64,000 nucleotides of DNA, taken from assembly GCA_025403435.1 (NCBI GenBank), contig CM046345.1, positions 744,001-808,000 on the forward strand, given 5' to 3'. This DNA comes from Artocarpus heterophyllus. Its lineage: Eukaryota; Streptophyta; Magnoliopsida; Rosales; Moraceae. The notes beneath the pieces were generated by a model that saw nothing but the letters and a program-made list of their open reading frames with translations, was not told where the DNA came from and made no database searches. The position numbers and the translations under genes are program-made. Positions 1 to 64,000 of this stretch are shown one piece after another; within the stretch, counting starts at the first letter, position 1; every line of letters begins with the position of its first letter.

Positions 1-2890
1 TTGATTCTTTAATTTGATTTTTTTTTTTATGTTGATGACGAATGATTAAAAGAAGTTAATTATAGAGTGTGAAAAGGTGCATCTTACATAGGCAAAACTT
101 CTTGTAATGATCAATAAAAATTTTTTATATGAAATATATTTTTAAAATAAAAATTATATAATATGGAAATTTCATGAACGGTTTAAACGGTTTTAAAGTT
201 CAAACCACTAACCAAACCACCTAAATTATTTGTGTAAAAGACTACCTAAACTTTCCAAAATTAAAACATAAACCATCGGCTTGATTCGGTTTGGTTTGAA
301 TTGGATGGTTTGGACGGATTTGCGAATTTTTTGAATATCTTAACGAGCTGTATTATTGTATAATGGGTGCGTCGTGTCCATATTAATATGTTATGATGCA
401 AATAATAAAGGACATGTATTTGTGTTGATAATGTCTGCTCTAATTTTAGGATTGATAGTTTAAACTTTAGTTTAGAAACACCATTATTTTATTTTTTTCC
501 ATGAACAAGTTTTACCTAATTTAATTAATCTAGACCACCTTGAAAAGGAAAATATTTTGTTTAAAACTCAAAGGCGGAAGAATTTAAATTCTTAACCTTT
601 ATATAAAGTCGGTTATAGTTTACCATTAGGCTATTCCATAGACAAAAATATCAAATCACCTTTGGAATCAAGCAGTAAATTTGTTTTGTCATCACCTATC
701 ATCTATATGTATGATGTATCAATTGGTTAAAAATTATACAAAATGAGATAAATACATTTCTTTACCCATCATTATTATTTTTAGTTTTTCATTTGGGTCA
801 AAAAGTTTTAAAATCCAATAACTGACTTCTCATAACGCAAAGATTCCTTTAAGGACAAAATTTGGGCCCATCTTGACCGTCAATCTCTGATTTTCATTCC
901 GTGCACGTTTGGACTACCTTCCTGATGGTGGGTCCAGCCGAAATTACAATCTAGATCTCAACCCACACAATGAATCTCCACCCTCCAATTTTCCTTCCAA
1001 AATTTAATAATTAATACAGGGGGAGAGAGAGAGTCAAAGACTCAAAGTAGAATTCTGACATTGCAAGTCAAATACACATTTATTTTTCTACTATTAAATT
1101 TATTAAAATAATAATAATTTTAATTACATTTAAGGATATAAACAAAACTTTATTACATTATAGAAATAGATATATGTCTACGGTAAAAAAATAAAACAAA
1201 AATAAAATTTTTCTGTAGTTTGCATGATAAAACTCTCTTTTTCAGGAATGTATACTTTTTGCATAAATTTTTTTTAAAATATCCACGTGTATGCTTAAAA
1301 AAACTAATATGTAACTCTTTTTTAACCGTTATATTTATAAAAAAAACATTTTTATTAAATACTAAAATCTAAGATTCGCAAATAAACCCTTATTTAGAAA
1401 AAAATACTTTTTTGCTATGCATTTTTCAATATCATTGTGATAAAAAAATGAATTTTGATGTCTCAGATTTTTTATTGTTGCAGTTTTATATTTTTTAAAT
1501 TAGATTGTCAAATTTTGTTTAACCTACAATTATTTTTTTGGTCAATTTCGATTTTGACTTATAAAACTCCAGGAATACCTTTAATAAAGAAAAATTATCA
1601 ACTTCGTTTGGTTACAAGAATACCTTTAACCAGAAATTGTATTTTCAAAATTTCACATGTCAAAATAAATTGTTAACTATAACACGATATAAATAAAAAA
1701 AATTAAAAGTATAAAAGTGCAACAATTTAAAATACAATAGAATATTTTTTAACCCAAAATATATGATATAAATATATGCTTTTTTAAGGAAATAAAAATT
1801 TCTTTATAGATATTAATAGTAAAGTATGAAAAATAAATTTCTGTTATTTCTTCACATGTTTTTATTTATAAGTAACTTTGGAGCTCATATCTGTTGTCCT
1901 ATTTTGTTGTTCCCTTAGTTGTCCTCCTCATTATTTAGTCGACACATTGTTTAAACTTAACAGCTTAAACATATAAAAAGGACCTAAACAAAAAATAATA
2001 ATTAAGCAGTTTGAAATTTAATTAGAGGACAACTAAAGAGACAAAAAAATATGATAGCAGATCTTGATTCGTAATTTTGACCAACTTTAACGTCTATGCA
2101 TATTGCCCTAGAAATACTAATTTTTCTAACTCAACTTTCTTTGGATAGTAAATTAAATTAAACTGACACACACACCAAAAGAATATGTATATATATATAT
2201 ATATATATATTTATTTATTTATACATACCAATATCTTGAAATCAGCAGAAAAGCAATGAAGGAAGAGATCTTACTATCTTAGATAGTACCATTTTGTTTG
2301 TCATTATGGACGAGTATTTTTCGTTTAATTTTAGCTAATCACACATCAGTAATACATGAATTAAGGCGTTAGGTTTCCACATTTGAAAACAATGCGTAAA
2401 TATTGCATGCCATAAGGAATCCCCCTTTTACTTTAATGGCAAGGATTTCATCCCCATGGAGGGAAAAAAAAAATTGTTTTGTGTAATATATATGGACGTT
2501 TGAAAGTCAAAAAGAATTCTATTGCAATCAGAAAATTTATGACATGGGAAAACTGCCTCGTATCAAAATCGATAAATATAATATCTATCATATGAAACTA
2601 CAGCTCGCATGCAGTATAATGTTATTAATTTTTTTCCCTTTTTTCTTTTTGAAATGATTAAACAAAACATAGCCATTAAAAAGTCAAAAGACTTGAATTC
2701 AAAAGAAGAAAATCAAAAGAAATCAATTAGGAAAATCTCAGATATGGCAATCATGAAATTTTCTATTAAGAAAATTAGAAAAATAATGAAGAAAATAAGA
2801 CCATAGACAAGAAGTTAAAAGTTATATTTCGATAATTATATCCGCCCTATCAAAAAATTTCCTATAACAAATCCCTATTTTGTTTTTGGT
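1..2890. other. AT-rich spacer without a supportable gene
   Basis: No reading frame here has coding character; the short open frames are AT-rich and lack recognisable motifs. A short GA run lies near 1020-1033 and a (TA)n run near 2186-2211. The only structured item is the MITE-like inverted repeat at about 1880-2072, listed separately. Confidence 0.6.
1880..2072. repeat. MITE-like inverted repeat
   Basis: The left arm (about 1881-1926, containing TTGTCCT and TTAGTTGTCCTC) is matched in inverted orientation by the right arm (about 2027-2071, starting GAGGACAACTAAAGAGAC). The arms are about 45 bp, imperfect, and separated by about 100 bp of AT-rich DNA. The size and non-coding content fit a miniature inverted-repeat transposable element. 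I could not define the target duplication, so the superfamily is open. Confidence 0.5.
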
Positions 2891-2895
2891 AGTAC

Positions 2896-4869
2896 TGTGA
2901 CACCCGTTATTCTCCTAACGGGTATTGAGGTAATTAAATTAATTTTTAATGTATAAAAAAAATTGCTTCATTTAAATTTATTTTATAATATTTATTTTTA
3001 TCTATTTTTAAATTTTCTAAAATTCTCCTATATTTATTTAGTATGATTACTAAAAAGCCTTAGAACTTCTAATAAATCTCAAAAATGTCATATTGGCATT
3101 ATGTGTGTTAAAGTCTTTAGATGAGACATAAGGATATCTTTTCCAACTACTCTTGACCCTCATTTTCTTTATTTCCTCCGTGACATGCTTCAACATGTCT
3201 CCTCTATAATTGTTTCTATCACTTCTCTTCAAAGACTTCATCTTTTCTTCCTTTCTCTTCCACGGTTCCCACACTCTTCTTCTTATTTCTTTGCTGAAGC
3301 AAAATACTTAGAGAACTTCTTCAAGGCAGCCATAAAAATCAGCCACCATCACCTCCATTTGAGCAAGAATTTCAGTCATACCGAAGTAAAGGAACCTGTT
3401 TTGAAGCCATTTCAAGCTTCCAACTAACCATAATCCGAGGTTAGAATCTTATGAACAAATTTAGTTTTTCATTTATAAATTTTCTTTTATACTAAAGGAT
3501 TATTCAAATTTGCGTTCTTAAACCTAAGTATATGTTTGTTGCTATTTTGGAGCATATGTATGAAGTCTAAGTGTATATGCCCTAGACAGAAAATTTATAT
3601 TGTTAAACTTTATAATACCTCTATGGGCAGTGGTTATTTCTTGAAATTCTAAGATTAAATTAAAATAAATTTTATGAATGTAGTTGTATGTTGTGCTTTA
3701 GTTTTAATTGTCCTTATGCACGCCTTAGGATCAAGGGAGTATGGAGCTAACGTTAACTGATTCCAGGATTAAAAGATTGTTGATAAGCTTGAAAGGTAGG
3801 GATTCTATTACTCATCTTTTGTGAGGTTTTTATAGAATTAAAATTGATTGTTTTGCCGCAATATATATATATCTATGTTGAACTGATATTATATGATTAT
3901 CACATATGAAACTATGACATGGACTCGTCTTGTATTGTACGGCGAGGAACATAATGAATTAACACATGTTATAAATTGAGAAGCATGGTTAGGAAAACTA
4001 ACTCTATTGATAATGATTCAATATAGAGAAATTGTGAGACATGAAGAGGGCGACGGTTACGTCCTTGGGCATGAATACCCTAAAAGGTAAAATAGGGGGA
4101 AGGCGATGACGCTTCCTTGGGTTGAAAGTCCCAAAACACACTGTACAGGAATCGATTTGGTGAGGACTCGGGGCTTGATGTCCCCTCACCGGAACACCCT
4201 TGGAATGTTTATAGGGTGATCAAGTGCGCCCATTTGGGTTTCGATGAGTTGAGTGATACTCAATTTAACATGGATACCTATGAACAATGATGATTGGTAA
4301 TATTTGAATAAATGTGTAATTATGACACTTGGTAATGATTAACTACGGTATCCATAAGATGTGATCATAATAAACCTCATAATCTGGAATATGATGTGAC
4401 TTACTAACCATGCAGATTTTAATGTGGTAATGATAAAAACCTGAAGGTGAGTAATGGCTTTCTCTACTGAGCATAGTGTTGCTCATACCCTTATGTTTAT
4501 ATCTTTTCAGGACTCACTAAGTGTGAGGTGGCTACGAGAAATATAGTTGAGGAAGTGATGTAACTATATTACATTGGGACTGCTTCAATCGTTGAGAATG
4601 TTCTTCATGATAATGTAAGCATCAATTGTTACTTTCTGTGACTGTATTATAATGTGTTGAGGGTTAAAATGATGATGACAACAGTTTATATTATTAAATT
4701 TAAGGTGCTACATTAAAACTGTGGTTTATTTATCGTTTATATTTTTTATTTTTGAGTTGAGAGTTTTCATTTAAGTCCCGGGTAAATTTTATTTTTAAGG
4801 TTTTACTTTTATTATTTATTTTTATTTTATCTCATTAAAAACTGTTAACCCCCATATAGGGGTGTTACA
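2896..4869 (+). repeat. 5' LTR of LOG-carrying element
   Basis: The LTR is bounded by TG and CA and is 1,974 bp long. Every position I compared equals the 3' LTR with a constant offset of 6,163 bp; I found no indel and no substitution. Short open frames inside it (for example 3185-3427) occur in both LTRs and show no protein family. Confidence 0.97.
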
Positions 4870-4876
4870 GAATTTT

Positions 4877-4889
4877 TGGTATCAGAGCC
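4877..4889 (+). other. Primer-binding site, initiator-Met tRNA
   Basis: TGGTATCAGAGCC lies 7 bases after the 5' LTR end. It is the standard complement of the 3' end of plant initiator methionine tRNA, used to prime minus-strand DNA synthesis. The Copia and Ty3 elements in this window use the same priming sequence. Confidence 0.93.
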
Positions 4890-6289
4890 TAGGTTCGGTT
4901 AACCTAGGGAGTGTAGCACCACTTTAAAAAAATATATTTTTGAGATGGTTTTGAAGCTGAATTTTCATTGTCATCATCAAAATGAACCTTCACATTGATT
5001 TATACAGTCTAGAAGGATGTAACATGGAAAGGCCATAGAATGAAAATATCAATAGTTATATGAGTACAATAATTATATAGAAGGAAAGTATTAATAGTTA
5101 TGAGGGAATGATAATTATATGAAATGAGTTTATAAGTAGAATGCTTATGAGAGATTCGTATAATATTAGGATCTATAAGCATATTTAATTCGTATAAACG
5201 ATGAGAAATTCGTATAGATACGAAGATTTAAGAGCCTTTTATCTCGTGAAAAACAATAAGAAATATAAGGCTTGATTTATTGATTTTAAAGTTTGACATA
5301 GATATGCCAAATTTTTCGTAATTGATTCAAACCTAAGTAATGATTATGTGTGGATTCGATGGAGCACATAAGTGTCAATATCTTTTCTTGAAAGTTCTAT
5401 TTATTTGAGGAATATGATATAAGTTGGGAATCATGGTATTGAATTTTGAGAGAGATAAATGTTAGACTTTTGGTCTGTTGAGACTGTGTAAAGTCTAGAA
5501 TGCATGAATCTCAAAATTGGAATATTTTGTTACGTACATTGTATTTAAGTGTATCAGTGAATCTTTTGGTTACCTAAGGTTTTGTTATATGAGGAAATTA
5601 TATATTGTATGAGTAGAATTGTGGGGATTGTAGATGTTCTTAAGTAGTAACATCAAGTGTCTTTGTTCGTTGATATGGTCTACGTTGAAAGACGTAAATC
5701 GTATTGATTTCAAGGTTAGTCACATTCTAAACCCTTGGTAGCAATGATGATGAATCCATTGATAGATGTTGAGTATTAGGAATAACATATGGGTGTATGC
5801 ATTGTTCAATAAGGTTTTGATTAAAACAAAATTATTTGAGTTGCTGGAAGATTATGTTGTTATGAAATGATTTTAAATATCATTCAGGAAGATCCTTGTT
5901 GTCGTTAAATTAGATTTGTTGTTTATAGTTAACTTTATCTATAGTGGGCTTTGAATTGGGTTTAAGATTCATACGAATTGGTTTTCAATTTTATGTTTGT
6001 TATTTAACTCGTTCCAAATGTGTTAAGGCCCGAAACAACCTGACCATTTTCAACTAAGAACATTTGGGCCTAGTTCAAATCTTAAATCAGTTTGATTCAC
6101 ACTGTCTCTCTCACGTGATCTCTATACGTGTCATATACAGTGGTTTAATCATTGTTTACAAATACGTTTACTGTGCATAGGAGCTTATTTCTCCGAGTTT
6201 ACTTTTCCTCTAAAAGAAGAAGGAATTCTAGGATTCTGCAATTTACTATCTTAATTTTTCCTTTCTATTTACTCTTCTTTCATCTCATC
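4890..6289 (+). other. Leader of LOG-carrying element, no ORF
   Basis: About 1.4 kb of AT-rich sequence lies between the PBS and the first ORF. I see no gag-like frame or zinc knuckle. The stretch from about 6000 to 6290 has a more mixed base composition and may be the leader brought in with the first ORF. Confidence 0.6.
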
Positions 6290-6811
6290 ATGGACCCAAA
6301 GTACCAACACCTGAGAAAGTATTTCCCATCACTCTCCCAAAAGATTCTCAGAAAGAAATACAAGGCTAGAATTACTCGGTTGTGGATTCTTATGCGTTTT
6401 GGTATCCCTTGTGATGTGAGAATGTTAATAGAGGGGAAAATCCGTCCGGGTGACTTTAGTCAAGATGTCGGTTTACCAGGAACAGGTACCAGTCGTAGTG
6501 CAATGAAAAGAAGAGCTCGTGCCATCGTGGTCGCTTGTAACAAATGTGGAAGACAAAATTGTAACGGTAAATGTACTTCACCTGGTTATATGTCTACGAA
6601 TAGAGAGGATAAAATAAGGTTTTGTAGGGATGGACTTTCAAAGGAGAACTTGGATAGCATCCATCCTCCTCTCCACGGTCACCCTAGTGGATATGTTCAA
6701 GGAGCTATTTTTAAACTCTGGCCTAAATTTTATACAGAAAGACAACGCCTCAGGAATATGGTATTTCTAGATCCTGTTTGTCAAGCCATAAGAAAACTGG
6801 ATGGGGAATAA
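6290..6811 (+). CDS. Cysteine-rich basic protein, resembles carlavirus-type nucleic-acid-binding protein
   Basis: The ORF encodes 173 aa from an ATG in a strong context (A at -3, G at +4). The frame is open further upstream, but only from a non-ATG codon. Visible features are a GIPCDV segment at residues 38-43, a basic patch KRRARA at 73-78, and right after it a cysteine cluster C-x2-C-x4-C-x3-C at 83-95, then a Pro-Gly and an IRF stretch. That order (GIP segment, Gly/Ser stretch, Arg-rich patch, Cys cluster, PG, IR) is the layout of the small cysteine-rich proteins of carla- and allexi-type plant viruses, which bind nucleic acid and in several cases suppress RNA silencing. The cysteine spacing here is tighter and there is an extra tail of about 50 aa with HPPLHGHP. 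It is not a retroviral CCHC knuckle. The ORF is clearly intact; the family assignment is tentative. Confidence 0.6.
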   Translation: MDPKYQHLRKYFPSLSQKILRKKYKARITRLWILMRFGIPCDVRMLIEGKIRPGDFSQDVGLPGTGTSRSAMKRRARAIVVACNKCGRQNCNGKCTSPGYMSTNREDKIRFCRDGLSKENLDSIHPPLHGHPSGYVQGAIFKLWPKFYTERQRLRNMVFLDPVCQAIRKLDGE

Positions 6812-7453
6812 GTCATCGCTCTATAAAGGTTATTTAGTCTTTACTTATTTGAAGCAGTTTTAGCTGATGTTCAACAGTATGTGTTTTTCTTTTACTCAGA
6901 ATATTTGCTTTTGTGTTTGAAATAATTGTGATTATTAGATTGATACAGTAAGTGTTAATATCTTATTTAATTTATGATTTTCTTAAATATATATATAATA
7001 AAATATATATCTTATCAGACACGTTACATACGGTACAGTAATATGTTTGAATTTTGAAAAGCTTATCCAGATATTTCAAGATTTGTGTCTCAAATTTCAA
7101 AAGTTCTACAGTATTTGTCGTTTATATTAAATTTCTAGACTTGGTGTATATTTGTCAAAAAGTCTACAGTTGTGTCATGAGGGTCTTCTGTCGAATTGTT
7201 CTCAATTGTCAAAAGTTATACAATTAGAGTCTAATCTTTTTCAAAAAGTGAATCAGATTTTCTGTAAACTATCAATCACCTTATCTTACTTTCTTATCCG
7301 CACAAGATTTTGTTTAAATCTTTGGATTACCTTTTCATTACCTACTCGTCTATCTCTTTAGCCCTTTTTGTATATTTCTCATCTTTAAAAACTCATGTAG
7401 AACCCGAAGTCTAAGTGGAGCAGACATTAAGCAACCACTTCTATAAACCAAAT
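6812..7453 (+). other. Spacer between the two ORFs of the element
   Basis: 642 bp of T-rich sequence with a short (TA)n stretch near 6990-7010. No gene is visible. There is no obvious promoter that would settle whether the two ORFs are transcribed together from the LTR or separately. Confidence 0.5.
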
Positions 7454-8104
7454 ATGTCTACCTCCCAGTCCACGAAGAAAATAAAGAATGTCTGTGTCTT
7501 TTGTGGTTCCAGCTTTGGAAAAGATAAAGCTTATTTAGAAGCTGCAAATCACTTAGGGCAAGTCCTAGCACGCAAGAAGATTAACATAATCTATGGGGGT
7601 GGTAGTATAAAAATGATGGTAAATATGGCACTAGCAGCTAGGTCTAGCGACGCTACTGATGTAAGAATTTGGCCTCATATTCCAGTTGAAGGAAACCTTT
7701 GTAAGGAAGCCATAGGTAAGGGAGAAGGAGTCAGGAGTATCCCTAAAAATTTTAAAGACATAATCTATAATTCTGATGCTTTTATAGCATTACCTGGTGG
7801 TCTAGGTACTCTTGAGGAAATATTTATAGTTGCTTGTGGGCAATTGTTGGGCTTTTATTCCAAACCTTTGGGACTGTTGAACGTAAAGGGTTTTTATGAC
7901 GGTCTTTTGAAATTTCTAGATTACGCTGTGGAAGAAAACATCACTACAGAATCGGAGAGACAAATCTTTGTTACTGCTTCAACAGCTGAGGAATTGATAG
8001 ATAAAATGCAAATCATACATCCAGAATCCGACACTGCAACATCCAAGCTTGAATGGGAAAAGGAAAGTCGGGAGCAGCCAATTGATTTGAATCTCCATCT
8101 GTAA
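7454..8104 (+). CDS. LOG-like cytokinin riboside 5'-monophosphate phosphoribohydrolase homologue inside an LTR element
   Basis: The ORF encodes 216 aa, close to the length of plant LONELY GUY proteins, which release active cytokinin base from its nucleotide. ATG at 7454 has A at -3. Family motifs are VFCGSS (15-20), YGGGS (47-51), SDAFIALPGG (107-116) with PGGLGTLEE (114-122, the nucleotide-binding signature with its Glu), and LLNVKGFYD (141-149). The family has no intron here, as expected for a retrotransposed copy. Several usually conserved positions differ: the GLMG stretch after YGGGS reads KMMV, the segment where active LOGs have Arg-Lys reads NFK (99-101), and the IGVIPK-like stretch reads VRIWPH. 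So the fold is likely kept, but activity on the normal substrate is uncertain. The C-terminus ends DLNLHL. Neighbours are the cysteine-rich ORF upstream and the 3' LTR downstream. Confidence 0.9.
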   Translation: MSTSQSTKKIKNVCVFCGSSFGKDKAYLEAANHLGQVLARKKINIIYGGGSIKMMVNMALAARSSDATDVRIWPHIPVEGNLCKEAIGKGEGVRSIPKNFKDIIYNSDAFIALPGGLGTLEEIFIVACGQLLGFYSKPLGLLNVKGFYDGLLKFLDYAVEENITTESERQIFVTASTAEELIDKMQIIHPESDTATSKLEWEKESREQPIDLNLHL

Positions 8105-9044
8105 TCTTTTTGTTTTATCTTTGGCATGTAGGCATGTGTGTCCGTATTTCGTGTGTTACGAATAACCGTTTGCCTTGTATTCTGTGTTTCTTGTGGTACG
8201 TCGTTGTTCAATCTTTTAGATTCATTGAGCCTAATGCCGGGATGGCTGGATACGGAGTACTTGATGCTCTCGAAACGCATCCTTCTTAAGGTCCGATCTT
8301 TTGTTTATCGATGTTTTTGTATTCTATAAGCATGCATGATATGGATAGCTGGTATACGGAGTGCCTTGTACTCTCGAAACGTATCCGTATTATGTTTGTA
8401 ATGTGTAATATTCTGTTAATATTATGTGGAAGTACCAGAGTCAGTTATGGGGATATTCCATATGAAATATGAGTATATTATTTGGATTGAATGTTTGTGT
8501 CATGAGGATAGCTGTTTAATGAAAAATATGTCGGGTATGTTTGCAACCAGAGATTCCGTTTAATATCTCTATGAATAAGTTTAATGTATGGTTTTGAATA
8601 TAAGTGTTTGTGATATATGTTTTATGATTATGTTTTAGTTTATTAGTTGAGGTATGAAATCAAATATATTTGACTTTTCCTTACTCAAAAAGGAAAAGGA
8701 ACCTAAAGATGAAGTATATAAAATTTCTCTGGCAATCTCCTTAAATGTGATTGTAAATCACAGTCCATGGACAATGAAGGACTGGAATCATGGTATGGTC
8801 AATATGTATGCCTGATCAGATTCTTAGACTATTATACGGTGTTATAAGTTGAAACTTGTCAGAAATACTCTCATTGAGGGATTTAGGAGTAAGATTTATT
8901 ATGCAAGTAAATAAGTGGAGATACGATAACTTAACTTTGGAAGATAAACAACATTAACGGTTTAGACTCGGAATTGGAATCATAATGGAATCAAAATTTT
9001 TACTAGTATTGCTAGAATTGAAATTTCGAGGACGAAATTTCTTT
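8105..9044 (+). other. 3' region of LOG-carrying element with an imperfect direct repeat
   Basis: No ORF lies between the LOG-like gene and the PPT. Two imperfect copies of a 50-bp unit occur at about 8240-8290 and 8341-8390. Both contain a GGATGGCTGG/GGATAGCTGG start, a TACGGAGT core and CTCTCGAAACG(C/T)ATCC. Confidence 0.6.
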
Positions 9045-9056
9045 AAGGGGGGTAGA
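9045..9056 (+). other. Polypurine tract
   Basis: AAGGGGGGTAGA lies directly before the 3' LTR start at 9059 and is preceded by TTTCGAGGACGAAATTTC. This is the usual plus-strand priming site of Ty3/gypsy elements. Confidence 0.88.
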
Positions 9057-9058
9057 GC

Positions 9059-11032
9059 TGTGACACCCGTTATTCTCCTAACGGGTATTGAGGTAATTAA
9101 ATTAATTTTTAATGTATAAAAAAAATTGCTTCATTTAAATTTATTTTATAATATTTATTTTTATCTATTTTTAAATTTTCTAAAATTCTCCTATATTTAT
9201 TTAGTATGATTACTAAAAAGCCTTAGAACTTCTAATAAATCTCAAAAATGTCATATTGGCATTATGTGTGTTAAAGTCTTTAGATGAGACATAAGGATAT
9301 CTTTTCCAACTACTCTTGACCCTCATTTTCTTTATTTCCTCCGTGACATGCTTCAACATGTCTCCTCTATAATTGTTTCTATCACTTCTCTTCAAAGACT
9401 TCATCTTTTCTTCCTTTCTCTTCCACGGTTCCCACACTCTTCTTCTTATTTCTTTGCTGAAGCAAAATACTTAGAGAACTTCTTCAAGGCAGCCATAAAA
9501 ATCAGCCACCATCACCTCCATTTGAGCAAGAATTTCAGTCATACCGAAGTAAAGGAACCTGTTTTGAAGCCATTTCAAGCTTCCAACTAACCATAATCCG
9601 AGGTTAGAATCTTATGAACAAATTTAGTTTTTCATTTATAAATTTTCTTTTATACTAAAGGATTATTCAAATTTGCGTTCTTAAACCTAAGTATATGTTT
9701 GTTGCTATTTTGGAGCATATGTATGAAGTCTAAGTGTATATGCCCTAGACAGAAAATTTATATTGTTAAACTTTATAATACCTCTATGGGCAGTGGTTAT
9801 TTCTTGAAATTCTAAGATTAAATTAAAATAAATTTTATGAATGTAGTTGTATGTTGTGCTTTAGTTTTAATTGTCCTTATGCACGCCTTAGGATCAAGGG
9901 AGTATGGAGCTAACGTTAACTGATTCCAGGATTAAAAGATTGTTGATAAGCTTGAAAGGTAGGGATTCTATTACTCATCTTTTGTGAGGTTTTTATAGAA
10001 TTAAAATTGATTGTTTTGCCGCAATATATATATATCTATGTTGAACTGATATTATATGATTATCACATATGAAACTATGACATGGACTCGTCTTGTATTG
10101 TACGGCGAGGAACATAATGAATTAACACATGTTATAAATTGAGAAGCATGGTTAGGAAAACTAACTCTATTGATAATGATTCAATATAGAGAAATTGTGA
10201 GACATGAAGAGGGCGACGGTTACGTCCTTGGGCATGAATACCCTAAAAGGTAAAATAGGGGGAAGGCGATGACGCTTCCTTGGGTTGAAAGTCCCAAAAC
10301 ACACTGTACAGGAATCGATTTGGTGAGGACTCGGGGCTTGATGTCCCCTCACCGGAACACCCTTGGAATGTTTATAGGGTGATCAAGTGCGCCCATTTGG
10401 GTTTCGATGAGTTGAGTGATACTCAATTTAACATGGATACCTATGAACAATGATGATTGGTAATATTTGAATAAATGTGTAATTATGACACTTGGTAATG
10501 ATTAACTACGGTATCCATAAGATGTGATCATAATAAACCTCATAATCTGGAATATGATGTGACTTACTAACCATGCAGATTTTAATGTGGTAATGATAAA
10601 AACCTGAAGGTGAGTAATGGCTTTCTCTACTGAGCATAGTGTTGCTCATACCCTTATGTTTATATCTTTTCAGGACTCACTAAGTGTGAGGTGGCTACGA
10701 GAAATATAGTTGAGGAAGTGATGTAACTATATTACATTGGGACTGCTTCAATCGTTGAGAATGTTCTTCATGATAATGTAAGCATCAATTGTTACTTTCT
10801 GTGACTGTATTATAATGTGTTGAGGGTTAAAATGATGATGACAACAGTTTATATTATTAAATTTAAGGTGCTACATTAAAACTGTGGTTTATTTATCGTT
10901 TATATTTTTTATTTTTGAGTTGAGAGTTTTCATTTAAGTCCCGGGTAAATTTTATTTTTAAGGTTTTACTTTTATTATTTATTTTTATTTTATCTCATTA
11001 AAAACTGTTAACCCCCATATAGGGGTGTTACA
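9059..11032 (+). repeat. 3' LTR of LOG-carrying element
   Basis: Same length (1,974 bp) and, as far as I could compare, the same sequence as the 5' LTR. It is followed at once by the target duplication AGTAC (11033-11037). Confidence 0.97.
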
Positions 11033-11137
11033 AGTACATTGTCTACCTTGATTTTTTTTCTTTTTTGCATATATTTTCTACTTGGATTTGACCATCTAGA
11101 CATCTTTATAGATAACAGACTTGATTTTAACCCATAG

Positions 11138-11385
11138 AGATGAAAAATGATTTTTCTTTTTATTTGACCACTTAATCCCTATTTTTGCATGCGGTGTTAC
11201 GCTATTAGTTTTTCTAGTGAATGCATTATATATTAGAATAAGGCTTATTATTTTATAAGTAACTAAGTGGCTTATTATTTTATAAGTAACTAAGTTTTAC
11301 CTGCAGACATAAAAAATGACTTTCTTTTTATTTGACCACTTAATCCTTGTATTTACATGTGGCGTTATGCTTGTAGTTTTCCTTG
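11138..11385. repeat. Local direct repeats, 83 bp and 27 bp
   Basis: An unit of about 83 bp at 11138-11220 (sharing TTTCTTTTTATTTGACCACT) recurs with substitutions at 11303-11385. Between the copies, a 27-bp unit beginning GGCTTATTATTTTATAAG is present twice head to tail, at 11242-11268 and 11269-11295, without differences. Confidence 0.75.
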
Positions 11386-11499
11386 TGTATTTTCATCGAA
11401 CCTACAACTTTTCATACTACTAGTTGGCCTTACCTATGAAATCCATTAGTTCTTTACCCCCTTTTTCTTTTTAATATAGTTCTTAACCTTTTTGTTGTG

Positions 11500-12580
11500 G
11501 AAGTAAGAGTTAATTTTATTTTTGACCTTTAAATTATACAATTTTGTCTGTTTTGACTTGAATTTTAAAACATAACAAATCATATCATTGAACTATTCAA
11601 CTTGTCTTATTTTGTCCATTTCGTTACCAAAACCATTAAATGTTGACAAAATTGATCCGATAATTTCACTTTTAGCTCATAAACTATGTAACTTGTCTCA
11701 TTTTAATAATTTCATTGCTAAATCTGTTAAATATTAAAGGATTAAGACAAACAATCACCTTGAACTTTTGGCTCTATATATGTTTTTAAAATATATTTTG
11801 GACGCAAATTCTCAAAATTCTATTTATTCATTATATAAGTTTTGTAAATTTTTATTCTTTTTTAATAATTTTGTTGATAAAATTATTATTATTATTATTT
11901 TGCTCTGGAAGCTTTATCAAATTTTCTTCATTATATGATTGAAAATGAATTAAAAAACAAATATGAACAAATAAGAAAAAAACACTTGGATATATGGGTA
12001 CGTGATGAAAAAGACACATAAATGATATAATATAATCTACTTGTCATTTTTATGAATAAAATGACATAAGAATTGATATTTCGCTTAATTAAACTCAAAA
12101 ATCACAAAACAAAACCTCAAAAGTCTTACAAATATTAAGTCGACAAATATATATATATTTGTTTATGAAATTCCCTATTTGTATGTTTGAGATGCATAAA
12201 ATTTGATTAAAAAATATTTAATCTTGATCTTTGATTTATAATTTATTGATCAAGTGCATATATATGCAGCTTAATTCATCAATATTTAACAGATTTAGTA
12301 ATTGAAGAGCCAAAATAGCAAGTTTCATAGCTTAAGGGTGTGATTTATTATAATTTAAAGTTTAAGAATCAAAATAAGACAAGTTGATAGTTTAGGGGCA
12401 TAAATGTGAATTTTTTCGCCTACTTCCATTAATATTTAATGGATTTACTAACAGAAAGGCCAATATGTGACAATTTGAATAGTTTAAGAGTGTGATTTGC
12501 TTCGTTTTTAAAGTTCAAGGACCAAAATAAAATATTTTACATAGTTCAAAAAGTGAAATTAATCCTAGAAGTAATCTTAG
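11500..12580. repeat. Foldback-like element with subrepeated inverted arms
   Basis: The left arm (about 11500-11770) and right arm (about 12285-12575) match in inverted orientation. For example, the reverse complement of the left arm contains GACAAGTTGAATAGTT and the right arm has GACAATTTGAATAGTT. Each arm is made of two related units; on the right they lie at about 12285-12415 and 12432-12560. The middle is AT-rich and non-coding. The design fits a foldback or long-TIR DNA transposon derivative. I could not place a target duplication. Confidence 0.55.
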
Positions 12581-13685
12581 CATAACTTTTTGACAGCTCA
12601 AGGATTATCAGTTAAAAGTTCAAGAATTAAAGCAAGACAACTGATATCAAAATCAAATAATAATAATAATGACAATAATAATTGACAAAAACTAATCATA
12701 TACAAAAGACTTGTTTGGGATAACTTGTACTTTTATTTTTAAGTAGTAGAATAAGAGAAACATAAACTTGAGTTTTTTAATTAATATTTAAATAATACAT
12801 GAATTTGATTAAATAAGTAAAAGTCTTTATTGAAATAAAAAATGATACAATTTAAAAATATAGATGTAGTTTTTAATTTATAATTTTTAAATATAAAATC
12901 AATAATATATATAAAAAAGGCTTTTTATTAGTGTTTTTTTATAAGCACCTAAACAACTTCTCTGACAAGTACTTATAAAAGTATAAAAGTGATAAGTATT
13001 TTTTTCACGGGTCATAAACGAGCCACAAAGCAAATTTTTCATACAATGACGTAAAACAGCTTAAAATAAGTCGGGTCAACATTTACTCGCGATCTCGACC
13101 GTTTACATTGAACTGTTACACGTGGCAGAACAGATAGTGGGTTCCAAAGAATATACCGACTCTACCGAAACGTCCACGGAAGAATGAAATAAAGCAAAAG
13201 ACGGTTTGACTCTACCGGGGACACAGTACGCACCCCTGTTCAAAACCGGGTCCCACATTCAAACACTTTATACCTCTTCCGACATAAGTCGTCATTCCTC
13301 TCGGCCTCCCACGCACTTTGCGTATCCAACTCTCTCTCTTTCTCTCTCTTCTCTTTCTCTCTCCTCTTCAGTAGTTTAACTGCGTTGACTGAGAAGACAT
13401 CCTAAAAACCAAATCCACCTCTTTCTTTCTATCCTTTTTTTTCTTCTCTCTTTCTTCTCCTTTCTTTCCCGAATTTCCAATTATGCCCTCTCCGGCCTCC
13501 CCTATTTGCGCCCTGCACCCTCTACGCCGGCTCCATTTCCCCGCCTCCTCCGGTACCTCTCTTTTCTCTCTCTAGAATCTACAGAAAATTCCACAAACCA
13601 GGCTAGGGTTTTGTTTTTCCTTGCCGTCTAGGTCTGTAAATTTTGAATATTTTGAAAAAAAGAGAAGTTTTTTTTTTTTTGAGAG
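12581..13685. other. Spacer and promoter/5' leader of OBE4
   Basis: AT-rich DNA to about 13080, then a sharp rise in GC and in pyrimidines. A TATA-like TTTATACC lies near 13267-13274. A CT-rich leader follows from about 13330, typical of plant 5' UTRs. CTAGGGTTTT near 13604-13613 is a reversed telobox-type motif often found in leaders of growth-related plant genes. The exact transcription start cannot be read from sequence alone. Confidence 0.4.
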
Positions 13686-16600
13686 ATGAAGAGGCTGAGA
13701 TCGACCGAAGACCTGGATTCGTACGGAAAGGATCCGAATCCGAGTTCGAATCCGAACCGGTCGTCGTTGTCGTCTTCTTCTTCGCACAGAAGCTTTTACT
13801 ACAAGTCTGATAAGTCTGATACAGTACGGAAGGGTTTGGTGTCTCCGTCGTCGGCGGCGGCGGCGACGACGAGTGGTGGTGGAGGTGGTCGGTATGATTG
13901 GGATCGATCGGCGGTGGAGGACGACCGGGAGGGGTCGAGGATGGTGAAGAAGCGATCGGAGAATGATTTCGAGGGTTTTGATCGGAGGAAAGGGTTCGAT
14001 CGGTATAGGGATGACGGCGGCGGTGGTGGGGGAGGAGAGAGTAGAGGGTACGATCGGAGCTTAATGCACCGGTCGGAGAGCTTTTTTGGTCCAAGAAGGG
14101 AGTTTCCGAAGGGGTTTAGGTCGGAGCGGGATCGATCGAGGAGGGAAGGGAGTGTGGTGTTGTCGTGGCGGAGATTCGGCGGCGTGAACAAGGAGTTTGA
14201 TGATGGAGGAGGAGGAGGAGGGAGTAGGAGTAGTAGGTTGATGGAGGAGAGAGGGGATGGGATTAGGGATGTGAGGTCACCGACGTGGTCGAATTCGAGG
14301 GAATCTGGGAGTGAGCAGTCTAGGGTTAGGTCTCCTCCGCCGAGGGGATTGAGGGAAGGGAAATCGATGTCGGTGTCGAAGTCGAAATCGAAGTCCCCGA
14401 CGTGGTCGAAGGACTCGGTGGGGAGCGAACAGTCGAAGTGTGTTGAGGTGAAGAAGGCTAGTGAGGAGGAGGGCGTTCAGGTGGAGAGTGGGAGCAGTAG
14501 TGAAATGGAGGAAGGAGAGCTTGAACCAGAACCGGAACCGAAATCAGAGGCCGGAGGGGAACCCAAATCGGTTTCTGAAGTTGAAGGTGATAAGGAAGAA
14601 GTTCAGGTTCATGGTGGGATGGAGATTGATGATAGGAAAGTTGAGAGCGAGGATATGAATACTGTTGTAAAGGATAAAGATGAGTTACAGAGCAAAGAAG
14701 ATATAGAGGAATGGAATGAGAAGGGTGTTTGTGAAGTTAAAGATGTGGATGAAGAAGTTGATCGAGTGTTAAATCACGAGGGAAATTCGGCCAGTGAAAA
14801 ATTCGGCGGCGGGTCCAATATCGGAACTGAGATCCATAGTGAAGGTGATGAGAGAGAGGAAGAATGTTTGAGGGGTGTTGAGGAGGGAAAGGATGAGACA
14901 GCGCAAGGCCACCAAGTTGAGAAGTCGCTGCAATCTGATGGGGAACCTAGAGAGGACAAGGGTATAGATCTTGAAGTCGAGGCAGAGGGTGTCGAAGAGA
15001 GGGGGATGGATGACAAAAGGACGGAGAATGGGGCGGCTGAAGAAGATATGACAAAGGCAACAGAGAGTTTGGCTCAGAGTTTAAAGGACAAAGGGAAGAG
15101 TGTGGTGGTTTTGCCTACCCATGTTGTGGAATCGGCTGCAGATGATTTTGGCTGGATTGATAGAGAGCCTAGAGATCTCATGACTTGCAGGGAAAGTGAT
15201 GTGGAAATGGAAGGGCCCAGCATCAGAGGGTTTGAGTTGTTTAGTAGCTCTCCTGTTAAAAGACAGGAGAAAGCCAATCAGTCTGGTGCCAACAGTATGC
15301 AGAAGGATGACAAGCTCACGCTCGAACCGCTCGAACTTTCTCTTAGCTTACCCAATGTCTTGTTACCCATTGGTGCAGCTCCCGGTTCCCCTGGCCAAGC
15401 AAGGAGTGTTCAGTCCTTGACTAATACGTTTCAAACCAATTCGGATGGGTTTACGGCATCGGTGTCCTTTTCAGGCTCTCAGTCTTTTTATCACAACCCC
15501 AGCTGCTCTCTGACGCAGAATTCCTTGGACAACTTGGAACAATCAGTTAAAAGTCGTCCCCTTTTTGGGGGGATTGACTGGCAGGCTCTGTCTCAGAATG
15601 AGCCTAAGAATAATAAAGAAGTTCCCTTGTATCAAAGGATTTTGCTGAATGGAAACGGGTCTCAATCTCATCAGCAATCTCAACCGGCATATAATGGTCA
15701 ACCTGCACAAGGGCAGCGTCCCAGGATGCCCGAGGGCGGGAGCTCTAAGATGGTCAATGGTTTGGAAAGGCCGCTCGGCTTCCATAAACAGTTGTCAGGA
15801 GGACACTCAAGGCACCACCATGATGATGTTAGGTCTCCTTCCCATAGTGTTGGGTCTCATGAAATTGGGTCAAGTTATAGTTTTGAGAGGAATAGATTGA
15901 TGAGGGAGAAAAGTAGTGGTAGTTTATACAGGACTAGTAGCTCGAAAATGGACCAAGAACAGTTTCCTTGTGGTGGGGTTGAATTTGTTGAGACAGTCAT
16001 TGGCAGGATAGTATCGGAGCCGATACCATTAATGGCTAGGAAATTTCATGAAATGAATGGACAATCCTTGGTATATTTAAAGGATAGCATCCGGGAGATC
16101 ATGCTGAATGCGGAAAAGCGTCGGCAGATAGGTGCATTACAGAAAGCGCTGGTGAATCGGCCGGACATGACCTTGGAAATGCTTCTGAAATCCCATAGGG
16201 TACAGCTAGAAATTTTGGTTGCTCTCAAGACTGGTTTACCAGATTTTCTTCAGCAAGATATGAGTGTTTCGTCCTCTGATCTAGCTGAGATTTTTCTCAA
16301 CTTAAGGTGCAGAAATCTTGCTTGTCGGAGCCCTGTGCCTGTGGACGAATGTGATTGCAAAGTTTGTTCTCAGAAAAATGGCTTTTGCAGCTCTTGTATG
16401 TGTCTTGTCTGCTCGAAATTCGACATGGCATCGAACACATGTAGTTGGGTTGGTTGCGATGTTTGTCTTCATTGGTGCCATGCTGATTGCGCGCTGCGGG
16501 AATCTTATATTAGAAATGGACGTAGTGCCACTGGGTCACAAGGAACATCTGAGATGCAATTTCATTGTGTTGCCTGTGATCACCCTTCTGAGATGTTTGG

Positions 16601-18266
16601 CTTCGTGAAGGAGGTTTTTCAAAATTTTGCAAAAGAGTGGACGGCTGAAACTCTTTCCAAGGAACTCCAATATGTCAAAAGAATCTTCGCCGCGAGCAAG
16701 GACTTGAGAGGGAGACGGCTTCAAGAGATTGCTGGTCAAATGTTGGCAAGATTGACGAATAAGTCTGAGCTTCCCGACGTTTACAGTCACATCATGGCCT
16801 TCCTGAATGGTAAAGAATTTATTTTCTTGATCAAGAAATCTACTTTTTGTTGCTTAATGAAAAGATCATTTGTATTTACATGTAAGACGGGAGGATAGCA
16901 GACTAAGTAGTAGTAGTGGTAGTTGTTGTTGTTGTTTCTTTTCTTTCTTTTTTGAAAACAAGTTAAAAAATTCCTGTATATCGAGTGATTGACTTGTCTT
17001 TTCTCCCAGTTTGGATCTTAAGTATATTCATTTTGATACATTGGACACTTTATTATTTATTTCTTTTAATTTGTGAGGATATTTGTTAAGGAAAACAGTC
17101 AGACATTCTGCAAAATAACTATTAAACCTACTCGTCTTCCAGTTGATTTGGAAAATCTCCCCTTTTGCGAAGTTTCTTGGCTTGGAAAATAAGCATGAAA
17201 AAAAGTTATATCATTTATCTATCTGATCTAGGCAGCAAATATAATTGCTTCGTTGAAAAGTTATAGTTTTAAAGTTAAGCATAAGAAATTGCAATCTGTT
17301 TGCGACTTTCCATTTGTGCATGAGATTGTGTTTGTTTATGCGTGTGTTTATAGAAATTATTTTGTCTAATTTGTTTCCATATTTGTTTGGGTATATAGAA
17401 GCAAAAGTTGCATCTTCTTTTCTTATTTTGTTCCATGTATTACACTTGTTGCTTTTCTAGGCCCGTTGAGGATTTTAGACTTTATATCAATCTTTTAGTG
17501 GTGCTGGAAATTGGTGAACTTCTGAATATGCATCTATTGGCAGCTCTGCAAGTGCTTGGTGTTTAAAGAGATAGCTTAGCTTTGCAGGATATTTTGCATC
17601 ACGCGTGATTTTTCATTGATACCTACTTGGTACAGTCCTTCCCAAACGCAATTTCTATTTAACATGGAAGTTGAATTATGAGATTGTTATACTTTGATTG
17701 CAGATAGCGATTCCTTCAAGGTGAGCAGTACCCCTCTTACATCTGGAAAGGAACAAAGTAAAGTGAGCAATGGGATTGCCGGGCCGAGCCAAGAGCCCTC
17801 GTGGCTAAAGACTGCTTATTCGGATAAGATCCCTCAATTGGAAATACCCGCTAGTTTACTTCCTAGCTATAGCTATGACAGGAATGATAAACGCATTGTG
17901 GACTTGGAGTTGCAGACAAGCAGTGCTCTGAAGGAACCTCTTTTTGATGAGTTGGAGAGCATTGTGAAAATTAAACTAGCAGAGGCTAACATGTTCCAGG
18001 CACGGGCTGATGATGCGAGAAGAGAGGCCGAGGGGCTGCAGCGTATAGCCATGGCAAAGAACGAAAAGATTGAGGAAGAGTACATGAGTAGAATCGCAAA
18101 GTTGCACTTGGACGAGTCTGAGCAATTGCGTAAACAGAAGCTTGAAGAACTGCAGGCCATAGAACGAACGCATCTCGAGTACTTCAACATGAAGATGAGA
18201 ATGGAAGCAGAAATTAAAGATCTTTTAGTGAAAATGGAAGCTACAAAGCGGAACCTTGCTGCGTAA
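13686..18266 (+). CDS. OBE4: OBERON4/TITANIA-type PHD-finger protein (two coding exons)
   Basis: The coding exons are 13686-16809 and 17704-18266, joined in phase 1 by a GT-AG intron of 894 bp (donor GTAAAG, acceptor TTGCAG). The product is 1,228 aa. The N-terminus MKRLRSTEDLDSYG is the hallmark of OBE3/OBE4 (TITANIA) proteins. Residues 1-480 are highly charged (RS, E, K and Gly runs, poly-Ser), followed by a Ser/Asn/Gln-rich linker. A conserved helical segment precedes a Cys/His-rich PHD-like domain at about 875-965 (CRNLAC, CDCKVC, CSSCMCLVC, HWCHADC, HCVAC). The C-terminal 110 residues form a coiled coil. OBE proteins are nuclear chromatin readers needed for root and shoot meristem establishment together with auxin-response factors. 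If the intron were retained, the frame would end at 16898 after 1,070 aa and lose the coiled coil. Confidence 0.93.
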
Positions 18267-18902
18267 ATTGGTCGATTAACAAATTTTTGTGTCGATTTGC
18301 CATGTTTTGCAGGTGATATACATCCTTCCCTTGCGAAATATTGTTTTCTAATGTAATCCAAGGTTCTGATCCACAGTAGTTATTTTTATCTTTAGGTGTT
18401 TTTTTTTTTTTTTTGTTTTTTGGAAATATTTGTCTCTGTTCATTAGCTTTGAAACCGCTAACCAAATTATGTACAGAGTCTGATCTCTTGTGCTGTAAAT
18501 TACCATCCAACTTGTTGGAAGCTATCTTAAAAAAGATTATTGATTATGCTTTTTTCCCCCTTGTAAGGTTTCACATACAGGGCTTGAACATTCTTTGTGA
18601 TGAATACTCTACTTTGTTGCGTTTCTAAGATTTTGTGGATAAAGATTAGTTGGATCTGAGATAATGGGAGGACAGTCGCCTCCACATTAATTTTCTTTTA
18701 CCCTTGTTTCCTTTTTTCTTCCCTTCAATTGAGATTCAAGAGGAAGTTGCAAAAAATACCCAGCTTTACAAGTATATACAGTAAACGAGAGTAACAAAGG
18801 ATACAACTAATGGAGTCTCAATGCATGATACATATGCATGAGAAACACGTGGAAGAAAAATACACACGTGTCTCAAAAGTGAGACCTCCGAGCCTTCTGG
18901 CT
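18267..18902. other. 3' flank of OBE4
   Basis: 636 bp, T-rich, which should hold the OBE4 3' UTR and the end of the convergent small-protein gene. No ORF with coding character is visible. Confidence 0.5.
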
Positions 18903-19199
18903 TCATTTATGGTGTTTTGTCCCTGAGCTTTTCTGTTGAGTGCTCGGTGCGCCGCTTTTCATGGCGGCAACCATGCTCGCTTTGCTTTGTGGTTGAGTCG
19001 GGTGATGAGTGATCTTCGATTGAGATGTGTGATGGGTGACCTTTTGTTGAGTAATATGGTGTGTGTCTTCCAAAACAACAGCTTTTGCTTTGCCTTGAGT
19101 TGCACTCGTGTGATGAGTGGTCTTTTGTTGGGTCTGTGTACTTTTCTCCTGCCCGGTAACTGTTTTTACGTCGCCTCGTTTACTTGTGTTATGAACCAT
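18903..19199 (-). CDS. Small His/Thr/Gln/Lys-rich repetitive protein, copy 1
   Basis: The first ATG gives 98 aa. The protein is a run of degenerate repeats with the themes TQQK, THHTS and QGKAKAVVLED; it is basic, rich in His, Thr, Gln and Lys, and has no signal peptide or membrane segment. The frame stays open upstream to about 19325 and encodes more of the same repeat, but has no ATG there. The codon that aligns with the start of the paralogue at 21865 is ACG, not ATG, within an otherwise matching CAAAAGCCAYG context. So this copy either starts at 19199, uses the ACG, or has lost its normal start. A TATA box (TATAAAATATATAG on the minus strand, about 19408-19423) sits at the expected distance. 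The function is unknown to me. Confidence 0.55.
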   Translation of the reverse strand: MVHNTSKRGDVKTVTGQEKSTQTQQKTTHHTSATQGKAKAVVLEDTHHITQQKVTHHTSQSKITHHPTQPQSKASMVAAMKSGAPSTQQKSSGTKHHK

Positions 19200-19407
19200 T
19201 TTTTGTTGAGTTTGTGTTTGTGAACTTTTCTCCCTTGTGACTCCTTGCCCCTTGCCTTGACTTTGAGTACTTGCGTGATGAGTTATCTTTTGCTTGCTCT
19301 GTTGTGTCTTCTTCGTGGCTTTTGTTTGTTGGGAGAACTAATATTTGCTTGCTAATTGCTGTTAATTGGTAACTGAATTTTCAGACGAGGCAAACAGCAA
19401 CTATTTA

Positions 19408-19423
19408 TCTATATATTTTATAA
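19408..19423 (-). promoter_or_regulatory. TATA box of small-protein gene, copy 1
   Basis: On the minus strand TATAAAATATATAG lies about 85-100 bp upstream of the ACG codon that replaces the paralogue's start. Copy 2 has a TATA-rich stretch at a comparable place. This supports real transcription units. Confidence 0.45.
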
Positions 19424-21520
19424 GTCAAAAAGTTTTTTTTGGGTAGTATTGAAATGTACAGGTGCCCATTTATGGGCTCCTTTGATACACCTGTGCAGGC
19501 CATTTAAAGTCCAGCTCTTATTAGCAAAAAAATCTAACCTCCGGCTCAATCAAACTCCAGTTGTAACCCGGCTGTCCACCACTTAACATATTAATTGGCA
19601 TTATCTATTATGGAATGGGTAAATTTTCAATTTTAACAACCGATCGCTGCTATTAAATTATTTTTTCAATGATTTGATTTATAAATGAGAGCAAATTTTT
19701 TTGTCGTAAATTTTTAACTAGATATTTATGGGTACGATCACGGAAAAAGTAATCCAATGATTATTCAACACCCGGTGGGTTTTTTTTTCCTTTCTGTCTC
19801 TGTTTATATATGTACGTGGGCGTATGTATATTTCACTTAGTAATGTCTTCCAATTTTACTAATTCTTTTCGGTATACAAAACCTGTAGTACACAAATACA
19901 ATAGGCACGCCCAGGAACAGTGTTGTCATAGGACAAAATGAGACTGGACTTTTCAGCATCTTAACTTTGAATATTGTTCAAAATAACGCCATCTCAAGTT
20001 TTATTTATTTATTTATTTATAATCCTAAAGTTCTGCCTTCTGTGAAGGTTGGTTCCATAGACAACACAAATACCCAATAGAAGTCTTATATGATGATTGG
20101 GAAAGCTAAATGGAAAACTCCTTTACAGATACATCTTATTAAAAATCTCTTTTTTTTCTTAACTTTTTAAAATTGTCTCTTATTTTATTTTATTTTTTAA
20201 AATATTAATTATACATTTATTATTTTGCCCATTATAATTCAATATCAAGAATAAAAAACCTTAATTCTCTCCCTATTCCCTCAAGAGAGAGTAAAAAGGA
20301 AGGGTAACTTGTACTTTTAATAAATCATCAATTTCTAATAAAAGAACAGTTTTAATAATTGATATGTTAGAGGGCAATTTTAATAAGTTGAGGCATTTGA
20401 GAGCATTCTTGTAAGTTGTCTTATATAATTTCACCAAACACAATTACACATAATAAAATGACAACTTAAATTTCTGACCCAAAAAAAAAAAAAAAAGCGT
20501 CTCTCCACACTAGACATCAATTAATAATAAAAAATTACATTTACCGATTAAAAAAAAAAACTCAAAAGTTGGTATCTTTAACATTATTTTAAAATAAAAA
20601 GATCTCCGTCTTTGATTTCCACGGAAGATATATGTATAACGAGATCGGTGGACGGTTGTGAGAGGAGATCCATGCTCTTTACTTTCACCAAACCAGGAGG
20701 GAGGAAGCAGGCATGAAGAAGGCAATGAACAAACAAAGAGCAACAAACTCTACATGCAACTCATGAAGAAGTCATAATACATAACACATAAGGCGTTTAG
20801 TAAATTATAGTAATATAATAATAATAATAATAATCATATTTATTTTTCTATTATTAGTATTTAATATTTGAACTAACGTACTATATTGATACAGCTAATA
20901 TTAAAACTAAAAATACTATTTTAATATATTAATATTTATTATTAATACTATTAAATAATAATTTTGTATTGAACAACAATAATAATAATAATTGCATTAA
21001 AAATGCTGACTATTATAATTTAATAATAATAGTATATACAATGTTTTTATATTAATAATAATGAGTGTAATTATTTTTTTAAAAAATATAAATAAAAACA
21101 TTGTATTAATATATATAATAATGGTAATGTTTCTTGAAAGATAAAACAACAATTAATTTTTGTCATCTGTACAACATTCCTATATACAACCAAACACTAT
21201 AATATATTATTTCTAAAAATCTAAAAGAATATTCCTGTGTACAACAAAACGTGATAATGTTGTTTTCTTGTGAATTATATTACCTACTATTACTTTCTAA
21301 GAATATGATTCCTACTGATTACTGCATACCAAACTCCCCATGTTTTCTGAAGGCTCCAACTCAAGAGTAAGAAAATAAAAACCCATGAAAAATGAAACTC
21401 AAAGAAAATACACCAAAAGAAACAAGAGGAGGCAAAACCTTTTAAAGGTAAAAGAGAAGAAATAATAAGACACCTATGTACACATTAACGTATGCGTTCG
21501 TATGTTGGCGCGCGCATGTG
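19424..21520. other. AT-rich spacer between the two small-protein genes
   Basis: No supportable gene. An A-rich run lies at 20479-20497 and an (ATA)n microsatellite at about 20815-20834. The stretch 20800-21260 is very AT-rich with short palindromes (for example ACAATGTTTTTA near 21038 and TAAAAACATTGT near 21092) and repeated ACAAC(A/C)TTCCTATATAC-like phrases, which suggests decayed MITEs. Confidence 0.5.
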
Positions 21521-21865
21521 TCAAACACGGGGCTTTTTTGCTACGATCGTTTGATGAATCGGAGCGATGTTTTTCACGACGGTTTTTTTCACGACAACCA
21601 CGTCTTCTTTGCCTCGGGTGCTTGGGGAATGAATCATCTTGTGTTGAGTGGTACAAGTGCGTGTGTTTTCCAGGACAACCGTTCTCGCCTTTCCTTGAGT
21701 TGTGATCGCGTCATGATGATCATGATTATAACGATGATGATGATGATTGATCTTTTGTTGAGTGAGTGTAGATTTCTCCACAATTACTACTGTTTTTGCC
21801 TTGCCTTGACCATGATTTGTACTTGCGTGATGAATCATCTTTTGTTGAATCTGTGCCTTTCTCAT
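21521..21865 (-). CDS. Small His/Thr/Gln/Lys-rich repetitive protein, copy 2
   Basis: 114 aa from the ATG at 21865 in a GCCATGA context; the frame is open upstream of it, but this ATG is where the match to copy 1 begins to look coding. It shares repeat themes with copy 1: IQQKMIHHAS, QGKAKTVV, LTQQKINHHHH, QGKARTVVLEN and TQHKMIHSPS. A His-rich block (HHHHRYNHDHHD) occupies the middle. There is no signal peptide, membrane helix or known domain. (TA)n at about 21921-21940 can serve as a TATA region. The two genes are same-strand paralogues about 2.5 kb apart, so a tandem duplication is likely. The function is unknown; metal or nucleic-acid binding would be guesses from composition. Confidence 0.6.
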   Translation of the reverse strand: MRKAQIQQKMIHHASTNHGQGKAKTVVIVEKSTLTQQKINHHHHRYNHDHHDAITTQGKARTVVLENTRTCTTQHKMIHSPSTRGKEDVVVVKKTVVKNIAPIHQTIVAKKPRV

Positions 21866-21940
21866 GGCTTTTGTTTTGTTGATTTTGGATGAGAAATACC
21901 TTGTTTCCGTACAGAGTGTGTGTATATATATATATATATT

Positions 21941-22729
21941 GTTTGGTGGATAGAGTGTAAACAACTATATTTGGTCAAGAAATAAGGAAAAATGTTGTCA
22001 TTGGACAAAATGAGAGTCAATTTCTCAAAATCAAATAAAGTCTTGAAACAAGATTGTAAGTAATTGCAACGGTTTTGACCAAATCCCCATCATTAATTCA
22101 GATTATTTGTAAGCAGCTTCCTCTGCAACATTTTTTCAATCAGCAAAATTCTCTCTTCTAGATATTTCTAGATCTTTCTGTCTTTTCTTTTTTTTCCCCC
22201 CTAGATTCTTATCATCTTAAAATAATACCTTAAACTTATAACTAAAAAAAATAAAAAAAAACGACTACACCTCAACTAACACTGTCATATTCAATAAACT
22301 AAAGATAGTCTCCCCACAATAATAAACTAATTTTATGTCACTAATAAATCTAATAAATAAAGATGACCACTATTTATTTATTTATTTATTATTTTTTTAG
22401 GGGAGTGATGACCGCTATACCATATATTTTGAGTGAATAACAAATAATAAAAAAAAGGAAGACTAATTTCTCAACTAACATCATCATATTTCTATCTACA
22501 TTAATAAATAATCTTACATCAATGCACTACAAGGTCGTCTGAGAGACTTCTTGCCTTAATACTTATTAAATAAGATAAAATAAGACAAGATAAGATAAGG
22601 TATTGTTTTGGTGACTGAACGTAATTTTAGAAACATTCTGAGAGCTTATACATCCTAGCTTCAAGAAATGAACAAGCAAAATACTTGTAAAGAACCTAGC
22701 ACATATATGAATAAAAAATTTCCCCCACT
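21941..22729. other. Spacer
   Basis: AT-rich. Contains a TAAGATAAAATAAGAC-type simple repeat near 22569-22605. No gene is visible. Confidence 0.5.
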
Positions 22730-23290
22730 TTTTTTTCTTTGTGCATTTGTTAAACAACAAAATATAACACGAAATTTCTTTTCAAATAAATCAGATAATA
22801 TCAAGTATCACAACAAATTGGCACCTGCTTAGCTTGTCATCCCCTTGCCAACACGACCGCCCTTTATTAAATAAAAAGGGAAAAAAATTACAATATCCAC
22901 AATAAAAATATTTACAAGCCATGGAGGGTAAAAGTAAACAGAGTACACACAACCACATCTAGAAAATAACAACTGAAAAACAAATAAACAACATCGAAAC
23001 CAACTATAAATCTGTGAATATATAAGTTTGATTATTTGAGCGAGCATTTATTTATTCTAGTACATAATAATCCTTGCTTTGGATGACCAGTATGAAAAAT
23101 ATGCCTCGTTAAAACCTTACTAGACAAAACCCGGTAGGAAAAAGTTCTAGTAAGGAAAAAAGAGCGCATATTTTGAAGAACCGCTTTGAGAGAAATCCAT
23201 AACGCCTCCAGCATTGATAAGAGCAATAAGACTTGAGCATAAAAATCTGAAGCATAACGCCACCAAGGTTCAACCTTGTTTAAGACGAAA
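22730..23290. repeat. NLR-flanking cassette D1
   Basis: A non-coding block downstream of the intact NLR. Landmarks are GTGCATTTGTTAAACAACAA near 22741, CTTTATTAAATAAAAAG near 22862, GCCTCGTTAAAACC at 23103 and ACTAGACAAAACCC just after it. The same ordered landmarks recur at 33660-34245 (D2) and, shorter, at 34270-34690 (D3). Confidence 0.75.
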
Positions 23291-23696
23291 TTACAAGTTA
23301 ATAAAGAGAAAGAATGAAAAAAAAATTGAGGAAATCACATGCATAAAAGTTTCAAAATCTGATTGATAGGCTAGAAATTTACTGCAAGTCGTTCTGCATC
23401 AAGCACAAAGTCAGTTCAGTAATTCAAAGAAAATGTTGAGAAGACTGCAAGCCGACATATAAGAACACAAAATGTTTTTTGATTTTTGGCTTCTACGAGC
23501 TATAGCTGTACCACTCTTGATCTTTGAAGTATGGTTTCTTGAATTCACTCAATAACACAAATTAATGTTTTGATTGTTGACTTTAAAAGAATCTACCATT
23601 ACTTTAGAAAAACGCCAAGAACATGCTAATGGTAAACTTATTATCTGGCACATAATTGGTACATACCTATATGAGAGCAGCGGAAATGAATCAAAG

Positions 23697-26600
23697 TCAC
23701 CTCCCCAGAATTATGTTTTCAATGTGAGAAATCTTATCCCAATCTGCACCTGTCTCGCGTTGGCATCGTTGCAGCAGCGTGGGACAATCATCAATCTCCA
23801 GCGTTTTCATTTTTTCAAGATTGCTTATTTCTACAGGAAGTGACTTCAGATTAGGACATAACAAGATGGCGAGCTTTTCAAGGGACTTGAGATCCCCGAC
23901 CCAGTTCGGAATGGAACCAATGCTGCAACGAGAAATCCCGAGCTCTCGTAGATCAGTGGCATGTCGAAACAGCTCGAACATTTCTTCTAGCTCCATAATG
24001 AAATCCAATCTCAGAACACGTAGTCTTTCCAGTTTGCCCCATTTGTAAAACTCAGCGGCCTCATCTTTCTTAAAATCTCGAATGCCAATAAGACTCAGGT
24101 TCATCAACGGAAGATTACCTCCCTCTCCTTTGCTCTTTATTGTCTCTTTAAAAGGGACCCAGCTAGTTGTGTCCAGCATGAGATCTTTTATATTTGGGAA
24201 AAGTGGCATGATACGAAGTTTGGGACAATCCTGGATGGATAGTCTAGAAAGGCAAAATAATGAAGGAAAATCTTTGTCATCATAACTGAAGTCTCCATTT
24301 AATTTCCTCCATCCTTCAAGCTGAGGCAACTCTGTGAGTTGGAGCTCTTGAAGCTGCGGAAAAAATGGTTTGCCTGTTGCGGGGTTTTCCACCGAGTCGA
24401 TGCACTTCAAATTAGGCATCTCATCTAGTATCAAAACTTTAATTGAAGGAAAGTGGTCCAATCGCTCTAGATATTCGCACTTCAGACATTTTCGCAACAC
24501 CAGCTTAACCAGATTCCTTTGTAGGTTGAGCCAAGATGATAACTTGCTACCGCCATAACCATGTAAAGCCAATCCTTTGAGATCCAAGTGTGGCTTCAGA
24601 TCTTCCAGTTGTTTTTCATACTCAGATTCCTTTACTCCTGATTGATCTATATCCCAATCAAGCACCAACACTTGAAGATCTTGTTTTTCTCCCAAAGCTG
24701 CAGCCTTGACATCTTTCCCGGGTGTCAAATTCTTAATTTGAAGCTCCCCCCTTAACTTGTTTAGCTTTTCTAGTTCGTTTAGCCCGCCAGTCTTCCCATA
24801 CTCAGAGCTAGAGTCCTTGACATCATTGTTCGCTACAAACTGAGGCAAGACAAGAAGATTTGTCAGCTGACCAAACCAACGAGGCATGGGAGCCAAGTTA
24901 TAGCACCCGTCGATCTCAAGACTTCTGAGATTGATCAGATTCTTAATGTCCGAGGGCAACTCTTCAAGTTCAATGCAATGGGAGAGCTTCAGTGTTTGCA
25001 AATACTCAAGTTTGGTGATAGTAGCAGGTAGGGCCTTGATATATGCATTTCTTGAAAGATCAAGGTATCTCAGATGCATCAATTTTCCAATGTCAGAATG
25101 TACGACCTTAATCCCCAAATCATGCAGATCCAATGCGCGTAACATCCGAAACTCCGAAATGATTACATCACTGACAGGTCCTGGTCTCCATTCCCATGTA
25201 GATTGAGAATTGGTGATATGCAAAATCTTTTCTGGATCAATCATTCCTTGTTCATATTTTGACAGTGGTTGACGAGGCAAAAGAATCGACTGAATTACCC
25301 ATGAGCAACGTTTCATCCTTCGGGGAATTTGTCGCGGCGAATGTATATGAAAATCAAATGACACGTGACGAGTTATGCTATTATCAAAATTATAATTTCT
25401 ATCACTTGAACGCAATAAGATGCATCTCACTCCCCCTAATATGATCAAAAGATTGTACCCTCTACAATCTATTTTGCATTTTGTCACAGAACCGTTCAAA
25501 ATATGATCTGATTCATCATGATGAACTTCTTCGAAAAAGCCTTCCTTTAGTAAACCCTCAAAATACTGCAGACCTACATCCTCTAGACATTGGCTTGAAT
25601 CATCTGATAATTTAATAAATCCTTGTGCTATCCAAAGATTTATTAAAGTTGGCACATCAATCTCATAATCTTGTGGAAATAATCTACAGTACTCAAAACA
25701 ATGTTTCAAATGCAAAGGAAGCTTAATATAACTTTGAAAGAGTGAACGATCAATTTCAATTTCATCTAACTGATCGTCTTTGTGATTACTCCTCTCAGAA
25801 ATCCATCTATCCCAAAAATCTTCTGTATAATTGAACTGCAATATATCTACTATTGTGTTTATGGCAGTTACCTTCGAGGCCCTATCATCATTTTCGGAGA
25901 TTGCAGATGCCAACCATTTTGAGACGACATGCTTGGCAGTTCTTGTTTCTTCACAGAATTCATCAATGAATTGATCTTTATCAAACTGATCTGAAGAAGA
26001 ATCCCAGTGAAATGGGGGCTTGGTACCCATTTTCTCGGCCGCCTCTTCATCACTTTTAAAGATAATTACTTTACTGCCACTTTGACCGCCGCTTGACAAT
26101 TCTTTTAAGCAGCGCCAATATTCTTCATCTTCCACACTTCTCAAGTCTTCTAGTACAACCAAGAACCTTTTCCCTGCTATTATTTTTTTCAGAAGATCCT
26201 TCAGTTCGTCGCTCAAAAATGATAATTCTGAGTAATATTCACCAAATCTGTCCATTGTCACATGAACTAGTCTCCTGCCACAGAGTTCATTTACACGAAC
26301 CCATGTTATTGATTCGAACTTCTGTTGAACGCGTCGTCGTTCGCCGTATATGAATCGAGCAAGTGTAGTTTTTACAATTCCTAGCTTGCTGATTATAGGA
26401 ATGACTGAGACATTACAATCATTTTCTTCACAGAAAACTATATTCATGATCTCAGATTTCTCTCTAGAGCTCAACACAGACGTTTCTTCCACTTCTAAAA
26501 TTGCGTCGTTGACATCATTTACAAACCGCTGAATATATTTGGGAAGAATTAAAGTAGGCTGCTTTTGGAAGAAGATGCTGCGAAGAATATTGCATAGCTT

Positions 26601-26888
26601 GACGGCCTGCTTTCTCCGCTGAAATCTTTTAGAAGAAAACTCATCCAACTCTTCTTCAAGACGATGCATCCTCCATCCAAGAGACCAATAAGGGCCAGAG
26701 ATGTATGACAGGTTAGTCGACATGTTCTCCTCTTTACTGATGAACCAAGATTTGATGGTGGACATCCTGTCAACGAGTTGCCCAAGCTCATCATGAACAC
26801 GAGCGTCAGCGGTTGGATCAACCATAGCTAATTCCGAGCGCAACCTCTCAAGGATCCGATCGGCAAAACTCACCAAGTTTCCAGACAT
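23697..26888 (-). CDS. CC-NB-LRR (NLR) protein with eroded nucleotide-binding motifs
   Basis: One open frame of 1,063 aa, intronless as in many CNLs. A coiled-coil N-terminus (about 1-120, with LEEELDEF at 77-84) is followed by a degenerate NB-ARC (about 145-430) and LRRs (about 575-1040). In the P-loop position the protein reads ISKLGIVKTTLARF (166-179): the TTLA end is kept, but the glycines and the GK pair of GxGGxGKTT are gone. The Walker-B/kinase-2 region reads KRFLVVLEDLRS (240-251), with the first Asp of DD changed to Glu. GLPLA is not recognisable, and the MHD position reads KID (472-474). RNBS-D (HCFEYCRLFPQDYE, 396-409) is intact. NLRs sense pathogen effectors and switch by ADP/ATP exchange; this one probably cannot bind nucleotide normally. 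It could act as a helper-dependent or decoy form, or be an early pseudogene with its frame still open. Confidence 0.85.
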   Translation of the reverse strand: MSGNLVSFADRILERLRSELAMVDPTADARVHDELGQLVDRMSTIKSWFISKEENMSTNLSYISGPYWSLGWRMHRLEEELDEFSSKRFQRRKQAVKLCNILRSIFFQKQPTLILPKYIQRFVNDVNDAILEVEETSVLSSREKSEIMNIVFCEENDCNVSVIPIISKLGIVKTTLARFIYGERRRVQQKFESITWVRVNELCGRRLVHVTMDRFGEYYSELSFLSDELKDLLKKIIAGKRFLVVLEDLRSVEDEEYWRCLKELSSGGQSGSKVIIFKSDEEAAEKMGTKPPFHWDSSSDQFDKDQFIDEFCEETRTAKHVVSKWLASAISENDDRASKVTAINTIVDILQFNYTEDFWDRWISERSNHKDDQLDEIEIDRSLFQSYIKLPLHLKHCFEYCRLFPQDYEIDVPTLINLWIAQGFIKLSDDSSQCLEDVGLQYFEGLLKEGFFEEVHHDESDHILNGSVTKCKIDCRGYNLLIILGGVRCILLRSSDRNYNFDNSITRHVSFDFHIHSPRQIPRRMKRCSWVIQSILLPRQPLSKYEQGMIDPEKILHITNSQSTWEWRPGPVSDVIISEFRMLRALDLHDLGIKVVHSDIGKLMHLRYLDLSRNAYIKALPATITKLEYLQTLKLSHCIELEELPSDIKNLINLRSLEIDGCYNLAPMPRWFGQLTNLLVLPQFVANNDVKDSSSEYGKTGGLNELEKLNKLRGELQIKNLTPGKDVKAAALGEKQDLQVLVLDWDIDQSGVKESEYEKQLEDLKPHLDLKGLALHGYGGSKLSSWLNLQRNLVKLVLRKCLKCEYLERLDHFPSIKVLILDEMPNLKCIDSVENPATGKPFFPQLQELQLTELPQLEGWRKLNGDFSYDDKDFPSLFCLSRLSIQDCPKLRIMPLFPNIKDLMLDTTSWVPFKETIKSKGEGGNLPLMNLSLIGIRDFKKDEAAEFYKWGKLERLRVLRLDFIMELEEMFELFRHATDLRELGISRCSIGSIPNWVGDLKSLEKLAILLCPNLKSLPVEISNLEKMKTLEIDDCPTLLQRCQRETGADWDKISHIENIILGR

Positions 26889-28257
26889 GATTGGATTGAA
26901 TTGAATTGATAGATCTAAAAGTTTTCAGGAGAAGAGTTAATTGATTTTGTGCAAAGAGATCGAAGAAAAAATAATAATAATCTTGAGTTATATGTAATCA
27001 AGGCATACTAAAATGAGTTCGTGCATTTCCTTTCGCACAATAGCTTGGCCTATAAGGCAGAACTAATTGATTAAACAGATAAATTCATGCATAGCCCTCG
27101 ATTCTTTTCTCTCTCTAGAATTAGCCTATGTAGTCAATTTTACTTTATAACTTAAAAAATGACTCATAAATGATATCTTTGTTAAGTTACTTTTGTTTTA
27201 TAAAGAGTTCTTAAACTTAAAAACTGTCTCATGAATAATATCTTTGTTAAGTTTCAGAGGGAAAAAAGTTAATTTTGTCTTATAAATGATCTCTAAATTA
27301 TCTTTTCTTTCTATAAATAGTCCATATGTTAAAATTCGCACTACAGTTGGTCCCTAAATTAAAAAAAAATATGACAAACTTTGTAATATTGTTAAATAAA
27401 GATGTAAAAAACATTAAATATATGAAGTCGTACTAGATGTATAGTCCCTAAACTAAAAAAAAGTAATTCTATTTATACTTATTAAACTTATAAATAACCG
27501 CAAATAAAAATATTATTTTTTATTTTTAATTATAATACATAAAACAATATTACAAAATAATTGGGAGATACACTTTGGCGTAATGTGAATCGGATGTGAA
27601 GTTTAACTGCTTTTACTCTTTTTTTAGGAAACTTTTATTCTTTTTAGTTTGGTATTAAAAGATTTCAAAACAAATGGGTAAGGTGATTGCGAGTATTGTC
27701 TTTTAGGTAGAATGTATTGGGTTTGAACGTGTTATTTTCTTTAAAAAAGTTTTTTAAGTAAATTTGTTTGTAATTTTGATTATTTACTGAGAAAATAAAA
27801 ACAAAAGTAATAGATTTGTAGGAATGTAAAAGGGGTTAAAAGGGGTATAATACGAAAGACATTTATAAATTTTTAAACATTATTATGTAAAATAAAAATA
27901 ATTTGGGGCATTTATTAATATGGTTGTGGTAAAATACGGTCCTTTCAAAAAATTTTCAAAGTTACGCTTAAAATAAATAAATAAATAATGTCAAATATGG
28001 ATAGCGAAAGAATTAATTTTGTTATTTTTCTAGTGTAGAAACTACCCATGTGGTACAACTTCACATATTTAACATTTTTTTATATACTTATTTAACAATA
28101 CAACTAATTTTGACATGTTATTTTTAATTTAAGAACTAAATATAAGGACCATTTATAGAGAAAAAAGACAGTTCATGACCCATTTGTACACTTGTTGAGT
28201 TTTTAGAATATTTAGAGGACAAAATTCACCACAGGGACCCATTCTTGAATTTATCCC
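26889..28257. other. NLR upstream region with local repeats
   Basis: AT-rich. Imperfect repeats of a unit of about 75 bp around 27150-27300 share ATGATATCTTTGTTAAGTT or ATAATATCTTTGTTAAGTT. Presumably it includes the NLR promoter, but no element can be assigned with confidence. Confidence 0.4.
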
Positions 28258-28860
28258 TTAATTAAATGCTAACTTCATCTAGTGATATATCAATTTTCCT
28301 ATCAAAGGTTTTGGTTAATTGAAGTGATAAAGAAAAGGTGTTGTATTATGCTTTATTTATCGAATAATTCAATACCAAAACAACAAGGAAATGCATTGTA
28401 TTTGATGCGTCTGCTAACCCACCATTGCACGTAAGGGGAAATCTCATAGAGTAAAAGCACTCAATCTATTTTCTTATTCTGTTGTACCATTTCTTCTCTT
28501 TTTTTTTTTTTTTTTTTTGGCTTAAAAGTTGTACAATCCTTGAACCACTAGTAATTATTCCAATAACGAAGACCAATTATTTACTTCACTGTTGCCCACC
28601 ACTTTTTTTTTGGCTGAATAATCCTAGCCACAATTTTATTTCTTTTTATTATCTGTTTTCTTTCTCATCATTTTGTCAGTTTTTTTAATAAAAAACCCCC
28701 TAGAACCTCACAGATCTATTTTTTTTTATTAGTGTCGTCTAAGTTCTTGTTTTTATTTTGTTAAATATAGTTATACGAAATTCTTTTGGAGTTTACTAAT
28801 AAAAATATTATTTGGATATTTCATGTCTCAAAAGACATATATAAAAGAAGTATAAGCATT
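28258..28860. repeat. NLR-flanking cassette U1
   Basis: A non-coding block upstream of the intact NLR, matched at 32672-33190 (U2). Shared landmarks in order: ATGCTAACTTCATCT, AATGCATTGTATTTGATGC (U2: AAAGCATTGTATTGGATGC), CACAATTTTATTTCTTTT and TGGAGTTTACTAATAAAAA. Confidence 0.75.
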
Positions 28861-29195
28861 TATACAAAATGTCTGTTTTGATCTTATTGAATTTAAGTTT
28901 GTCTACTTACAACAATATTATAGTACTATCTATTTTTTAATTTTTGATGATTTAAAATACTCATTATATACTCATGTTTAATTTTAGAAGATTAAACAAG
29001 TTTTGGCATTTTTTATTCATTACCATATTGACAGTCTTGAATGATATATTGTGATTTGTAGTTGACTTATGGAATCAATTTCCAATGTTTTCCTCATTTA
29101 ATTTGTGAAAATGTATTTTTTTTGGGAAATGTGACACGTTATTTGACTTTCTTCTGTATCTAGCCGCAATTAATTTTTTGCAATCGGTTTCTTTT

Positions 29196-29229
<34 letters not shown>

Positions 29230-29752
29230 AGAATTGCAATCAGATTCTTTTTTTCACGTCGGGTTTGATTTAATAATTTTTTATATTAATTTCCCTCCCA
29301 CGAATATTTCATTTACTGCTCATTTTATTATTTCACAGCAGGAAAATCAATACTTAAGCTGAACCATATTTAATGTCCTCCATTACATTTCATGTTGAAC
29401 CAAAAAATCTCAAACATTGAATCAGACAGTGGAAATATTTTTTTTTTCTTATAATTATATAAGCTGTTCCTTTTTTTAAGGGGAGCATTCCTTTTGTTTT
29501 CTTGTGTAATATTTTTATGATCAGCGTTTTTTTTTTTATAAAAATGAAATATATATTTTTTATTTTTTATTGGTAGCGTTCATTATGTTTAAGGCATCCA
29601 AATTCTATGATAATTGAAAGCTATCATTATGATACATATTTAAATAGTGTTGATAATGCGTATAATAATTATGATACATATTCACCCACATGTCATTTAT
29701 CTTACATATTCATCACGTGTCATTATCATAATGATATTTAAATTACAGTTAT

Positions 29753-29802
<50 letters not shown>

Positions 29803-32572
29803 AATATGATAAACTATCATGATCTTTACCGTATAATATATGAATTACAATAACGAACAATCTAAATTATATTTCATTACAAGCTTTTTATGTTGTCGTA
29901 TTTATTGTGGCAATAAAATTGTCATTATCGAATATTTTAAATTTGTGTGGTGTCATTTATATAATTATAGTTATCAAGTTTCGATTTACATTCGTTCTTT
30001 ATTATAATTATTGTTTTTATTACATTAATGAAAAGTACAGGACATGTTACCAAACAATTTTTTGGGTTTTTTTTTTCCCTTTTTGACACCATTACATTCC
30101 AATTAGTGCTTCAGTATATGTCTTTCTCTCTATTTAAACAATTATCCTTTTTTTAATAATAATCAAGCATTTTTGTCCTACTAAAAGATGTAAACTTATG
30201 AGTTAATTGCTTCATTTTTCCCTCTTTTTTTTTTTACTATAATTGATGGGGAAACAAATGGAGATAGTTTGAGTTTAGTCGTTTACAGCTACAGAACCAC
30301 AAATTAATGAAACGTTTGCCATATAATTAAATGAAACGTTTGTATGAGTTTCCCCTGTTTCTTATGCATTAAAACCTCTTACTTATCTTTAACTTAATAG
30401 TAATCTTGGTTTCAAAAATTAGAGGATTTTTTTAACTTAAAACCCTTTTCATAATATAAACCACATAAGATTTTAAAATTCATATCCTTTGAAAAGTAGA
30501 CTATCTGTGCTATCTAAGTTTCAAAGAGTATAGATTTCTGAAATCATTCTTTGACTGCAAAAAAAAAAAAAAAATCATGAATGCATTAAAAATACACTTA
30601 TTACTAATTGCAATATTCTTTAAAAACAAAACTGTCTTTTAGACCACGTGTTTCTTGATAAGAAAATATGGAGCGGATTACATTTCAAATTGCTTAAATT
30701 TCTTCATCAACTCATAATAATAATATTTGTCATAAACCGTAATTAAGAAATCTTTAAATTTAGCTACAATATTGAACATCATCGCTTCCTTAGAGTCTAT
30801 TCCATTTACTTAAGGTTCTAACTATTTAAAAAAAAGACCTATATAACTTTTAAGATTATCTGTCTTTATCTTACTCATTAGCCTCTTGTTTATTGTGAGC
30901 ATGCATTTATAATAACGCCACATAACTAGTCCTTGTACTTTTTACAAGCAAAGGCAAATATCACATATTGATATTACTCATAACATGTATATGCAAACAT
31001 GCACTTATATGCTCAACTAGCAATTTCGTTTCTTATAAAATAGCGGCAAGCATCATATATATCTTGATGGCACTCATGATTCAACATGCACAGATATGCT
31101 CGTCAAATCAATTAAAAATTGTTCTAAGTTATAGGTGCGATTTGTACTTACTTGGGTTCCGTGCAAGTGTATTCCAATTTCAATCTTCTCCCTCTAATTA
31201 GGAAGTACCGTGTCCTGCTTTAAGTGATACCCAACCATTAACATATGAATCTATTCTGTCTGTATATGTCTAGGCTTATTTGACTTTAGATTTACTATAA
31301 TTAAATCATGTACGTTACTCATATAATTTAGGGTTTCCTAATTCCTTTTAAAAAAATTAAACTACTTAATGAATTCCTTAAACCATTTGGAGATTAATTA
31401 ATTATTTTATTTAAAATAATTAATAAATTACTTTATTAACAAACTTTTTAAAATTTTAAGTGCTTAGGTTTTGACCTATGAGACCCAATGTTGTAGTTCC
31501 TACCTTGGTGACTTTGTTGGCCTCCAAAACTCCCTTGATAGCTAGATGAAAACGTTACAAATGAAAATCTAACTACATCTTAAGCTTTTACCATAAACAC
31601 ACTTACAAAGTTAGGGCTTTTTTTTTTACCTTAAAACACTTCTAATTCGTCTTGAACTCCTTAGATCTTTCTCCTAGAAGTGATTTGGAGGCTTGATTCA
31701 ACAAAAATTTGAGAAAATGGTAGCTTAGGTGTGGTGGTTTTGAGAGAAAAGTGGAGAGAAATTTTCTAGCCTCTTGCTCTTGGGTATACTTGGTGAAGAA
31801 GAAAAGTTATGAATTTATGATTAACCTCTTGGTATTTATAAGCTATGAGTTTAGAGACTAGAGTGCAAGCATTTTTTTTCCTCAACCCCTAAGGGAACAT
31901 GCCTCCTTGACTTAGGGAATATTTTATTTTCCATCATTTTTTGGGTATTAAATACGTTATGATAAAGTTGGATTTTTGTGTACCTAGGCTACTGTTCAAT
32001 TATATCCTAAATGTATTTTTCTAATCGGTTATAAGGCATTGAGGGAATATTTCTCCTCCTATCGGTCGAAAGAGTTTTAGTCCACCATATTCCTATATTG
32101 TTCAATTTCTATCACTGGTAGTTTACCTATCCATTTCAATTTTAATTCTGTATTTTTAACTGCTTTGTTTCTCTTTTAATTTTCTGAGTGCATCTGTACA
32201 TTCAGTTTCAACACTTCGCTAGATTGTGGATATTCAAATATATACCACTTAAACTGACTAGTAAAGCTGTCAATTTAATTTCTTGTTTGGACTTTAGCAT
32301 GATTTTTAACTTATAAATCCATCCTCTGTAATGGATATTATTTAAGCTGTTGTCATTGGTCAAAGTTACTCTCCTGGATGAAGGGAGAATGAGAAAAATA
32401 GACCAGAATAAAAAAATTATTAGCATTATGTTTTGCCAAAGGTAATAAATAGCATACTAAGTTTAAATATGAATTTATTGATTAATTGATTTACAAAAAT
32501 ATCCAAAATTAGGACTAAGTTTAAGTCAAACTTACAGATTTTTGGGCAAAAAAAAAAAAAAAGGGTTCAAAT

Positions 32573-32617
<45 letters not shown>

Positions 32618-32671
32618 TCCCTCTCACTCATGTCTTTTTGCAAGACACCTTCGACTCTAAGGCAAAACTAG
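28861..32671. other. AT-rich spacer with microsatellites and a possible decayed LTR
   Basis: No gene is supportable. T-runs at about 29200-29229, a (TA)n tract at about 29757-29793, and a (CT)n tract at about 32577-32611. The stretch 31440-31960 is less AT-rich and, read on the minus strand, has TATAAATA (31833-31840) followed by a CT/AG-rich leader-like segment, which looks like the promoter of a decayed LTR or of a lost gene. I could not confirm either. Confidence 0.45.
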
Positions 32672-33190
32672 TTAATTAGATGCTAACTTCATCTGGTGGT
32701 CGAATCTAATTCTCTTCAAGGGGGTTGGTTAAGTGCTAAACAAAATGTGTTTTGAGTTTTTTTTTTTTTTTTTTTTTTTTATAATAATTCGGTGCCAAAA
32801 CCACGAGGAAAAGCATTGTATTGGATGCTTCTGCTAACCTCATACAATATATAGAAGCATCAATTCTATTTTACCTGTCTATTGTACGATTATTTTTTTC
32901 TTTACTTGAAAGTTGTACCATTCCTGGAATCGCTTGTAACTATGATAATCCCAGTCACAATTTTATTTCTTTTATTATCCATCTACCTTCTCATCATTTT
33001 TATTAGAAAAATCAATTTAAAAAAAAAAAAACCCGAGGACCTTTGAGATTTAGTTTTGTTTCATTAATTTTGTCTAATTTTTTGCTTTATTTTCTTAATA
33101 GTTTTACACGATTAGTTTGGAGTTTACTAATAAAAAGATAAATTGGATTTTCCATACGTCGAAAAACGTATTTAAGGTAACAGAGTTACA
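32672..33190. repeat. NLR-flanking cassette U2
   Basis: Second copy of the upstream cassette (see 28258-28860), here without an NLR body beside it. It lies just left of D2, as if the NLR that once separated them had been lost. Confidence 0.7.
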
Positions 33191-33659
33191 TTTTTGTAAA
33201 TGAGATTAACAAAATACGTTTAGAACCTGCTAAATGACCTGTTTGTAGTGCAGTCTCCAACTTATTTTTTATTTATTTTTTAAAGTCATGGTTGTTGCGT
33301 TCATACATATTTAAAGTCCTTAATTTTCTTGTCTCTCTAAAAATAATCCCTGTATTAAAAGCTGTATCAAACTATGTCTCTGAACTAAATACACACACAT
33401 ATATATATATATACACACACCAAAAAAAGCAGTTTCTTTGTACTTCAAAATTCTTTGTTTTTTAATTCAATTTTTGTTATTTTTTATTTGTGAGTTAATG
33501 CCTTTATGATGGTTTTTGCTTATGAGATACAATATATTACTATCCTCCTAATGCGTATTTCATAGAGGGAAACGTGAATCAAACTTGCAAAGAACAAGGA
33601 AAGATTCCCCCTAACATATAAATTGTAAAATTCCTCCTTTTTTTCTTTCTTTCTTTCTT

Positions 33660-34245
33660 TTTTTTTTTTCTTGTGCATTTGTTAAACAACAAAATATAAC
33701 ACTATCCCCGTCAACTTTACTTTTCAAATAAATCGGGTAATATCAAGCATCACAACAAAATAAAACACATCCTAATTATATGGGCACCAGTTTAACTTGT
33801 CGTTCGTTTGCCAGCATTATCGAACTTTATTAAATAAAAAGAAAAAAAATGACAATATTCACGATAAAAACATTGACAAGCCAACGAGGGACTAGAGTAT
33901 ACACAGCTTCATTTTACAAATAATAAATGAAAAACAACTAAACAACAGGGAAACTAACCATACATGTGTGAATATACAAGCGTGATGATTTGAGTGAGTA
34001 TCCATAGAGTCTAGTACATAATAATCCTTGCTTTGTATGATCACCACCGAAAATATGCCTCGTTAGAAACCTTATTAGACAAAACCCAATGGGAAAAAGT
34101 TTTAGTAAAAGAAAAAGAGTACATATTTTGGAGAGCCACTTTGAGAGAAATCCGTAATGTTTCCGGGATCGACAAGCAATAGGACTTGAGCATAAATATC
34201 CAAAGTATTATGCCACCAAGATTCAACCTTGTTTAAGATGAAAAT
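33660..34245. repeat. NLR-flanking cassette D2
   Basis: Copy of D1. It starts with GTGCATTTGTTAAACAACAA near 33674 and contains GCCTCGTTAGAAACC near 34057 and ATTCAACCTTGTTTAAGATG near 34222. Confidence 0.72.
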
Positions 34246-34269
34246 TCGAAGTTAATAAATAAATAAATG

Positions 34270-34690
34270 AATAAATATTGGCAGCATTACCAACCTTAAT
34301 TAAATAAAAAAATTACAATATCCACAACATACACATTATTAAAGGCCAAGAGCCACAAATAAACAAAACAATAACTAAAACAACAAAAGGTTGGGGAAGC
34401 TAACTATCTTATATAAATAAGAATGATTGGAGTGGGCATCCATAAGTTTGAGCATGCGACTCTCGCTTTAGATATGATCATTGTGAAATATTTGCGTTGT
34501 TAAAAACCTCACTAGACAAAACCCAGTCGAGTGGGAAAAAATTCTAGCAAGGAAGGATCATGGTGAGAGAAATCCAGAACCAACGCTCACACCAAAAAGA
34601 AAATGCAACCACAATTCTATTTAAACCTTTAGGCCAGCATGAAGCAAAAATCCAGAGTAGAATGCCTCCAAGATTCAACCTGGTTTGAAA
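34270..34690. repeat. NLR-flanking cassette D3 (partial)
   Basis: A third, shortened copy. Landmarks are AATTACAATATCCACAAC near 34311, CGTTGTTAAAAACCTCACT near 34495 and ATTCAACCTGGTTTG near 34674. It abuts the NLR relic at 34740, as D1 abuts the intact NLR. Confidence 0.68.
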
Positions 34691-34739
34691 AAAAAAATGA
34701 AAAAAAGAAAAAAAAAGAAGAGGAAGAAGTCATATATGC

Positions 34740-35700
34740 ATAAAACCCTGAAGAAGAATCCATGCGAAATGGAGGCTTGGTACACATTTTCTCAGCTGCC
34801 TCTTCATTTCTTGTAATGATTATTATTTTGCTGCCTCTCTTACCATCACTTGACAATTCTCTCTAGTAGTGCCAGTACATTTCATCTTCCACACTCTTCA
34901 AGTCTTCTAGTACAACCAGGAACCTTCTTCCTCTCGTTCGTTCTCTCAGAACTGACTCCAGTGTCTTGGACGAAACTGATATCACTTGGTTATCCTCATA
35001 ACAGATGTTCACAAATACTTTGTCTCCTGTAAAAAATTTCTCTCATTTACCAGTTTTCAATTTCATGCATACTCCATTCAAGAATAGAGTTATCAAGGGC
35101 ATAAAAATACGACAGACAAGGCCGCATGTTCTCCGGTTTACAAATGAGAGCAGATTTGAGTGGGGATATCATGTTAACTGTTAGTGTCTGTGAAGACCCT
35201 GACGTAAATTGTCCCTTCATAGAGTTTGTGTGTAGATTGACCTTCGCTGTAAGGTCGACGTGGGACTTAGAAGGAATCCTTAGACGAAAATTTTATATGT
35301 AAATTTATTTTACATAAGTATATTTTAGGCTTTTTACATATGTATTTTTGGTTGCCTTAATTTTGTTTATATTGGGCGACCGTTTATGGGAGAGCGATTA
35401 AGAGAGAGATAGCGAGATAGAAAAATTCGCATGGGCGTTATCTTGTAATTCTCTTTGTAATCTCCAGTTTTATCATAGTAAAAAACTGCAACGGCAGCAA
35501 GCTCTCACATTAAAAATGAACCACTATAAATACGATGTGTATTCTTTGTATTTTATTTTTACCAATTATTATCGTTTTTGGTAATTAGGATTAAGGCTTT
35601 AATCCTAACATTAACAAGTCGCCAAAGCTCATCATTAACACAAGATTGGACATGCCCTTTTATTATTGTTGTTGTTGTTGTGCTACTACTGGACCAAGGA
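34740..35700 (-). pseudogene. NLR relic (CC and NB fragments) split by a solo LTR
   Basis: On the minus strand, 35662 down to 35611 encodes VNDELWRLV-like CC sequence. After the solo LTR the frame resumes at 35178 with NMISPLKSALI and continues to about 35040. A deletion then leads to an NB fragment (about 35030-34745) with FLVVLEDL, a stop codon where the intact paralogue has a Cys codon (near 34864), and SKIIIITRNEEAAEKM. It is collinear with residues 31-60 and 235-297 of the intact NLR at 23697-26888, but most of the NB domain and all LRRs are missing. An (CAA)n expansion near 35665-35685 disrupts the N-terminal end. Confidence 0.8.
35179..35610 (+). mobile_element. Solo LTR, 432 bp
   Basis: Starts TGTTAG and ends CTAACA (perfect 6-bp inverted ends) and is flanked by the direct repeat TTAAC (35174-35178 and 35611-35615). 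A TATA box TATAAATA lies at 35525-35532. There is no interior or second LTR, so LTR-LTR recombination removed the rest. Its size and ends suit a Copia-type element. The reading frame of the NLR relic continues across it once the insert is ignored. Confidence 0.88.
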
Positions 35701-36743
35701 AAGCTCATCATTTTCTTGAGTTTTCATTATACATTTATTATCTTTTAAAGCTTGTTTGGTATTAGTTGATTTTAACCAATTTTTTAGTTAGAAACAGTAT
35801 AAATCTCTTACATGCTATAGTAAAAGTAAAAAAAAAAAAAAAAAAATGCTACAGTGTAAAGTTCTCATATGCTATAATGTTTTCAATTATAACAAATGGT
35901 TCTAACAACATACCTTATGAGTTCTAATTCACTTTGCCAAAGACACCATAAATCTGTTTTAATAAAACAATAAGATATTTGACATTATAATCTTCTTTTA
36001 TTTTACACAATCATATATGAAAGTTTTATATTATGACAGTTAAAAATAATATCGCTAAACACTTTCTTATACAAGGAAGTGGATGAACACCAACTATATT
36101 TTAAAAGAAGATATTCTTTAGAACCAATTTTTTTCTTCCTCGAAAAACTTTAGCTTCCGTTTTAAAGCTTCATTTGTAACTAACTATAACATATAAAAAA
36201 TTTATATTATAATAACTTTTTGTCTTTTTTTGTAGCCTCAAAGTTTTACATTATAATTAATATTCTAAACAACCCATTACTTGTTTTACATTTTTTTTGT
36301 ACCAATTTTTTTCTTCCTTGAAAAGGCTTGGCTTCCATTTTAAAATTAAGTTGTAATTGACTTTTTAAATTTAAGAATTATAACACATAAAATATTTATA
36401 TTAATAATTTTTTAGTTTTTATTATAACTATTAAAAAAGCTTTATATTATAATTAATGAGTTAAAACTGATATTTTTAACACTCTTTGCTTGTTTTACGG
36501 AAAGAGAGGAAAAAAAAAATCACTTGCTCTAAATTCGTCTACCGCAAAGATTAAAATGATTTGTAATATTTTTCAAGGAAAAGAAAACAATCGTAATACC
36601 TAAAAATTTAGAGGTGCAAAAGAAACTGCTCGTTTAACAAATCTTAAACTGTTCAATGTAGATTTTTAAGCCATACACAAAGGAAATTAGGAAAATGAGC
36701 TACATTTCCTCGGTTAGATTCACAATTCAACATCTGCAAAACC
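35701..36743. other. TOP2 3' spacer with MITE-like and tandem repeats
   Basis: A MITE-like block at about 35750-35945 has outer phrases GCTTGTTTGGTATTAG and TTTGCCAAAGACACC (hAT-like ends). Two direct units of about 180 bp start ACCAATTTTTTTCTTCCT at 36123 and 36301. No gene. The TOP2 3' UTR should lie in 36500-36743. Confidence 0.5.
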
Positions 36744-39700
36744 CTAGTCCTCAGTCTCATCAAAGTCAGAATCATCAAAACCCTTCTCACTTTCAGAGTC
36801 ACTCACCACATACCTTGTCTGCTTCCGGTTAGCCCTCTGAGGCCTTGCTCTCGGAGCAGCAGGAACTTCAACTACTTCATCAACACTCTCCGATGTCGAA
36901 GGAGAAGAAGCTGACTTCTCTTCACTTGTCGTTGTTGCCTCATCATCTATATCCTTAGTAACAGCCCTTCCCAACATAGAACCACTCTTCTTGTTAAACG
37001 GCGAAGCCCTCATTTTCCTCACCTTCTTCTCTGGCGAAATCCCGGAATTCTCAGCAGGCTTTAGCATATCAGTCAAGAGCTTCTGCCCCAACAAATGAGG
37101 CTCTTTGCTGGCCGCGCCTCTCCTCTTTGCCGCTGCTGCCGGGGCCTTTGATGTTGCTTTTGTATTTGCAGCAGGCTTTCTTCCTGCCTTCTGTGCAGCT
37201 CCCTTTGCGGGCGCGGCAGGTTCCAGCTCAAAGTCCTCGTCATCGTCTATCTCATCATCATCATCATCATCTTCAAGATCAACAGTTTCCTTGACAGTTG
37301 CCAAGGTTTTCTTCTGTGCAGCGGCCCTTTTGCTAGGTGCCTTCTTTGGGACCGGAACCTGTGGGGCTTCAGTCTCCATTTCTGTGAGAGAGACAGTCAG
37401 TCAGAACCCCTCCTCAATAAAGCAACAAACAGAATGTCTCAATAAACAAAATTTCTTATCACAAATTTAAGTCTCTGCAAATTTGCAATATTTTCTATTT
37501 ATACATGTGGAGTAATGATATGATGAAGAATTTTTTGGGACATGTATCAAACTCAAAGTCAAGAAAATATGGACCTGATGATTTGTCAGGAGATGACTCA
37601 AGATTGTAGGCAGCAAGTCGATCTTTCAGCTCAAGTACTTCGTCGTCGTCGTCTTCGACAACTACCTGCTTCTAAAAAGAGAAAGGAAAAAAAAAAAAAG
37701 GAAAAGAAAAGGCACTGAGTAATCCCACCCTTTTTTTGGGAATGAAGAGGGAATGTAAGAACTAGACAGACCTTGGAAGCAGCTTTCTTTGGACCAGCTC
37801 TGCCTTTTGGGTTTGCAGCTTCTGGGGCTTTCTCTGAAAAGCGGTAGCATTTCATACTAAGTAAATAGAGAACAATACGCACATATACAATACAAAAGCA
37901 AGCATTTTTAGCTTCCCAGGCTTACCGATTTCCATTGCTGTATCAAAGGTTTGAGTAATTTCTGCAACAGCTTCTGCAGTAGTGGTCTTCTTAGTATACT
38001 TGCGTGGAACTTTCGCTGCAGGTCTAGAAACTTTAGAAACAGCTAGGTTCTTAACTTGGCTTTTCGATTTCCTTCTTGCCTCCTCTGCTTGTGCATCACT
38101 TTTGTCTAGCTCCTGAAACGAATTCAAAACATCAGACACAGCATGGTGGGAAATGAAGTAAATGAAAGAGAGTCAATGATTAACGATTCGTTACATCTAG
38201 CGCAGCCTCAAGAGCATCGAGATCTTTGACCCACAATGACTTTGGCGTTGCTTTTCTCAGTTCGTCAACCTCATTGTTGAGCTTATCCCTTTCTGCACAT
38301 AGTGCTTGGACCTTCTCAAGGGTCAATGTTCCAATTGCCATGGAGAGAAGGTACTCATAATCACCAATTCGAGCTTCAGTGCTGTTAGCCTCAACGTTTG
38401 AGTTCTCCTCTGTATCTTCGGTATCCTCAGTTGCCCCAGCCACCTCTGGCTCAACAGATTTAGTTTTCTTGGGGAAAGGAGTGAAACCTTTCCGTTGCAA
38501 CTCAGCAAACAGATCAGCTCTCTTTCTATTGCTCACAATGATCTCTCCCTTAATCACCCCAAGGATAAACCGAACCTTGTTTTCCAACTTCAACAACTCC
38601 AATTCTAGATTATCCAGTAGTACTTTCTGCATGCATCATCAAAAGCTTTCATTTGTATCTGTAACCTATTGAAAAAATGACTGAAACGTAAAAGACCTGT
38701 CATATACAAATGTCAAGATAATGATAAACTCACCTTTCTCTTTTCATAAAATTCAAGTCTTAGATGATAAAATTCCTCAAGAACTGCTCGAGGGTGCAAA
38801 CAAATTAAATTAGTATGGCAACATGAAAAGAGAGTATTAATTTTGTCGACACATGAAGATGGCCCACATACTTTGTTCCGGAGTGTCATATTTCTTTATC
38901 ACGCCGTTTGAATCAAATAAGTGCATGTTACTTGTGCTTATTGAAGTGGTCAGTTTAAATTTTTTGTGTAGGCCCTCTTGCTTGGCCGCCATCAAGGTCT
39001 CCTCTGCCATGTGGACAAGGATATCTACAGTACTGTGATCACTGTGCTGTGTGAAGCCCTGCAGCCAGCAAAATGTTAATGAGAAAGTAGAGCTCTCTTT
39101 TAAGACATTTGGGCAGATAGCATTATTGTCAAGGACTTGAGGTCAATTTACCTCGACAAAAGGATCCTTGGCTTTGTCATTCCCGAAAGAAATTGATTCA
39201 AGGAATTCCTTGTAATCTTGAGTCCACCTACGGATTGGAAGCTCAGTTATCCTGACTGTTGTCTCATTGACTTCTTCTATAATACCACTAACAATATAGC
39301 TAGCATCCTTTGTTGTCTTCTCTATTGTTCCTTTAAATCCTCGGTACCATGGAATCATTGGTACCATTTCATCGCCATCTAGCAAGAGCCTCACATTTGC
39401 AACAATATCTCTTGGGTTATAATTAGGGATGTAGGAGCTCCAACCAGTTCCAATACCCTCACTGCCATTGACAAGAACCGTTGGAATGATTGGGACATAC
39501 CTATACGTTCATCAAAAAATGATTTGTCAAAATTTGCCGAGCCTCTCCTTACTCATGTAATTATTAATCGTACATAAGAAAAGAAAATACCAGTTTGGTT
39601 CAATGGATTGCCCATCCTCGTTCAAGAAGTCAAGAAGGAGGTCATCATCCTTCGGGAAAAGGGACCTTGTGATAGGAGAAAGGCAAGTATATATGTAACG

Positions 39701-42700
39701 AGCACTTGCATGGTCCTTGCCTCCCTGAAATAACAAATTACAACAGTAAAACTACTGTACAAAATTGTAAAACACACAAAGATTCCATTCGATTTAAGTT
39801 GTCACATAGTTCACTTGCCAGGTTACGTGTCCCAAACTGGCCATTTGGCATGAGAAGATTAATATTGTTGCTACCGACATAATCTTGTGCCATTCCAATG
39901 ATAGTACTAGCGAGACTCTGCTCACCATGGTGGTAGGCTGAATGTTCAGAAACATAACCAGAAAACTGAGCGACCTTTGCTTCTTTAACAAAGTTCCTCT
40001 TGAAAGAACAGAACAGGATCTTCCTTTGACCAGGCTTAAGGCCATCAACCATTGAAGGAATAGACCTTTGTAGATCCGCCATAGAAAACAATATAAGTTC
40101 CTTATGAACAAAGTCACTGTATTTTATGAGCTTCTCCGTCTGATCCAGGTGAGTACCAGGCTGCAAAAGTAATATATATATATATTATAATTCCATAGAA
40201 TAGTTATCAAATCGCAAACCCAACTTTTAACACTAAAAGTATCCAACCTCAAATCGACGGAGCCAATTCTTCCTCTCTTCTATCTTTTTCTTACTAAAGG
40301 CAAGCTCAATTGCTTCCCCATCTTGCTCATCTACCCAAAGAAAATCTTTCCTGTGCTTGTCCAGATTTTGAAAATACTCCCTTCCCTCCTTTGATGTGCT
40401 TGTTCCCAACCCCTGGAAATATAGAATATCGGATAAGTAAATGAATAAACAGAAAATTTGATCATGAAGTTCAAAAGACTCCCAGAGTTCTAGAAGGTTC
40501 CTCACTTATACTTGAAAACACAAACCTTATAGTATTTGATAGACCACCCACTTGCATTTCCCCTCAGACTTTCCTTCCATGCCTCGTACTCAGGCATAGT
40601 ATAAAATGCCAATTCCTTCCCCTTTTTGTGAGTTGCCTGTGCAATGGATAGTACAAAAGTTAAAAGCTGCATTACATAGATATCTACCACAGTAATCAAA
40701 TTGGATATGTAGAAGTCAGTGAAGCAATCGAACCTTTACAATAGGAGTTATAAACTCCACTAAGAAAGAAGGAATTTTCAGGAGTGACGGCCAGAAAGAA
40801 TGAACGAAATTAATCAACAGACCCTTGATGTGAGAACCATCATGATCCTGTAGAAATGTCCATGTAAAGCTTCCATTCCACTGGAATCTAATGATAGAGG
40901 TTCACTTTATCTAATAAAGGAAGATATAAACAAGCTAAACCCAAAAGAAGAGGAACTCAAGGAAATCATACCTGATCAGTCATTATCATTAGATGACCGT
41001 ATCTCAAGGATTTGGCATTTGTGTATTGCTTATCCTGTTGCAGTCCAAGAATCCTCTTGATGTTCTTTATTTCTTCATTATCCCTAACCTGAGTAGCACT
41101 GGCTTCCCTCACATTCAGCAATTTACCTCTCAATGGGAAAACACCATAGTGATCTCGACCCACGACTGAAAGGCCAGCCATCTAATACAAATACTGTTGT
41201 GTTAAATATCTTATAACTGACACCCAAGCCAAGTTGTTTAACAAAGTAGTGCATCTAAAATGAATTATGAAATCCAAGAATGACTTACCGCAAGAGCCTT
41301 GGCTGAATCTCCTTCTGTCAAAATCAAAGTACACTTCTCAGAGTTCCTACCTCCAGCTTCATTTGCATCCTCCAGCTTGTGAATGTTATGAACCTTCTCT
41401 GTTTTTGTTCCATCAGTTTTCTTAAGATCCTTGTTCTGCTTGAAATTTGCCCAGGAGAGAAGAGTATCCACAATTCCAGACTTTGCAACTACAAGATAAT
41501 CAAAAGGCAGCAATCAAGCTAAAAAAAATAATAATATTAAAATGGTTTAGTACGTTGTATCATCAGAAATAAGCAAAGGTATTGCAAAAAACCTTTCTTT
41601 AAGAACTCCTGTGGAAGTTCACATTTGGAACCAAAACTGCTTGGACGAATAGTCAGATGCTCTTTAGTTTGAGAATCAAAAGCAGGATTGTCAATAAGTG
41701 CATTGACGAAAACCCATAGATGATTCTTCACGTTGTGGGCTTTCAAATTGGCGTTCTTGTTCTTCTTATTTACAATATTCATCACATGGTTTGTGATCTG
41801 ATTTGTGATATAGTCTACGTGAGTTCCACCCTTAGTGGTTGCAATCGCATTTACAAAGCTAACCTGGTAGTAAAGAGAACCATCGTCATAGAGCTTGAAA
41901 AGCAGTATTAAATATTATACTTACGATGAATCAAAAGAAAATTCCTAACACTACCTGTTGAAATTGCCCATCGCTAAGACTCACACATATCTCCCACCTC
42001 TCATTAACCCTCTCTGTAATCCTGCCAAAATTGCAAAAAAAAAAAATAGTGTAAGCAAAAAGGACTCTCATTTCCCATCACAAAACACCAAAATGAAAAT
42101 TCATATTCACTAGTTTCAAAATTAAAAATAGTAATAAAAAAATAGAACCTTGGGAGAGTGACGTCTTTAGATTTACAGGCAGAATTCAAGTAGAGATCAA
42201 CATAATCGAGGAATGATTTGACAGGGACCCGTTGTCCATTTAACTCCACTTTCACTCTCTTTCCAAGGCACCCAGCCATGTCAATCACTCGCTTTTTCAT
42301 CAGTGCAACCACATCTTCCTCCAAATAATCCATTTGAAATTTGGCCAAGTCAGGCTTGAATGTGACCTTGGTCCAGTTCTCACCATCCTTGCACTTAGTG
42401 ATGACTGGGTCAACCTTCTTTCCCATGTTATTGGAGAAGACCTTCAAAACAGCAAGAACCAAATTTAACCAAGATTATACGCCCTAATAAAGATAAGAAA
42501 CGTAAGAACAACACTGATAAACTTTCATACAAAACCGTTATTAAACGCCTAATACCGTCATTGGAGCATAATTTCAAACTAAGAAGAAGCAATTTAGTCA
42601 ACCAACATATAAGCACAATAATCCCTAATATAAAATTATGAATAACCTCAAAAACCATAATCAAGAAAGAAATACAAGAACAATCGTAAAAAACTTGCAT

Positions 42701-43693
42701 GCAAAACCATAAGAAACTCTAATCAAGCTATTAGAGTGTTATTTCAAACAAGGAAGATCAAAATTAATTATTTTAATCTTTTTTTGGTGAATCCCAATTT
42801 AATTAACCATAATGTAACTCACCTCAAAACCCTAATCAGAAAAAGAAATGAAAGAAAAACACTAATCAGCTTGAACACAAAGCGAAATAAAACCCCTAAT
42901 CATGTCACAAGAGTACACTTCCAAAAAATTAACTACGAAAACAATCAACTTTTACACAAAGCCCCAATCCGAACGACCTCAAGAAGCCCTAATCGGGTCA
43001 GAAACGCAAGAACAACCCTAATCAGACGTATTAAACAAATTATATGTAGTTAAGCACTGATTTGCCTAAGTAAAATAATCCAAAGACGAATTCTTTTCAG
43101 AAATGTGCGTAAAACAGAGTCGATACCTGCTTGTACTTCTTCTGGCGCCTGCCATCGGCGGTCTCAATGACAAACTCCGTCGAGAAGATGTTCGTAAGCT
43201 TAGCACCATAACCGTTTCTTCCACCGGTGGTCTTCTTCTGCGTATCATCGTAGTTGCTGCTCGTCAAGAGATGTCCGAAGATCAACTCAGGGACGTAGAC
43301 CTTTTCCTCCTGGTGAATCTCCACAGGAATACCATCACCATTGTTGTAGACGCTGATACAGTTCTGCTCAACATCGATCGTGACCTTGAGGGCGTCCATG
43401 GAGGGATCCCTCTGCTTGTTGTCCGCAGCGTTGACGAGGATCTCGTCGAAGATCTTGTAGAGGCCGGGGACGTAGGAGATGGAGCGGTGGACCATCTCGT
43501 CGTTCTCGAAGACCCATAGGTTTTGGGTGTGCTTCTCGATGGATCCGATGTAGGTGTCGGGTCGGAGGAGGATGTGCTCGAGCTGAGACTTCTTCTGGTA
43601 CATCTCTTCGATCGTCTTCTTCCCGGCAGCCGGAGCCGCCGCAGTCGGCATGTTGGCGGCGCTGCTGCTCTGGAGAGGGCGTTTCGCGGCCAT
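36744..43693 (-). CDS. TOP2: DNA topoisomerase II (TOP2), 19 coding exons
   Basis: Exons in coding order: 43693-43127, 42441-42149, 42021-41955, 41863-41593, 41488-41289, 41181-40972, 40847-40734, 40636-40526, 40412-40248, 40160-39819, 39724-39591, 39500-39152, 39058-38872, 38783-38734, 38626-38195, 38112-37926, 37833-37772, 37671-37575, 37381-36744. Phases agree throughout and give 4,476 nt, or 1,491 aa, near the usual plant TOP2 length. The enzyme passes one DNA duplex through another in the nucleus, for replication and chromosome segregation. Visible parts: GHKL ATPase (EILVNAADN 84-92, NGDG 118-121, GRNGYGAKL 158-166), TOPRIM (EGDSAK from 458, DQDHDG 535-540), catalytic Tyr790 in SARYIYT, and an acidic/basic Lys-rich tail after about residue 1270. 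Intron 10 (39818-39725) has a GC donor (TG|GCAAGT). A GCGGGATTT motif near 43852 is a weak E2F-like match. Confidence 0.95.
42442..43126 (-). other. TOP2 intron 1 with degenerate telobox-bearing repeats
   Basis: This 685-bp intron contains three to four decayed copies of a unit marked by CCCTAATCA/CCATAATCA, AAGAAAGAAAT(A/G)(A/C)AAGAA and a Gly/Leu-less AC-rich phrase. Exact or near telobox sequences (AAACCCTAA) lie at about 42827, 42892, 42986 and 43014 on the plus strand. Confidence 0.5.
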
Positions 43694-45183
43694 GGAGGAT
43701 TTGACCTAAAAGGAAGGGAGCGCAGAAAATTCTAGACAGAGACGGGAAGAGAGAGAAAGGGGTTTAAAGAGAGTGTGTGTGTAAAGGGGTTTGATTTATG
43801 TAAAGAAGAAGGGTAAACGTTAGATGTTTGAATTTGAATTTGAAGTTTTGAGCGGGATTTTTGGAATCGGCGATGAGAGAGGCAGATATTGGGCCTTGCA
43901 AGAGGATCATCGGATCGGATGAAAATTGGGTTGAGCCGCGTGGGAGTGGAGATAGACATCTCGAGGAGTAAATTGGGGAAAAAATTACAATACGTGTCTT
44001 AATTATTGTTATAAAATTAAAATCTAGCGTAATATTTAAAATATCTTAAAAATATCCTTAATAATATAGTAATTATCTTACTGATATTACATATTGTACT
44101 ATATAATTACATATAAATAATTTTAATGATATCATTATGAGACATTTGTAGAATTTTTATAAATTAGAGTCATATTTTAATTCAATAAACTGAATTGGGC
44201 CAATTGTCTCATTAACCCTAAATTAGGTGGTGTACATTCTCAAAAAAAACAAAGAGAAAAAGAAAGAAAGAAAAAGTGGTGGTGTATCTTTTTTTATGAG
44301 CGAAACTTTACACTTTTAAAAATTATATTTATTTATATTATATTTAAAAAATTTTATACCACACTATTTATTACATGTTAAGTTATACCACAAATAAATA
44401 TGTATGGCATTTATAAAAATTAAATCTTAAAAATTTTTTCCTTTTTATTGCCACTATTATGTTATACCACTTTTTTTCTCCATTTGATCTCTAACTAAAA
44501 AGACCAAATACCCTTATATAACATATATTAGCCTCACTCTAACATAAAATATTTGGGAACAACAACGTCTTTTTCCAAGTATTTATTAGAAGTAGTATAT
44601 TTCAAACTTTCTCATAAAAGTATTAAAGTTGAAAAGCAATTCCTTAGAACTGATATTTCTCAAATTGACCCCATGTTAAGAAAGGGTTTTTTTAAACATA
44701 TAACTCCATTTGGGAGAGTGGTTTGAACCTTTTTTTATAATTTGAATTACGTTTTTGTTTAAGTTTTGTAAGAAAAAACATTGTAGTAGTAGTTTGAGCC
44801 ATAAAAATGATTCCAACCACTTTTGCCAAACAGACACATAGCAAAAATCCTAGCGTTGAAGCTGAAATCTAGCAAAACCTTTAGAATATTTTAAGAGTAA
44901 TATCATTTTTAACTAAAACTTTTAATTGCTATAGTATAAAGCTCTCACATATCATAGCATTCAAAAAAATGAGTTACAGTATAAAGCTCTCACATGCTAC
45001 AGTTTTCGGTTCAAAAGTTTCAGTTTTAGCCACACTTTTCAAACACCTTATAAAATTCATACCACTAAAATATTTATCATGTAATTATATAATACAAAAT
45101 ACCACGTCATTACAATGTGTAGACATTCTTTGTTCACCAGTTATAAGGTATAAATCAATCCAAATAATCTACTTTGTTTTCTT
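43694..45183. other. TOP2 upstream region and AT-rich spacer
   Basis: 43694-43960 is the TOP2 leader/promoter side, with GAGAGAGAAAGG and GTGTGTGTGT stretches. Beyond it the DNA is AT-rich. A MITE-like unit at about 44703-44832 has outer arms TTTGGGAGAGTGGTTTGAA and, inverted, TTCCAACCACTTTTGCCAAAC (hAT-like). The phrase TATAAAGCTCTCACAT occurs twice at 44935-44990 and resembles one at 35860. No gene. Confidence 0.5.
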
Positions 45184-45733
45184 TAAAAAAAAAATAAATT
45201 GATGTATCTTTTACATGGAAAAAAAATCTAACATTTGTCAATTATTAAATACTGTGGAATTCTCAAAGTTTTTTATTCCCATGGTTCTTGTGAAAAAAGA
45301 CAATAATACTCGTAAACCCCATTCAGCGACATTCTCCCTCCCATGGAAAAAGTGAACACTTGAAAGACTTCAAGTAGCATACAAAACATACTAAAAACAA
45401 CTATTTTTTGGTAGTAGTTTAAGGATTGGTTTCGAAAATATGGAATTGCCATTTCCAGAGAAGGTCAAGAAGCTATGGGACAACATCACTTCTTTCTCCC
45501 TCGTGGATAACGAGTTCTGGATCCGCTACCTTTTTGGACTCATCTTACTGGCAAGTAGTCAAACATAGATATTTTCACTGATGATTCTTTGATATTTGTT
45601 TAAAAAAAAAAACTAAATTGATATATCTTTTACGTGGAAAAAAAATCTAACATTTGTCAATTATTAAATATTGTGGAATACTCAAAGTTTTTTATTCCCA
45701 TGGTTCTTGTGAAAAAAGACAATAATATTCGTT
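45184..45733. repeat. Direct repeat of about 130 bp flanking an exon-like fragment
   Basis: The copies at 45184-45314 and 45603-45733 differ at only a few positions and share TCTAACATTTGTCAATTATT and TTTTTATTCCCATGGTTC. Between them, ATG at 45440 opens about 40 codons of protein-like composition (LPFPEKVKKLWDN, FWIRYLFGLILL) and ends at TAG 45557-45559. The fragment looks like the first exon of a membrane-protein gene, possibly DUF4220-like, but this identification is weak. Confidence 0.6.
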
Positions 45734-46127
45734 TAGACTATTCAATAACAAGTATAATGCAAAATAAATGATTTTAGACTTTAGAAAACGTACATTTTTA
45801 CATGTTTCCAATGCTTTTCCATTTATTTTGTTGAAATGGTTTTGGTATCGAATTATTAGCAAAAACAAAGCATTCTCGAACACCTTTTCTTTATCACTTA
45901 GCCAACCTCTTTGAAGGGAATCCAATTGCCTTACTACATGAAGTTGGCATCTATTTAATTAGTTTGCCTTAGAGGCGACACTAGCGTGCAAAAGGAAATT
46001 CACAAACAACTTATTTTAGCATGCCTTATGTATGACTCAATAATTTTTCATTTTGATCTCTTTGCACAAATCAACATTTAAACTCTAGTATTGAAATATT
46101 TGGATCTCTTAATTCGAGCCAATCATT

Positions 46128-49100
46128 ATGTCAGCAAACACCGTCAGTGTTGCTGATCGGATCTTTGAGAGGCTGCGTCTTAAATTAGTTGTCCTTGATC
46201 CAGCCGCTGGCCATGTCCACCCTCGTGTAAATGATGAGCTTCGGCAACTTGATTACATGATGTCTGCAATCAAATCTGCGTTTGTTGATAAAGTGGAGAG
46301 CATGTGGACTAATCTGACGTATATCTGTAACATTGATAATTTTCTTTTTGAACACTGCTTGCATTTTCTTGAAGACAGCATGGATGAGTTGTTTTCTGAA
46401 AGTTCTCAGCGGAGAAAGTTCGTCCAGCTATGCAATCTCTGCCGCAGCAACTTTCAAAAGCAGCCTGCTTCAATTCTTCCAAAATGTTATCGAGGGTATT
46501 TTGAAAATGCAGTAGGTCTCCTCAACTTACTAATATCACGCAGCGAAGAACGCTCTATGTCGAGCTCAGAGAGAAATGTGAGATCCTAAAAATAGTTTTC
46601 TGTGAAGAAAATGATTGTAATGTGCCAGTCATTCCTATAATCAGTAAACTAGGAGTTGTAGAATCTAAACTTGCTCAATTTATATATGACGATGAACAGG
46701 TTCAACAAGCGTTTGATTCAACAATACGTGTTTGTGTATTTGACCGCTTTGACGAGAAACAAGTTTCTGTGAGCATCCAGAACATTAGAGATAATTATAT
46801 GATCTTAGAGGGATTAAATTCAATCGATGAACTGGAGGATTGTCTGAAAAAAGAAACAACAGGGAAAAGGTTTGTGCTTGCACTAGAAGACCTGAGGAGT
46901 GTGGAAGATGAAAACCATTGGCATTGCTTAAAAGGATTGTCAAGGACAGGTGAAAGGGGCAGTGAAGTAATAATCATTACAAGTGATGAAGGGTGCCTGC
47001 CTAGAAAGTGGGCACGAAGCCTCCATTTCGCTCGGATTCTTATTCAGGTTTAGTGAAGTTCAATCCATTAGCCAATTCTGTGAAGAAACAAAAACTCCCA
47101 AGCACGTCATCTCAAAATGGTTGGCATCTATTCTCTCCAAAACTGACGATAAGGCCTTGAAGGTGACTTTCATAAACACAATGGTAGATATATTGCAGTT
47201 CAATTATGCGGAAGATTTTTGGAAGAGCTGGAATTCTGAGGGTACACATAATGATGATCGGTTAGATGAAATTGAAATTGATCTTTCACTCTTTCAAAGC
47301 TATATTAAGCTTCCTTTGCTTTTGAAACATTGTTTTGAGTACTGCAGACTGTTTCCAAAAGATTATGAGTTCAATGTGCAAACACTAATAAATCTTTGGA
47401 TGGCCCAAGGATTTCTTAAATTGTTACATTCAAGCCAATGCCGAGAGGATGTAGGGCGCAAGTATTTTACGGATCTACTTGAAAGAGGATTTTTCCAAAA
47501 AGTTGATGGTCAATCAGATCACATTTTGGACAATGTTGTAACAAGATGCAAAATAAATTGTACTACGTACAATCTCTTAATCATTATAGGTGGAATTAGA
47601 TACATCATGTTGCACCAAGGTGATAGAGATTATACGGTTAATTGCTCCATAATGCATCACGTGTCATTTAATTTTCATTTACATTCACCACGACAAATTC
47701 CAAAAAGCATGGAGTATGATTTTGTAAGATCGATTCTTTTACCTTGTCAATCACTCTTGAAATATGAACAAGGGACGATTGATGCAGAAAAGATTTTGCG
47801 TATTGTTGCACCTCATCAATCTTGGTGGAACTATGGTGAAACAGGATCGGTTAGTGATGCAATCATTTCAACATTTCACTCTTTACGTGCATTGGATCTG
47901 CATGATTTGGGGATTAAGGTAGTGCCTTATTACATTGGAAATTTGATGCATCTAAGATACCTTGATCTTTCGAAAAATGCATATATCAAGTTCCTTCCTG
48001 CTTCTATCACCAAGCTTGTGTATCTGCAGACACTGAAACTCTCCCATTGCATTGAACTTAAAGTATTGTCAAAGAACACTAAGAATCTGGTCAATCTAGG
48101 AAGTCTAGAGAGTGACGGATGCTATAACATGACTGACATGCCTTGTGGGTTTGGTCAGCTTACTAATCATTGCGTCTTACCGCAGTTTGTAGTGAGCAAG
48201 GATGTCAAGGACTCCAGTTCTATATATGGGAAGGTGGCGGTCTAAACAAACGAGAAAATCTAAACAACCTGAGGGGAGAGCTTCAAATTAGGAACTTGAT
48301 GACTCAGAAAGATGCCAAGGCTGCTGTTTTGGGAGCAAAACAAGATCTTCAAGTCTTATCACTAGATTGGGGTATTGGAAAAATAAGATGTACTGAAGAT
48401 GACTACGAAAGGCAATGGGAAGATCTCGAGCCGCACTTGGATCTCAAAGGATTGACATTACATGTTTATGGGGGTAGCAAGTTATCATCTTGGCTTCACC
48501 CACAAAGGAATCTGGCCAAACTTTTGTTGCGAAAGTGTTGGAAGTGTGAATATCTACCACCATTGGATCAGTTTCCTTCTCTTAGAGTTTTGATACTGGA
48601 TGAGATGGCTAATTTGCAGTTCATCAACATGGAGGAAAATCTTACAGCAGGCAGACCATTTTTTCTGGAGCTTCAAGAACTCCAACTAGCAGAATTGCCT
48701 CTGCTGAAAGGATGGAGAAAATTAGGTGGAGCCTTCAATTACAATAATCAAGATTTTCCTTCATTTCCTCGCCTCTCTAAATTATCCATCCAGGATTGTC
48801 CCAAACTTCGTCTCATGCCACTTTTCCCAATGGTCAAAGATCTCGTGCTAGACACAACTAGGTGGATCCCTTTTCAAGAGACAATGAAGAACACAGTAGG
48901 TGATCTCCAATTGATGAACTTGAGTCTCATTGGCATTCGAGATTTTAACAAAGGCTAGGCCATTGAGTTCTACATCCAGAACACATTGAGAAGCCTGCAT
49001 CTTCTGAGATTAGATTTCATTTCGGATCTTGAAGAAATGTTTGAGATGTTTCAACATGCCACCAATCTACGAGAGCTTTGGATTTTTCGCAGCAGCATTG

Positions 49101-49132
49101 ATTCCATTCCAAAGTGGATCGGAGATATCAAG
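46128..49132 (+). pseudogene. CC-NB-LRR pseudogene, 3' end cut off by Copia insertion
   Basis: A paralogue of the NLR at 23697-26888, collinear with it from MSANTVSVADRIFERL to IPKWIGDIK. It is broken by a 1-nt loss near 46566, a frame change near 46995-47050, a 1-nt loss near 48230 and an in-frame TAG at 48956. It ends at 49132 where the Copia LTR starts, so the last LRRs are missing from the window. The P-loop position reads SKLGVVESKLAQF, so the loss of the GK pair is shared with the intact copy and predates their split. RNBS-D (HCFEYCRLFPKDYE) is kept. It lies on the opposite strand from the other NLR copies and on the other side of TOP2. Confidence 0.9.
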
Positions 49133-51112
49133 TGTTAGCATGTGTGTGCCCATAAACAAATGAGATGTATTTTTTTTGCTGATTATTAATGTAATTTGAG
49201 AATTTTTTTTAATATTATTTTTGCATGCATGTTTTAGATGCTTCATAAACATCAAAAAATCCCAAATTGTTTTTTTTTTTAATGTGACTTTAAATATTGT
49301 ATATAAGTATTATATATAGGAGGATAATATTTAAAGTGAAATAATCAAAATAAGTCCGTGATTAAAAATTAAAGTTGGGATCTTTAATTTATAATCACTA
49401 ACGCGGTTCATTACATTCTGAATGAAACGATCTTATCTGGATTGTTAATAATGAGATTATTGGAATGAAAGCGTTTTATATAATTTGATTATATAGGATT
49501 GGAACACAATTAATTATGAATCTCTAATAAATTCCGTTAAAGAGCATTCAATATTAATCAATGATGGTCATATATGAATCGATCCTAATTCTGAGTAATT
49601 AATAGACTCCTATTTATAGTGTTATATTTTTTGACATGTCAGGTAATGACACAAATGTATAGTGTCAAATTCTTGATATTGGAAATATAATAATATAAAT
49701 AGCCGGGAATATTAACATACAAGATGAAATCCATTCCTTCGTAAAAAAGTCAGATGGACGGTCCTCATAAGTGTTGATTCAGGGCTTGAATAATAAGAGC
49801 GCTTAATTTATGATTGGATCATAAATATATATTATTCATTAGAGAATCAATGGTACTTATAGATAAAGACATAATTAAAGAGGTTAACATAAATTTTATA
49901 GCTTTAATTATGGACCGTTTATAGAGGATTGATTTATATGTAGTGACTGTATCAATGGACAAATTCAAATCCTTGAATATAATTAATTTTATAATTTTAA
50001 GAGTGTAATTTCAAATTTTTAGTGGAGTAATTTAGAATTAATAATTTTGATATATTAATTAAGGTGTTAATTAATTGTCAAAATTATTGGAGTTTAAATT
50101 ATAATGTCTAGAGTTCCTCTCAATGGCTCCATTAAAATTATGTGAACTATATTTTATGTTGGGTTCAATTTATTTGGAATTGAGAATTCTAAATTAATAT
50201 TCACACGGAAATTAATTAGATTAATTATATTTTAAATAATATGATTATTTAAAATAAATTTAAAATTTTTTTAAAATTGAAATTATACAATGTGGTTAGG
50301 ACCACATTATAATAATGTTCCATAGAGAAGGTCTTTATGGTAATTTAAATTTTTGACACATGTTTAAAAAGGGAGATAAATAAATAAATAAATAAAAGGG
50401 AAAGGATATGGTTAACGTGTGGGAGAGATTTTCTCTTTCCGATATCTTATCTCAAACCCACTTCTTGAAAGGAAGTGGGTGTTGCCCACACCATATCCCA
50501 CATTATGTGGGATGTTATCCCTTTAATTTATTTCTTTTATTAAAAAAAAAAAAAAGGAAGGAAGCAACCAATGTCCACTTCCATTGGAAGCGGCGTTGGT
50601 TGCATATGAAAAGTATATATCCCATATATTATGGGATATATAATATATTATGATTAATTAATTATTAGAAATATAAAAAAAGTTTTTGTTAAGAGGATAT
50701 TTAAGAAGAGTTGGTTCAAAATAAGAGACAATTCTTTTTATTTTTTTTTTCTTGAAGAGAGTCCTTTTTTTTTCACTTTGCCTCATGTGTTGAGAATGCA
50801 AAGTGACTTAAAAAATTAAGATTGTGTGATCAAACCCAAAATTAGAAACGTCCACTCGTTTCAGTTCATCATAATTTGGAGAACATTGAGAAAGACTCGT
50901 GGTGTTTCTAAGGATTCAGAATTTTCTAAAAGACTTGAAGCAATTGAAGAGAATTGTTCTTCTTCATATTACGGTATGTTTTATATTCTCTTATTCCTAT
51001 ATTGCATTAAATTAATAATGGGTATAGATCATTGAAAAATTTTAAAATATATGATTTGATCTTTACCATGCTTCCGATAAAATTTTCTAAAATCTGGTTT
51101 GGAAAACCAACA
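49133..51112 (+). repeat. 5' LTR of Copia element, 1,980 bp
   Basis: Start and end were set by the break in NLR homology on the left and the PBS on the right. Palindromic stretches lie near 50455-50520 (CCCACTTCTTGAAAGGAAGTGGG) and 50617-50645 (TATATCCCATATATTATGGGATATATA). About 2 kb is long for a Copia LTR. Confidence 0.8.
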
Positions 51113-51114
51113 AT

Positions 51115-51126
51115 TGGTATCAGAGC
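51115..51126 (+). other. Primer-binding site of Copia element
   Basis: TGGTATCAGAGC begins two bases after the LTR end. It is complementary to the 3' end of initiator-Met tRNA. Confidence 0.9.
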
Positions 51127-51588
51127 GGCCTATACCCCATATTCATTTAATGTATGATAATATTATGGTAGGCACTTTATGCATCTTGTTGTATGAATTT
51201 TTTTTCATGTGATGAATGTTTGTGCAAATGGATTAGTCGTAAATTTTTCTGGTTCCATGGAATTAGATTTTTATATTATTTTTTTCTTTTGATTAGATCA
51301 ATTGTAATTAATAGGTTCCATCATGTAATTTTGATTAGATCTATGTATATAAGAATATATTGTATTTTTATTGAAGAAGAGTTCTTCACATTAAAAAAAA
51401 AAATTTAGGGCCACCGGAGATCGTACGAACGGTCGGCACGACGCCGGCTACGGCAATCGAACGGTAGCTGGTAAGGCCTAGGTTGACTGTCAACCCAAGC
51501 GGCTACCAGCCGCCAACTGCTAGGGTCTAGAAACCCTAGTAGCAGCCCAGGCCCATCTAACAGCACTAGGTAGGCCTATTCATTTATA

Positions 51589-51624
<36 letters not shown>

Positions 51625-52954
51625 AATAAATAAATAAATAAAATAAAAGGGGAAGCTGGGCCGCGGGCTAGCTACACGGCTAGGCTTGTCTAGCCTTGAC
51701 CCGCGTTTGGCCTTGGCTGGACAGTGCCCAGAGGATTACTTCGCTGCCTCAGAAGGGTGACCAACTCGAAAATATTTTTTTTTTTTTGGATTTTTGAAAT
51801 CCAATTTTTTTTAATTGAATTTGAGAATTCAAGATGTTTACTACCCAAAATCGAAGATGGAGAATTACAAGAAGACTTGAAGATGCAGAAATTCAAGAAG
51901 ACTTTTTTTGCAATTTTATTGCATTTTTTTTGGGTTGTAATAAATAGGTCCATGGAACCCGGCCAAGTTTTTCCATTTCGCGTGTTTAATTTTTTTTATT
52001 ATTATTATATTGATGATAATAATTATATGACCATGCATATAACATGTCATATAGATAGAAAAGTGCCTACCTATTTATGTATGTCATGCATTCATATGCA
52101 TTTGAATTTTATTTTCTAAAATGGTTTTAGTAAATAATAAGTTAAAATATCATGCCACAAATTTAATGAGATTAAATTTGCAAATTAATTAACCAAATGC
52201 ATTTGTAATACATAGGGGATCAAATGTGAAATTCTAAATTTAATTGTTAAATTTTGAGATGTCACAACTGATTTATTTTTTAATTTTAAATTGTTTAAAA
52301 TTATAAAAGAGACTTAGTAAATTTAAAATGTTTAAATTAACTAAGGTTTATAAAACATGAGTAGTTTTATAAATTAAATACACCTTAATTGCAAAATAAT
52401 GAGTGGGAGCGGGATATATGACAATATAAACCCTTGGTCTCCATCGTTGGTACAACACCGTGAGTTTTTTAGTAGAGCCTAGAGACGTTTTGATTCTGTC
52501 CTCCCTATGGAAGGTGCCTATTAATAGCGATAACAAGGTTGTCTTCCATTAGATAAGATTTTTTGATGTATTTTACAATTGACCTACCCTACGGTGGCAA
52601 TTTTTAAGTTAAGTCTAAAAGATCTAAAACGGTGGGTTACACTCATAAAGAATTAATTAAACTAGTTAATTATTTTCTTGACCAAAATAAAGGAAATTAA
52701 TAGATATTAAAAATATGAGATATTTTTGAAAAATATCTATTAATTGAGAAAGTCTCATTTTAATTAACAGCTATTTGACCTACCCTATGGCGTCACTTAG
52801 TTGTGGTGATTAAAATTCCTCATGCTTTGTAAAGTTAACATGTTTTGTGTATTTAACATGTGCATTCGTGCATCATATTTACTTTGCCTTAAATGACTTG
52901 TGATGTTTATGCAATAATTTATTGAAAATATTTTTCATTTAATTTTCAACAAAA
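51127..52954 (+). other. Long Copia leader with GC-rich island
   Basis: 1.8 kb without a gene between the PBS and gag. At about 51410-51570 a GC-rich block contrasts with the AT-rich surroundings and contains partly self-complementary CGGCTACCAGCCG-type segments. A run of (AAT)n then (AAAT)n follows at about 51586-51640. Confidence 0.6.
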
Positions 52955-54022
52955 ATGTCAAACCCTATTTTCTCACTTCTCGCCTCACAAGTGTTGACTG
53001 GTGATAACTTTGTCAAATGGAAAAGCAACATGAACATCCTTCTCATGTGCGATAACTATCATTTTGTCCTTAAGGAGGATTGTCCTCATGTGCCTCCACG
53101 AATGCTACTAAGGCTGTCTTGGAAGAGTACAACCGTTGGGTGCATGTCAACAACAGGGCCTGTTGCTACTTGTTAGCATCAATGAATGAAGTTATTAGAA
53201 CTCAACATGAGGGCTTTGAAACTGCAAAAGAGATTATGGAATCTCTACAGAGGATGTTTGGATGTCCGTCTAAACAAGCACGTCACACAGCTGTTAAAGC
53301 TGTCATGAATGCTAGCATGAAAAATGGTTCTTCTGTTCGTGAGCATGTCTTGAAAATGGTTCATCATTTGAACGAGGCTGAAATCAATGGTGCAACCATT
53401 GATGAAAACACCCAGGTAGGCATGACTTTGGAGACACTTTCTTCAGATTTTCTCCCATTCAGGACTAATTATCTAATGAACCAAAAGAAAGATAATTTAA
53501 CTGAGCTTCTGAATGAATTGCAAACTTTTGAGTCCCTTATAAGTGATAGGGGTGGCAAGGCAAATGTTGCTGAGGCAAATGCAATTGAGAGAAAGGCTTC
53601 TTCTTCAAAAAAATAATAAGAAGAAAAATCTGGGAAAGAACAAGGGCAACAATAGGATCCAAAAGAAGAAAGGAAAGGCTATTGAGCTTAAGCCCAAGGG
53701 AAAATGTTTCCATTGTAACCAAGACGGCCATTGGACAAGGAATTGTAAGAAGTACCTTAACGAGCTGAAACAAAAGAAAAACCAAGGTAAATTAGATTTA
53801 CTAGTCATGGAAACATGCTTAGCTGAGAATGATTTCTCAAGCTGGATAGTTGATTCAGGAGCATCTAACCATGTTTGTACTTCTTTGCAGAAGCTAGAAA
53901 CGTCCAAGGATCTTGAAGAAGGAACCTTCATGATGAGAGTTGGTAGTGGGGCAAAACTTTCAGCGATGACAATAGGGATAATGCGATTGTTCTTTTCTAA
54001 TAATCAATATTTAGTTGTGAAC
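52955..54022 (+). pseudogene. Copia gag and start of protease, frameshifted and interrupted
   Basis: ATG at 52955 begins MSNPIFSLLASQVLTGDNF, typical of Copia gag (UBN2-type). A 1-nt change near 53098 moves the frame, and a second in the A-run at about 53610-53617 restores it. The nucleocapsid knuckle CFHCNQDGHWTRNC (CX2CX4HX4C) is encoded at about 53705-53746 and the protease active site DSGASNH at about 53854-53874. The frame stops where the Ty3 LTR begins. Gag would package the RNA and the protease process the polyprotein, but this copy cannot make either in full. Confidence 0.88.
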
Positions 54023-56944
54023 TGTAACACCCGCCTATTTTATGTAACGGACCACGTTAAGTTAGTAACGTTGATAAGGAATTTTATTAATAAATTTTGT
54101 TATATGATATGATATGTGATGTGCATGTTACTAACTTTTTATGTCAAGTTTTGTGACAGGTGACGACAGCATGAGATCGTTGTGCTCTAGTGTTTATGTG
54201 AAAATTTTAATGTATGTTTATTTATGATGCAATAATGTATGAATGTTCTATTGTATGGCATTTAAGGATAGTTCGGCAGGCCAAACTTTTAAGATCGATA
54301 GGCCGAACTTGTGGAACTGGCAGGCCGAAGAGGGAAAATCGGCCGGCCGAACACGGCTGACGAGCAGTTAGCAGAAATTTCTCCAAATTTATGGCTGAGT
54401 TAATTACATTAAATGAGTGATTTAATGTGATTAATTGGCATAATAATGGAATAATTTTATCAGTTAAGAAAATAAGGGGTTTGATTTTGTATTGATTGGT
54501 ATTAGTTTAAGTGGTTTCCTATTTTTAGAGGGTAAGTTACGGTAAGGTTAATGATTTGTTTGACTTTCCTTTCTTTCTCTTTCTTTTTCCCACGCCTCTT
54601 GCCTCTTTAAGCAGTTAGAAAATTCTGACTTAATGAATGGAATTGAATTCCCATCAATTATGCTTATTACGTTAAAAATTTTAACGTCTCATTTTTCATT
54701 ATTTTCTCTCCTTCTCACGTTTTTCTCAAAATTTCTGAGACATTTGTTTCTCTCTTCCTCTTCTCTTCTCCACGCATTTCACTTCCTTCTCTCTCAAAAT
54801 TTTCTGCAAGAAAATTGTAAGAAAAGTCTTATTTCGTTGGTTAAAATTCAAGGATTTTGAGAAGATATTTCAAGATAAGAATTTAGTTTTTTTGGTATTT
54901 TTTAAAAGAAATTATTCTCCTCAAATACATCTACAATACCTTCTCTAGGTATTGCATTTTGTCCATGTATGTACTATGTGATGTTTCTTCACGTTTCATG
55001 TCTTTTTGGTATTTTTATGAAAAATGAATATTTCTGTCTTCTACCCTTCACAGTAATGTTACTGTTTAATTTTGATGTATGAAAATGTAATGTTCATTCA
55101 AGGGGTAAATATGATATTTTTCATGAAAGTTGACAAGAATATGCTTCTGTCATGTATGATGAATGTAATTTTGAGTTATGTGAAATTTTATGAGATTATG
55201 TTAAGAAAGCTATTTTAATAATGCTATTTCTGGATTTTTGTTATGAAATGTTATATATATATATATATATATATTTATTTAAATGATTTTATGCATGAAA
55301 ATAAGATGTTTGTATGAATTATTAAATTAAAGTATATGTGTTTTGAATTATTAGAAAACGTTTTTCAAAAAGATTTTCATGTTTATAATGTATGAAATGT
55401 TTTAATGATAATTTTATGATGATGATTATGGGTTATGTATACATGAGTACTATATGAAAGAATGTTATGTGATTGGATATTTCATGATATGTATTAATGT
55501 ATTGCATCTTCAAATGGATAATGGCATGAACACTCAAGGAACGAGCACTACGAGACCGCGGCGTCGTCACCAAATCACGTTAAGGTTAAGTAAGCTAGCC
55601 TTAAGGTAAGTACATTCTCACCTACAACATGACACATGTTTTTACAAGGTTTGATGTTAAGTTCATAATGATATTCATGATGATTTTATGGATATTTTTC
55701 CTTAAGGATTTCTATGAAAGATTTTCATGATTTAAAAATTATGCATGATGATTATGACATGTTTCAAAGTATGAAAATTATGTATATATATATATACATA
55801 TCACGTAATAAGTGTTGCACACCAATGTAATGTAATGATGTTTTATGATGTCATGTTTGGTTTGAGATTAGGTACCCTTCTCCTTTCATGACGGCGCGCC
55901 TATGATGATGTTTATGGTGCAACACTTGGGCCCTTAAGATAAAAATGGAATAAGTTTTAACATGGTCAACGTAATGAAAGATAAGTTTCTATGAAATTGT
56001 GCTTAAGGCACTGTTATGATATGATGACGATGATGATGATGATGTTTATGAAATGTTTTAAATTGTGAGAATTATATGTACTTACTAAGCATTAGCTTAA
56101 TCATGTTTTATGTCATGTTGCAGATAAGGGTAAGAAAATCATGGACTAGGCGGAGGACATGGGAAGGCGTGTGAGCGTTATGCACGATGAATTGTAACTG
56201 GAAGCACGCCAAGAAGAACGCTCTTATGTTTTTTTTAATTAAGTTATATATTTTGAACATATATTTTTATGTTAAGTTTTAAGAATACTTATATTATGGT
56301 TTTATAAGTTATTTTATTATTTCTTTAATGAATTATGAACTTCCGCTATATTTTACGAAAAGTTGGTTTGTTTTAAAATTAAGTTTTCCAAGGAGTTGAT
56401 CTCGGACAGCCTGCCGAACCTTTTGGATGGCCTGCCAAAGTCCAGAAGTTCGGCCTATCGATCACATTTTTCGGTCTGCCGAACATGGATGAGTTTTTGG
56501 TCCGAATTGCAAAGCCTCTATCAGCCTGCCGGTTGAGGGAACTCCGGCCTGCCGATCATGTTCGGCCTACCGAAGTCCCAAGTTTGGCCTGCCGAACTGT
56601 GGGAGTAAATGAGTTTTGAATGATAAGATGATTAAGGAGATTTGATGTGATGTTTTGTTGAGTCCTGATTTTTTCAACTTGATAAACCTATATTATTAAC
56701 TACGTTCATGATTAATTTAAGTATAATTGAATAAATTATAAATAAGGTTATTCTAAACAATGTTAAGTTTTAAAAAAAAAATTGGAGGTATGAATGGATC
56801 CTGGTTATGTATGTTTAAGTACTTTAAAAACAATAGTACCATTTAAGTTTGATATTATTTATATGTTTAAAGTTTAAGCAAGTACGAATGTATGTATGTA
56901 TATATGTAACGACATCTGTGACGTCCGAATTAAGAGGTGTTTCA
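54023..56944 (+). repeat. 5' LTR of Ty3 element, 2,922 bp
   Basis: Starts TGTAACACCCGCC and ends GGTGTTTCA. It holds a cluster of GGCAGGCCGAA-type units at about 54271-54352 (4 units) and a cluster of the reverse form, TTCGGCCTGCCGA, at about 56401-56600 (8 units). A (TA)n tract lies near 55253-55273. Confidence 0.9.
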
Positions 56945-56949
56945 GGCTT

Positions 56950-56961
56950 TGGTATCAGAGC
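56950..56961 (+). other. Primer-binding site of Ty3 element
   Basis: TGGTATCAGAGC starts 5 bases after the LTR end and is complementary to initiator-Met tRNA. Confidence 0.92.
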
Positions 56962-57160
56962 GAATCTTCCGATTACAATTCATATCGCCACACGTCAATC
57001 CAAGTCCTCCAAGTAAGTATGTTATTAAGTTAGATGTATTGATGCCAGTATAATGATAAGATTAAGGTTTGAATGTTTAATGATTAACGACATAGTAGTG
57101 AAAACCTGTCTCATAAATGGAAGATTATTTCTAAGTCCTAATTATTTTAGGAAATTAACG

Positions 57161-60100
57161 ATGGACAGACATAGAAGAATGCAGACTCGCACCCAGACCA
57201 ATGAAAGACTCATGACGATAGTTGCTGAACTGCAAAGGCAGTTGGAGGATCAACGAAGGGAAATAGCTGCTTTAAGGGCCAATGGCCAGAATGATGAACG
57301 ACGAGGCAATGATGTGCCTCCTCCTCCTCCGCAGCCTCAAGTCAATAAAGTCCCAGCTCCTGCTGCTGAACCAAGAGCAGCATATCAGGAACCCTTACTG
57401 GTCAGATGGAAGAGGGTTAAGCCAGCGGACTTCGAGGGTTCTAAGGATCCGCTTGTAGCTCAGGGATGGTTAAAGACGATCGAAGCCACCCTGAGACTTA
57501 TGGATTTCACAGACAACGAGAAGGTCCTCTGTGCCTCGTACTGTCTTACAATGGAGGCCAGGATATGGTGGGATGGCATCGAACAGAGCAGGAATGTTGA
57601 AGAAATGACATGGGTTGACTTTGTTCACGAGTTCAACACAAAGTTCTTCCACATGAATGTCACGAGGAAACATTATGAGGAGTTCGAGAGCTTACGCCAA
57701 GGGGATATGTCAGTCACAGATGTGGTGACAAAGTTTGACCAGCTTGCTCGTCTATGCCCAGGGATGGTTATGAACGAAGATGAAAGGGTCAGAAGGCTGA
57801 TCAGAGCCCTTAGGCCAGACATTGCTGCAATTGTTGATGGGGCAAGTCCGCCAAGGACCCAAGAACAAGTTGTTATGAGGGCTCAACGTGCTGAGTTCCA
57901 TTTTTCAAAGTTAAGAAGGAACCAGCCTTAGCCCAACCAATAGGTCAATAATGCAAACAACCAAAACCGCCCTCCCCACAGGAACAACAACAACAACAAC
58001 AACAACAGCAACAATAACAACCATAACTAGAGGAACAATAAGAGGAAGGGCAATCCTCAACAACAGTAGGGCCAAGACAATAAGAGGCACAATGATGGTC
58101 AGCGCAACAACAATGATAGGCGATTTCAACCATGTGCCAAATGTGGAAAGAAACATCCAGGGGAATGCCGATTGGGAACAAACCAATGTTTCATATGTGG
58201 GCGTGAAGACCATTTTGTAAAGAACTGCCCCAAGATGATGAATGCTAATGCCCCACAAAGAGCTCCTCCTCAAGCCCAGCTGCATCAGATGCAAGCCTCC
58301 CTTGAAGGGCCACTTATTAGCCAAGGGAGACTTGAAGCGCCACCGACGAATGCCCGAATCTATGCCATGATGAAAGAACAAGTGGCTGTTGAAGCCTCCA
58401 ATGTGGTCACAGGTCAGATAACAAGCTTATCTAATGATGTTTATGTTCTTTTTGATACGGGTGCCACACATTCTTTTGTGTCTATGTCACATGCTAAGAA
58501 GTTAGGGGTTCGTTTAGAGCCTATGAGACAGGGATTCACTACGACACTACCCTCCGGGGAAGTGATATTATCCACGCACTGTTTGCGTGCTGTACCCCTA
58601 TGGATTTCTAATAGGGAACTTTTCGTCGACCTCATTGTGATCGACATGCATGATTACGACATGATTCTTGGGATGGATTTCCTAAGCAAGTATAATGCCT
58701 CAATCGAATGCTGGAAACAAAAGGTGATTTTCCATCCTGAAGGTGATCAGAAATTCGTTTATGTTGGCGAGACCAGAAAGAAACCCAGCATGTTTCTATC
58801 GGCAATGAAAGCAAGGAAGCTTTTAGCAAGTGGCTGCATGGGCTATCTGGCAAACATTGTAGACAAAAGCCAAGAAGGAAAGACAAGAATTGAAGATGTG
58901 CATGTTGTTCATGAATATGAAGATGTGTTTCTTGATGATCTAACGAGTCTACCGCCAGAAAGAGAAGTTGAATTCGAGATTGAGCTCGCTCCAGGCACCG
59001 ACCCAATCTCAAAAGCACCATATAGAATAGCCCTGGCAGAATTAAATGAGCTTCACATGCAATTAAAGGAGCTACTAGACAAAGGATTTATCAAGCCAAG
59101 TCACTCACCGTGGGGCGCTCCAGTCTTGTTTGTGAAAAAGAAGGATGGCACTATGAGACCCTGCATCGACTACAGAGGGCTGAACAAGGTGACGATCAAG
59201 AACAAGTATCTGTTGCCTCGAATTGATGATTTGTTTGATCAGCTCAAGGGTGCATCGGTGTTCTCAAAGATTGATCTACGATCAGGGTATCACCAGTTGA
59301 AGATTAAAGAAGGAGATATCCCCAAGACTGCTTTCAGGTCAAGGTATGGTCACCATGAATTTGTGGTTATGCCTTTCGGTCTGACGAATGCACCTGCTGC
59401 CTTTATGGATTTGATGAACAGGGTATTCAAGGATTTCCTCGATAAATTTATTGTTGTATTTATCGATGATATTCTTGTCTATTCTAAGAATCAAGAAGAA
59501 CATGAGGAGCATTTAAGGATTGTGCTGGAGACCTTAAGAAGACACCAACTATATGCTAAGTTCTCTAAATGCGAGTTTTAGCTTGATAAAGTGTCATTCC
59601 TGGGGCATGTTATTTCAAAGGATGGGATTATGGTGGACCCTGCTAAAGTAGAAGCTGTACTCAATTGGAAGCAACCGATGAATGCAAGTGAAATAAGGAG
59701 CTTCTTGGGTCTAGCAGGTTACTATCGGAGATTCGTAGAAGATTTCTCCAAGATAGCAGCTCCACTCACGAACTTAACTCGCAAGGGAAAGAAGTATGAA
59801 TGGACGGATGCATGTGAAAAGAGTTTTCAAGAACTAAAGAAAAGACTAACGACGGCTCCAGTATTGGCAATTCCTGAAGGTAATGATGGGTTTGTTATTT
59901 ATAGTGATGCATCCAAGATGGGCCTTGGAGCTGTATTGATGCAAAATGAAAAGGTGATTGCTTATGCTTCAAGACAACTAAAGGATTATGAAAAGAACTA
60001 TCGTACTCATGACCTCAAGTTAGCAGCAGTTGTTTTTGCGTTGAAGATATGGAGACACTATTTGTATGGAGTCCAATGTAAGATCTTCACTGATCATCAA

Positions 60101-61798
60101 AGTCTGAAGTACTTCTTCACGCAAAAAGACCTGAACATGAGACAACGAAGATGGCTAGAGTTGGTGAAGGATTATGATTGTGAAATCCTTTATCATCCTG
60201 GTAAAGCTAACTGAGTAGCTGATGCTTTAAGTAGGAAGTCAGTTGCCACGTTGATGTCAATGCAAGCTATGTCTCCACCTTTAAGGAAGGAAATTCTAGA
60301 CTTTGGTTTAGAACTTATAGCAGGCCAGCTATCAGCACTCTCTCTTACTCTGATGATGTGTGATGAAATTCGGAGGAAGCAAGATGATGACGTAAGCCTT
60401 GTAAGGATCAAGCAAGAAATGAAAGAAGGAAAATGTCAAGAGTTTCATATTGCGGATGACGAAACTCTGTACCTTAAGGACCGTTTATGTGTTCCCAATG
60501 TTGATGATTTAAGGGAAAGGATCTTGGCAGAAATTCATGACACTCCTTACTCTATTCATCCAGGTGCAACAAAGATGTATAATGATCTAAAGGGTAACTT
60601 CTGGTGGTTTGGAATGAAACGTGATGTTGCAAAGTATGTGAAGAAATGTATGACATGTCAGCAAGTAAAGGCTGAACACCAGAGACTTGGTGGTGAACTG
60701 CAGTCTATCCAAATACTGGAATGGAAATGGGAAGAAATAGCAATGGATTTCATTACTGGCTTACCCAGAACTACGAACGGTTATGATGCAATTTGGGTAG
60801 TTGTGGATTGGCTGACGAAAATGACGCATTTTATTCCTATCAAGATCACTTACTCTATGGAATGATTAGCGGAACTCTATGTTAAGGAGATTGCACGACT
60901 TCATGGGATTCCCAAGTCAATTATCTCAGATCATGATGGCAGGTTCACATCTAAGTTTTGGAAGAGTGTACAGATTGCAATGGGAACCGGGCTTCATTTC
61001 AGTACGGCTTTTCATCCTCAAACTGAGGGCCAAACAGAGAGAACGAACTTGATTTTAGAAGATATGCTACGGGCTTGTTCTCTCGATTTTAAGACCAGCT
61101 GGTGTAAAATGTTGCCGTTAACAGAGTTTGCTTACAACAACAGCTTTTAGGCGACAATTGGAATGGCACCATATGAAGCGCTGTATAGACGAAAATGCAG
61201 GTCACCTATATGTTGGCACGAAGCTGGTGAAAAGAAGTTGATGGAAAGCGTAGATGCTGAAAGAACCGACTTTGTGAATGAAACTTCTGAGATGATAAAG
61301 TTGATAAGAAGAAGAATAGAGACCACTCAAAGCCATCAAAAGAGTTATGCTGACAAAAGAAGAAGACCTTTAGAATTCGCCGTAGGCAAATATGTGTTCT
61401 TGAAAGTTGCACCAATGAAAGGGGTTATGAGGTTTGGGAAGAAAAGCAAGCTAAGCCCAAGATTCATCAGTCCTTACGAAGTTGTTTAATGAATAGGCAA
61501 AGTAGCTTATCAGCTGAAGTTGCCATCTGAAATGTCCGCAATGCACGATGTATTTCATGTCTCCATGCTCAAAAAGTATGTTTCGGACCCTACGCATGTG
61601 ATTGAGCCACAAGTGATTGAGATACGAGAAGATTTAAGTTATGAAGAAAAGCCAATGAAGATACTCGATCGAAAAACCAAGACTTTGAGGAATAAAGAAA
61701 TTCCATTGGTCAAGGTGTTATGGCGAAATCAGCAAGTTGAAGAAGCTACATGGGAATGTGAAGATGACATGAAAGTTATGTATCCGCATTTATTCTAA
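57161..61798 (+). pseudogene. Ty3/gypsy gag-pol polyprotein, ten premature stops
   Basis: A single frame runs from ATG 57161 to TAA 61796-61798 (1,545 codons) with no frameshift. In-frame stops lie at 57929, 57941, 58028, 58067, 59579, 60212, 60863, 61148, 61487 and 61490. Domains in order: gag with a coiled-coil N-terminus; two Cys/His knuckles ([12 protein letters not shown] at about 325, [14 protein letters not shown] at about 343); protease DTGATHSF at about 432; RT with FIDDILVYS at about 767-775; RNase H ([13 protein letters not shown] at about 915); integrase zinc region at about 1133-1170 with HPG and CMTC, and the catalytic core (MDFITGLP, SDHDGRF, HPQTEGQTER); C-terminal chromodomain-like end. 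Four of the stops fall in one Asn/Gln-rich gag linker. The copy cannot make a full polyprotein. Confidence 0.92.
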
Positions 61799-61820
61799 GT
61801 TTCGAGGATGAAACTTTTAT

Positions 61821-61832
61821 AAGGTGGGGAGA
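61821..61832 (+). other. Polypurine tract of Ty3 element
   Basis: AAGGTGGGGAGA directly precedes the 3' LTR and is itself preceded by TTTCGAGGATGAAACTT, nearly the same terminal signature as in the LOG-carrying element at 9024-9044. Confidence 0.85.
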
Positions 61833-61834
61833 AT

Positions 61835-64000
61835 TGTAACACCCGCCTATTTTATGTAACGGACCACGTTAAGTTAGTAACGTTGATAAGAAATTTTATT
61901 AATAAATTTCGTTATATGATATGATATGTAATGTGTAAGTTACTAACCTTTATGTCAAGTTTTGGAACAGGTGACGACTGCATGGGATCGTTGTGCTCTA
62001 ATGTTCATGTGAAATTTTGAATGTATGTTTATTTATGATGCAATAATGTATGAATGTTTTATTGTATGGCATTTAAGGATAGTTCGGTAGGCCAAACTTT
62101 TAAGATCGGCATGCCGAACATTCTGCCAGAGATCGGCAGGCCGAAGAGACCAATCGGCAGGCCGAACTTGTGAAACCGGCAGGCCGAAGAGGGAAAATCG
62201 GCAGGCCGAAAACGGTTGCGAGCAGTCAACAGAAATCTCTTCAAATTTATGGCTGAGTTAATTACGTTAATTGGATAATTTAATGTAATTAATTGGCATA
62301 ATAATGGAATGATTTTGTCAGTTAAGGAAATATGGGGTTTGATTTTGTATTGATTTGTATTATTTTAAATGGTTTCCTATTTTTAGAGGGTAAGTTACGG
62401 TAAGGTTAATGATTTGTTTGACCTTTCCTTTCTTCCTCTTTCTTTTTCCCACGCCTCTTGCCTTTCTAAGCAATCAGAAAATTCTGACTTAATGAAGGGA
62501 ATTGAATTCCCATCAATTATGCTTATTACGTTAAAAATTTTAACGTTTCCTTTTTCATTATTTTCTCTCCCTCTCACGTTTTTCTTTCAAAATTTCTGAG
62601 ACATTTGTTTCTCTCTTCCTCTTCTCTTCTCCACGCATTTCACTTCCTTCTCTCTCAAAATTTTCTGCAAGAAAATTGTAAGAAAACTTTTATTTTGTTG
62701 GTTAAAATTCAAGGATTTTGAGAAGATATTTCAAGGTAAGAATTTAGTTTTTCTAGTATTTTTGAAAAGAAATTCTTCTCCTCAAATTCATCTACAATAC
62801 CTTCTCTAGGTATTGTATTTTGTCCATGTATGTATTATGTGATGTTTCTTCACGTTTCATGTCCTTTCGGTATTTTTATGAAAAATGAATATTTCTGTCT
62901 TCTACCCTTCACAGTAATGTTACTGTTTAATTTTGATGTATGAAAATGTAATGTTCATTCAAGGGGTAAATATGATATTTTCCATGAAAGTTGACAAGAA
63001 TATGCTTGTGTCGTATGATGAATGTAATTTTGAGTTATGTGAAATTTTATGAGATTATGTTAAGAAAACTATTTTAATAATGCTATTTTTGGATTTTTGT
63101 TATGAAATGTTATATATATATATTTAAATGATTTTATGATAATGAAATGATTTTATGCATGAAAATAAGATGTTTGTATGAATTGTTAAATTAAAGTATA
63201 TGTGTTTTGAATTATTAGAAAACATTTTGCAAAAAGATTTTCATGTTTATAATGTACGAAATGTTTTAATGATAATTTTATGATGATGATTATGGGTTAT
63301 ATATACATGAGTACTATATGAAAGAATGTTATGTGATTGGATATTTCATGATATGTATTAATGTATTGCATCTTTAAATGGATAATGGCATGAACACTCA
63401 AGAAACGAGCACTACGAGACCGCAGCGTCGTCACCAAATCACGTTAAGGTTAAGTAAGCTAGCATTAAGGTAAGTACATTCTCACCTGCAACATGACACA
63501 TGTTTTTACAAGGTTTGATGTTATGTTCATAATAATATTCATGATGATTTTTATGGATATTTTTCCTTAAGAATTTCTATGAAAGATTTTCATGATTTAA
63601 AAATTATGCATGATGATTATGACATGTTTCAAAGTATGAAAATTATGTATATATATATATATATACATATCACGTAATAAGTGTTGCACACCAATGTAAT
63701 GTAATGATGTTTTATGATGTCATGTTTGGTTTGAGATTAGGTACCATTCTCCTTTCATGACGGCGCGCCTATGATGATGTTTATGGTGCAACACTTGGGC
63801 CCTTAAGATAAAAATGGAATAAGTTTTAAAATGGTCAACGTAATGAAAGATACGTTTCTATGAAATTGTGCTTAAGGTACTTTTATGATATGATGATGAT
63901 GACGATGATGATGTTTATGAAATGTTTTAAATTATGAGAATTATATGTACTTACTAAGCATTAGCTTAATCATGTTTTATGTCATGTTGTAGATAAGGGT
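61835..64000 (+). repeat. 3' LTR of Ty3 element, incomplete at window end
   Basis: 2,166 bp are visible, matching the 5' LTR up to about its position 56131, so roughly 0.8 kb should lie beyond the window. It differs from the 5' LTR by scattered substitutions, a short ATGATTTTATGATAATGAA-type insertion near 63125, and six rather than four GGCAGGCCGAA-type units at 62081-62212. Confidence 0.93.

Follow-up and report, generated by a model that had tools for sequence, protein, structure and literature searches.

Among the described systems closest to the locus considered here are the LARDs, the interiors of which are held to be non-coding, and the TR-GAG elements, which retain gag. Both resemble it in having complete LTRs, a PBS and a PPT, no pol and a high copy number; the family described below differs in that two genes other than gag have been kept. 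A parallel of another kind is VANC of VANDAL21, an anti-silencing protein of a plant DNA transposon. The likeness would lie in an element-encoded counter-defence, which is a proposed role only; VANC is apparently a different protein, and the present element is RNA-mediated. The NABPs or cysteine-rich proteins of betaflexiviruses (PF01623 and PF05515; carla-, tricho- and vitiviruses) have a basic run and a four-Cys finger, as does the product of one of the two genes found here (ORF1). Finally, Ty3/gypsy elements with a LOG (YgdH) domain have been published from Citrus and Populus, as the available part of PMC9289625, in which Steinbauerova et al. 2011 is cited, describes. These elements, like the present one, have a LOG-family domain inside a plant element; their consensuses were, according to the same part of the paper, built around reverse transcriptase, whereas the present element yielded no gag-pol match and has a degenerate LOG site and, in addition, an NABP-like gene. 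An NABP gene and an LxLxL tail both go unmentioned in what is available of that paper's text on the LOG elements, and in the literature we found no NABP gene described from a retrotransposon, nor one paired with LOG. The original prediction had called its cargo undescribed, which does not hold for LOG in Ty3/gypsy elements (PMC9289625) and does hold, as far as the available sources go, for the NABP and LOG pair. A survey of extra ORFs asked, in the part of it available, for at least 250 codons (PMC6317226), so neither ORF1 nor ORF2 could have been listed there.

The element occupies positions 2896-11032 of the window, by which is meant the whole stretch of 64,000 nucleotides of Artocarpus heterophyllus DNA that was analysed. 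It has the TG..CA LTR ends, PBS, PPT and TSD of an intact LTR retrotransposon, together with two ORFs; except for the TSDs, to which no strand is assigned, the features are on the plus strand unless otherwise stated. The 5' LTR (2896..4869; 1,974 bp, TGTGACACCC...GGGGTGTTACA) and the 3' LTR (9059..11032) agree over all 1,974 bp without a mismatch, and the pair is flanked by AGTAC at 2891..2895 on the left and 11033..11037 on the right. The PBS (4877..4888), TGGTATCAGAGC, which we take to be of the initiator-Met type, stands at the start of an AT-rich leader of 1.4 kb (4870..6289), and the PPT (9045..9057), AAGGGGGGTAGAG, includes AAGGGGGG at 9045-9052. Only two sense ATG ORFs of at least 100 aa lie between the LTRs. 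ORF1 (6290..6811; 173 aa) would encode an NABP-like basic zinc-finger protein (PF01623/PF05515 family), and ORF2 (7454..8104; 216 aa) a LOG-like protein (PF03641) with a degenerate active site. An antisense ORF of 119 aa overlaps the end of ORF2. Thus, the description from which the analysis started, of LTRs, PBS, PPT and TSD enclosing two complete non-retroviral ORFs, is borne out, with identical LTRs, the AGTAC duplication and no gag-pol match. A scan with a bacterial promoter model, which is not applicable to plant DNA, gave chance-level results.

The gag, PR, RT, RH and INT of an autonomous Ty3/gypsy element were not found. No similarity to gag-pol was found in the leader, where the longest frame beginning with ATG has 35 codons, and remnant gag-pol inside the element was rejected since four gag-pol pieces of a chromovirus from the same window gave nothing significant against it (best E 2.4). 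Apart from ORF1, ORF2 in full or shortened form, and the antisense frame, the interiors of 20 copies contain no ATG ORF of at least 100 aa. The window chromovirus (54-64 kb) has a chromodomain that scores 25.2 bits (cut-off 25.1), and the element may be a derivative of a chromovirus of this kind, the Tekay/Del lineage. The LTRs of the chromovirus have no similarity to those of the element. The PPT context of the element, TTCGAGGACGAA, is similar to that of the chromovirus, the pattern TTCGAGGAyGAA..TAAGG being common to both. Very probably a predicted partner with gag-pol mobilises the element, its proteins carrying out the packaging, reverse transcription and integration of the element RNA. 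One LTR pair elsewhere in the host genome (G000:C7:4423018-4433211) has an interior (4424996-4431233) of 6.2 kb, as against the usual ~4.2 kb, a size that would fit gag-pol.

The family of which the window element is a copy is young and very large. In the 985-Mb host genome, a tag from ORF1 was found at 3,035 places, one from ORF2 at 2,893 and one from the LTR-PBS junction at 3,831; the reversed tags used as controls were found at 0 places. Within one contig, C1, ORF1 stood 1,005-1,016 bp upstream of 54 of the 58 ORF2 tags (among the exact matches listed), and both ORF tags lay downstream of 50 of 75 LTR-PBS junctions, 18 of the 75 having neither. Twenty copies were fetched, and 14 of the 17 in which both ends could be found have perfect TSDs, all of them different; the LTR pairs of the copies examined are 99.3-99.96% identical. 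Since the two ORFs recur in constant order at thousands of places, their combination cannot be put down to chance, and a one-off gene capture, the alternative that a genome search with the LTR and each ORF had been expected to decide, is refuted by the roughly 2,900-3,000 places with ORF tags. The suggestion of a cargo-bearing family without gag-pol has therefore held: insertions with both ORFs are numerous, and their TSDs differ.

It might be that the ORFs are passengers, amplification being driven by the LTRs, the PBS and packaging signals, and that they are intact by virtue of youth. The near-identity of the LTR pairs (99.3-99.96%) is in keeping with this, as it leaves little time for an ORF to decay. 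Both ORFs were free of stops in 150 of 150 places, each set being the best by similarity ranking; of 20 copies selected through ORF1, 16 had ORF2 intact, and of 20 selected through ORF2, 18 had ORF1 intact. Under neutrality, about 1 silent variant to 3.6-3.7 replacing ones is expected. Variants present in a single copy come closer to this, with 9 silent and 28 replacing in ORF2 (P 0.41), which hitchhiking would explain, and 8 and 13 in ORF1 (P 0.06). Against it, where a variant recurs in several copies silent change is in excess: ORF2 has 11 silent and 13 replacing variants of this sort (P 0.007), and ORF1, in the copies selected through ORF2, has 11 and 7 (P 0.0003); these P-values refer to copies selected by protein similarity, mostly that of the other ORF, with rows containing stops or indels dropped, and shared variants are non-independent events. 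A pN/pS of 0.05 for ORF1 was set aside as evidence because the copies had mostly been ranked by ORF1 similarity. A further point against hitchhiking is that relatives of ORF1 from other sources, at 43-61% identity, have 63 positions conserved at 90% or more. Both ORFs are apparently under constraint, as judged from these substitution patterns, in a family of young copies, and their being mere passengers is considered unlikely. The reading that we favour, with some confidence, is that both are accessory genes, retained because they would aid the element RNA or its proliferation.

ORF1 is, by sequence similarity, a member of a large family of plant proteins that appears akin to the betaflexivirus NABPs, so that the protein first described as virus-like and Cys-rich was rightly so called and can be placed more specifically. 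A search with ORF1 gave 856 relatives at E<=0.1, with PF01623 in all 120 of those listed. On its own, ORF1 reaches 15.9 bits against Pfam, under the cut-off of 23; of 16 rows, 14 match PF01623 and 13 match PF05515 (E<=0.1). A relative on a foreign contig (L001) matches Viral_NABP (PF05515) at 34.2 bits, above the same Pfam cut-off of 23, and is encoded by an ORF at 1799-2347 that follows an integrase ORF at 104-1594. The ORF1 family may be a widespread accessory gene of retroelements. The NABP-family layout of a basic run followed by a four-Cys finger is present in ORF1, as KRRAR (6506..6520; residues 73-77) and a putative CX2CX4CX3C zinc finger (6536..6574; Cys 83, 86, 91 and 95). The likeness to NABPs extends to the profile matches of the relatives and to a weak fold match: of 31 matches to viral folds, the top three are to Betaflexiviridae proteins (trichovirus, carlavirus and vitivirus), at E 0.039, 1.2 and 2.2, none being below 0.001. 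These three proteins have 97-135 aa and are encoded by RNA viruses, whereas ORF1 has 173 aa and is encoded by an LTR retrotransposon. In the DNA of viral contigs no relatives of ORF1 were found. Eight fold matches to solved structures, every one with E >4, were discarded, as was a first structure model made from 16 sequences (pLDDT 52, too poor). ORF1 also matched a dehydrogenase model of NCBIfam at E 0.00066, with 19 bits where the cut-off is 430, which is taken to be chance.

The function of ORF1 can be viewed in two ways. It might be a packaging or nucleocapsid-like factor that binds the RNA of the element for loading into the particles of the partner and does not suppress silencing. The basic run is present in 106 of 127 family rows and the compact CX2CX4CX3C spacing is kept in 105 of 127, a layout close to that of retroviral zinc knuckles. 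This possibility appears rather improbable given that the kin of ORF1 are virus NABPs, that the relative on L001 comes after integrase and not after gag, and that viral cysteine-rich proteins are, in the available part of PMC11213338, usually silencing suppressors. Alternatively, ORF1 would be a zinc-finger protein that binds nucleic acid, akin to the betaflexivirus NABPs and most likely with an NABP-like action, a proposal that we regard as evenly balanced; it would bind RNA or DNA, weakening RNA silencing or altering transcription. Against this NABP-like reading, besides the Pfam score under the cut-off and the weak E-values of the fold matches, ORF1 differs from its family at 10 of the 63 positions conserved at 90% or more. 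A point against the favoured reading of the element is that 37 ATGs in the leader alone precede ORF1, which makes its translation hard to account for.

ORF2 had been described as an intact LOG homologue that may spread a hormone-related gene. It is indeed an open LOG homologue, with the PGGxGTxxE motif (here PGGLGTLEE); the active site of LOG is not intact. The proposed catalytic Arg, the adenine-site Lys and the prenyl-site Met, His, Glu and Trp of LOG are named in the available part of PMC4979012; in ORF2 the residues M, H, R, K, E and W are replaced by I96, P97, N99, F100, I125 and G129. If ORF2 were a working LOG, it would free cytokinin wherever the element is transcribed, and the retention of PGGLGTLEE, of both Glu and of the phosphate-loop residues, like the match to the TIGR00730 subfamily above its cut-off, could be taken in that sense. 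Such activity is nevertheless very improbable: the catalytic Arg is now Asn and the adenine-site Lys is Phe, Met96, His97, Glu125 and Trp129 are replaced too, the GLMG loop reads KMMV, the stem branch is 1.42 changes per site long, and the NCBI equivalog model for LOG scores 85.6 against a cut-off of 300. The replacement of the proposed catalytic Arg and of all five named prenyl-site residues makes the spread of a cytokinin gene unlikely, and that part of the prediction is not upheld. We conclude with good confidence that ORF2 would be a LOG-fold protein that has lost cytokinin production. Its C-terminus, LNLHL (8087..8101), is an EAR-like LxLxL motif of a kind present in 88 of 121 compared rows of the ORF2 family. 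Through this tail a LOG dimer would recruit TOPLESS-type corepressors and so alter host transcription, an idea advanced tentatively from the motif. The tail could instead be a relic inherited within the clade. ORF2 alone matched nothing in viral contigs; its profile gave 19 loci there, with short or weak matches (reaching 62% along 29 residues, or 25% along 150), which we read as putative viral LOG-like genes.

Taken as a whole, the window element is probably a recent insertion of a non-autonomous family of Ty3/gypsy type, a satellite moved in trans, with two accessory ORFs that are possibly counter-defence genes. A doubtful extension is a two-part system, in which gag-pol elements would do the copying and the present family would supply, in trans, a virus-type suppressor of silencing and a LOG-derived protein that recruits corepressors. 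Were this so, the satellite would serve its helper rather than only rob it, and one family of counter-defence genes would be common to plant LTR elements and RNA viruses. It has long been asked how plant retrotransposons escape silencing at the level of RNA and of chromatin. This family makes the question testable, as just two genes were found in it: one is akin to a family of RNA-virus proteins, some of which suppress silencing, and the other is a host enzyme that has been remodelled and bears a corepressor-type motif. This suggests that some LTR elements carry with them the means of dealing with their host.

The element is a real LTR retrotransposon (window 2896–11032) and is flanked by AGTAC on either side. 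Its 5′ and 3′ LTRs are identical over the 1,974 bp compared, and zero differences set a 95% upper limit on its age of approximately 58,000–108,000 years, at substitution rates of 1.3e-8 and 7e-9. The primer-binding site, TGGTATCAGAGC, starts at 4877, with 7 further bases separating it from the end of the 5′ LTR, and the polypurine tract, AAGGGGGGTAGAG, ends immediately 5′ of the 3′ LTR. The interior holds two genes: ORF1 (6290–6811; 173 aa), which resembles the nucleic-acid-binding proteins (NABPs) of betaflexiviruses, and ORF2 (7454–8104; 216 aa), a relative of the cytokinin riboside-monophosphate hydrolases (LOG). A search with four pieces of chromovirus gag-pol from the same window found no gag-pol in the element (best E 2.4).

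That chromovirus lies at 54019–64000; its LTRs are 92.8% identical, its gag-pol is split among several frames and it has a chromodomain. Directly before it are copia-type gag and pol fragments (53074–54112). The window also contains an OBERON-type PHD protein frame (13683–16898, plus strand), a long frame of an NLR-type resistance gene (23697–26924, minus strand), a similar-looking NLR-type frame broken into several frames (46113–48958, plus strand) and an ATPase domain (43097–43705) inside a gene at 36744–43705 (minus strand), which we take to encode topoisomerase II.

The host genome assembly comprises 985,004,640 bases in 334 contigs, with the window at C19:744001–808000. When it was searched with ORF1, the best 150 of 5,823 first-look candidates were all 99–100% identical, full length and free of stops; with ORF2, the best 150 of 6,113 candidates were scored and 150 of 150 lacked stops. 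These places are ranked by similarity and are thus evidence of many intact copies, not of the intact fraction. Short sequence tags were counted across the whole genome with up to two mismatches, and reversed controls gave zero for each tag: ORF1 was found at 3,035 places (1,467 + 1,568), ORF2 at 2,893 (1,390 + 1,503) and the LTR–PBS junction at 3,831 (1,848 + 1,983). Were each ORF2 tag to mark a complete copy of 8.2 kb, the family would account for 2.4% of the genome, an upper figure for tagged copies.

Among the exact matches listed on contig C1, 54 of 58 ORF2 tags were preceded, in the same orientation, by an ORF1 tag at a distance of 1,005–1,016 bp, and ORF2 lay downstream of 54 of 59 ORF1 tags. 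Downstream of the 75 junctions listed there as exact matches were ORF1 in 54, ORF2 in 53, both in 50 and neither in 18. For most C1 junctions, the second ground for dropping the family claim, that gag-pol is the normal content of this LTR family, is not borne out; the remaining junctions may include gag-pol members. Three of the 18 tagless junctions are near C1:19.01–19.04 Mb, approximately 7 kb from a neighbouring junction. A locus on contig C7 (4423018–4433211) has an LTR pair 99% like that of the window and an interior of 6.2 kb, the usual length being approximately 4.2 kb; it is a candidate for a gag-pol-bearing partner, or for a nested copy.

Twenty copies were chosen from the ORF1 matches listed on the plus strand. 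The original prediction was of a cargo family lacking gag-pol, to be abandoned if the interior were unique and the ORFs decayed elsewhere; it holds, since ORF1 followed by ORF2, in identical order, was present in 20 of 20 copies and the genes were mostly intact. Both ends of the element could be located in 17 of the 20, with perfect, mutually distinct 5-bp duplications in 14 but not in the other three, and the LTR pairs were 99.3–99.96% identical (one copy, with its 3′ LTR cut, being compared over 620 bp). ORF1, the selection criterion, was intact in all 20 and ORF2 in 16; ORF2 was also intact in 19 of 20 short loci from the ORF1 search, the window counted, six of which overlap the 20 copies. 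When copies were chosen by ORF2 instead, ORF1 was intact in 18 of 20, the exceptions being one indel and one match missing its first 21 bases. The only further ORF of at least 100 aa in the interiors of the 20 ORF1-chosen copies was an antisense frame of 119 aa (window 7921–8280, minus strand), open in 13 of them; it overlaps the end of ORF2 and is probably a by-product of ORF2 conservation. In five of the 20 (L046, L056, L057, L062 and L063) the 3′ LTR has an extra stretch of approximately 380 bp near LTR position 780, so that the same cargo is common to two LTR subfamilies. That such a family exists, large, young and cargo-bearing, is all but certain.

Variants were divided into those present in at least two copies (shared) and those in one copy (single). 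In 34 intact ORF2 sequences (29 ORF1-chosen copies, four ORF2-chosen and the window), shared variants comprised 11 silent and 13 replacing changes, where neutrality predicts 1 to 3.6 (P 0.007), and single-copy variants nine silent and 28 replacing (P 0.41). In 19 frame-keeping ORF1 sequences (18 ORF2-chosen copies and the window), the corresponding figures were 11 and 7 (P 0.0003) and 8 and 13 (P 0.06). This is the pattern expected if purifying selection acts on the transposing lineage and inserted copies then drift; we regard the evidence as moderate, since shared variants do not represent independent events and sequences containing stops or indels were excluded.

ORF1 alone gives a weak Pfam match to Viral_NABP (E 0.013; 15.9 bits, below the cut-off of 23). 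A single-sequence search found 15 relatives and a profile search 856 at E ≤ 0.1, and PF01623 is present in all of the 120 listed. Most of the listed relatives are nameless; the named sources are Populus, Xanthoceras, Acer, Hibiscus, Rhamnella and Orobanche. Clusters reach 566 member sequences, a size that fits mobile elements. Of 127 family sequences, 106 have a basic run and 105 a CX2CX4CX3C finger. Conservation reaches 90% or more at 63 positions; the window ORF1 deviates at 10 of these 63 and is thus a diverged member. A structure model built from 99 sequences (mean pLDDT 78.5) had no usable match in the PDB and 31 matches among predicted viral structures, none at E 0.001 or better. The top three all came from Betaflexiviridae: cherry mottle leaf virus (Trichovirus; its 15-kDa protein, probability 1.00, E 0.039), potato virus H (Carlavirus; its RNA silencing suppressor, E 1.2) and Arracacha virus V (Vitivirus; its putative NABP, E 2.2). 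Viral cysteine-rich proteins are described as usually suppressing silencing; in carla-, viti- and some other viruses they combine a zinc finger with an arginine-rich nuclear localization signal (PMC11213338). We infer common descent of ORF1 and the betaflexivirus NABPs.

A related gene occurs next to pol in L001 (DAIEQH010000041.1), a plant-like contig placed in a bacterial metagenome-assembled genome (Candidatus Nomurabacteria); it is a plant-like Ty3/gypsy fragment, and its placement there is apparently contamination. An integrase ORF (104–1594; rve 2.4e-16) is followed after approximately 200 bp by an intact NABP-like ORF (1799–2347; Viral_NABP, 34.2 bits, exceeding the cut-off). In this pol-bearing element, at least, the NABP-like gene thus comes after pol. 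The L001 pol presumably resembles the Athila lineage. In the host genome, the best 150 of 5,265 candidates for an L001 query matched at no more than 51–52%; many matches were already-known places of the element's family, and two carry an extra stop. The longest contigs bearing P0149 (NABP-like) and P0068 (LOG-type), relatives from other sources, are both of 8,723 bases, which hints at the same gene pair in another species.

ORF2 matches Lysine_decarbox in Pfam (E 9e-22) and the Arabidopsis At2g37210 structure 2a33 (E 2.7e-43). In Corynebacterium LOG, the proposed catalytic pair is Arg99 and Glu122, and Met96, His97, Lys100, Glu125 and Trp129 lie at the prenyl site (PMC4979012). ORF2 has N99, E122, I96, P97, F100, I125 and G129 at these sites; Glu121 is retained, as are Gly and Thr of the phosphate loop, and the GLMG loop is KMMV. 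In view of these replacements, the cytokinin reading, first proposed as the possible spread of a hormone-related gene, is unlikely. In an alignment of 121 sequences, the window protein and the top-ranking 120 among 3,907 hits, 16 retain Lys100, 15 Glu125 and 32 His97, while Arg99 remains in 112 and Trp129 in 116. Judged from this alignment, part of the losses is general among the nearest relatives; Arg99 and Trp129 are near-universal, and their joint loss thus sets apart window ORF2 and the copy 99% like it. An LxLxL tail is present in 88 of the 121; it accompanies loss of the Arg–Lys pair in 86 of 105 rows and is absent from 14 of 16 that keep the pair, counts inflated by kinship and including some rows without ends. 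In a 47-row tree, 31 of 31 tailed rows lie on one side of the branch from five canonical LOGs (11 ungrouped rows uncounted), and the stem leading to the window pair measures 1.42 changes per site. Counts and tree together point to a LOG clade with an EAR-like tail that has lost cytokinin-site residues, window ORF2 being among the most altered; the motif suggests that the tail may recruit TOPLESS.

It is well established that plant LTR elements can carry extra ORFs (PMC7264820), and LOG (YgdH) domains have been described in gypsy elements of Citrus and, under a looser filter, of Populus (PMC9289625). A systematic survey predicted extra ORFs only at 250 codons or more, longer than ORF1 or ORF2 (PMC6317226). 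A literature search, mostly by titles and abstract openings and covering few subscription journals, found no report of NABP genes in plant LTR elements or of an NABP and LOG pair. The family is very likely mobilized in trans, and the ORF1 and ORF2 pair likely has an accessory function, for which the best single guess would be a putative role in counter-defence.
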